Positions 1 to 38,491 of a stretch of DNA of 38,491 nt are shown here, one piece after another (within the stretch, counting starts at the first letter, position 1; each line of letters opens with the position of its first letter). Both the position numbers and the translations under genes were made by a program. The DNA lies in NCBI GenBank assembly GCA_028293175.1, contig JAQGPI010000058.1:1-38491 (forward strand), given 5' to 3'. Origin of the DNA: Verrucomicrobiaceae bacterium. Lineage in GTDB: Bacteria; Verrucomicrobiota; Verrucomicrobiia; Verrucomicrobiales; Verrucomicrobiaceae. The notes under the pieces were generated by a model. The model was not told the origin of the DNA. It was given only the letters and a program-made list of their open reading frames with translations, and did no database searches.

Positions 1-15
1 GCGTTGGACCCTTCC

Positions 16-139
16 GCCCCTCACCCCAACCCTCTCCCGCCGGGAGAGGGAGTTTGCACTGGAGATATCAAAGCATCTCGTTTTGACGAGACGAGAAACA
101 GTCTCCCTCTCCCGGGGGGAGAGGGCAGGGGTGAGGGGC
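16..139. repeat. Long imperfect inverted repeat whose arms are themselves hairpins
   Basis: The arm at 16-38 (GCCCCTCACCCC followed by AACCCTCTCCC) is matched by its reverse complement at 117-139 with two mismatches. Each arm also sits in a small palindrome: CTCTCCC-GC-CGGGAGAG near 32-48 and CCCTCTCCC-GGGGGGAGAGGG near 105-124. The ~75-base centre is AT-richer and contains TCTCGTTTTGACGAGA. It lies 34 bases beyond the stop codon of the minus-strand polyketide synthase, so it could act as its 3' end structure. The layout is like interspersed REP/MITE-type palindromes, but copy number cannot be judged from this window. Confidence 0.7.
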
Positions 140-173
140 CTGAACGTCCCATGACGATTAGAAGCTCCTAGCC

Positions 174-1337
174 TCATGCTGCCAATCGTTCTGCTTCCTC
201 TTCCACCACCGCCTCCGGCAGCTGCACAACAGCGCAGCCGATGCGCTCAAATACCGCCGTCTCCACCGTCAGCCCCGGACCGAAGGCCATGGCACCGGTC
301 AGGGCGCGTTCGGTATCAGCGGATTCGAGCAGTTCCTTCAGCACAAACAGCACCGTGGCGCTGCTCATGTTGCCGTAGCCGCGCAGGATTTCGCGCGAGG
401 CATTCAGCGCATCGGGTGCAAGCCCCAGGCTCTCCTCCACACGATCCAGGATGGCGCGGCCACCGGGATGCACCGCCCATTCCTGAATGTCCTCCAAGCT
501 CATGCCCTTGGCCCGCAGCGAGTCGCTGAGCATCTGCTTGATGTTGCTGCCGATAATGTCCGGACTGTAGGAGGAAAGCACCATGTTGAAGCCCTCGTTG
601 CCAATGGTCCAGGCCATGTCCTGTTCGCCGGAAGTGACCAGCGAGGTGTTGAAATCGCGCACCACAAAAGCCGGGCGACCAGGGACGGGTTTGCGTGCGC
701 TGACGATGGCAGCCGCGGCACCATCAGCGAACAACGAATTCGCCAGCAGGCTGTCCGCCCGCTCATCGATTTGCAGGTGCAGCGTGCACAGCTCCAAGCA
801 CATCACCAGCACCACGGCCTTCGGGTCGGCTTCGCAAAACTGAGCCGCCATGCGCAGGCCGGGAAAGGCGGCGTAGCAGCCCATGAAACCGAGCGTGTAA
901 CGCTGGACATGGTTAGACAAACCCAGCTCGCGGATGATGTGATAATCCGGCCCGGGATTGACGAAACCGGTGCAGGAAACGAAGACGATATGGGTGATAT
1001 CCTGTGCGGTGAATCCTTCCGCATGGTCGAGCGTCTTGCGCGCTAGCTTCACCGCCAGCTCGCGCGCCGCTTTGGCGTAGAGCGCATTGCGATCACCCGT
1101 GGCGGGCGAGATGGGAATGCCATCCGGCCCGGGCTTGTAAAGCTCCGGCTCGCGGCCCGGCAGGAAGTCGCCGCAGGCGCTATGGCGTGTCTCGATCCCC
1201 GAGCGATCGTGGATGGCGCTAATCATGCGCTTGGTTCGTGGCACCCGGCTCCAGCCCATCATGCAATCGCGTGCAAAGGCCTGACTGTAGATAAACTCGG
1301 GCACCTCAGTGCTGATGTGGTGGATGCAGACAGGCAT
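174..1337 (-). CDS. Type III polyketide synthase (chalcone/stilbene synthase family)
   Basis: The 387-residue protein has the size and thiolase-fold motifs of type III polyketide synthases, homodimeric enzymes that condense an acyl-CoA starter with malonyl-CoA units. The expected catalytic triad is visible: Cys154 in GFMGCYAAFPG, His290 in WAVHPGGRAI and Asn323 in GYGNMSSAT. This family includes chalcone synthase-like, alkylresorcinol and tetrahydroxynaphthalene synthases; the product cannot be read from the sequence. No tailoring methyltransferase or oxidase is next to it on the right, and the left flank is outside the window. The start at 1337 gives MPVCIHHIST and the full N-terminal domain. 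Family assignment is firm; substrate is unknown. Confidence 0.93.
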   Translation of the reverse strand: MPVCIHHISTEVPEFIYSQAFARDCMMGWSRVPRTKRMISAIHDRSGIETRHSACGDFLPGREPELYKPGPDGIPISPATGDRNALYAKAARELAVKLARKTLDHAEGFTAQDITHIVFVSCTGFVNPGPDYHIIRELGLSNHVQRYTLGFMGCYAAFPGLRMAAQFCEADPKAVVLVMCLELCTLHLQIDERADSLLANSLFADGAAAAIVSARKPVPGRPAFVVRDFNTSLVTSGEQDMAWTIGNEGFNMVLSSYSPDIIGSNIKQMLSDSLRAKGMSLEDIQEWAVHPGGRAILDRVEESLGLAPDALNASREILRGYGNMSSATVLFVLKELLESADTERALTGAMAFGPGLTVETAVFERIGCAVVQLPEAVVEEEAERLAA

Positions 1338-1585
1338 GGGATCAGTCGGCGCGTTTAAGCTTCACACTGGCGTGTAGTTTGATGGTGTCACCATCCGGAT
1401 GTCAGCATCTTCGACCACACGATAATGCCGCTGTCCCTGAGTGAAAGCTTAAACTCCAGCCATCGGACGATAACACTTCGTTCACAGGGCTGCTTTAGCC
1501 GGGTCAGAAGCACCAAAGGCTTCAACGAGCTTTCATCAGAGCTCCGACACGCATCCACTCCAAAGTGCGCATGCGAACTGCTGGC

Positions 1586-1780
1586 ATGAGCACGAATCAT
1601 TCCGCAGCGAAGAGAGAACTTATCGAACCCCATCCTGGCGATAAACGGTATGTCCGCCGTGATGAACAAGGCCAGTTCAAAGAGAGCGATGACGTGGGCA
1701 AGTCCCTCGCGGCGGATCGCCGTCAACACGCCAAAACCGTCGCGGCCAAAGGCCAGGGCGACAAGGGGGACAAAAAGTGA
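1586..1780 (+). CDS. Small conserved PHPGDKRYVRRD-type hypothetical protein
   Basis: A 64-residue, strongly charged protein with the motifs EPHPGDKRYVRRDEQGQF, DVGKSLAADRRQHAKT and GQGDKGDKK. I recognise this combination from small soluble hypothetical proteins found in many bacteria; their function is not known to me. There is no signal peptide or membrane segment. The ATG at 1586 is preferred because the conserved part follows it closely; a GTG at 1565 in frame would add seven residues. No clear Shine-Dalgarno sequence is visible. The downstream EF-hand gene begins 47 bases later. Confidence 0.75.
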   Translation: MSTNHSAAKRELIEPHPGDKRYVRRDEQGQFKESDDVGKSLAADRRQHAKTVAAKGQGDKGDKK

Positions 1781-1827
1781 CTCTTCCCCCTCCGAAGCTT
1801 AAGCTCCACAACCTTCACTTATCACCC

Positions 1828-2550
1828 ATGAAACGAACCAAAGCGGCCCGGTACCTTCTTGCAGGTTTCTCGGCCATCCAAATGACGTTGGTCGCCGAAG
1901 ACAACAAGGCCAGCCCTGGAACCTCCAGTCAGCTCCAGTTAATGAAGCCCATCGACGCCGCTTCCTTGAGTGATCCAAGGATTATCGCAGAGGAGCGGAA
2001 GGCTCAGTTTCAGCGTCTGGATGCCGACGCCGATGGGCGGCTTACCGATCTGGAGTTTTCGCGTATCACTGGACTGGCGCGGCGTATCGGAAGCGGAATT
2101 GGCACCGCTGGAGCTAATACTCCCGAGCCCGAAGGAAATGCCCTGATACCCACCGGCGACATCCCACAACTGTTCAAGCAACTGGAAGCAAACAAGGACG
2201 GCGTACTGACCCTTGACGAATTTCAGCGGATACCGCTGTCGAAGCCCAGCGAAGTGCTGGAGGCGGTGAATACTGACAATGCGAATATCACCCGCAGCAC
2301 GGGTGCAAATGTAGGCAGGCCCTCGCTCTCGCATTTGGATCGATCCGCTCTCTTTCATCGCCTGGACAAAAACGAGGATGGCAGCCTGGATATGACTGAA
2401 TTCGGCAAAATGACCGGAACCGAACTGCCTTCCCAGGATCATGGGACCGTTTTTCACCGCCTGGATTTGGACAATAACAGCAAGATCAGCAAAGAAGAAT
2501 TCCGCAAGCTCCCCGAGGGTCCTGCGACGCCGCCTAATGCCAACCGGTAG
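1828..2550 (+). CDS. Secreted EF-hand (calcium-binding) protein
   Basis: From the ATG at 1828 the protein has 240 residues and a basic-hydrophobic N-terminus (MKRTKAARYLLAGFSAIQ) that looks like a signal peptide. Four EF-hand-like loops follow: DADADGRLTDLE (65-76), EANKDGVLTLDE (120-131, with Glu instead of Asp at loop position 1), DKNEDGSLDMTE (180-191) and DLDNNSKISKEE (213-224). This suggests calcium binding outside the cytoplasm. The open frame extends back to a GTG at 1777 overlapping the preceding stop, but that would bury the signal peptide, so I reject that start. It could be cotranscribed with the small gene before it. The partner or process is unknown. Confidence 0.85.
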   Translation: MKRTKAARYLLAGFSAIQMTLVAEDNKASPGTSSQLQLMKPIDAASLSDPRIIAEERKAQFQRLDADADGRLTDLEFSRITGLARRIGSGIGTAGANTPEPEGNALIPTGDIPQLFKQLEANKDGVLTLDEFQRIPLSKPSEVLEAVNTDNANITRSTGANVGRPSLSHLDRSALFHRLDKNEDGSLDMTEFGKMTGTELPSQDHGTVFHRLDLDNNSKISKEEFRKLPEGPATPPNANR

Positions 2551-2644
2551 TGACTGAGCCTGCCTGACCAAGGCGGCGCTACTTCCTACCGGTTTCCAGC
2601 GAGCGAGGGCACCTTGACCCTCGCTCGCGTGAGAAGCCAAGACC

Positions 2645-3463
2645 TTAGCGGCGACTGCGCTGTTTTACTGCTGGTTCCGCTTCTTGTGCGCGGCTTTTCT
2701 TTGCCGGTCCATCTAGCGTGGTGCGGCCGGATGTGGGAGTGGCTTTAAGCACTTGGAATTCCTGGAGTGCGGGAGATTCCACGATGGTGATGCCGTCGGA
2801 TGTGTTCCAGGGTGCGGTCACATCCATTTCACCGTCGTCGCCGGTGCCGGTGGAGTCGTTGTACCACTGATCCACAATGCCAGGGGTAGGGGGGATAAGG
2901 CCGACAGAAAGGGCACCTTTGCCGAGGCTATCGAGGGCCTGCATGAATGCGCGCATGTGCGTGATTTCACGAGTCATGAGGAACTGCAGGGCGTCGATGG
3001 TTCCGCGGTCGTCGCAGAAATTGATCAGCCGTTCATAGACGATTTTAGCTCTCGCTTCCGCAGCAATGTTGCTCCGGAGGTCAACGTCGAGCTCGCCGGT
3101 GATCTTCAGGTAGTCTGAGGTCCATGGATTGCCCATGGAGTTGCACAGGGCCACGCCGCCACCGCCAGCAATAGCGATGAGGGGATCGGCCTCGGCTGCC
3201 TCCCCATTGAGCTTCATCGGCTTCAGATGCATGCGGGCAAGCGTGCCGATGACTTCCAGGTGGCTGAGCTCCTCGGTTCCGATGTCCATCAGGAGGTCCT
3301 TGCAGGCCACGTCCTCACAATTGATTCCTTGGATGGAGTATTGCATCGCTGCAGCTAGTTCTCCGTTTGCGCCTCCGAACTGCTCGAGCAACATGTTGCC
3401 AAAGCGAGGGTCCGGCTGGCCAATGCGGACTGTGTACATGAGTTTTTTTATGTGGTGATACAT
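2645..3463 (-). CDS. Manganese catalase
   Basis: The 272-residue protein matches non-haem dimanganese catalases, which disproportionate hydrogen peroxide in the cytoplasm. The N-terminus MYHHIKKLMYTVRIGQPDP is the family's usual opening. Metal ligands expected for a ferritin-like four-helix bundle are present: Glu35 (GELAAAMQY), Glu65 and His68 (TEELSHLE), a Glu in AEARAKIVYERL and a His in REITHMRAF. The C-terminus carries a short basic tail (KKSRAQEAEP...RSRR), a little unlike typical members. It is read away from the TPR gene and converges with the EF-hand gene. A short dyad lies upstream at 3488-3503. Confidence 0.95.
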   Translation of the reverse strand: MYHHIKKLMYTVRIGQPDPRFGNMLLEQFGGANGELAAAMQYSIQGINCEDVACKDLLMDIGTEELSHLEVIGTLARMHLKPMKLNGEAAEADPLIAIAGGGGVALCNSMGNPWTSDYLKITGELDVDLRSNIAAEARAKIVYERLINFCDDRGTIDALQFLMTREITHMRAFMQALDSLGKGALSVGLIPPTPGIVDQWYNDSTGTGDDGEMDVTAPWNTSDGITIVESPALQEFQVLKATPTSGRTTLDGPAKKSRAQEAEPAVKQRSRR

Positions 3464-3902
3464 GGCGTATTTGGGTTAGGATGATGAATGACATTAACGT
3501 CATCTCTCATCGGCAGCCCGCTCGCTCCTGGCTGGGTATCAGCGAGAATTAAATAGCGAAGGCCTGAGCAACAATTGTCCTGAGTTGCGGCTATCATTCT
3601 CAGAGCGCGGTCTTGGGCCACGAGAACGGGTGTTATGATGGCTCTGAAATATCCCTGAGATTTGCTCAGAAACGCACCCGCTGATGCACTGGAAGCGTAC
3701 TGAATGCCTGATTTGCGCTGCCTGAACGGTTGATGTTGACGGAAACAACCGAACTTGTTAGTGACAAGGAGGTTCGCACTGTTAATCTCAAGGGCGATTT
3801 TCGCCCATTAATGTTTCCCCGTATCCGTATTCTGGCATGCTTTATATTGTCGCCGACCGCACGATTTGACTGGTTCCTGGCGGCAAAATTTTCCATTTTG
3901 GT
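3464..3902. other. Divergent intergenic region, catalase / TPR cluster
   Basis: This 439-base gap separates two divergently read genes, so it should hold both promoters. Visible items are weak. There is a dyad ATGAC-ATTAAC-GTCAT at 3488-3503 upstream of the catalase, and a TTGACG at 3736-3741 with only a poor -10 partner. A perfect but orphan AAGGAGGT lies at 3766-3773 with no start codon at a suitable distance, and a TGC-TTTATATT extended -10-like string at 3838-3848 lies upstream of the TPR gene. The short open frames here have no recognisable protein features and I do not call them. Confidence 0.4.
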
Positions 3903-6884
3903 ATGATGACAAAGTTAATCTGCGCGTCCCTACTGCTCATCCTGGGCGGCATTGGCCGTGCCCAAGCTCCTAAACCTCCTGTCGCACCTGCACCAGCCCC
4001 TAAGGCTCCGGCAGCACCTGCGGCCCCCGCCGCTCCAGCAGCCCCGGCCATTGATGCCGCGTCGCCCGATTTGCAGACGGCAGTCACGAAGGCCTATGAA
4101 GAAGGCTTTGCGCTCATGCAGGAGGGCAAGTTCAAGGAGGCGCTCGACAAGGTGAATTTCATCACCTCCAAGATGGCGAAGCCTTTTGCGCCCGTGCGCT
4201 TCATGGAAGGCGCCTGCTGGTTCAATCTCGGCGACTTCGCCAAGGCATCGACGGCTTTCGAGACCTACCTGAAGGAATACCCCACCGAGACGGATGTGAA
4301 TGGCGTGAAGATGGGCCTGGCGCGCTGCTACCTCAAGACCGGCAAGGATGAAGATGGTGTGAAGCTGCTGCTGGAAGTGGCCGGCGTGCCGGAGCTGAAA
4401 GGCGAAGCAGGCCTCTTGCTGGCGGATCATTACAAGAAGGCGAACAACAACGAGGAAGCCCTCAAAATTCTGACCAGCATCGTCGCCGATGGCGTGCGCT
4501 CGCCGGAGCAAATCCAGGCGGCGCTGATGGCGGCGGACATGTATGTGGCGGCTGGCGAGACCGACAAGGCCGGCCAAATGCTGGAAAGCGTCAAGGGCGG
4601 CGGCGGCACCTCCGGCGAAAACGTCATCCAGCTCAACAACCTCGGCCTCAAGCTGGGCGATAAGATGCTGGAAGAGAAGGCCTTCCGTCAGGCCCTCACT
4701 GCTTATCAGTCGGTGCGCCGCAAGAGCGAAGTGGTGCGCCTGCAGAAGGAGCGCATTGCCAAATTCCAACTGGCGATCAGCAAGGCCAAGAGCGGCAAGG
4801 AAGATCTGGAAGCCAAGATGGCGGCGGACAAGGGCATGCTCGATGAGCTAGAAAAGCGCACGGATTACGATGCCTCATTGTTCTACCGCCTGGGCCGCTG
4901 TTATTTTGAAATGCAGCGCCCCTGGGAAGCGATCCTGGCCTTCGATGCCATCGTCACCGAGTTCAAGGATTTCCCGCAGCGCGACAAGGCGATGTACGGC
5001 CTTATCATGGCCAATGCCTCGCTGAAGCGCATCAAGGTGGCGCAAGAGCAGTGCGAGCGCTTCATTCGCGATTTCCCCGACAGCTCGGAAGTAGGCACCA
5101 TTTCGGAGCTGTTCGGCATGCTCTCCTATCAGGTCGGCGATCTGGAAGGCGCTGAAAAGAACTTCAACAAGGCCAAGAACTTCCCGAAGGCGGACAAGGA
5201 AAAGATGCTCTACTTGCGCGGCAACGTGCTGTTTGAAATGCAGCGCTTCCAGGATGCCATCACCGAGTTCGAGATCCTCAAGAAGGACTTCCCCACCTCC
5301 GCCTATATGGATGATGCGGAGTACCGCATCGCGCTGGCTTACTTCTACCAGAACGATTTCCCCAACACGTTGAAGGCCCTCCAGGCCTATATCAAGGGCC
5401 ATGCCAAGGGCCAGTACGTGATCGATGCCAAGTACCGCCTCGCCTTCATCAAGTTCCAGGGCGGCAAGGTGGATGAAGCCATGAAGGAACTCATCAGCCT
5501 CGTCGAAGAGTCCCCCAATGATCCCAATATCGCCCAGGTTTACATCCTGCTGGCGGATGGTTTCAGCCGTAAGGCGACCTCTTCGCAGAACCCCGAAGCG
5601 GACTACGAAAAGGCGCTGGAAGGCTACATGAACGGCGTTAAAAAGGCGAAGACCGAAGACGTGCTAAAGTACGCCATGGAGCAGGCCACCGAGCTGTTGC
5701 AGTCCTCCAACAAGTGGACCGAGCTCGCGGACATGTGGAACACTTACCTGAAGACGCATGACAAGGACCCGAACGTGCGGCTGAAGGCCATCTACTGGGT
5801 CACGCGCGCCCTGATTCACGATCAGAAGGTCGAAGAAGCCAAGAAGCTGCTGGCCGACAACATCCGCCCCTATATCAGCAATCCAGGCAATGATCAGGTC
5901 GAAGGCCTGATACAGCAGCTCTGCACGCTGATGGTGCCCAAGAAGCGCCGCCCTGCTCCCGTGGCGGCGGTTACTGAAGTTAGCACCACTCCCGCCGCCC
6001 GAGCAGGAGGCGAGGCACCCGCACCGGCCGCCGCGCCGGAACCGCCGGCTCTTTCACCAGCCGATGCCAAGGCTGCCGCCGCCGCCGCGAATGCCGCCGC
6101 CTTCGAGGATTTGCAAAAGCAGCTCGAAGAGATGCTCAAGCCTGACCCAATGACGCCTGTGGCAAACATTCGCATCATGTTTGCCCGCGCCTTCCTGGCG
6201 CAAAAGATGCGCCTGATCGAGCAGGCCGAAAAGATCTACAACATCATCATTGAAGTCTCGAAGCCTGAAGACTTGAGCCCCCTGCTGCTTTCCGTGGTGG
6301 GTGACAATGCCCGCAAGAAGGGCATTTTCGAAAAGGCGCAGGGCTGCTATGAGCGCCTTCAGGCGATCTTCCCGGACAGCGAATACGCCGATGGCGCGCC
6401 TGTGGGTCTGGGTGAAATCCACTTCAGCAAGGGCGAGTTCGATGCCGCTTTGAAGGCCTTTGATGAAGCTACCAGCGAGAAGTATCAAGGCAGTGGCCGT
6501 CTCCTCGATGCCACGCTGGGCAAGGCGAAGACGCTCTTGAAGCTGAACAAGCTGGACTTGGCCGAAAAGGAATATGACCGCATCGCCCGCCTGAAAGAGT
6601 GGCGCATGTCATGGGCGGAGGCGCTCTATGGCCTGGGTCAGGTGAAGGAAGCGCGCAAGGATTACGCCGGTGCCATCGCGTTCTACCAGCGTGTGTTCAT
6701 CGCCCATCAGAAGTACAAGGACTGGATGGCCCGCGCCTACCTGCAATCCGCCCGCTGTTTCCTTCTCTTGAACAAGAAGGACGAAGCCAAGAAGACGCTG
6801 CAGGAGATGATTAAGCGCAACGACATCAAGGAGCAGCCCGAATTCAAGGACGCGCAAAAGGAACTGAACAAGCTGGGGAATTAG
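3903..6884 (+). CDS. Large secreted TPR-repeat protein, first gene of the ExbB/ExbD cluster
   Basis: The 993-residue protein opens with a signal peptide (MMTKLICASLLLILGGIGRA, cleavage near residue 21) and an Ala/Pro-rich linker to about residue 50. The rest is almost all tetratricopeptide-type helical repeats (for example FMEGACWFNLGDFAKASTAF and YRLGRCYFEMQRPWEAILAF), broken by a second Ala/Pro-rich linker at about 680-732. TPR arrays are protein-binding scaffolds; a periplasmic location is inferred from the signal peptide. It is separated by three bases from the next gene and begins a likely operon with exbB, two exbD genes and the toroid protein. A second ATG at 3906 is an equally possible start. 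Its binding partner is not known. Confidence 0.85.
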   Translation: MMTKLICASLLLILGGIGRAQAPKPPVAPAPAPKAPAAPAAPAAPAAPAIDAASPDLQTAVTKAYEEGFALMQEGKFKEALDKVNFITSKMAKPFAPVRFMEGACWFNLGDFAKASTAFETYLKEYPTETDVNGVKMGLARCYLKTGKDEDGVKLLLEVAGVPELKGEAGLLLADHYKKANNNEEALKILTSIVADGVRSPEQIQAALMAADMYVAAGETDKAGQMLESVKGGGGTSGENVIQLNNLGLKLGDKMLEEKAFRQALTAYQSVRRKSEVVRLQKERIAKFQLAISKAKSGKEDLEAKMAADKGMLDELEKRTDYDASLFYRLGRCYFEMQRPWEAILAFDAIVTEFKDFPQRDKAMYGLIMANASLKRIKVAQEQCERFIRDFPDSSEVGTISELFGMLSYQVGDLEGAEKNFNKAKNFPKADKEKMLYLRGNVLFEMQRFQDAITEFEILKKDFPTSAYMDDAEYRIALAYFYQNDFPNTLKALQAYIKGHAKGQYVIDAKYRLAFIKFQGGKVDEAMKELISLVEESPNDPNIAQVYILLADGFSRKATSSQNPEADYEKALEGYMNGVKKAKTEDVLKYAMEQATELLQSSNKWTELADMWNTYLKTHDKDPNVRLKAIYWVTRALIHDQKVEEAKKLLADNIRPYISNPGNDQVEGLIQQLCTLMVPKKRRPAPVAAVTEVSTTPAARAGGEAPAPAAAPEPPALSPADAKAAAAAANAAAFEDLQKQLEEMLKPDPMTPVANIRIMFARAFLAQKMRLIEQAEKIYNIIIEVSKPEDLSPLLLSVVGDNARKKGIFEKAQGCYERLQAIFPDSEYADGAPVGLGEIHFSKGEFDAALKAFDEATSEKYQGSGRLLDATLGKAKTLLKLNKLDLAEKEYDRIARLKEWRMSWAEALYGLGQVKEARKDYAGAIAFYQRVFIAHQKYKDWMARAYLQSARCFLLLNKKDEAKKTLQEMIKRNDIKEQPEFKDAQKELNKLGN

Positions 6885-6896
6885 CATTTGAAAGCG

Positions 6897-7862
6897 ATGA
6901 GGTATTTTGTTTCAGCAGTGGTAATGGCGGGTTATCTCGTCCTCGCGGGCTTGGCCCAGGGGCAGACCATCATTTTGAAGGACGGCAGCAAGCTCGGCCC
7001 CGAGCAGTTCAGGATTGAGGGTGGCAAGGTGGTGAAGCTGGTGAAAATCGGCGAGCAGACCTCCAAGGCAGCCTTGCCCCTGAACAGCGTGGCGAAGCTC
7101 GAGTGGCCCGTCTCCGAAGAACTGGTCACCGGCTCCAAGCTAATGGCCGAAGGCAAGACCGCCGAAGCCATGGCCATGCTCAAGAAGGGCATGGAAATGT
7201 TTGAGCCGCTCAAGGATGTGGAAGGCAACTGGTTTGCCGATCTCTCCTTCGCCTATGTGGAAGCACTGGTGCAGGCCGGTGAAGTGACGGACGTGGTGAA
7301 GACCCTGCCCAGCCTGAAATCCTTGAAGCTCTCCGATGCCCAGAAGCTCAAGCTCAAGATCATCCAGCTCAACATGGACCGCCAGACTGGTGCCAATGCC
7401 GACGCCGTCGTGGGTCAGGCGCAAAACATCCTGGGCGAGACGGATGACTCCAGCGTGGGCGCTTCCTTGTGGACCATCATCGGCGATGTGTACTTCAAGC
7501 AGAAGCAGTGGGAAAAGGCCCTCCTCGCCTATCTGCGCGTGCCCGTCTTCTACGGCACCCAGGTGCAAAAGGTGCCGGAGGCCGAATTCCTCAGTGCCCA
7601 ATGCCTGGCGAAAATGAAGCGTTTCGAAGACGCCCAGTCGTATTACAAACGATTGATCGAGACCTATCCAGGTTCCACGGTGGCGGAAAAGGCAGCCAAG
7701 GAAAGCGCCGCCATCAACGGGCTCAAGAACGAGGACGAGACCACCGCCGGCAAGCCCGCCGCCCCCAAGACTGATGACAAGAAGGACGGCACCACCGCTG
7801 CCGCCGCCGCCGAACCTGCCCCCGCAACACCGGAAGCCAAGCCGGAAGCCGCCGCCAAATAA
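6897..7862 (+). CDS. Secreted TPR-like protein, second in the ExbB/ExbD cluster
   Basis: About 321 residues with a signal peptide (MRYFVSAVVMAGYLVLAGLA). A small beta-rich N-terminal part (IILKDGSKLGPEQFRIEGGK) reads like the short SH3-like or 'DGS' modules often found in front of TPR arrays. The middle holds several helical TPR-type units (WTIIGDVYFKQKQWEKALLA, AKMKRFEDAQSYYKRLIETY), and the end is a Lys/Ala/Pro-rich low-complexity tail. A TTG at 6888 in frame is an alternative start three codons earlier. It follows the larger TPR gene with almost no gap, implying cotranscription and a shared periplasmic role. Function is inferred only from context. Confidence 0.8.
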   Translation: MRYFVSAVVMAGYLVLAGLAQGQTIILKDGSKLGPEQFRIEGGKVVKLVKIGEQTSKAALPLNSVAKLEWPVSEELVTGSKLMAEGKTAEAMAMLKKGMEMFEPLKDVEGNWFADLSFAYVEALVQAGEVTDVVKTLPSLKSLKLSDAQKLKLKIIQLNMDRQTGANADAVVGQAQNILGETDDSSVGASLWTIIGDVYFKQKQWEKALLAYLRVPVFYGTQVQKVPEAEFLSAQCLAKMKRFEDAQSYYKRLIETYPGSTVAEKAAKESAAINGLKNEDETTAGKPAAPKTDDKKDGTTAAAAAEPAPATPEAKPEAAAK

Positions 7863-7886
7863 TCCCCGATTTATCTCCATCCATCC

Positions 7887-8774
7887 ATGCGCACCACCCT
7901 CTCCATGAATCCGCACTCCATGCAAACTCAACCAGCCAAAGCGTTCCTCCGGGCCGGCGTCTGCGCCGTGCTGATGATCGGCGGTTTCTCCCTCGTTTCC
8001 CCAGCCTTCGCCCAGGCCGATGCCAATGGCCTTAAGCCCGGTGAAACCAAGGTCACCGAATCGCACAAGACGATGTTGGAGATTTGGAACGAAGGCGGGC
8101 TAGTGATGTACCCCCTGGGCTTCTGCTCCATCATGCTCGTCTGGCTTTCTGTCGATGTCATGATGCGCACCTCGCCGAAGAACATGGCCCGCCCTGCATA
8201 CATGACCCAGCTTCAGGACCTCTTCCGTGCAGGTGATTACGTCGGCGCCTATCAGTTCGCCAAGAACAATCCCTCCACCGCCACTGATGTCACCCGCATC
8301 ACCCTCAGCTACATCGGCGACGGCCAGGAAGCCACCGAGTACGCCCTGGCGGACAGCCTCAGCAAAGTGAATGCCGGCATCCAGACGCGCATCAACTACC
8401 TCTCCGTTATCGGCGTTTGCACCCCGATGATCGGTCTGGTGGGTACGGTTATCGGGATGATGAAGGCCTTCGCCAACATGGGCAGCGCCGGTATCGGCGA
8501 TCCGTCCGGCCTTGCGAAGTCCATCGGGGAAGTGCTTATCGCTACCGCCTCCGGTCTGTTCATCGCCATCCCGGCTTTCATCATGTTCTACCTGCTGCGC
8601 AACCGTCTCCAGGTCTCCATGCACCTTGTGCAGGAAGAACTCACCGCCCTGTTCCGCAAGATGCCTTACAGCCACCTGAAGGATTGCCACGTGGGTGAGG
8701 AAGAATTCTTCGCCGCCACACCGAACTGGGTTGCCGGCGGTGCCGCACCGGCCGCTGAGCCTGCCCATGCGTAA
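7887..8774 (+). CDS. exbB: ExbB/TolQ/MotA-type proton channel subunit
   Basis: The 295-residue protein belongs to the MotA/TolQ/ExbB family, whose pentamers surround ExbD helices and conduct protons to drive TonB- or TolA-like partners. It has an N-terminal hydrophobic segment (AGVCAVLMIGGFSLVSPAFA), probably a signal peptide. Next come a first channel helix (MYPLGFCSIMLVWLSVDVMM), a cytoplasmic loop and the paired helices typical of the family (INYLSVIGVCTPMIGLVGTV; GEVLIATASGLFIAIPAFIM). The Thr/Gly-rich TPMIGLVGTVIGM and the GLFIAIPA motif are diagnostic. ATGs at 7905 and 7920 are alternative starts. It is followed by two exbD genes, the usual order. Confidence 0.93.
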   Translation: MRTTLSMNPHSMQTQPAKAFLRAGVCAVLMIGGFSLVSPAFAQADANGLKPGETKVTESHKTMLEIWNEGGLVMYPLGFCSIMLVWLSVDVMMRTSPKNMARPAYMTQLQDLFRAGDYVGAYQFAKNNPSTATDVTRITLSYIGDGQEATEYALADSLSKVNAGIQTRINYLSVIGVCTPMIGLVGTVIGMMKAFANMGSAGIGDPSGLAKSIGEVLIATASGLFIAIPAFIMFYLLRNRLQVSMHLVQEELTALFRKMPYSHLKDCHVGEEEFFAATPNWVAGGAAPAAEPAHA

Positions 8775-8816
8775 CATGGAAGACGGGACCACCCTTTTTC
8801 ACCCAATCAAACACAC

Positions 8817-8822
8817 AGGAGG
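8817..8822 (+). promoter_or_regulatory. Strong ribosome binding site of the first exbD
   Basis: AGGAGG lies eight bases before the ATG at 8831. It is one of few clear Shine-Dalgarno sequences in the window and fixes the start of this gene. Confidence 0.85.
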
Positions 8823-8830
8823 ATCAAACC

Positions 8831-9271
8831 ATGGCAGGCGGCGGAGGTAATACTGAAAGCGGCGAACCGGAGTTCCAAATTGCTCCGATGATCGACGTGC
8901 TGCTCACGCTGCTCATCTTCTTTATGAGCATCACATCGGCGCAGGTGCTGAGGATCGACAAGGAGATCCAATTGCCTGTGGCATCTGATTCCAAGAAGAA
9001 GGATGAGAACCAAGCTATGAACGAGGCCGCGCTGAACATCCGCTGGCAGGCCTTGCAGCAAAAGGCCCTCATCACTTTTGAGGACAAGCCGTATCCGGAT
9101 GTTGAGCCCCTCGTGGACATCATCAAGGGCCGCAAGGACCGCAATCCCAAGTACAAGGTGGTGATCCGCGGTGACAAAAACATGCCCGCCATCGAGATTC
9201 AAAAGGTCATGACGCTCGTCGGTCAGGCAGGCATTGATGAAATCTCGTTCTCAGCCCTGAACAAAGAGTAA
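8831..9271 (+). CDS. exbD: ExbD/TolR-type energy transducer subunit (first copy)
   Basis: A 146-residue ExbD-type protein: a short cytoplasmic N-terminus, one membrane helix (IDVLLTLLIFFMSITSA) and a periplasmic domain ending in the family's small alpha/beta fold (VVIRGDKNMPAIEIQKVMTL). The proton-carrying aspartate is Asp22 in QIAPMIDVLLTLL. The start is fixed by AGGAGG eight bases upstream. It sits between exbB and a second, divergent exbD; having two exbD genes per exbB suggests a heteromeric ExbD pair in the channel. Confidence 0.93.
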   Translation: MAGGGGNTESGEPEFQIAPMIDVLLTLLIFFMSITSAQVLRIDKEIQLPVASDSKKKDENQAMNEAALNIRWQALQQKALITFEDKPYPDVEPLVDIIKGRKDRNPKYKVVIRGDKNMPAIEIQKVMTLVGQAGIDEISFSALNKE

Positions 9272-9280
9272 CAACCGACT

Positions 9281-9754
9281 ATGTCCGCAGCACCTACGAA
9301 GGGGAAAAGAAGGCGTCCCGAGGAACCTGAAGCCGTCAACATGGGCTTCCAGATTGCTCCGATGATCGACGTTGTGTTCGTCATCATGCTGTTCTTCATG
9401 GCGATGGCCGGTGCCGTCAAAGTGGAGCGCGAGCTGAAGCAGACTCTGCCCGGCATGGCCCCCGCCACCACCGATGCTCCGGATGTGCCGGATGAAATCA
9501 TGGTGGGCGTGGAGGAGACCGGCTCCGTCACCCTCAATGAAGAGGAACTCGACCCTGCCACCAGCAAAATGATGCCCAATTTCACCGCGACCATGAAGCG
9601 GCTGAAGGACGAGGCGGATAACCGCAAGGCGAAGGTGCTCGTCACCATCAAGGCGGAGGAGCAGGCCAAGTATGAGCGCGTGATCGACGTGCTCAATGCC
9701 ATGGCCCGCGCCCAGGTCAGCAACGTTACTTTCACCGTCGGCGGCGAGGACTAG
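9281..9754 (+). CDS. exbD: ExbD/TolR-type energy transducer subunit (second copy)
   Basis: A 157-residue ExbD-type protein with a basic N-terminus (TKGKRRRPEEPE), a single membrane helix (IDVVFVIMLFFMAMAG) and a periplasmic domain ending in LVTIKAEEQAKYERVIDVLN plus a short tail. The conserved aspartate is Asp30 in FQIAPMIDVVF. It begins nine bases after the first exbD stop. Outside the QIAPMID segment the two ExbDs differ substantially, so this is not a recent duplication. A 161-base gap follows before the toroid gene. Confidence 0.92.
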   Translation: MSAAPTKGKRRRPEEPEAVNMGFQIAPMIDVVFVIMLFFMAMAGAVKVERELKQTLPGMAPATTDAPDVPDEIMVGVEETGSVTLNEEELDPATSKMMPNFTATMKRLKDEADNRKAKVLVTIKAEEQAKYERVIDVLNAMARAQVSNVTFTVGGED

Positions 9755-9915
9755 CAGCTCCCGAGCAAAATTTGCCGCATTATTTTCCAAGATCCCGCAA
9801 TGTCAGCCGTGAAGCGCGACTGACGCCCTCAAGAATTCTCTTTTCCAGCAGCCTCCGTTCTGTTTTGATCAATACAGAGGAGTCTAGCCACCGGAACCCC
9901 TAGTTAGCCAAGCCC

Positions 9916-12132
9916 ATGAGCCAGGACCCTGCCAATCCGAATCCGCCGCCACCGCCATCTGGAGTGCCGGTGCCTGATCCGCAAGCCGGACAGCCAGGCA
10001 TGCCGCCAGGATACCCGCCCCAGGGTTATCCCCAGGGCATGCCGCCCGGCTATCAGCAGCATCCCGGCATGCCGCCGGGATACCCGCCGCAAGGCTATCC
10101 TCAGGGTTACCCGCAGCAGCCGGGCTATCCGCAGGGATATATGCCGCCGCCTCCTGGTTATCCACCGGGCTATCCTCAGCAGGGCGGATATCCACCGCCT
10201 CAAGGCTATCCACCGGGCTATCCGCAGCAGCCCGGCTACCCGCAACAGGGATATCCCCAGGGCATGATGCCTCCAGGCTATCCCATGCCCTATCCAGGGC
10301 AGCCGATGCATCCGGGCTATCCGGCCCCAGGGCAGCAGCCCGGTTCCGCATCGCAACAGTTGCCCGCGCCTACGGCTGTCCCCGTGGCCGCCAATCCCGC
10401 CCCCAGCAGCCCTGCGGCTGCGGCGGCTTATGTGCCTCCGGTTGCCACTCCCGTAGCCGCAGCAGTGGCCCTGCCTGCGCCAGATTCGGTCCCGGTCCAT
10501 CTTTCAGCAGCGTCCGCCATGCCTGTGACCGAACAGCACGCGGTGGGCGAGGAGGTTTTCCATCCGGCAGCCGCCCATGACTTTGGCCCACCGCCGAAGA
10601 AGAACAAGATGATCGAATGGTGGCGCACTGTCGGTGGCGGTTCGCTCACCCTCAGTATCGCCGTCCACGTCGGCATTTTCATCATCGCGGGTCTGATCAT
10701 CTTCACCACCCAAACGGTGACGAAGAACGTCGATTTCCTGCCCGGTGGCGGCACCAACCAGGGAGCCCAGGCTTCCCAGGACTTGCAGCACAAGGTGCAG
10801 AACAAGAAGCAGAAATCGATCAGCAAGACCACGCCTCTGCGCAAAGTGGTGAGCACGAGCAGCAACTCCACGATGTCGCTGCCTGAAACCCCTCCAGACA
10901 TCCTCAGTGTGCCCGAAGTGAGCAGCATGATGGGCGGCAGCATGGGTGCCTCCGGCGGCTTCGGCGCAGGCGGCGCAGGTGGTGGTTTCGGCAAAGGCGT
11001 CGGCATGGGCGGAGCGGCTGGCTTCGTCAGCCTGCCGCCTTCCATGCGTGCTCGTTGCTCCACGGCGGAACGTCTCGAAAAGCTGCGCCAGAATGGCGGC
11101 AATCCGGAGTGCGAGGCCGCTGTGTCGCGTGCTCTGGAGTGGCTGAAGACCAAGCAGAATCCCGATGGCTCCTGGGGCAGCGGCTACAAGGCCGCGATGA
11201 CCGGCATGGCGCTGCTGTGCTACTTGGGACGGTGTGAGACACCAGAGTCGCCGTTCTACGGGGAGAACGTCACCAAGGGCATCCTTTACCTCATCGAGCT
11301 CTCGAAGAAAAACGAGTACGGCATGATCGCCGAAAACATCAAGCAGAGCGGCGCCACCTATGAGCATGGTATTGCTACTTACGCCCTCGGCGAAATGTAC
11401 ACGCTGGCTCGTCTGGGCTCCAAGAGCCTGCCGGGCATGCGCGATGCCTTCGAAAAGGGAGTGGAGCTGATTATCAAAAACCAAAAGGATGAAGGCGGCT
11501 GGGGCTACGGCGGCACCGGCGACATGGCCTACAACCGCGAAGGCGGCTCGGACTTGTCCGTCACCGGCTGGCAGTATCAGGCCCTCAAGGCCGCCAAACA
11601 TACCGGCCTCAAGATCCCCAAGCTTACCTCCTCCATCCAGCTCACGATGAAGTACCTGGAAAGCAAGCAGACGAAGGATGGCGGCATCGGCGGCATCAAC
11701 CGCGACCAGGCCTACAACCAGTGGAACCTCACCGGCACCGGCGTGCTGGGCTTGCAAACCCTCGGCAAGGGCAAGACCAGCGTGATCGACAAGGGCATCA
11801 AGTTCCTCCGTACCTTTACCGCCGCTGAACCGTTGGATTGGAACAAGAACTGCAATCTGTACTGCTGGTACTACTACACGCAGGCCTTCTTCCAAAAGGG
11901 CGGCGACGACTGGAAGTTCTACAACGAAATGCTGCTGCCGCAGTTGCTCAACAACCAGGCTCCCGATGGTAGCTGGAAGGCCGAGCGCTCCAACAACATC
12001 GGCGGCGCAGGCAATCAAGAAGGCGGCATCTACAAGGCCACCCTCTGCACCCTGCAGCTCGAAGTGTACTACCGCTACCTCAAGGTGGCCGACCGCGACG
12101 AAGAATCCTTCTTCGACAAGGGTGCCAAGTAA
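9916..12132 (+). CDS. TonB-like anchored protein with PGYPQ-repeat tail and terpenoid-cyclase-like toroid domain
   Basis: The 738-residue protein has four parts. (1) Residues 1-145 are a cytoplasmic tail of PGYP/QGYPQ-type repeats, followed by an Ala/Pro linker. (2) A basic-Trp stretch KKNKMIEWWRT precedes one membrane helix (about 244-265, LTLSIAVHVGIFIIAGLIIF). In it Ser247 and His251 reproduce the SxxxH spacing of the TonB transmembrane helix (Ser16/His20 in E. coli). (3) A Gln/Lys/Ser linker and a Gly/Met-rich linker follow, to about 370. (4) An alpha/alpha toroid of the squalene cyclase/prenyltransferase superfamily carries QW-type repeats (KQNPDGSWGSG, NQKDEGGWGYGG, SKQTKDGGIGG, NQAPDGSWKAE). 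No DxDD cyclase motif or TonB C-terminal domain is seen. Being downstream of exbB-exbD-exbD, it is inferred to be the partner driven by that channel. Confidence 0.85.
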   Translation: MSQDPANPNPPPPPSGVPVPDPQAGQPGMPPGYPPQGYPQGMPPGYQQHPGMPPGYPPQGYPQGYPQQPGYPQGYMPPPPGYPPGYPQQGGYPPPQGYPPGYPQQPGYPQQGYPQGMMPPGYPMPYPGQPMHPGYPAPGQQPGSASQQLPAPTAVPVAANPAPSSPAAAAAYVPPVATPVAAAVALPAPDSVPVHLSAASAMPVTEQHAVGEEVFHPAAAHDFGPPPKKNKMIEWWRTVGGGSLTLSIAVHVGIFIIAGLIIFTTQTVTKNVDFLPGGGTNQGAQASQDLQHKVQNKKQKSISKTTPLRKVVSTSSNSTMSLPETPPDILSVPEVSSMMGGSMGASGGFGAGGAGGGFGKGVGMGGAAGFVSLPPSMRARCSTAERLEKLRQNGGNPECEAAVSRALEWLKTKQNPDGSWGSGYKAAMTGMALLCYLGRCETPESPFYGENVTKGILYLIELSKKNEYGMIAENIKQSGATYEHGIATYALGEMYTLARLGSKSLPGMRDAFEKGVELIIKNQKDEGGWGYGGTGDMAYNREGGSDLSVTGWQYQALKAAKHTGLKIPKLTSSIQLTMKYLESKQTKDGGIGGINRDQAYNQWNLTGTGVLGLQTLGKGKTSVIDKGIKFLRTFTAAEPLDWNKNCNLYCWYYYTQAFFQKGGDDWKFYNEMLLPQLLNNQAPDGSWKAERSNNIGGAGNQEGGIYKATLCTLQLEVYYRYLKVADRDEESFFDKGAK

Positions 12133-12166
12133 CAGGCTCGGCTCCTGCTGATTAGCTTCGATTTTG

Positions 12167-12198
12167 AACAAGGGCTCTTCGGAGCCCTTGTTTGTTTT
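12167..12198 (+). terminator. Intrinsic terminator after the toroid gene
   Basis: A perfect 11-base stem AACAAGGGCTC / GAGCCCTTGTT (12167-12177 with 12182-12192) closed by a TTCG tetraloop is followed by TGTTTTG. It lies 35 bases after the stop at 12132 and closes the TPR-ExbB-ExbD-toroid unit. Confidence 0.88.
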
Positions 12199-12355
12199 GG
12201 AGCAGAAAGATTACGGATTCGGAGCGGAATCCGAAAGGCGGTGCTCAATGCGGATTTGTCTTGTGACCGTTGTATCTACACCGTATTCTCGCGTTCCCGA
12301 GAATTCCTTTGAATTTGCCCTGCGTCTTTTTCTCATGTGCGCCTCCTTTTTGATC

Positions 12356-15300
12356 ATGAAGAAGCCCGGGCGCGTCTTTGCCCGCCGGGCCATGGCGGCC
12401 TTGCTGGGGCTCATGGGCCTTACGGCGGTTGACGCAAGGGCGGAAAGGTCGGCACCGGTGGAGTTCGAAATCGCGCCCCTGCCCCCGCCGCCGCCCTGGC
12501 CGGTGCTGGAGGTGAAGATCGGCGATGAATGGCGCACGCCTACTACGCGGATAGCGGCCTGGGGCACCAGCGATCTGGCCCGTCGCGTACCCGTGGGGCT
12601 GGAGTATGTAGTGGCGGTGGCCGCCGGGGAGACCCAGGCCCTGGCCTTGAAGAGCGATGGCACAATGGTGGGCTGGACGGATGCCGATTATCGCACAGGC
12701 ATGGAGGTGCCGCAGGGGCTGACCGGCGTGGTGGCCATCGCGGCCTGCTATGCCTACAGTGAGGCGGTGCTGCAGGACGGCACGGTGGTGCATTGGGGGG
12801 ATGCGGTGTCATCGCGCGCGGGATCGCCGTTCGCCCCGCCTCGGGGGCTCACGGGCGTGAAGAAGATTGCGGCGGCGGGCGCCCACTCGGTGGCGCTGAT
12901 GAACGATGGCACGGTGACGTGCTGGGGCGATGCCCGCTTTCACCAGACGAATGTACCGGCGGGGCTGGCAGACGTCACCGCAGTAGCGGCCGGGGCCGCC
13001 CACAGCTTGGCGTTGAAGAGCGATGGCACGGTGGTGGCCTGGGGTTCGAACCAATCCGGCGAAGCGACGGTGCCAAGGGATCTGGGCAGGGTGATCGCGA
13101 TTGCCGCAGGCAGCGGTTTCAGCCTGGCGCTGCAGGCGGATGGCACGGTGCGGGTCTGGGGTGTGAATGGTTATGACCTTGTGCGCGTGCCTGCCGGTCT
13201 CACGGGCGTGGTGCAGATCGCGGCAGCGGGGGATCACAGCCTGGCACTGAAAAGCGATGGCACGGTAGTGGCCTGGGGCGCGGGCGGGCTGCCCTCCAAT
13301 CTTGCGCCCACCGGTCCGGATGGCTCGCCCAAGATTGGCGGTGTGCAAGCGCTGGTGGCGGGCAACAATTTCAATGCGGCGATCGTCAGCTCCATAGAGA
13401 TGGACCGCGCCCCGCCCGGCGCGAACAGCACCACCAGCAGCCCGCCCCTGCGCCTGCGCAATCCCGGCTCGCTCCCGCTCCTTGGCGTGCGCACGCTGGT
13501 GGGCAATGTGGCGGAGGGCAGCTTTTCGCTGGATGAGGTTAGCGACCCGATCAATCCGTTGGGGATCAGGCAACTGCAGGTGCGCTACACCCCCACGGTA
13601 GATGCGGATTCGTACACGCGGCTGCAAATCATGACCGATGTGACCCAGCGGGCGCGGGACTACACGATCTTCGCCAGATTTGCCAAGCTGGGCATGATTG
13701 ATGCCCAGGGCGATGCGGTTTCCACCACCGGTGCCACGAAAGTGGTGGCCTGGGGGCAGAAAGACTATGGCGAAGGGTCTCCGCCCGCAGACCTCACCAA
13801 TGCGGTGAGCATCGCCGCCGGGGGAAATATGAGCATGGCCCTGAGAAGCGATGGCACGGTGACCCACTTTGGCTGGTACAACAGCGCGCCCCCGTATCCG
13901 GGCTCCCCGCCGGATGAGGCGGTGAACATCCGCGCCATTGCGGCGGGCGACACCTTCTATCTGGGGCTCACCGATGAGGGCACGGTGGTGCAGCGGGGCG
14001 GCGGCGATACGGCGCTGATCCCCAAGGGCTTGTCCCATGTGGCGGCCATCGCCGCTGGCAGCGCGGCCCTGGCCTTGAAACAGGATGGCACGGTCGTGAT
14101 CTGGGGCGACAATCCTTATTCACCTTACTTGACTCCGCCCAAGGGGCTGAAGGAGGTCACTGCCATCGCGACGGGTGATTACGGCCCCACGCTGGCGGTG
14201 AAGCTGGATGGCACCGTGGTGAGCTGGGGGATGGACAATTACGCCGATGCCGCTTTCCACTCGACCAAGCCGCCCAAGGGACTGGCCAATGTGAAGGCCG
14301 TGGCCGCCGGCCGCTATCATGCCCTGGCGCTGAAGTTTGATGGAACCGTGGTGGCCTGGGGCGAAAACGATCCCTGGGCCCACCCGGAAGTGCCCGGCCT
14401 GCTCGATGTACCGCAGGGGCTCAGCGGCGTGACCGCCATCGCCGCCAACATTTACCACTCCGCCGCGCTGAAGGCCGATGGCACCATGGTCTGCTGGGGC
14501 CCCGGCTACGCGCGCAGCACCATGGTGCCGCCACGGCTCAGCGGCGTGATTGGCATCGCCACCGGCGTGGCCCACACCCTGGCGCTCACGGAGAGCGCGG
14601 GCACCTTCGCCACCACCCCGGTGCAGCAATCGCGCTCGCACCAGCTTTCCATCAGCAACGAAGGCACCCGCACGCTGGAGAACGTGCTCGTCGTGATCTC
14701 CGGACGGGATGCGGACGAGTTCAAGATGGATAAAAAACCGTCCTCCACTGTAGGATACCATCCCGCGCCCTTCACCCTCACCTTCACCCCCAGGCGCCCC
14801 GGCCCGGCCCTGGCCGAGCTGAAGGTGCATGCCAACACGCAGGACTCCTGGTTCGTCCTGCCGCTCACCGGCATGGGCGCGCCGCCGCCGTTCCTGATCA
14901 CGGCGGCGAGGGCGGGCACGCGCGGCGCCAGCTTCACTTACGCCTCTCCCAGGTCCGATCCGGTCACCGGCCTGATGCTCCAGCGCCTGACTTTTAAAAA
15001 CACCACCGGCTGGCGGTTGGACGGGCTGCGCCTGAGCCTCGCGCGCCTTCCCGTCGGCATCTCGCTCTACAGCGGCAGTGATGGAATCACCCCCGGCACG
15101 CTGGAGGTGCTTTATACCAAGCCCGTGCAGGCCGCCGAAATGGTGAGCTTTGATCTGGTGTACTTCGATCCCTACCGCCGCACCGCCGCCAGCCTCAACC
15201 CGCTCATCAAGGTGGCCCCGCTCGAAGCTGCGGTGGCCAATCCCGCCCCGGTGGACGGCAAGCTCATCCCTGTGCGCCGCATCCGCGACACGGCGGCAGG

Positions 15301-15502
15301 CCCGCTGCTGGACTGGCCCACGGTGCGTGGCAAAATTTATGTCGTGGAGTATTCCGACAACCAGGGCGCGAACTGGCACAGCGCCGTCCACCGCCTCACC
15401 GGCGGCACCACCGGCCTGCGCTGGATCGACCGTGGCCAGCCCGAGACGTTCTCAAAACCGCTGAACAAAGCGGCGCGGATGTACCGGGTGAAGGAGCTTT
15501 AG
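12356..15502 (+). CDS. Large secreted RCC1-repeat protein (first of two paralogues)
   Basis: From the ATG at 12356 the protein has 1048 residues and a signal peptide (MKKPGRVFARRAMAALLGLM...DARA). Two blocks of RCC1-type repeats, each unit of the form VxxIAAGxxHSLALKxDGTVVAWG, fill about residues 60-350 and 460-760 and should fold as beta-propellers. Between them and after them are beta-rich segments. The one after the second block (LSISNEGTRTLENVLVVISG ... PFTLTFTPRRPGPALAELKV) resembles ASH/choice-of-anchor-type Ig-like domains. The end (VVEYSDNQGANW ... NKAARMYRVKEL) is shared with the next gene. The frame extends back to a TTG at 12164 inside the terminator, which I reject. The role is unknown; extracellular binding is plausible. 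Confidence 0.82.
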   Translation: MKKPGRVFARRAMAALLGLMGLTAVDARAERSAPVEFEIAPLPPPPPWPVLEVKIGDEWRTPTTRIAAWGTSDLARRVPVGLEYVVAVAAGETQALALKSDGTMVGWTDADYRTGMEVPQGLTGVVAIAACYAYSEAVLQDGTVVHWGDAVSSRAGSPFAPPRGLTGVKKIAAAGAHSVALMNDGTVTCWGDARFHQTNVPAGLADVTAVAAGAAHSLALKSDGTVVAWGSNQSGEATVPRDLGRVIAIAAGSGFSLALQADGTVRVWGVNGYDLVRVPAGLTGVVQIAAAGDHSLALKSDGTVVAWGAGGLPSNLAPTGPDGSPKIGGVQALVAGNNFNAAIVSSIEMDRAPPGANSTTSSPPLRLRNPGSLPLLGVRTLVGNVAEGSFSLDEVSDPINPLGIRQLQVRYTPTVDADSYTRLQIMTDVTQRARDYTIFARFAKLGMIDAQGDAVSTTGATKVVAWGQKDYGEGSPPADLTNAVSIAAGGNMSMALRSDGTVTHFGWYNSAPPYPGSPPDEAVNIRAIAAGDTFYLGLTDEGTVVQRGGGDTALIPKGLSHVAAIAAGSAALALKQDGTVVIWGDNPYSPYLTPPKGLKEVTAIATGDYGPTLAVKLDGTVVSWGMDNYADAAFHSTKPPKGLANVKAVAAGRYHALALKFDGTVVAWGENDPWAHPEVPGLLDVPQGLSGVTAIAANIYHSAALKADGTMVCWGPGYARSTMVPPRLSGVIGIATGVAHTLALTESAGTFATTPVQQSRSHQLSISNEGTRTLENVLVVISGRDADEFKMDKKPSSTVGYHPAPFTLTFTPRRPGPALAELKVHANTQDSWFVLPLTGMGAPPPFLITAARAGTRGASFTYASPRSDPVTGLMLQRLTFKNTTGWRLDGLRLSLARLPVGISLYSGSDGITPGTLEVLYTKPVQAAEMVSFDLVYFDPYRRTAASLNPLIKVAPLEAAVANPAPVDGKLIPVRRIRDTAAGPLLDWPTVRGKIYVVEYSDNQGANWHSAVHRLTGGTTGLRWIDRGQPETFSKPLNKAARMYRVKEL

Positions 15503-15589
15503 GAGGAATGGGAGGAATGGCGCGTCCACGCCGCATCCACATTCCTCCCCTCCTTCCCATTCCTCCCAGCATTACCTCGTTGTAATGCT
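15501..15589. repeat. GGAGGAATG inverted repeats between the RCC1 paralogues
   Basis: Just after the first RCC1 stop, GGAGGAATGGGAGGAATG (about 15502-15519) faces reverse-complement copies ATTCCTCCC at 15541-15549 and 15559-15567, allowing two alternative stems. A second small perfect hairpin follows: AGCATTAC-CTCGTT-GTAATGCT at 15568-15589. There is no run of T after either, so they are not clear terminators. Confidence 0.6.
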
Positions 15590-15645
15590 TGCGCGCAGGG
15601 CATGTCTTGCGTGGGGGGCGTATTAGAAGGATAAAGGCCCTGCCA

Positions 15646-18600
15646 ATGAAAACCATGCCCACAGGTGCTGCCCTTGCCTTCCTGCTACTGCTGGCGGGCG
15701 GTGTGGTGGCGCGGGCGGACCAATCACAGCAGCCGGTGGCGGTGCTGGAACAATTCGATTACGACATCGGCAGCTGGCAGCCCGCGAGCTCGCGGCTGGT
15801 GGGCTGGGGGCGGGATGCAGCACTCATCGCCGCCATGCCGATGGGGCTGGAGGGCGTGGATCAGGTGGCGGTGGGCGATGATCATGTGCTGGCGCTGATG
15901 AGCGATGGCACGGTGGTGGCCTGGGGCAGACCGGGCAGCAGCAGTGGGGATCCTAGCCAGGGCCGTGCGCTCACGCGGTTCGGCCAAGTGTATGGCATCG
16001 CGGCGGGCGCAGCCCACAGCTATGCGCTGATGGCCGATGGCACGGTGGTGGCCTGGGGCTTGGGCGGCAGTTACATAGTGCCCGGGGTGAGGGGTGTGGT
16101 GAAATTGGAGGCCAGGAACCACTTCGTCCTGGGGCTGAAGGGCAATGGCACGCTGGCCGCCTGGGGCGATGATTGGGGCGAGATCGCGCTGCCTGCCGGG
16201 CTCACCGATATGGTGGATGTGGCGCAGGGTTACCTACACTGCCTGGCCTTGCGCCGCGATGGCACGGTGGTGGCCTGGGGCATGAACGGCAACGGCGAGT
16301 GCAATGTGCCTGCCAATCTGGGGCCTGTGAAGAGCATCGCGGCGGGCTCCGCTTTCAGCGTGGCGCTGCTGGCCGATGGCACGGTGACCGCCTGGGGCAG
16401 CAACGCACAGGGCCAGCTCGATGTGCCCGCCGGACTCAGCGATGTGGTGTGGATCAAGGCCGGTCTCTACCATGCCCTAGCCTTGAAGAAAGATGGCTCA
16501 CTGGTCCGTTGGGGGGATCGCAACACGGAGCAGCCGCCGCTGCCGCCCGTGGGCGGGGTGGTGGACATGGCGGCGGGCATCTCTGCGGACTTCGTGATCG
16601 TGCGCTCGATCACCCTGGACCGCTTTGATCGAAGCTGGGCTCCCTCCGCCCGCAGCCTGCCTTTGCGCCTGCGCAATCCCAGCACCACCACGGCCATCAA
16701 TGGTCTGGCGCCGGGCTTTGATCCGGTAACCCAGGGGAAATTCGCCCTCGCATCCTTCAACAAGGCAGACACCGCGACCTTTGCGCTCGATCCGGTGATC
16801 GCGCCGGGCAAGGTATCCAAGGTGTTCCAGATCGATTACACCATGTCGGCGGATGTGGATACCTTCACCCGCCTGCACAGTCCGAACGGCACCGAGCGGC
16901 CGCTGATGGATGCGACGGTGATCGTGGGCAGGGCGAAGCTGGACGTGGTGGATGTGTTTGGCGAGCGGATCTCCCTCACCGGCGAAACGAAGGTAAAGGC
17001 CTTCGGCCCGATCACTGTGCCGGAAGGGCTGAACCATGTCTCCAGCCTCGTTGCCGGACCGTGGAACAGCGCGGCGCTGAACAAGGACGGCACAGTGGCG
17101 GTCTGGGGCTTTACCGCTCCCAATGTGATCCCGCCGCTCACCGATGTCACCTCCGTCGCCGTGGGGGCCGATCACTTCCTCTTCCTTAACGGTCAGCGCA
17201 AAGTGGTGGGCTTGGGTCCGGGTTACGGCAATCTGAAGGTGATTGAGGGGCTGGCCAATGTGACCGCAGTGGCGGCGGGCGAATACCACAGCCTGGCCTT
17301 GAAGGCGGATGGCACGGTGGTGGCCTGGGGCGACAATACCTACGGCGAATGCAATGTGCCCAAGGGGCTGAAAGGGGTGACGGCGATTGCCGGAGGCGCC
17401 TCCGGTGTGTCATTGGCGCTGAAAATCGATGGCACGGTGACCGGCTGGGGCGAGAACCGTTACGGTGCCTCCAAGCCGCCTGCGAACCTGAAAAAAGTGA
17501 AGGCGATAGGCGCCGGGCGCCGCCATTCGCTGGCACTAAAGACCGATGGTACGGTGGTAGCCTGGGGCGACACACTGGGGGCGAACCCGAAAGACCCGCC
17601 CGCAGGGCTGGCCGGTGTGACGGCGATTGCCGCCAGCGAAACGCACAATCTGGCGCTGAAGGACGATGGTACCGTGGTCGGCTGGGGTGACAATTCCAGA
17701 GGCCAGCTCACCATGCCCGCCGGGCTCGATGGCGTGATCGGCGTGGCCGCTGGCGGTAACTACTCCCTGGCGCTGATGGAGGGCGCGAGCACCTTTGCCC
17801 CCACCGTTCTCGGGCACTCGCGGGTGCACCATCTTTCTGTCAAGAACATAGGCTCGCTGAAGATGGAGCTAAGCGGCGCTGTCCTCAGGTCGAACCAGGG
17901 GGGCTTCAAGCTCGAGGGGGTGGCGGCCTACAAAGGGCCCTATGATCCGCCAGTCACCCTCGGGTCCACGCCGCTGTCCCTCACCATCACCTTCACCCCC
18001 ACGCACGTAGGGCCGCACGCGGCGTATCTCGAGATTTACAGCCCTGACCGGGGCGGCCCCTTCACCCTGCTGCTCACGGGCTACGGGAAGCTGCCGTCGG
18101 TGGAGGCGACAGCGGCGAAGCCGGGCACGGTCGGCGCCACCTTCACCGCCGGGCCGCTGCGCTCTGATCCACTCACCGGCGTGCTGCTCCAGCGCCTCGT
18201 CTTCACCAATATCTCCGGCTACCGCCTGGAAGGCCTGCGCCTGGCGGTCTCCCACCTCGCTTCCGGCCTTTGGCTGCACAGCAGCTACTCCGGCGAGACC
18301 CCGGGCACCACGGAGGTCCTCTACCGCGCGCCCATCGGCATAGGCGAAACGGTGAGCTTTGACCTCGTGTATCAGGATGCGTACCGGCGCAATCCCGCCA
18401 GCCTCAGCCCTGTGGTGGAGGCCCTGCCATCTGAGTACGGCGGCGCCGGCGGCATGTTCGACGGCACGCTGGTGCCCCTGCGCAGCGTGCGCGATACGCC
18501 CCAGGGCCCGCTGCTGGATTTCGCCACCAAGCGCACCGAGGTTTACGGGGTGGAGTACTCGGATAACGGCGGCATTACTTGGAATGGTGCCTCGCAGGTT

Positions 18601-18708
18601 TTCTCCGCCACTATCCGCGTGCTGTGGATTGACCGTGGCCCGCCCGCGACGATTTCTAAGCCGCTGAACAAAGCGGCGCGGATTTACCGGGTGAAGGAAT
18701 TGAATTAG
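15646..18708 (+). CDS. Large secreted RCC1-repeat protein (second paralogue)
   Basis: The 1020-residue protein repeats the architecture of its upstream neighbour: a signal peptide (MPTGAALAFLLLLAGGVVAR), a first RCC1 propeller block to about residue 320 and a beta-rich spacer (SLPLRLRNPSTTTAINGLAP). A second RCC1 block, an Ig-like segment (FTPTHVGPHAAYLEIYS) and the shared C-terminal domain ending NKAARIYRVKELN follow. The ATG at 15646 is chosen because the signal peptide starts there; an in-frame ATG at 15589 would add 19 non-conserved residues. The two genes are tandem duplicates that have since diverged, most closely related at the C-terminus and in single repeat units. The ligand and function are unknown. 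Confidence 0.82.
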   Translation: MKTMPTGAALAFLLLLAGGVVARADQSQQPVAVLEQFDYDIGSWQPASSRLVGWGRDAALIAAMPMGLEGVDQVAVGDDHVLALMSDGTVVAWGRPGSSSGDPSQGRALTRFGQVYGIAAGAAHSYALMADGTVVAWGLGGSYIVPGVRGVVKLEARNHFVLGLKGNGTLAAWGDDWGEIALPAGLTDMVDVAQGYLHCLALRRDGTVVAWGMNGNGECNVPANLGPVKSIAAGSAFSVALLADGTVTAWGSNAQGQLDVPAGLSDVVWIKAGLYHALALKKDGSLVRWGDRNTEQPPLPPVGGVVDMAAGISADFVIVRSITLDRFDRSWAPSARSLPLRLRNPSTTTAINGLAPGFDPVTQGKFALASFNKADTATFALDPVIAPGKVSKVFQIDYTMSADVDTFTRLHSPNGTERPLMDATVIVGRAKLDVVDVFGERISLTGETKVKAFGPITVPEGLNHVSSLVAGPWNSAALNKDGTVAVWGFTAPNVIPPLTDVTSVAVGADHFLFLNGQRKVVGLGPGYGNLKVIEGLANVTAVAAGEYHSLALKADGTVVAWGDNTYGECNVPKGLKGVTAIAGGASGVSLALKIDGTVTGWGENRYGASKPPANLKKVKAIGAGRRHSLALKTDGTVVAWGDTLGANPKDPPAGLAGVTAIAASETHNLALKDDGTVVGWGDNSRGQLTMPAGLDGVIGVAAGGNYSLALMEGASTFAPTVLGHSRVHHLSVKNIGSLKMELSGAVLRSNQGGFKLEGVAAYKGPYDPPVTLGSTPLSLTITFTPTHVGPHAAYLEIYSPDRGGPFTLLLTGYGKLPSVEATAAKPGTVGATFTAGPLRSDPLTGVLLQRLVFTNISGYRLEGLRLAVSHLASGLWLHSSYSGETPGTTEVLYRAPIGIGETVSFDLVYQDAYRRNPASLSPVVEALPSEYGGAGGMFDGTLVPLRSVRDTPQGPLLDFATKRTEVYGVEYSDNGGITWNGASQVFSATIRVLWIDRGPPATISKPLNKAARIYRVKELN

Positions 18709-19038
18709 GGGAGGGAGAAGTGAGGCAGTGTAGGACGATGTCCTGGCCGTCCCCTTCCATAACATGCGAGGATTAAGCTGCGCGGGTGCCAAGCATGCCT
18801 TATATTCCCGCCATGAACGCCTTTTGCATTTCCCAACCGCAAACATCGCGTTTAAGCTGGCAATCCGACTCGATCCGACCGGATCAAACCAAAAATCCAC
18901 TTCAACCCCTCCGAAAATCGTCTCCCGAAGCCATAGAAAGTCAGAAAATACGCTTGCGAAGGCTTATTTTTGTGGCACTCCAGTAGGCTCCCCACCCGCC
19001 GAGTGCAAACTCGGCTCGTTTTTTCGTCTTTAAAAGCC
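18709..19038. other. Intergenic region and leader of the ribosomal protein cluster
   Basis: This 330-base gap should hold the promoter of rpmJ-rpsM-rpsK-rpsD. I see a short palindrome GATCCG-AC-CGGATC at 18872-18885, an AT-rich stretch around 18945-18971 and a terminator-like hairpin at 18998-19024 (listed separately). No convincing -35/-10 pair and no tRNA fold was found. The short reading frames on either strand have no protein features. Confidence 0.5.
18998..19024 (+). terminator. Terminator-like hairpin 14 bases before rpmJ (possible attenuator)
   Basis: A perfect stem GCCGAGT-GCAA-ACTCGGC (18998-19015) is followed by TCGTTTTTT (T run 19019-19024). It has the shape of an intrinsic terminator, yet it lies between the last upstream gene (ending 18708) and the rpmJ start at 19039. 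It may end an unrecognised short transcript or regulate entry into the ribosomal protein genes. Confidence 0.7.
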
Positions 19039-19152
19039 ATGAGAGTTCGTCCATCCGTCAAGCCCCTGTGTGAATCCTGCCGCGTTATCCGCCGCAAGGG
19101 TGTGGTCCGTGTCGTGTGCAAGAATCCTCGCCACAAGCAGCGCCAGGGTTAA
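19039..19152 (+). CDS. rpmJ: 50S ribosomal protein L36
   Basis: The 37-residue protein is a zinc-ribbon L36 with all four zinc ligands: Cys11, Cys14, Cys27 and His32, in PLCESCRVI and [12 protein letters not shown]. It binds 23S rRNA in the large subunit. The ATG at 19039 gives the standard length; an open frame reaching back to 18970 would read through the leader hairpin and is not used. rpsM starts 34 bases downstream, the usual bacterial order. Confidence 0.97.
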
Positions 19153-19186
19153 TCCAGTTTCATCCCCCAAATACCTATAACTCGTC

Positions 19187-19570
19187 ATGGCCCGTATTCT
19201 CGGCATTGATATCCCCAACGAAAAGAAGATCGAGTATTCGCTGCCGTATGTATACGGCATCGGTCTTCCCCAGAGCCGCAAAATCCTTGCGACAACGGGC
19301 ATTGATCCTAACATCCGTGCCGGACAGCTTTCCGACGAGCAGCTGACGCAGATCGTGCAGACGATCCAGGCGATGAAGCTGGTGACCGAAGGCGATCTTC
19401 GCCGTGAGCTGCAGCAGCACATGAAGCGCCTGCTGGGCATCAATTGCTACCGCGGCCAGCGCCATCGTCGCAACCTGCCAGTGCGTGGCCAGCGCACCAA
19501 GACCAACGCCCGTAGCCGCAAAGGCCCCCGTAAGACCGTGGGTGCACAGAGCGCTGCCAAGAAGAAGTAA
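19187..19570 (+). CDS. rpsM: 30S ribosomal protein S13
   Basis: The 127-residue protein matches S13 of the small-subunit head: MARILGIDIPNEKKIEYSL at the start, YGIGLPQSRKIL in the helix-two-turn-helix region, and the basic tail YRGQRHRRNLPVRGQRTKTN ending KTVGAQSAAKKK. Length and motifs are normal. It lies between rpmJ and rpsK, with gaps of 34 and 45 bases. Confidence 0.98.
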   Translation: MARILGIDIPNEKKIEYSLPYVYGIGLPQSRKILATTGIDPNIRAGQLSDEQLTQIVQTIQAMKLVTEGDLRRELQQHMKRLLGINCYRGQRHRRNLPVRGQRTKTNARSRKGPRKTVGAQSAAKKK

Positions 19571-19615
19571 GGCTGGCGTCTTAACCGAATACTCAGAACC
19601 GACTTTTCCCCTGTT

Positions 19616-20179
19616 ATGGCCGATACCCCCGAAACTCCAGTGGAAGCTCCGGCTCCCGCTCCTGCCGCCGCCGCCCCCGTGGCAGCACCAGCCCCAGCCG
19701 CCGCTCCGGCTCCTGCAGCACCTGCTGCGGAAGCGCCTCCGGCTAAGCCACAAACCATCAACGACGTCTTCCTTTCCCTGGAAGGTGGCGCTCCTGAGCA
19801 GCCGAAGATCGTTCGTGCCAAGGGCTCCAAGAACGTCTCCTCCGGCATTGTGCACGTGACTGCCACGTTCAACAATACGATGGTCACCATCACCGACCGC
19901 ACTGGCAACGTCATCGGCTGGTCCACCGCCGGCAAGATGGGCTTCCGTGGTTCCCGCAAAGGCACTGCTTACGCCGCCCAGGTGGTGTCACAGGATGCCT
20001 GCCGTCAGGCAATGGGCCATGGCCTTCGTGAAGTCGAAGTGCGTCTCCGCGGCCCAGGTTCGGGTCGTGAGTCTGCCGTCCGCGCCGTGCAGGCCCTGGG
20101 CGTGGAAGTCACCACCATCAAGGATGTGACCCCGATCCCTCACAACGGTTGCCGTCCGCCGAAGTCCCGTCGCGTTTAG
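19616..20179 (+). CDS. rpsK: 30S ribosomal protein S11 with Ala/Pro-rich N-terminal extension
   Basis: Residues from about 72 onward are a normal S11 ([67 protein letters not shown]), a small-subunit platform protein near the mRNA exit path. Before this are about 58 extra residues: an Ala/Pro/Glu-rich low-complexity stretch (residues 8-45) and a short segment [12 protein letters not shown]. The ATG at 19616 follows the rpsM stop by 45 bases. No ATG lies closer to the S11 core, so the extension is likely translated. Confidence 0.95.
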
Positions 20180-20221
20180 TCGAGCCGCCTTCAATACCCC
20201 TTACGTTTCCTTCCTTTTTCT

Positions 20222-20833
20222 ATGGCTCGATACACTGGTCCCCGTGACAAAATCGCCCGCCGCTTTGGCGTGGCCATCTTCGGCCCCTCGAAGGGTCTCG
20301 AACTGCGCAATTTCCCGCCTGGACAACACGGCGTGCGCAACACCCGCCGCAAGCTTTCCGAATACGGCACCGCCATGGCTGAGAAGCAGAAGCTTCGTTA
20401 CCAGTACGGCGTGCTTGAGAAGCAGTTCCGCAAGTTCTTCGCCGAAGCACAGCGCCGCAAGGGCGTGACCGGTGAAAACCTGCTGCAGATGCTGGAGCTC
20501 CGTCTCGACAACGTGGTCTTCCGCATGGGCTTCGGCAACACCCGTTTCGCCGCCCGTCAGCTTGTCAGCCACGGCCACATCCAGGTCAATGGCGGCCATG
20601 TGAACATCGCCAGCTATCAGTGCAAGCCAGGTGATGTGATCACCACGAAGCCGAATCCGAAGAGCCAGCAGCTCATCGCCCGCTTCTTTGAGATCACCCA
20701 GGGCAACCCGGTTCCTGATTGGGTCAGCGTCGATCGCGAAGCCGTCAAGGGCACCGTGAGCCGCATCCCGATCCGCGAAGAGATCAACCCCATCGCTAAC
20801 GAGCAGCTGGTGGTGGAACTCTACTCCCGCTAA
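20222..20833 (+). CDS. rpsD: 30S ribosomal protein S4
   Basis: The 203-residue protein is S4, a primary 16S rRNA binder that also represses its own operon in some bacteria. Visible are the N-terminal MARYTGPRDKIARRFGV, the central RLDNVVFRMGFGNTRFAARQ with the S4 RNA-binding domain LVSHGHIQVNGGHVNI, and the C-terminal PIREEINPIANEQLVVELYS. The N-terminus has no zinc-binding cysteines, so it is the C-minus form. A strong terminator follows 22 bases after the stop. Confidence 0.98.
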   Translation: MARYTGPRDKIARRFGVAIFGPSKGLELRNFPPGQHGVRNTRRKLSEYGTAMAEKQKLRYQYGVLEKQFRKFFAEAQRRKGVTGENLLQMLELRLDNVVFRMGFGNTRFAARQLVSHGHIQVNGGHVNIASYQCKPGDVITTKPNPKSQQLIARFFEITQGNPVPDWVSVDREAVKGTVSRIPIREEINPIANEQLVVELYSR

Positions 20834-20854
20834 TCCGGAAGATCAGTACTTTGG

Positions 20855-20891
20855 CAAGGGACACGGGCATCGCTCGTGTCCCTTGTTTTTT
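20855..20891 (+). terminator. Intrinsic terminator after rpsD
   Basis: CAAGGGACACG (20855-20865) pairs perfectly with CGTGTCCCTTG (20875-20885) around a nine-base loop, followed by six T (20886-20891). It ends the rpmJ-rpsM-rpsK-rpsD unit before any rpoA gene. Confidence 0.93.
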
Positions 20892-20919
20892 GCCCGCGAA
20901 CCCTTCAGGGTAGCATTTC

Positions 20920-21783
20920 ATGGCCGCCAAACCCATCCTCGAGCAAGTGCCCCGCCATCAGGACGAGTCGTTCGATTGCGAGGTCATCCATGGGCGCGAT
21001 TACGGCACGCGCTGGCATTTCCATCCCGAAGTGCAGATCACCCTCGCCATCCGCAGCAACGGCTACCGCATCGTGGGCGACAACATCTCACCCCTGCGCG
21101 ATGGCGATCTGGTGCTGGTAGGCTCCGAGGTCCCGCACGTGTGGCAGCAGGACGAGATCCGCGAAGCCGCCGTGCATGCTATTGTGCTGCGCTTCACGGA
21201 GGACTTCCTCGGCCGCGACTTCCTCGCACGTCCTGAGATGGCTGCCGTGGTGAAGTTGTTGCAACGCGCCCGCCGTGGCCTGGAGGTGAATGGCAAGACC
21301 CGTCGCGAAGTCACCCAGCGGCTGCTGGTGCTTTCGGAAGCCACCGGCCTCGACCGTGTGATTGCGCTTCTCGGCGTGCTCGATGTACTCGCCCGCGCCA
21401 ACGACCTGAAGACGCTCGCCAGCGCTGGCTTCCGCCCGCAACTCGACGCGAGTGACCAGGAGCGCATGGGCCGCATCATGCGCCATATTCAGGAGCACCT
21501 CACCGAGGAGATCGCCCGCGATGATGTCGCACGTATCGCCAGCCTAAGCGCTGGCGCTTTCAGCCGCTACTTCCGCAATCGCACCGGCAAGACCCTGCCA
21601 GAGTATGTGAACGAACTGCGCATCGGCCGCTCCTGCCGCTTCCTGGTGGAAACCGATGCACCCGTGACCGAAATCGCCCTCGACTGCGGCTTCCAAAACC
21701 TCGCGAACTTCAACCGCTGGTTCCGCAAGGTCACCAGCACCGTGCCCCGCGACTACCGCAGCACCTTTGGCCGCAGCCGGTGA
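20920..21783 (+). CDS. AraC-family transcriptional regulator with N-terminal cupin
   Basis: The 287-residue protein has an N-terminal cupin-type sensing domain (YGTRWHFHPEVQITLAI ... LRDGDLVLVGSEVPHVW) and a C-terminal AraC double helix-turn-helix (about 185-285). The latter contains IARDDVARIASLSAGAFSRY, RNRTGKTLPEYVNELRIG and CGFQNLANFNRWFRKV. Such proteins usually sense a sugar or small metabolite through the cupin. The ligand and targets cannot be told; it sits between ribosomal genes and a convergent LysR gene whose stop codon directly abuts its own, giving TGA/TCA at 21781-21786. Confidence 0.93.
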   Translation: MAAKPILEQVPRHQDESFDCEVIHGRDYGTRWHFHPEVQITLAIRSNGYRIVGDNISPLRDGDLVLVGSEVPHVWQQDEIREAAVHAIVLRFTEDFLGRDFLARPEMAAVVKLLQRARRGLEVNGKTRREVTQRLLVLSEATGLDRVIALLGVLDVLARANDLKTLASAGFRPQLDASDQERMGRIMRHIQEHLTEEIARDDVARIASLSAGAFSRYFRNRTGKTLPEYVNELRIGRSCRFLVETDAPVTEIALDCGFQNLANFNRWFRKVTSTVPRDYRSTFGRSR

Positions 21784-22710
21784 TCACGCCGCCTTCTCCC
21801 CAAACGCCCCTGTCACCTCACGGCACAATCCCAGAAACGTCTCGGCCATGAACGACAGGCGCTGGCCGCTGTAGGACACTATACCCCATTCGCGGCGCAT
21901 CGAGGTGCCGGAGTAGGGGATGCTCACCAGCGAACCGGCATCCGTCTCGCGTGCCGTGACCCAGGGCGCGAGCACGCCCACTCCAAGGCCTACTTTCACC
22001 ATCTCCTTAATCGCCTCCATGCTGCCCAGCGACAGGATGGCGGAGGCGGGCACGCCCATCTTCTTTAATGAAGCGAGGATGAGCTGCGAGGTCACCGCGA
22101 TGCGGTCATACACAATCATCGGCTGGCCTGCGAGATCCTTGCGCGACACGCGATGCATCGTCGCTAGCGGGTGAATTGGACTAACATAGAACTTCAGGTT
22201 ATCGCTGAACAACGAATGCCACTTCAAGCTGGCGGGAAAGTCCGCCTTCACACACAAGGCCAGATCCAGCCGTCCTTCATCCACTAGCTTCGCCGCCGTA
22301 TCGGTATCCACCGCCGTGATGTTCAGCGTGCAGTCAGGGAAGCATTCGCGGAATTCCAGCAGCACGGCGGGCAGGAAATACTGGCACGCGCTTGCGGGTG
22401 CCGCGATGCGCAGTGTGCCTCGTCCCCATTCCTGCAAGGCCTGCATCTCCTGCCTTGCCGCCCGCATTTGGCGCAGGATGCGCTCGGCATGGCGCAGCAA
22501 TCTTTCGCCTGCGGCGGTGAGCACGGCGTGATGGCCGCGCCTTTCAAACAGAGCGCCGCCCATCTCAGTTTCGAGCGCCTTGATGGAGTGGCTCATGGCC
22601 GAGGGAGTCAACCCCAGCGCGCTCGCGGCGGCGGAGAAACTCCCCAGTCGCGCGAGCATGGTAAAAGCGCGCAGCCGCCGTGAATCCAGGGGTTCGTCGA
22701 GTGCGGTCAT
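21784..22710 (-). CDS. LysR-type transcriptional regulator, likely of nitrate assimilation
   Basis: From the ATG at 22710 the protein has 308 residues: an N-terminal winged helix (DSRRLRAFTMLARLGSFSAA, ALGLTPSAMSHSIKALE) and a periplasmic-binding-like effector domain (GTLRIAAPASACQYFLP, DLALCVKADFPASL, KEMVKVGLGVGVLAPWVTA). The open frame reaches back to 22914, but those residues lie in the intergenic DNA and are not conserved-looking. It is divergent from the nitrate transporter genes, and a TTCA-N9-TGAA box at 22731-22757 lies just before its start. By analogy with NtcB/Cbl-type LysR regulators I infer that it controls the nitrate genes and itself. Confidence 0.9.
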   Translation of the reverse strand: MTALDEPLDSRRLRAFTMLARLGSFSAAASALGLTPSAMSHSIKALETEMGGALFERRGHHAVLTAAGERLLRHAERILRQMRAARQEMQALQEWGRGTLRIAAPASACQYFLPAVLLEFRECFPDCTLNITAVDTDTAAKLVDEGRLDLALCVKADFPASLKWHSLFSDNLKFYVSPIHPLATMHRVSRKDLAGQPMIVYDRIAVTSQLILASLKKMGVPASAILSLGSMEAIKEMVKVGLGVGVLAPWVTARETDAGSLVSIPYSGTSMRREWGIVSYSGQRLSFMAETFLGLCREVTGAFGEKAA

Positions 22711-22730
22711 GTTCAGAGGAGATGAATAAG

Positions 22731-22757
22731 ATTCAACGTTGTGTTGAAAACAATGAT
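22731..22757. promoter_or_regulatory. 27-bp TTCA-N9-TGAA box, copy 1 (putative LysR operator)
   Basis: The box contains the dyad TTCAAC-GTTGT-GTTGAA (22732-22748) and continues as AACAATGAT. It is identical at 23 of 27 positions to the box at 28525-28551, which precedes the other nitrate transcription unit. An interrupted palindrome between a LysR gene and its divergent target is the standard site for this family, though the strict T-N11-A form is not present. Confidence 0.72.
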
Positions 22758-22778
22758 AGCCACTTGCGTGCCATGATG

Positions 22779-22802
22779 GCCCGTCTTGGCACGTCTGCGG
22801 CT
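22779..22802 (+). promoter_or_regulatory. Sigma-54-like -24/-12 element upstream of nrtA
   Basis: TTGGCACG-TCTG-CGGCT at 22786-22802 has the invariant GG and GC separated by 10 bases. The TGGCACG half matches the -24 consensus exactly; the -12 half has CGGCT for TTGCA/T. The surrounding 24 bases match the block at 28572-28595 at 21 positions. Transcription would begin near 22813, leaving a ~270-base leader. An alternative reading is a dyad CGTGCCA (22768-22774) / TGGCACG. Confidence 0.5.
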
Positions 22803-22985
22803 TAATGACTTGGCGTGAAAATCGCCGCCGCATCCTTCCCAAACACCCGCTTCCAGGCCGTCTGCGCCTGGGCGTTACGCCGGTACACAAACCTTCTGCC
22901 GGTGTCCGGCACATCCTCTTTCACGGGCCTCAGGCTCCGCTGCCGCGGCCCTGTGGAGTCACCATGGTTGGTTGATGAGATGCCT

Positions 22986-23018
22986 CGCCACGGCCTGCCT
23001 CTAAGGGCAGCCGTGGCG
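22986..23018 (+). repeat. Stable hairpin in the nrtA leader
   Basis: CGCCACGG and CCGTGGCG (22986-22993, 23011-23018) continue inward as CTGCC / GGCAG with one bulged C and a six-base loop TCTAAG. No T run follows, so it is not an intrinsic terminator. It may be a leader structure or an interspersed palindrome. The loop does not fit the A-x-x-G-x-x hexaloop known for ANTAR-type antiterminator targets. Confidence 0.65.
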
Positions 23019-23084
23019 TACGCATCCCGCCGCCAGCCAACGCCTTTCCTCTCTCGCTGAATCTGTTTCCAGCTCCCCTCTAAT

Positions 23085-24356
23085 ATGAAAGCCCCCACGC
23101 TCGCTACTCCCTCCTCCTCCCTCAGCCGCCGCCATTTTATTACTCGCTCAGCCGCAGGCCTGCTTGCCGCCGGTCTACCCACAGGATGGGTCGGCAGCGT
23201 GTATGCTGATGACTCGCCAGAGGTCACTGACATCAAGCTCGGCATCATTGCCCTCACCGATTGCTCGCCCATCGTGATTGGTCATGAGAAGGGCTTCTTC
23301 AAGAAGTTCGGCATCAACTCCACCGTTAGCAAAGAAGCGTCCTGGGCAGTGATTCGTGACAAGCTCACCACCGGTGAAAACCAGGCCACGCACATGCTCA
23401 TCGGCATGCCTCTTGCCTCCACCATGGGCCTCGGCGGCTCGGCGAAAAAGGAGATGGTCATCCCCTGGCTGCTCAACCGCAACGGCCAGGCCATCACGCT
23501 TGCCAACAGCCTCAAAGGTAAGGTGGCGGCTGATCCCAAGGCTTTGAAGCCCATCGTCGATGCGGCCAAGGCGGCCGGTGCTCCGATGACTTTCGCCATG
23601 ACCTTCCCGCCCGGAACACACGCCATGTGGATGCGTTATTTCCTCGCTGCCGGCGGCATCAATCCCGATACCGATGTGAACCTCATCGTGATCCCGCCAC
23701 CCCAGATGGTGGCTAACATGAAGGTGGGCAAAATGGACGGCTTCTGCGTGGGCGAACCCTGGAACGCCCGCTCCATCGCCGAGGACATCGGCTTCACCAG
23801 CATCACCACCCAGGAGATGTGGAAGAACCATCCGGAAAAAGTTTGTGCCTTCACCAAGGAATTCGCCGAGACAAACCCGAAGACCGTGAAGGCCGTATTG
23901 AAGGGCCTGCATGAGGCCAGCGTGTGGCTCGATGATCTGGGCAACCGCAAGGAGCAGTGCGACATCGTCAGCAAGGCCAGCTATGTGAACTGTCCGCCCG
24001 AGATCATCTATGACCGCCTCATGGGCAACATGGACTACGGTGATGGCCGCACCAAGAAGGATGAAGATTACATGATCTTCAGCAGCCGGAACTGCAACTT
24101 CCCTCAGGCCAAGTTTGCCAAGTGGTGGCTAAGCCAGTTCCGTCGCTGGGGCATGGTGGAAGGCGCGCCCGACTATGAAGGCGTGGCGAAGTCGGTCATG
24201 ATGCCATCGCTCTATGAAGAGGCGATGAAGGAAATCGGCTACGCCCACGGCGGTGCCGATGACAAGCCCGAGACCTTCTTTGACGGCGTGACCTTTGACC
24301 CTTCGAAGCCCGAGGAATACGCCAAGAGCTTCGCCGTGAACAGCATCAAGGGCTGA
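23085..24356 (+). CDS. nrtA: Nitrate ABC transporter substrate-binding protein, Tat-exported
   Basis: The 423-residue protein is of the NrtA/SsuA family that captures nitrate in the periplasm. A Tat signal is clear: SRRHFI at residues 14-19 followed by a hydrophobic stretch ending near VYADDS. The mature part has family motifs (IKLGIIALTDCSPIVIGHEK, FCVGEPWNARSIAE, AMWMRYFLAAGGINPD). It is followed by the permease (22-base gap) and double ATPase. A putative LysR box and sigma-54-like element lie about 285-355 bases upstream. Specificity for nitrate over bicarbonate or cyanate rests on the neighbouring nitrate and nitrite reductase genes. Confidence 0.92.
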   Translation: MKAPTLATPSSSLSRRHFITRSAAGLLAAGLPTGWVGSVYADDSPEVTDIKLGIIALTDCSPIVIGHEKGFFKKFGINSTVSKEASWAVIRDKLTTGENQATHMLIGMPLASTMGLGGSAKKEMVIPWLLNRNGQAITLANSLKGKVAADPKALKPIVDAAKAAGAPMTFAMTFPPGTHAMWMRYFLAAGGINPDTDVNLIVIPPPQMVANMKVGKMDGFCVGEPWNARSIAEDIGFTSITTQEMWKNHPEKVCAFTKEFAETNPKTVKAVLKGLHEASVWLDDLGNRKEQCDIVSKASYVNCPPEIIYDRLMGNMDYGDGRTKKDEDYMIFSSRNCNFPQAKFAKWWLSQFRRWGMVEGAPDYEGVAKSVMMPSLYEEAMKEIGYAHGGADDKPETFFDGVTFDPSKPEEYAKSFAVNSIKG

Positions 24357-24378
24357 TGCCCAGCACCCCGCACGAGAC

Positions 24379-25215
24379 ATGAATTCGAAACTTCTCCAAC
24401 GTCTGCTGCTGCCCTTTGTGGGCCTGATCATCGTCCTTGTAGCCTGGCAGGCCCTGTCCGGTTACACGGCTGAAACCAAGCTGCCATCAGGCTTCACCAA
24501 GAAGATCAAGGCAGGCATCATCAAAGATCTGCCGGGCCCTGTGCAGACGTGGACGGCGACGAAGAAATACATCGTGGAGCCCTTTGCCAAACGTGCGGAG
24601 CTCGATCAGGGCGTGCTGCGCTTCACCTGGTACTCGCTCATCATGGTGGGGAAGGGCTATGCGCTCGCGCTGCTCATTGGTACGCCGCTTGGGTTCATGC
24701 TGGGCCTGTCGAAGAAATTCGCCGCCATGTTTGATCCCTTGATCCAGGTGCTGCGGCCCGTGTCGCCGCTCGCCTGGATGCCGCTGGGCGTGGTGCTCTT
24801 CATGGGCGCGGGCAAGGATGCCAATGAACTGGGCGCTCTCTTCACCATCGCGGTCTGCGCCATGTGGCCCACGGTGCTGAATACCGCCGTAGGCGTGCGC
24901 GCCGTGCCACAGGATTACCTCAATGTGGCGAAGGTGCTGAAGCTCTCCTGGCCGAAGACGCTGTGGAAGATCTACCTGCCCGCCACGCTGCCGTACATGT
25001 TCACCGGCTACCGCCTCAGCCTTGGCATTGCCTGGCTGGTGATCGTGGCGGTGGAGATGCTCACCGGTCGCATCGGCATCGGCAACTTCCTCTGGAACGA
25101 ATACAACAACGGCCTCTACACCAGCATCATCCTTTGCATCATCACCATCGGGCTGGTGGGATGGGGCCTGGACCGCCTGATGACCCTGGTGGAGTCGCGG
25201 CTGAAGACGGCATGA
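24379..25215 (+). CDS. nrtB: Nitrate ABC transporter permease
   Basis: The 278-residue membrane protein matches NrtB/SsuC-type permeases: an N-terminal helix (LLLPFVGLIIVLVAWQALSG), a short periplasmic segment and about five more helices. The ATPase-contact EAA-type loop is around VLKLSWPKTLWKIYLPATLP. Motifs such as PVSPLAWMPLGVVLFMGAG are typical of the nitrate/taurine group. It lies between nrtA and the fused ATPase gene. Confidence 0.93.
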   Translation: MNSKLLQRLLLPFVGLIIVLVAWQALSGYTAETKLPSGFTKKIKAGIIKDLPGPVQTWTATKKYIVEPFAKRAELDQGVLRFTWYSLIMVGKGYALALLIGTPLGFMLGLSKKFAAMFDPLIQVLRPVSPLAWMPLGVVLFMGAGKDANELGALFTIAVCAMWPTVLNTAVGVRAVPQDYLNVAKVLKLSWPKTLWKIYLPATLPYMFTGYRLSLGIAWLVIVAVEMLTGRIGIGNFLWNEYNNGLYTSIILCIITIGLVGWGLDRLMTLVESRLKTA

Positions 25216-25249
25216 TGCCGCGCGGCTCGAAATCAAATCGTATCACACC

Positions 25250-27013
25250 ATGATTGAACTTAACCAAGTCTCGAAGTCCTTCGACGGCAATGCCGTGCTG
25301 CGGGACATAACGCTCAAGGTGGAGCCCGGGCAGTTCATTGCAATCGTCGGCTATTCCGGCAGCGGCAAGAGCACCCTCATGAACCTGATCGCCGGCCTGC
25401 AGAAGCCGGACACCGGCACCATTACCATGGATGGCGCGCCGGTCTCAGGTCCGGGCCCAGACCGCGGGCTGGTGTTCCAAAACTACTCGCTGCTGCCCTG
25501 GCTGAACGTGCACGAAAACATCGCGCTCGCAGTGGACCAGATCTTCTCTGGCGAGACCAGGGGCGAGCGCCAGCTTCGCGTGGGGGAAGCCATCGCGATG
25601 GTGAAGCTATCGCACGCGGCGGACAAGCTGCCTCGCGAACTCTCCGGCGGGATGAAACAGCGAGTGGCCGTGGCGCGCACCCTCGCTACGAAGCCCAAGG
25701 TGCTGCTGCTGGATGAACCTCTGAGCGCCCTGGATGCACTTACTCGCTCGGTGCTGCAGGATCAGATCCTGGAGATTCGCGAGCAGACCGGGCAGACGAT
25801 CATCCTCATCACCAATGATGTGGATGAGGCCCTGTACATGGCCGACCGCATCATCCCGCTGAGCACGGGACCGGGCGCCACCTTCGGCCCCGAAGAAACG
25901 GTGCCCGCACCGCATCCCCGCAATCGTGCGGAGCTGATCCGCACCCAGGAAATGCGCGAGGTGCGCGAGCGGGTAGTGAATTACCTGCTGGCCCAGCGCC
26001 GGGACTCGGCGGCTTCGGAGGAAGTCAGCTCCGAGATCCCCGCTGAAATGTGGCCGGTAGACATCACCGGCGTACAGCCCGTCTTCGCCATGCGCATGCT
26101 GCGCGGCAATGAGGAAGAGTCGATGACGCTGCGCCGCGCTGGCGTGCGTGCTCCGGTGAAGGACCTGAAGTTCGTCGATAACGCCTTTGTCGATATCACC
26201 AAGCTGTGCAAGAGCTTTGGAACACAGCCGGTGGTGAATGATTTCAACCTGCGTGTGAAGCGCGGCGAATTCGTCAGCATTATCGGCCACAGCGGCTGCG
26301 GCAAGTCCACGGTGCTGAGCATGGTGGCCGGTTTGCTGGATGCCACCGATGGCGCGATGATTCTGGATCGTCGTGAGATCACCTGTGCCGGGCCGGATCG
26401 CGGCATGGTCTTCCAAAGCCCCTGCCTGCTGCCCTGGATGACCGCATTGGAAAACGTGATGCTGGGTGTTAAACAAGTGTATTACCACCGCACCCGGAAG
26501 GAGCGCCTGGAACTGGCCACGCATTTCCTTGAGCAGCTAGGCCTTTCGGCTTCGATGCACAAGCGGCCCGGCGAGCTTTCGCAAGGGATGCGCCAGCGTG
26601 TGGGGCTTGCCCGCGCCTTTGCCTTGCAGCCGAAGGTGCTGCTGCTGGATGAACCCTTCGGCATGCTGGACAAGCTGACCAAGATCGAGCTGCAGGACGT
26701 GCTGCTCACCCTCCGCAAACGCACCGGCACCACAGCGCTCATGGTCACGCACGATGTCGATGAGGCCATCTACCTCTCGGATCGTGTGGTGATGATGAGC
26801 GACGGCCCCTCCGCTTCGGTCGCTGAAATCCTTGCCATCGAATTTGAGCATCCCCGCGAGCGGCATGCGCTCATGGCCGAACCGGCCTGGCACGAATACC
26901 GGGCCCACATGCTCAGCTTTCTGCAAGAGCGCGCTCATCATCGTGGCGTCACGATGGAGTTCGCCCGTTCCGCAACCCCTCTCCTGGGCCTGTCGCCGCG
27001 CCGTGCGGCGTGA
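25250..27013 (+). CDS. Nitrate ABC transporter, two ATPase domains in one chain (NrtC/NrtD fusion)
   Basis: The 587-residue protein carries two complete ABC ATPase units. The first has Walker A GYSGSGKST (about 34-42), signature LSGGMKQRVAVAR and Walker B VLLLDEPLSALD. The second has Walker A GHSGCGKST (about 345), signature LSQGMRQRVGLAR and Walker B VLLLDEPFGMLD. They are joined by about 80 residues, including VNYLLAQRRDS. In cyanobacteria NrtC and NrtD are separate chains and NrtC bears a nitrate-binding-like regulatory domain; here both ATPases are in one chain without that domain. It should pair with the permease encoded just before it. Confidence 0.92.
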   Translation: MIELNQVSKSFDGNAVLRDITLKVEPGQFIAIVGYSGSGKSTLMNLIAGLQKPDTGTITMDGAPVSGPGPDRGLVFQNYSLLPWLNVHENIALAVDQIFSGETRGERQLRVGEAIAMVKLSHAADKLPRELSGGMKQRVAVARTLATKPKVLLLDEPLSALDALTRSVLQDQILEIREQTGQTIILITNDVDEALYMADRIIPLSTGPGATFGPEETVPAPHPRNRAELIRTQEMREVRERVVNYLLAQRRDSAASEEVSSEIPAEMWPVDITGVQPVFAMRMLRGNEEESMTLRRAGVRAPVKDLKFVDNAFVDITKLCKSFGTQPVVNDFNLRVKRGEFVSIIGHSGCGKSTVLSMVAGLLDATDGAMILDRREITCAGPDRGMVFQSPCLLPWMTALENVMLGVKQVYYHRTRKERLELATHFLEQLGLSASMHKRPGELSQGMRQRVGLARAFALQPKVLLLDEPFGMLDKLTKIELQDVLLTLRKRTGTTALMVTHDVDEAIYLSDRVVMMSDGPSASVAEILAIEFEHPRERHALMAEPAWHEYRAHMLSFLQERAHHRGVTMEFARSATPLLGLSPRRAA

Positions 27014-27059
27014 TGATGACCCTGGTCAAAACAACACCTCCCACGCACACAACACACCT

Positions 27060-28445
27060 ATGCAACTGCCTCCCAAATCTCTCAATCGCTGGAGCGGAGC
27101 CATGCTCCTGGCATCACTTTTACCCGCCCTGCCTATTCACGCTGGTGACATGGGCAAGGTCTCAGCGAAAGCCCCGGTGGCTCCGCTGCCTGCAGCCAAT
27201 CCGCTGAGCTTTGCAGATGGCCGCATCGTCTTCGACTTCGAAGAAAAGCTGCGCTTCGAGTACCGGGAAAACAACTTCGATTTCAACAGTGCCAACAAGG
27301 CGCTGACGGATGATTCCTGGCTTCTGGAACACACCCGCCTCGGCGTGATGATCAAGCCTGCGACTTGGTTCAAGCTCTATGTGCAGGGCCAGGATGCGCG
27401 TGAATTCGGCTCGGATCGCCCGAACGTTCCCGGCGTGCTGGGTGCGGAAGGTGACGATACCTTCGACTTCCGTCAGGCCTACATTCAAATCGGTGAAGAC
27501 AAGGGCCTCTCGCTCAGGGCTGGCCGCCAGCTCATCTCTTATGGGGATGAGCGCATTCTGGGTGCCTTTGAATGGAACAATCTCTCCCGCAGTTGGGATG
27601 AGGCGAAGCTGCGCTATGAAGGCGACAAGTGGTGGGTCGATGCTTTCGCGGCTTCGCTCGTCACCTTCCAGGATGACAAGCTGAACCGCTCGGATCTCTT
27701 TGATAACAAGGGATTGGGGCGCAACCAGGTGCTCAGCGGGTTGTACTTCAGCACCACGGGTCTGGACTTCCAGACGACGGATGTATATGCGCTCTTCCTG
27801 CACGAGCAGTTCCCCACCGGGGATTCCGATTTCGCCACTTTCGGCACGCGCTGGAAGAGTGCTCCCGGCAAGTTCGGCCCCTGGGACTATGATGCGGAAT
27901 TCGTTGCCCAGACCGGCAAGGTGAAGGGCAAGGATTTGGCGGCCTTCGCCGGCCATGCGGAAGTGGGTTATACCTTTGATGCGCCATGGAAGCCTCGCTT
28001 CGCGCTGGACTATGATTATGGCTCCGGTGACGGCAATGCGGCGGATGGCAAGGTCAACACCTTCCAAAACCTGTATCCCACCAACCATCTCTACTACGGC
28101 TACGTGGATGTGTTCTCCTGGCAGAACATTCACGATGTGAATGCGAGCTTCAAGGTCAGCCCCTGTAAGACGGTGACGGCGAAGCTAGACTACCATATGT
28201 TCTGGCTGGCTGATACCAATGATGCCTGGTACCGCGCCAATGGCGTGGCCACCGTGCGCCCCATCACCCCCGGTGCCTCCAGCTTTGCAGGCTCGGAACT
28301 GGACCTCACGATCACTTATGCGCCGAAGAAATGGCTCAGCTTCCAGGCTGGCTACAGCCACTTCTTCGCTGGCAGTTACCTGAATGACACGGGTGCGTCC
28401 AGCGATGCTGACTTCGCTTACACGCAGATGACCATCAAGTTCTAG
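27060..28445 (+). CDS. Outer-membrane porin, alginate-export family, in the nitrate operon
   Basis: From the ATG at 27060 the protein has 461 residues with a signal peptide (LNRWSGAMLLASLLPALPIHA) and then alternating beta-strand sequence typical of an outer-membrane barrel. Motifs such as KLRFEYRENNFDF, LRAGRQLISYGDERILGAFE and AGYSHFFAGSYLNDTG are typical of the alginate-export (AlgE-like) family. It ends in Phe (FAYTQMTIKF), the usual barrel insertion signal. The frame stays open back to 26832 inside the ATPase gene, but that part is not used. Its position right after the nitrate ABC genes and before a terminator suggests that it admits nitrate through the outer membrane, not alginate. Confidence 0.85.
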   Translation: MQLPPKSLNRWSGAMLLASLLPALPIHAGDMGKVSAKAPVAPLPAANPLSFADGRIVFDFEEKLRFEYRENNFDFNSANKALTDDSWLLEHTRLGVMIKPATWFKLYVQGQDAREFGSDRPNVPGVLGAEGDDTFDFRQAYIQIGEDKGLSLRAGRQLISYGDERILGAFEWNNLSRSWDEAKLRYEGDKWWVDAFAASLVTFQDDKLNRSDLFDNKGLGRNQVLSGLYFSTTGLDFQTTDVYALFLHEQFPTGDSDFATFGTRWKSAPGKFGPWDYDAEFVAQTGKVKGKDLAAFAGHAEVGYTFDAPWKPRFALDYDYGSGDGNAADGKVNTFQNLYPTNHLYYGYVDVFSWQNIHDVNASFKVSPCKTVTAKLDYHMFWLADTNDAWYRANGVATVRPITPGASSFAGSELDLTITYAPKKWLSFQAGYSHFFAGSYLNDTGASSDADFAYTQMTIKF

Positions 28446-28462
28446 TCGATTTACCCCACACG

Positions 28463-28499
28463 GCCCTCTTCCCTTCTATTGAAGGGGAAGAGGGCTTTT
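28463..28499 (+). terminator. Intrinsic terminator after the porin gene
   Basis: GCCCTCTTCCCTTC (28463-28476) pairs with GAAGGGGAAGAGGGC (28481-28495) with one bulged G and a TATT loop, followed by TTTT. It separates the transporter/porin unit from the NasS-like gene. Confidence 0.92.
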
Positions 28500-28524
28500 G
28501 GCGTGGCCTCCCAAAGTGAATGGG

Positions 28525-28551
28525 ATTCATCGTTTGGCTGAAAACAATGAT
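28525..28551. promoter_or_regulatory. 27-bp TTCA-N9-TGAA box, copy 2 (putative LysR operator)
   Basis: This is the second copy of the box found beside the LysR gene: TTCA at 28526-28529, TGAA at 28539-28542, then AACAATGAT, with 23 of 27 positions identical. It begins 26 bases after the terminator and lies upstream of the gene at 28608, so the same regulator is likely to control both nitrate units. Confidence 0.72.
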
Positions 28552-28571
28552 GAAAACTGAATCCGAAGGGT

Positions 28572-28595
28572 GCCCGACTTGGCACGGCGGCGGCT
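28572..28595 (+). promoter_or_regulatory. Sigma-54-like -24/-12 element upstream of the NasS-like gene
   Basis: TTGGCACG-GCGG-CGGCT at 28579-28595 keeps GG-N10-GC spacing and an exact TGGCACG. It lies 27 bases after the 27-bp box, against 28 in copy 1. The predicted start of transcription (about 28605-28607) almost coincides with the ATG at 28608, which would make the mRNA leaderless. That is a reason for caution about the promoter reading. Confidence 0.5.
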
Positions 28596-28607
28596 ATTCA
28601 GAGAAGC

Positions 28608-29645
28608 ATGAAAACGGTTCATGCCACACGTTCCACTCCAACCCGCCGCGGCCACTATGCCCTGCGTGTTGGCTATGTGCCGCTGCTGGATTGCGCACCG
28701 TTGATTGCGGCCGTTGAGCTTGGTATGTGCGAGCGCAACCGCTTGAACATCAAGCTGATGCGGCAGCCGGGCTGGGCTAACATCCGTGACAATGTGATCT
28801 TCGGCGAACTGGATGCGGCTCATGCGCCTGCCGGTTTGCTGCTGGCGATCAACGCCGGTCTAGCCCCTGTGCCCGCTCATTGCGTCACGGCTTTTGTGTT
28901 CAGCCAGCAAGGCAATGCTATCACGCTGTCGAAGCGCTTGTATGATCGTGGCATCCGCGATCTGGCGGATCTTGCCCAGGAGGCCAAGCATCGCAGGGAA
29001 GGGGAGATGGTCACGCTCGGTGTCGTCAGCCGTTATTCCACTCACGCCCATCTGCTGCGCCAATGGCTGCGTCAGGGCGGCATGAAGGCAGAAAAGGATG
29101 TGCGCATTGTGATCCTGCCGCCGATGCAGATGTCGCAAAGTCTCGCTGCCGGCCATGTGGATGGCTTCTGCGTGGGCGAGCCCTGGAACACGGTTGCGGT
29201 GGCTGAAGGCCATGGTTGGCTGGCTGGCCACAGCTCCACTCTCGCACCGGGACATCCTGAAAAGGTGCTGATGGTGCGCCGCGATTTTGCTGAGCAACGT
29301 GAGGCCGAGCATCTCGCACTTGTGGCTTCATTGTTCGAAGCAGCCGCTTGGTGCGCCGAGCCTGCCAATCGCAACGACCTGGCGGCGATGCTGCATCGCC
29401 ATGCTTTCCCCGCGCTTACGCCGAAACTTATCAAGAGCAGCCTCGCGAGCGAAGACGCCCCAATTTTCCACGGTCCCGAGCTGCATCGTCCCGCACCGGC
29501 CAAGGCCTCATGGCTGGTGGATGAGATGCAGCGCCATGGCCTTCTCACCGCCGCTGCGGCTGTGGAGGCTCATCCCCTGGAAGCCTTCCGCCCCGACATC
29601 TACGACCTCGCCCTTTCCCAAAAACAACCCGCCCTCATCGCCTAA
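28608..29645 (+). CDS. Cytoplasmic NrtA-like protein (NasS-like nitrate sensor)
   Basis: The 345-residue protein is of the NrtA/SsuA binding-protein family but has no signal peptide: MKTVHATRSTPTRRGHYALR runs straight into the binding fold (VGYVPLLDCAPLIAAVELGM). It shares DGFCVGEPWN and HPEKV with the NrtA encoded at 23085. Cytoplasmic relatives of this kind include NasS, which senses nitrate or nitrite and holds the ANTAR antiterminator NasT inactive. No NasT-like gene is in the window, so the partner is unknown. It begins the second nitrate unit and is followed 12 bases later by the NarK-type transporter. Confidence 0.85.
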   Translation: MKTVHATRSTPTRRGHYALRVGYVPLLDCAPLIAAVELGMCERNRLNIKLMRQPGWANIRDNVIFGELDAAHAPAGLLLAINAGLAPVPAHCVTAFVFSQQGNAITLSKRLYDRGIRDLADLAQEAKHRREGEMVTLGVVSRYSTHAHLLRQWLRQGGMKAEKDVRIVILPPMQMSQSLAAGHVDGFCVGEPWNTVAVAEGHGWLAGHSSTLAPGHPEKVLMVRRDFAEQREAEHLALVASLFEAAAWCAEPANRNDLAAMLHRHAFPALTPKLIKSSLASEDAPIFHGPELHRPAPAKASWLVDEMQRHGLLTAAAAVEAHPLEAFRPDIYDLALSQKQPALIA

Positions 29646-29657
29646 CCACCGATCTCT

Positions 29658-30863
29658 ATGAAACTTTCCGACCTTAAATCCTCCGGTCACTGGCCCACCT
29701 TGCTGACCGCTTTCCTGTACTTCGATTTCAGCTTCATGGCTTGGACTGTTCTGGGCCCGTTGGGCGCGCAAATCGGTGAATCCTTGCATCTCGATGCCGG
29801 TCAAAAAGGCCTGATGGTGGCGCTGCCGATTCTGTCAGGAGCCGCGCTGCGCCTGATGCTTGGCCTCGCGGTGGACCGCATTGGAGCGAAGAAGACAGGT
29901 ATTATCGCGCAGATCATTGTTATGCTCGGCCTTGCCGCCGCATGGCTCATCGGCCTGCATTCATTCGGCATGGTTCTGGCGCTCGGATTAGTATTAGGCT
30001 TTGCCGGTGCAAGCTTCGCCGTGGCGCTGCCGCAAGCAGGCCGCTGGTATCCGCCGGGCATGCAAGGCGTCGTGATGGGGCTCGCTGGCGCAGGCAATGT
30101 GGGCGTGGTCCTCGACAGTCTGATCGCTCCGCGTCTTGCCAATGCCTATGGCTTCCAGAGCGTGTTCGGCTTCGCGCTGATTCCCGCTTTGATCGTGTTT
30201 GTGCTCTACATCGTCTTCAGCAAAGAAGCCCCTGGCGTTGTGAAGGTGAAGAAGCTGAGCGATTACGTGAAGCTCTTGAAGGAGAAGGATGCTCACTGGT
30301 TCTGTTTCTATTATACGGTGAGCTTTGGCGGCTTCGTCGGCCTCGCGAGCTACTACGTTCTCTACTTCAAAAGTGAGTTTGGTCTCGCTCCAGTGGCGGC
30401 GGGCGACAAGGCGGCACTCTGCACGCTGGCCGGTGCGCTGGCACGGCCCATCGGCGGTGCCATTGCGGATCGCATCGGCGGCATCCGCTCGCTCAGTGTG
30501 TTCTATTCCATCGCCGCCGCAGGCCTTGTGGCAACCGCCTTCACCCATCATCTGTATGGCAACCTGACCTTGTTCCTCCTCATCAGCGGCGCACTCGGCA
30601 TGGCCAATGGCTCGGTTTTCCAACTGCTGCCGCAGCGCTTCGGCAAGGACATCGGTGTGATGACTGGCCTTGTGGGCTGCGGCGGTGGCGTGGGCGGCTT
30701 CTATCTCGCCACTTCACTGGGCTACGCCAAGAGCGCCACGGGTTCCTGCAACGTCGGCTTCCTGGCTTTCGCGGGGCTCTGCTGCCTTGCCTTGGTAGGC
30801 CTCGCTTTGGTGAAGACCCGCTGGCGCACCACTTGGGGTGCCATCGCTGAAGCCCGCATCTGA
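29658..30863 (+). CDS. NarK/NasA-type nitrate/nitrite MFS transporter
   Basis: The 401-residue membrane protein has about 12 helices and belongs to the nitrate/nitrite porter branch of the major facilitator superfamily. The start (SGHWPTLLTAFLYFDFSFMA) and the Gly-rich nitrate signatures (FAGASFAVALPQAGRWYPPG, GMQGVVMGLAGAGNVGV, MTGLVGCGGGVGGFYLATSL) are typical. Key arginines expected in helices 2 and 8 are compatible with GAALRLMLGLAVDR and GALARPIGGAIADR. It gives a second route for nitrate besides the ABC system. Confidence 0.92.
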   Translation: MKLSDLKSSGHWPTLLTAFLYFDFSFMAWTVLGPLGAQIGESLHLDAGQKGLMVALPILSGAALRLMLGLAVDRIGAKKTGIIAQIIVMLGLAAAWLIGLHSFGMVLALGLVLGFAGASFAVALPQAGRWYPPGMQGVVMGLAGAGNVGVVLDSLIAPRLANAYGFQSVFGFALIPALIVFVLYIVFSKEAPGVVKVKKLSDYVKLLKEKDAHWFCFYYTVSFGGFVGLASYYVLYFKSEFGLAPVAAGDKAALCTLAGALARPIGGAIADRIGGIRSLSVFYSIAAAGLVATAFTHHLYGNLTLFLLISGALGMANGSVFQLLPQRFGKDIGVMTGLVGCGGGVGGFYLATSLGYAKSATGSCNVGFLAFAGLCCLALVGLALVKTRWRTTWGAIAEARI

Positions 30864-30903
30864 CATCTTTGAACAGCTCCCCAAAATTGCACGCACTGCC
30901 ACC

Positions 30904-32535
30904 ATGAAAATCCGGTCCACGGCCTACGGCATTCCATACGAAGAGGGGAAACCTTCGTCGGATGCGTTTGCCGTGCGCGAGTCCGGCCAAACCGTGGTGG
31001 CGGTGTTGTGTGATGGGGCCGGCACAGGCGCTCCGGCCCGCGAGGCCGCCGAACGCGCCGTCCGCTCCGTGACGGAAAACTACTGGGCGAAGCCGCGCGG
31101 ATGGCAGCCGCAACGCGCGCTGACGGAGTTCACGCACCTGATCAACCGCACCCTGCATCAGGAATCGATGGCGAGGTTTGATGGCGTGGAAATGGTTTCC
31201 ACACTCGCTGTTGCCGTCATCGAAGGTGACCGCCTGTATGGCATCAATGTCGGTGATTCCCGGGTATGCGTGATGCGTGAAGGTCGGCTTCTCCAGCTCT
31301 CGCAGGATCATGTGTCTGCGGAACAACACAACGTGCTGACCCGCGCGCTGGGACTCGGCCAGGACATCGAGCCGCATGTGTTTGAGTCGGACATCAATGC
31401 GGGTGACGTTGTGGTGCTTTGCTCCGACGGTGTCAGCAATCATTTCACCAATGAGACGATGAGCGAGGCGCTGCAAAAGTGCGCCAGCGCGCGCACTCTG
31501 GTCACCGACGCCCGACTCCGGGCCGTGGACGAATCCTTGGACGACATGAGCGCGATCGTGCTCGACGTCGCTGAAACAGGTAAACTCCGCGCCATGAATG
31601 ACCGACAGCTCACGATTCCAGAGGCGCTGAACAAGGGCGATGTCATTGACGGCTACCAGCTTGTTAGGCAGTTCCAGCACGCCGACCGTGTATGGCTGGC
31701 AGACAAGGATGGCATGCGCGTGGTGCTGAAGTTCGCGCCCCGCGAAGCCATTGACAGCGAAGCTCATCTGAACGCCTTCACCCGCGAAACGTGGAATGCC
31801 ACACGGCTGGCGGAAGACTGCTTTGCCCGGGCCCTCGAACCTCTGGGGCAGACGGCACGCTACTACGTGATGGAGTTCGTGGATGCACCGAACCTCGCTT
31901 CGGTACTGCAAGCGCGCAGGCTTTCGGTGGATTCAGCCATCGCCCTTGGGCTTTTCCTTTGCGAAGCCGGGCTTGTTCTTCTGCGCCATGACCTTGTGCA
32001 TGGCGACATCAAGCCGGAGAATGTGCTCTGCCTTGGCGACTATGCGCGGCTGACCTTCAAGTTGGTGGATATCGGCAGCGCGGCTGGCGTGTTTTCCGTC
32101 ACCTCACGCGCTGGAACGCCCAGTTATCTGGCTCCCGAACGTTTCCACCAGTCACCTGTTAGTGAGCGAACTGAGATCTTTGCCATCGGTGTCACGCTGT
32201 ATCAGTCGCTTACCGGCGTGCTTCCCTACGGCGCCATCGAGCGTTTCCAGACTCCCGTTTTCGGTGCCCCGAAACGCGCCGCCCTGCTTAATCCCAACAT
32301 CCCTCACTGGCTCGATGCGGTGATCATGCGCTCCATCGCCCGCAAGCCCGAGCGCCGTTACCAAAACTATTCCGAACTCGCCTTCGACCTCGCGCATCCG
32401 GAAAAAGTGGAGGCCTGTTTCGAAGAAGACGCCCCGCTGTTGGAACGCAATCCGCTGCTTTTTTACAAGACCGGATTCTTCATTCTCGCCGCCCTGTGCT
32501 TCTGGCTGGCCTCCAAGCTCCTAACCCACCCCTGA
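30904..32535 (+). CDS. Fused PP2C phosphatase / Ser-Thr kinase with C-terminal membrane helix
   Basis: The 543-residue protein begins with a PP2C-type phosphatase (VLCDGAGTGAPAREAAERA, LYGINVGDSRVCVMREGRL, VVLCSDGVSNHF, LDDMSAIVLDV). A Hanks-type kinase follows from about 240 to 515: catalytic loop HGDIKPEN near residue 366, DIG in place of DFG, and RAGTPSYLAPERF. It closes with a single membrane helix (FFILAALCFWLASKLL). The glycine-rich loop is hard to see. The ATG at 30904 is 41 bases after the transporter stop; a GTG at 30838 would overlap that gene. A kinase gene between a nitrate transporter and nitrite reductase is also known in Pseudomonas nitrate clusters. Its target is unknown. Confidence 0.88.
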   Translation: MKIRSTAYGIPYEEGKPSSDAFAVRESGQTVVAVLCDGAGTGAPAREAAERAVRSVTENYWAKPRGWQPQRALTEFTHLINRTLHQESMARFDGVEMVSTLAVAVIEGDRLYGINVGDSRVCVMREGRLLQLSQDHVSAEQHNVLTRALGLGQDIEPHVFESDINAGDVVVLCSDGVSNHFTNETMSEALQKCASARTLVTDARLRAVDESLDDMSAIVLDVAETGKLRAMNDRQLTIPEALNKGDVIDGYQLVRQFQHADRVWLADKDGMRVVLKFAPREAIDSEAHLNAFTRETWNATRLAEDCFARALEPLGQTARYYVMEFVDAPNLASVLQARRLSVDSAIALGLFLCEAGLVLLRHDLVHGDIKPENVLCLGDYARLTFKLVDIGSAAGVFSVTSRAGTPSYLAPERFHQSPVSERTEIFAIGVTLYQSLTGVLPYGAIERFQTPVFGAPKRAALLNPNIPHWLDAVIMRSIARKPERRYQNYSELAFDLAHPEKVEACFEEDAPLLERNPLLFYKTGFFILAALCFWLASKLLTHP

Positions 32536-32539
32536 TACC

Positions 32540-34294
32540 ATGTCCGCCCCTCAGCTTCCCCTCAATGCCCCGTTTTCCACCGAGCAGCGCGCTTGGCTGA
32601 ACGGTTGGATTGCCGGTGTGCTCTCGCTTCAGTTCTCCAGCTCTGGCAATGGCAGCGCCCCGGCTCCCGTTGCCGCGCTGCCCCTGCTGATTCTTTATGG
32701 CACCCAGACCGGATCAGCCGAAGGGCTGGCGAAGAAGCTCGCGAAGGCTGCGCAGTCCAAGGGCTTCGCTCCCAAGGTCCTGGGTATGGATGAATATGGC
32801 AAGGTGGACCTCGCCGCCTGCGAGCGTCTGCTCTGCATCACCAGCACCTACGGCGATGGCGAACCGCCAGACAACGCTACTGCCTTCTGGGAATGGCTGA
32901 ACGCCGAGACCGCGCCACGTCTTGAAGCGGTGCAGTTCAGCGTGCTCGCTCTTGGCGATACGAACTATGAGAAGTTTTGCCAGTTTGGCAAAGATATCGA
33001 TGCACGTCTGGAAGCCCTCGGTGCACAGCGCGTGCATGATCGGGTGGACTGCGAGACTGATTACGATGTGCCCTTTGCCGCATGGATGGCCGCTGCTATT
33101 GGCGCTCTACCAAGTGGCTTGGCCACTGCATCGGCCGAGGCTTCGGTGACTGCGGCCACGGGTGAGGCGCTGGTGGGAGAGACTGCGGCAGTGGGCACCA
33201 AGGCCAATCCTTATGAGGCGCGGCTAATTGACAACCGGCTGCTCACTTCTGAAAATGCCTCCAAAGAAACGCGACACTTCGGCATTCACCTGAATGGCTT
33301 GCAGTATGAAGTCGGCGATGCGCTCGGTGTGATACCCGCCAATCAACCGCAGCTCGTGAGTCTTATGCTGGAAGCTGGCGGATGGAGCGGTGAGGAATCC
33401 GTCGGTGACATTCCATTGAGCGAGGCGCTGCATCGCAAATTCGATCTCGGCAATCCCAGCCGCGACCTGTTGCAAGCAGTGGCTGAACGTGCTAAGCACG
33501 ACGACCTTGGCAGCCTGCTCAAGCCCGAGCGCTCCGGTGACCTCAAGATCTGGATGCATGGCCGCGATGTTCTCGATGTGATCCAGATGTGCCCGAAGGG
33601 CGAGTTGAAAGCGGTGGAGCTTACGGCCTTGCTCAAAAAGCTTCAACCCCGCCTCTATTCCATCGCATCGAGCTTGAAGGCAGCACCCGGAGAGGTTCAT
33701 CTCACTGTGGCACAGGTGCGCTATGAGAAGATGGGCCGCGCCCGCCATGGCGTGTGCTCCACCTTCCTGGCTGATCGCGTGAATGCCGACACGCCGCTGC
33801 CAGTTTTCATTCAAACCTCACATGGATTCCGCCTGCCCACCGACACTAGCAAGCCAGTGATCATGGTGGGGCCGGGCACGGGCGTCGCGCCCTTCCGCGC
33901 CTTCCTCCAGGAACGTCAGGCCACCGGCGGCGGCGGCAAGAACTGGCTGTTCTTTGGAGAGCAGTCGCGCGCCATGAGTTACTTCTACAAGGACGAGTGG
34001 GCAGCGATGATCAAGCAGGGCTCGCTGCACCGTCTGGACACCGCTTTCAGCCGCGATCAGGAGCAGAAAATTTATGTGCAGAACCGCATGCTGGAGAACG
34101 GCGAGGAGCTGTATCGCTGGCTCGAAGAAGGCGCACATTTTTATGTCTGCGGCGATGCCAGCCGCATGGCGAAGGATGTGGACGCAGCCCTGCATGAAGT
34201 GGTGCAGAAGCACGGTGGCAAGACGGAAGAACAGGCCGCCGCCTACATTGGCGAAATGAAGAAGGCCAAGCGCTATGCGCGCGATGTGTATTGA
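32540..34294 (+). CDS. CysJ-like NADPH flavoprotein reductase (FMN-FAD), likely electron donor for nitrite reductase
   Basis: The 584-residue protein is a diflavin reductase. The FMN flavodoxin domain shows ILYGTQTGSAEGLAKKL (about 51-67), TSTYGDGEPPDNA and LALGDTNYEKFC. The FAD part has PRLYSIASS and GVCSTFLAD, and the NADPH part has MVGPGTGVAPFRAFLQ, WLFFGEQ and YVCGDASRMAKDV. It ends in YARDVY, the usual C-terminal aromatic that stacks on FAD. It looks like the alpha subunit of sulfite reductase, but no cys genes are nearby and the next gene is a nitrite reductase, so I infer NADPH-dependent nitrite reduction. Its N-terminus carries an F-x2-EQ-x2-WL-x-G-x2-AGV motif shared with that neighbour. 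Confidence 0.9.
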   Translation: MSAPQLPLNAPFSTEQRAWLNGWIAGVLSLQFSSSGNGSAPAPVAALPLLILYGTQTGSAEGLAKKLAKAAQSKGFAPKVLGMDEYGKVDLAACERLLCITSTYGDGEPPDNATAFWEWLNAETAPRLEAVQFSVLALGDTNYEKFCQFGKDIDARLEALGAQRVHDRVDCETDYDVPFAAWMAAAIGALPSGLATASAEASVTAATGEALVGETAAVGTKANPYEARLIDNRLLTSENASKETRHFGIHLNGLQYEVGDALGVIPANQPQLVSLMLEAGGWSGEESVGDIPLSEALHRKFDLGNPSRDLLQAVAERAKHDDLGSLLKPERSGDLKIWMHGRDVLDVIQMCPKGELKAVELTALLKKLQPRLYSIASSLKAAPGEVHLTVAQVRYEKMGRARHGVCSTFLADRVNADTPLPVFIQTSHGFRLPTDTSKPVIMVGPGTGVAPFRAFLQERQATGGGGKNWLFFGEQSRAMSYFYKDEWAAMIKQGSLHRLDTAFSRDQEQKIYVQNRMLENGEELYRWLEEGAHFYVCGDASRMAKDVDAALHEVVQKHGGKTEEQAAAYIGEMKKAKRYARDVY

Positions 34295-34314
34295 ACCAAA
34301 GTCATTAAAAAGAC

Positions 34315-36015
34315 ATGAGCAATCGAACCATTCCCGGCCTGGAAGGCCAGCAGTTCAACGGCGAACAGACCCAGTATCTTGAGGGTTTCTTCGCAGGCGT
34401 GGCCCAGCGCGGTTTTAGCTTCGCCGATCTAGGGCCCGTGGCTCCCGCGCAGTCCCGGGCGAATCTGGAAGACCAGACGGCGGAAGAACGGATGAAGCGC
34501 GAGGAGCATCCGCTCGACAGCTACTACCGGCTGGCGGAAAACGCGCTGCACAATGCCGCGCCGGACAAGGAAGACACCTTCCGCTTCAAGTGGAACGGCT
34601 TGTTCTTCCTGACCCCGGTGAAGGATGCCTACATGGCACGCCTGCGCATTCCCGGCGGTGTGTTGAAGAGCTACCAGCTTCGCGAACTTGCCAAGGCGGC
34701 GAAGGAATTAACCAGTGGTTACATTCAAATCACCACGCGCGCCAATCTTCAGATCCGCCTCATTCAGCCGAAGGATGCGCCAGAGTTCCTCTCGCGCATC
34801 CAGGGCTGCGGCCTTCATACCCGTGGCGCTGGGGCGGACAACATTCGCAACATCACCTGCAATCCCACGGCGGGTGTGGATGCAAAAGAGCTGATTGATA
34901 CACTGCCCTTCGCCCGCGAGATCGGCCATCAGATTCTCAACAACCGAGAATTCTACAACCTGCCGCGCAAGTTCAACATCGCCTTCGATGGCGGCGGCTT
35001 GGTTGGCAGCGTGGAAGACACGAATGACCTCGGTGCACGTGCGGTAAAGGTGGGCGATGAAGTGTTCTTCCGCATCGCCGTGGGCGGTGCCACCGGGCAC
35101 AAGTCCTTTGCTCGCGACATCGGTGTTCTGGTGGAGCCAGCCAAGATTGTCGCGGTGCTGCTGGCCATGGTGCGCGTGTACATTGCCAATGGCGACCGCA
35201 CTGACCGCAAGCGTGCGCGTTTGAAGCATCTGCTGGAAAAGATGAGCTTCGAGGAGTACCTCGCGGAAACCGAAACGCTGCTGGGTTGGAAGCTCAACCG
35301 GACTACCGACGGCGTAGACACACCGCGCGCTGAGTTTGCGCATTCGCATGTGGGCGTGTACCCGCAGAAGCAGGATGGCCTTCACTACATCGGTGCGGGA
35401 GTGCCGGTGGGCCAGATCACGGCTAAACAGCTGGAACGGCTGGCGGATCTCTCAGACCACTTTGGCTCCGGTGAGGTGCGTCTCACAGTGTGGCAGAACT
35501 TGATATTGCCAAACATTCCCACGGCCTTCGTGCAGACGGTGAGCAAGAGCTTGGTGCAGATGGGTCTTCCGATCAAGTCCTCGCCCCTGAGCACCGGCGT
35601 CATAGCGTGCACCGGCAGCCGTTATTGCAAGTTCGCGCAGGCGGATACCAAGGGCGCGGCGCTGGCCTTGATCAAGCATCTGGAGAAACGGGTGCCGCTC
35701 GATCAGCCGGTGAACATTCACTTCACCGGGTGCCCCAATTCCTGCGCGCAGCATTACATGGGCGACATCGGATTGCTGGGCACCAAGGTACGCGGCGAGG
35801 ACGGCTATCACATCTTCCTCGGCGGTGGCTTCGGCAGCAATCAGGCGCTGGGCCGGCAAGTCTTCAGCGGCATTCCGGCGGAGGAAGTGCCCCAGCTCAT
35901 TGAGAAGGTGCTGAAGGGCTATCTGAGAAGGCGCGAAGGCACGGAGAGCTTCCAGAACTTCGCGAATCGTCACGATCTGAACACACTGCAAGCCATCTTT
36001 ACCAATGATGAGTGA
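34315..36015 (+). CDS. nirA: NirA-type nitrite reductase (siroheme / 4Fe-4S)
   Basis: The 566-residue protein has the duplicated nitrite/sulfite reductase fold. Siroheme-4Fe-4S cysteines are visible as C-x5-C in ACTGSRYCKFA and C-x3-C in FTGCPNSCAQHYMGDIG; the substrate side includes the Arg/Lys-rich TTRANLQIRLIQPKD and RNITCNPTAGVD. Assignment as a nitrite rather than sulfite reductase rests on these motifs and on the nitrate context. The usual donor of NirA is ferredoxin; here a CysJ-like flavoprotein gene precedes it by 20 bases. The first 30 residues carry the same N-terminal motif as that flavoprotein. The next gene overlaps its end by 8-11 bases. Confidence 0.92.
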   Translation: MSNRTIPGLEGQQFNGEQTQYLEGFFAGVAQRGFSFADLGPVAPAQSRANLEDQTAEERMKREEHPLDSYYRLAENALHNAAPDKEDTFRFKWNGLFFLTPVKDAYMARLRIPGGVLKSYQLRELAKAAKELTSGYIQITTRANLQIRLIQPKDAPEFLSRIQGCGLHTRGAGADNIRNITCNPTAGVDAKELIDTLPFAREIGHQILNNREFYNLPRKFNIAFDGGGLVGSVEDTNDLGARAVKVGDEVFFRIAVGGATGHKSFARDIGVLVEPAKIVAVLLAMVRVYIANGDRTDRKRARLKHLLEKMSFEEYLAETETLLGWKLNRTTDGVDTPRAEFAHSHVGVYPQKQDGLHYIGAGVPVGQITAKQLERLADLSDHFGSGEVRLTVWQNLILPNIPTAFVQTVSKSLVQMGLPIKSSPLSTGVIACTGSRYCKFAQADTKGAALALIKHLEKRVPLDQPVNIHFTGCPNSCAQHYMGDIGLLGTKVRGEDGYHIFLGGGFGSNQALGRQVFSGIPAEEVPQLIEKVLKGYLRRREGTESFQNFANRHDLNTLQAIFTNDE

Positions 36016-37603
36016 TCGTGCATCAGGCCGTGCCGTGAAGGACGAGAAGGTGTTCACCCTGGTGGACGAACTTCTCGCTGAACAGCAGACTCTGTCTGCT
36101 GTTGAGACCTTCAGCCGCCTGCATGATCGCGACGCCTTGCCCGCGATGGCGAGGCACTACAAGGCGCTGCTGCCTGCCGCTCCTCCAGGGCTTGGCGAGC
36201 AATATGCCTTTGAGGTGAACCTGGATGCCTGCACCGGATGCAAGGCCTGTGTGAGCGCCTGTCATTCCTTGAACGGGCTGGATGATGATGAGGCGTGGCG
36301 CGATGTGGGCCTGCTGCTTGGCGGCCAGCGCAACGACGCCTACCAGCAGGTGGTGACCACGGCTTGCCACCACTGTGCGGACCCTGGCTGCATGAACGGT
36401 TGTCCGGTCGGTGCTTATGAAAAGGAGGCCGACACAGGCATCGTGCGCCATCTCGATGACCAGTGCATTGGCTGCCAGTACTGTGTACTAAAGTGTCCCT
36501 ACGATGTGCCGAAGTATAGCGAGCGGCTGGGCATCGTGCGCAAGTGCGACATGTGCGTGGGCCGCCTGCGAGAAGGCGAGGCCCCTGCCTGCGTGCAGGC
36601 CTGCCCCACCAGCGCCATCAGCATCCGCGTGGTGAAGAAGGAGGATCTCACTTTCACCGCCAACACGACGATGCTGCCCGGTGCCTTTGATTCGAGCTAT
36701 ACCAAGCCTTCCACGCTCTATCGCACGACGAAGACGATGCCGAAGAACACCAAGCCTGCGGACGCGAAGGCGCTGCGGCTGGAGCACGCGCACTGGCCGC
36801 TGGTGTGGATGATGGTGCTCACGCAGATGAGCGCCGGGATGTTTGCCGTGCAGGCTGCGTTGACCGCCGCAGGCGTGCTGCCAATGCTGCCGCTGGTAGT
36901 TTATGGAGCCACGGCAGTGCTGCTTGCAGGCCTGAGTGTAAGTGTCCTGCACCTTGGCAGACCCCTCGGTGCCTGGAGGTTCTTCATCGGCCTGCGCACT
37001 TCCTGGATGAGCCGTGAGATTCTTGGTTTCAGTCTGTTTGCCGGTGCGGCTAAGGCGGCATGTGCCGTGGTTTTCTTCCATCTGGAGACAAGGCTGGTGA
37101 TGGGCGCGGTGGCGGCCAGCGCGGTGGTCGGTTTCGCGGCAGTGTTCACTTCGGTGATGATCTATGTTGATACGCACCGGCCGTTTTGGAACGCGAGACT
37201 GACGAACGGCAAGTTCTTTGGCACCTCTTTGTTGTTAGGCTTGACGGCGGTGGGTGCGGCCAGCCGGGACAAGCGCGTGCTGGTCGCGGCGCTGGTGGTT
37301 CGCGTGCTGATGTTTGCGTGGGAAAACGCAAAAAACCGTGCTGCATTCGAGGATGAGACTTCTCCTTGGCATGCCTCGGCGCGGGTGATGAAGCTGAAGC
37401 TCGACCATCTTATGAATGTGCGTGACGGCATGTTTTTGCTGTTCTTGATGATGAGCATTCCGGCGCTTTCCATGAGCGGTGCAGCGGTATCCTTATGGGG
37501 TTGCGGCATGCTGCTGGCGGCGGTCGCAGCGCAGATCATGGAGCGTTGCGTTTTCTTTGTCGCATCCATGGGGCCTCGAATGACGGGAGGTTACAAAGCA
37601 TGA
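36005..37603 (+). CDS. DmsB-type ferredoxin fused to a DmsC-type membrane anchor
   Basis: The N-terminal part (about 70-220 of 532) has four cysteine clusters for four 4Fe-4S centres: [37 protein letters not shown] and [21 protein letters not shown], the DmsB/NrfC pattern. The C-terminal part (about 255-525) has roughly eight membrane helices with DmsC-type motifs ([47 protein letters not shown]). In DMSO reductase-like enzymes these are separate electron-transfer and quinol-oxidising subunits. No Tat or Sec signal precedes the ferredoxin part. The start overlaps the nitrite reductase stop (ATG at 36005 or 36008), and the stop overlaps the nitrate reductase start as ATGA, implying translational coupling. 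Confidence 0.92.
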
Positions 37604-38491
37604 ATCGCAGTGCCTTGCTAGAGTTGGTGAAGCAGCACAGCGGACCGCTGACTTCGGAGTTGGTGCGCGAGCCCGGCACCTTTGGCCTGGGTCAGGTGCC
37701 ACAGCGTTTGAAGCCGGATGCGGTGACCACCAGCGTATGCGGATTTTGTTCAACGGGATGCAGTTTGAAGATCCATCTGCGTGATGGCGAAGCGGTGAAT
37801 CTAAGCGCAAATTCGGACTACTCGGTGAACCTCGGCATGGCCTGTCCCAAAGGCTGGGAGGCATTGACGCCGCTCAGTTCCTCGGATCGCGGTACCGTGC
37901 CGACTTTGGATGGCGCGCCCATTGATTGGAACACGGCGGCGAACACCTTCTCACGCCGCTTCAAGCGTATCATTGATGAGCACGGGCCTGAATCCGTGGC
38001 GGTGTTGAGCACGGGACAGATCGTGACCGAGGAAATGGCCTTCCTCGGTGCCTTCGCCAAGTTCGGCATGGGCCTGCGGCACATGGATAGCAACACGCGC
38101 CAGTGCATGGCCACCGCTGCTGTCGCCTATAAGCAGTCCTTCGGCTTCGATGCGCCGCCCTACACCTATGCCGATTACGAGGAATCGGATGTGCTGGTCT
38201 TCTTCGGCTCCAATCCCTGCATCGCGCATCCGATCATGTGGCAGCGGGTGCTCATGAATAAGCGCAACCCGAAGATTGTGGTCGTCGATCCGCGCCGCAC
38301 GGAGACAGCGATGGCGGCCACACATCACTACCCCATCCGGCCCAAGAGCGATCTGGTGCTGCTATATGGACTCGCGCATCTGCTTGTCAAACGCGAGGCC
38401 GTTGATCCCAAATTTATTGAGGCCAGCACCACCGGCTATGAAGCTTTTGCCGCCTTCGTAGAGTCGTTTGATCCAGAACGCGTGAGTCGCG
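37600..38491 (+). CDS. Molybdopterin nitrate reductase catalytic subunit (partial, runs off the window)
   Basis: The first 297 residues of a molybdopterin oxidoreductase are present; no stop is reached. The N-terminal 4Fe-4S site is VCGFCSTGC with a fourth Cys in GMACPKGWE, and the probable molybdenum-ligand Cys is in [15 protein letters not shown]. The motif [20 protein letters not shown] resembles NarB/NasA-type assimilatory nitrate reductases. There is no Tat signal, so the enzyme is cytoplasmic. The ATG overlaps the stop of the DmsB-DmsC fusion gene, which suggests that the fusion supplies its electrons. A formate dehydrogenase-like identity is less likely in this context but cannot be excluded from a fragment. 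Confidence 0.88.

Follow-up and report, generated by a model that had tools for sequence, protein, structure and literature searches.

The DNA analysed here, called the window below, comprises 38,491 nt of contig JAQGPI010000058.1 from a Verrucomicrobiaceae bacterium and carries two nitrate units. The first (nrtA-nrtB-nrtCD-porin) lies next to a divergent gene of a LysR-family regulator, and the second (nasS-narK-PP2C/kinase-flavoprotein-nirA) begins with the gene of a NasS-like protein. In front of each unit a copy of the same composite element is found (Table 1). Both copies are noncoding, as had been predicted from the sequence, with lysR starting at position 22710 and nasS at position 28608. 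A longer open reading frame (21784–22914) is an upstream over-extension of lysR. Within the second unit, the region 30838–32535 encodes a PP2C phosphatase fused to a protein kinase, which is kept in the nitrate operon of four relatives (G001, G002, G010, G032). Elsewhere in the window two adjacent genes encode giant RCC1-repeat proteins (12164–15502 and 15589–18708).

Table 1. Genes and candidate control sites around the two copies of the element (positions in the window).
Feature	Position	Strand	Remarks
LysR-family regulator gene (lysR)	21784–22710	-	ATG at 22710; conserved HTH LTPSAMSHSIKALE
Copy 1, LysR-type dyad ATGAATAAGATTCAA	22722–22736		contains TGAATAAGATTCA; T-N11-A; centre 59 bp upstream of promoter GG
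Copy 1, A-rich block TGAAAACAATGAT	22745–22757	+	conserved GAAAA column block
Reverse sigma-54-like site TGGCACGCAAGTGGCT	22758–22773	-	directed toward lysR; back-to-back -24 elements at a distance of 13 bp
Copy 1, putative sigma-54 promoter TGGCACGTCTGCGGCT	22787–22802	+	-24 GG 22788–22789; -12 GC 22800–22801; predicted start ~22813
nasS relic	22815–23060	+	open frame of 81 codons; its GTG start in register with nasS of G008; 3' part kept, middle deleted
nrtA, nitrate ABC transporter binding protein	23085–24356	+	first intact gene of unit 1
Copy 2, LysR-type dyad GTGAATGGGATTCAT	28516–28530		centre 58 bp upstream of promoter GG
Copy 2, A-rich block TGAAAACAATGAT	28539–28551	+	
Copy 2, putative sigma-54 promoter TGGCACGGCGGCGGCT	28580–28595	+	GG 28581–28582; GC 28593–28594; predicted start ~28606
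NasS-like nitrate-binding protein (PF13379)	28608–29645	+	first gene of unit 2

By direct reading we could confirm that a 27 bp box (22731–22757 and 28525–28551) is identical at 23 of 27 positions between the copies, that a 24 bp block (22779–22802 and 28572–28595) is identical at 21 of 24 positions, and that box and block are separated by 21 bp in copy 1 and 20 bp in copy 2. An independent repeat search recovered both pairs, the block with 88% identity, and lengthened the box leftwards to 35 bp (22723–22757 and 28517–28551, 83%). The box pair of the original prediction is real, but its left edge had been set too short, as the dyad begins 9 bp further left. Likewise, the gap had been described as unmatched between the copies; it has indeed diverged, but in copy 1 it holds a reverse sigma-54-like site that copy 2 does not have. 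A chance repeat was rejected: the box pattern occurs twice in the window, for which 100 dinucleotide shuffles gave an expectation of zero, and a scan of the organism's own genome (5.39 Mb, 76% complete) at up to three mismatches returned only the two window sites and none for the reversed control.

The box turned out to be the right part of an interrupted dyad, ATGAAT-N3-ATTCAT, after which the A-rich block TGAAAA follows. The TTCA-N9-TGAA motif that had been taken as the core of the box joins the right arm of the dyad to this A-rich block; it may represent a second subsite, and the A-rich block itself is possibly a second LysR subsite or an A-tract. The usual form of LysR-type sites is T-N11-A (PMC3382589), and this form is found here as TGAAT-N3-ATTCA between the LysR gene and its target. 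At the element loci the dyad adjoins the LysR orthologue, whose DNA-binding domain is conserved, and it is probable that the dyad binds the LysR-family protein encoded beside copy 1. In genome G041 lysR, the element, narK, and nirA are present and NasS was not found; thus, the element goes with lysR rather than with nasS. Two loci of Phycisphaerae (L108, L133) have the same dyad beside lysR-nasS and lack the sigma-54 site. The main sites of LysR-type regulators usually, though not obligatorily, lie near -65 relative to the start of the target, and their activation subsites extend toward -35 (PMC4730206); the dyad departs from this norm, its centre lying at about -83 from the predicted sigma-54 start.

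By its sequence the 24 bp block is a sigma-54 (RpoN) -24/-12 core promoter. In TTGGCACG-N4-CGGCT the GG and GC dinucleotides are 12 nt apart and the GG is embedded in TGGCAC (TGGCAC-N7-GCT), in line with the consensus TGGCAY...TGCW and comparable to the Salmonella sigma-54 sites listed in PMC3844500. The base preceding GC at -12 is G in both window copies (GGC, not TGC) and T in most relatives; in this column, which was not imposed by the search, T occurs in 25 of 40 sequences, G in 10, C in 5, and A in none. As the -24/-12 block alone is not rare (29 sites found versus 21 expected in the window at three mismatches), we judged it only together with its spacing and conservation. The canonical form TGGCACN5TTGCW has 14 matches in the own genome and three for the reversed control. 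The own genome encodes both rpoN and three clear sigma-54 activator ATPase genes, one of them adjoining a PAS histidine kinase; rpoN is present in 57/57 genomes, and its presence therefore cannot discriminate. Five genomes, all of one genus, have two rpoN genes (G007, G015, G020, G023, G033). One genus (L015, L020, L023, L026, L030) has two tandem TGGCAC boxes 8 bp apart upstream of nasS, TTGGCACGCTGGCAC, and at L150 (G000:C546:2062-2077) a second flavoprotein gene of the sulfite-reductase type has a canonical sigma-54 site 59 nt ahead of it.

NasS homologues are encoded in 29 of the 57 related genomes, and upstream regions were drawn from these relatives and from named Verrucomicrobiota (Verrucomicrobiales, Opitutia, Methylacidiphilum, Pelagicoccus, Roseibacillus). 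The usual order in the relatives is divergent lysR start, dyad, A-block, TGGCAY-N7-GCW, and nasS. In a strict composite test, which allowed three mismatches in the dyad and one in the promoter and demanded a spacing of 57–59 between dyad centre and GG, 40 of 53 Verrucomicrobiota upstream regions scored versus none in 50 shuffled sets; the 53 loci are related by descent and the counts are not independent, though several classes are spanned. Of the 40 loci, 31 have a distance of exactly 58 and the remaining nine one of 57 or 59, and the element sequences align almost without gaps. Among the 13 regions that failed (L007, L013, L014, L017, L029, L063, L064, L069, L070, L072, L074, L076, L078) some lack a convincing dyad next to their promoter-like site, and others combine a dyad with a degenerate promoter; L013 and L017 are located upstream of second NasS paralogues. 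On this comparison, a LysR-type site fixed 58 bp ahead of a sigma-54-type promoter appears to be a layout kept at nitrate genes across Verrucomicrobiota.

The distance from block to dyad is constant, that from block to start codon is not, with leaders ranging from 2 to more than 60 nt. In the window's family (window 28606–28610; L010, L020, L027) the nasS start codons follow the predicted sigma-54 start by 2–7 nt. Such transcripts would be nearly leaderless, which is odd for a leadered mRNA; at the narK and flavoprotein copies, unlike nasS of this family, the leaders are about 20–30 nt. That the family nasS start codons fall almost on the predicted start, together with the customary position of LysR main sites near -65 (PMC4730206), would suit a reading in which TGGCAY-N7-GCT is the site of another protein or a 5'-leader element and transcription starts from a sigma-70-type promoter between dyad and block. 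We regard this as very unlikely: no conserved TATAAT-like block is found between dyad and block, both the pattern TGGCAY..(T)GC and the interval of 12 from GG to GC match sigma-54, the constant distance to the dyad and variable distance to the start codon fit a promoter, and reverse-orientation copies face lysR exactly where a promoter is wanted.

Alternatively, the dyad could be the enhancer of an NtrC-type sigma-54 activator, with the LysR gene merely nearby. Such an activator needs a place to bind or act, enhancers typically take the form of a short dyad, and -83 falls within the usual enhancer range of 70–150 bp (PMC3844500). Nevertheless, we give this explanation little chance, as the spacing is rigid (57–59) over the phylum whereas enhancers tolerate variation, and as only a single dyad is present. 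In addition, TGAAT-N3-ATTCA has the T-N11-A form of LysR sites (PMC3382589), the dyad adjoins the LysR gene start in most loci, and in the two Phycisphaerae loci it stands beside LysR where no sigma-54 site exists.

The original prediction also called for a search for copies at unrelated loci and for conservation upstream of nitrate genes in relatives. A model built from the sequence only was searched over the 57 relatives, a search that favours the modelled spacing, and it detects both window copies (E 4e-11 and 7e-9). Many relatives have two or three copies per nitrate locus, and further copies precede narK (34–41 nt ahead of its start), nirA, nasA, flavoprotein, and porin genes. In a sample of the phylum 20 of 289 genomes had matches at E<=1e-3, and all 25 matches lie at nitrate-assimilation loci. 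Among 28 NasS-bearing genomes of other phyla there was no full-length match, the best ones being partial with E 2e-3 or worse. The full composite is also present at L184 (G031:C62:9645-9726, E 2e-4), where the fetched contig stretch has no recognised nitrate gene or porin. The element is near-exclusively restricted to nitrate genes: copies are not scattered over the own genome, the relatives, or the phylum sample, and the element is kept upstream of nitrate genes throughout Verrucomicrobiota. Both results support the earlier proposal of a selected regulatory element before both nitrate units, and the two similar stretches appear to be genuine switches that control the genes for nitrate use behind them.

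The gaps of the two copies differ because the gap of copy 1 carries the reverse site toward lysR; at copy 2 the divergent gene and the reverse site are both absent. Of 47 regions, 14 have a back-to-back reverse site at 11–13 bp, versus a mean of 0.1 in shuffles, and such a site accompanies 23 of 55 elements with a divergent lysR versus none of 26 without (Fisher p 3e-5, ignoring shared descent). Beyond its nearest relatives, most of the window's own family lacks the reverse site, so that lysR must be driven otherwise there. From the reverse site a lysR start at ~22747 is predicted, and the dyad lies between this start and the ATG. As the bound LysR protein would sit inside the predicted lysR leader, lysR is probably repressed by its own product.

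This geometry bears on a variant of our explanation, in which the LysR protein only represses by blocking the sigma-54 polymerase or the activator and nitrate relieves the block. As summarised in PMC5263251, the LysR-type regulator of atzDEF represses its own sigma-54 promoter, and the placement of the dyad within the lysR leader is the same here. On the other hand, the dyad at -83 does not overlap the nas promoter, and its rigid spacing is no less compatible with a productive contact than with exclusion. We consider pure repression unlikely, though it deserves more weight than the alternatives above.

Behind copy 1 the history of the element can be traced. In the genomes G008 and G016 the gene order is lysR, nasS, nrtA, and copy 1 with its downstream bases aligns to the promoter and start of nasS in these genomes (112 bp, 77% in G008), the alignment resuming at the nasS 3' end. 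The relic frame begins with VKIAAASFP (VKITAPSST in G008) and includes WLVDEMPRHGL (WLVDEMLRHGL in G008), and an intact nasS with its own promoter copy is found at 28516–29645. Judged from these alignments, copy 1 is the element that originally drove nasS, and the duplication would have arisen when nasS was copied or moved with its promoter, leaving the relic behind. Separate nrtA and nasS units with the element before each are also found in G001 and G004. Since the relic reveals a past duplication or splitting of the promoter region together with nasS, one might suppose that the copies are alike only through this event and that one is now functionless. This seems hardly credible to us, because dyad, A-block, and -24/-12 have stayed alike while gap and flanks diverged, because these blocks are kept across classes of the phylum with two-copy layouts in other genera, and because no promoter candidate other than copy 1 was found before nrtA.

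Taken together, we think it quite likely that each copy is a complete sigma-54 promoter with a LysR operator, read by the LysR protein and sigma-54 RNA polymerase. The transcript of each nitrate unit would start from the sigma-54 (RpoN) -24/-12 promoter, and the LysR protein from the gene beside copy 1 would bind the dyads at -84 (copy 1) and -83 (copy 2). The general nitrogen signal would enter through the sigma-54 RNA polymerase and a putative NtrC-type ATPase activator of nitrogen limitation, and the nitrate- or nitrite-specific signal through the LysR protein. The fixed spacing suggests a face-specific contact or a DNA bend between the LysR protein and the polymerase or activator. Bound at copy 1, the LysR protein would in addition repress lysR; copy 2 would be under the same control without a divergent gene, and so have no reverse site. 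The grounds for this proposal are architecture, spacing, conservation, restriction to nitrate genes, and the presence of rpoN and activator genes, from which we infer binding, sign of regulation, effector, start sites, and activator.

A LysR protein cannot itself open the sigma-54 complex, and an activator ATPase is therefore needed. No enhancer for it was found, and the 76 bp from the lysR ATG to the promoter would hardly accommodate a separate one. The activator could act from within lysR or from solution, the latter as described for the atz regulator gene and its sigma-54 promoter (PMC5263251). More tentatively, the LysR protein at its fixed -83 position might be an obligatory partner of the sigma-54 polymerase, positioning the polymerase or recruiting the ATPase in place of a distant enhancer; we see this as possible, with the odds somewhat against it. 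If true, sigma-54 would be controlled throughout the phylum in a way that is not known to have been described.

We also considered control at the leader. No NasT/ANTAR protein scored above the cut-off in the 57 genomes (the own genome being 76% complete), while the same search found NasT in 4/4 proteobacterial NasS genomes, and the nitrate part of the window (21500–38491) has no Rfam match; on these three results NasT/ANTAR leader control was set aside. A NasS-NasT system has NasT encoded alongside NasS, which these genomes do not show above the cut-off, and a two-hairpin leader RNA to which the ANTAR protein binds. The NasS-like proteins of the window (28608–29645) and its relatives occur without a detected NasT/ANTAR partner.

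In the open literature searched, we found nothing on LysR in nitrate assimilation of Verrucomicrobia and no description of how nitrate assimilation is controlled in Verrucomicrobiota. This phylum is large, and most of it is uncultured. The open titles, abstracts, and passages searched show no LysR protein co-activating a sigma-54 promoter. As far as searched, the layout of LysR site and sigma-54 promoter before nitrate genes is new to the open literature. Coupling of LysR to sigma-54 at a fixed spacing is not required by current models of sigma-54 activation. The element would serve as a readable promoter code that predicts members of the nitrate regulon, and it suggests a route to nitrate-gene control without NasT in Verrucomicrobiota.

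Among described systems, atzR-atzDEF of Pseudomonas sp. ADP appears nearest in arrangement, and NtcB with NtcA nearest in logic. The promoter of the target operon atzDEF is not of the sigma-54 type and serves the cyanuric acid pathway, whereas the target promoters here are sigma-54-like; moreover, the element here is repeated in a nitrate regulon of several units, with a LysR-to-promoter spacing that is fixed across the phylum. As summarised in PMC5263251, the atz region has a divergent LysR gene with its own sigma-54 promoter and one LysR site for both directions, the arrangement predicted here; also counted among the likenesses are activation of the regulator's sigma-54 promoter by NtrC without an enhancer and its repression by the regulator, which is predicted here. 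The NasS-NasT system with NtrC of Paracoccus and other Proteobacteria likewise has a NasS-like nitrate-binding protein and upstream control by nitrogen limitation (PMC5424462), but it acts by leader antitermination, whereas we propose a LysR operator at the promoter and found no NasT above the cut-off in 57 genomes. In cyanobacteria, the LysR-family protein NtcB is a nitrate- or nitrite-specific activator that acts at the promoters of nitrate assimilation jointly with a general nitrogen-limitation factor; this factor is the CRP-type NtcA there (PMC5424462), and sigma-54 would take its place here.
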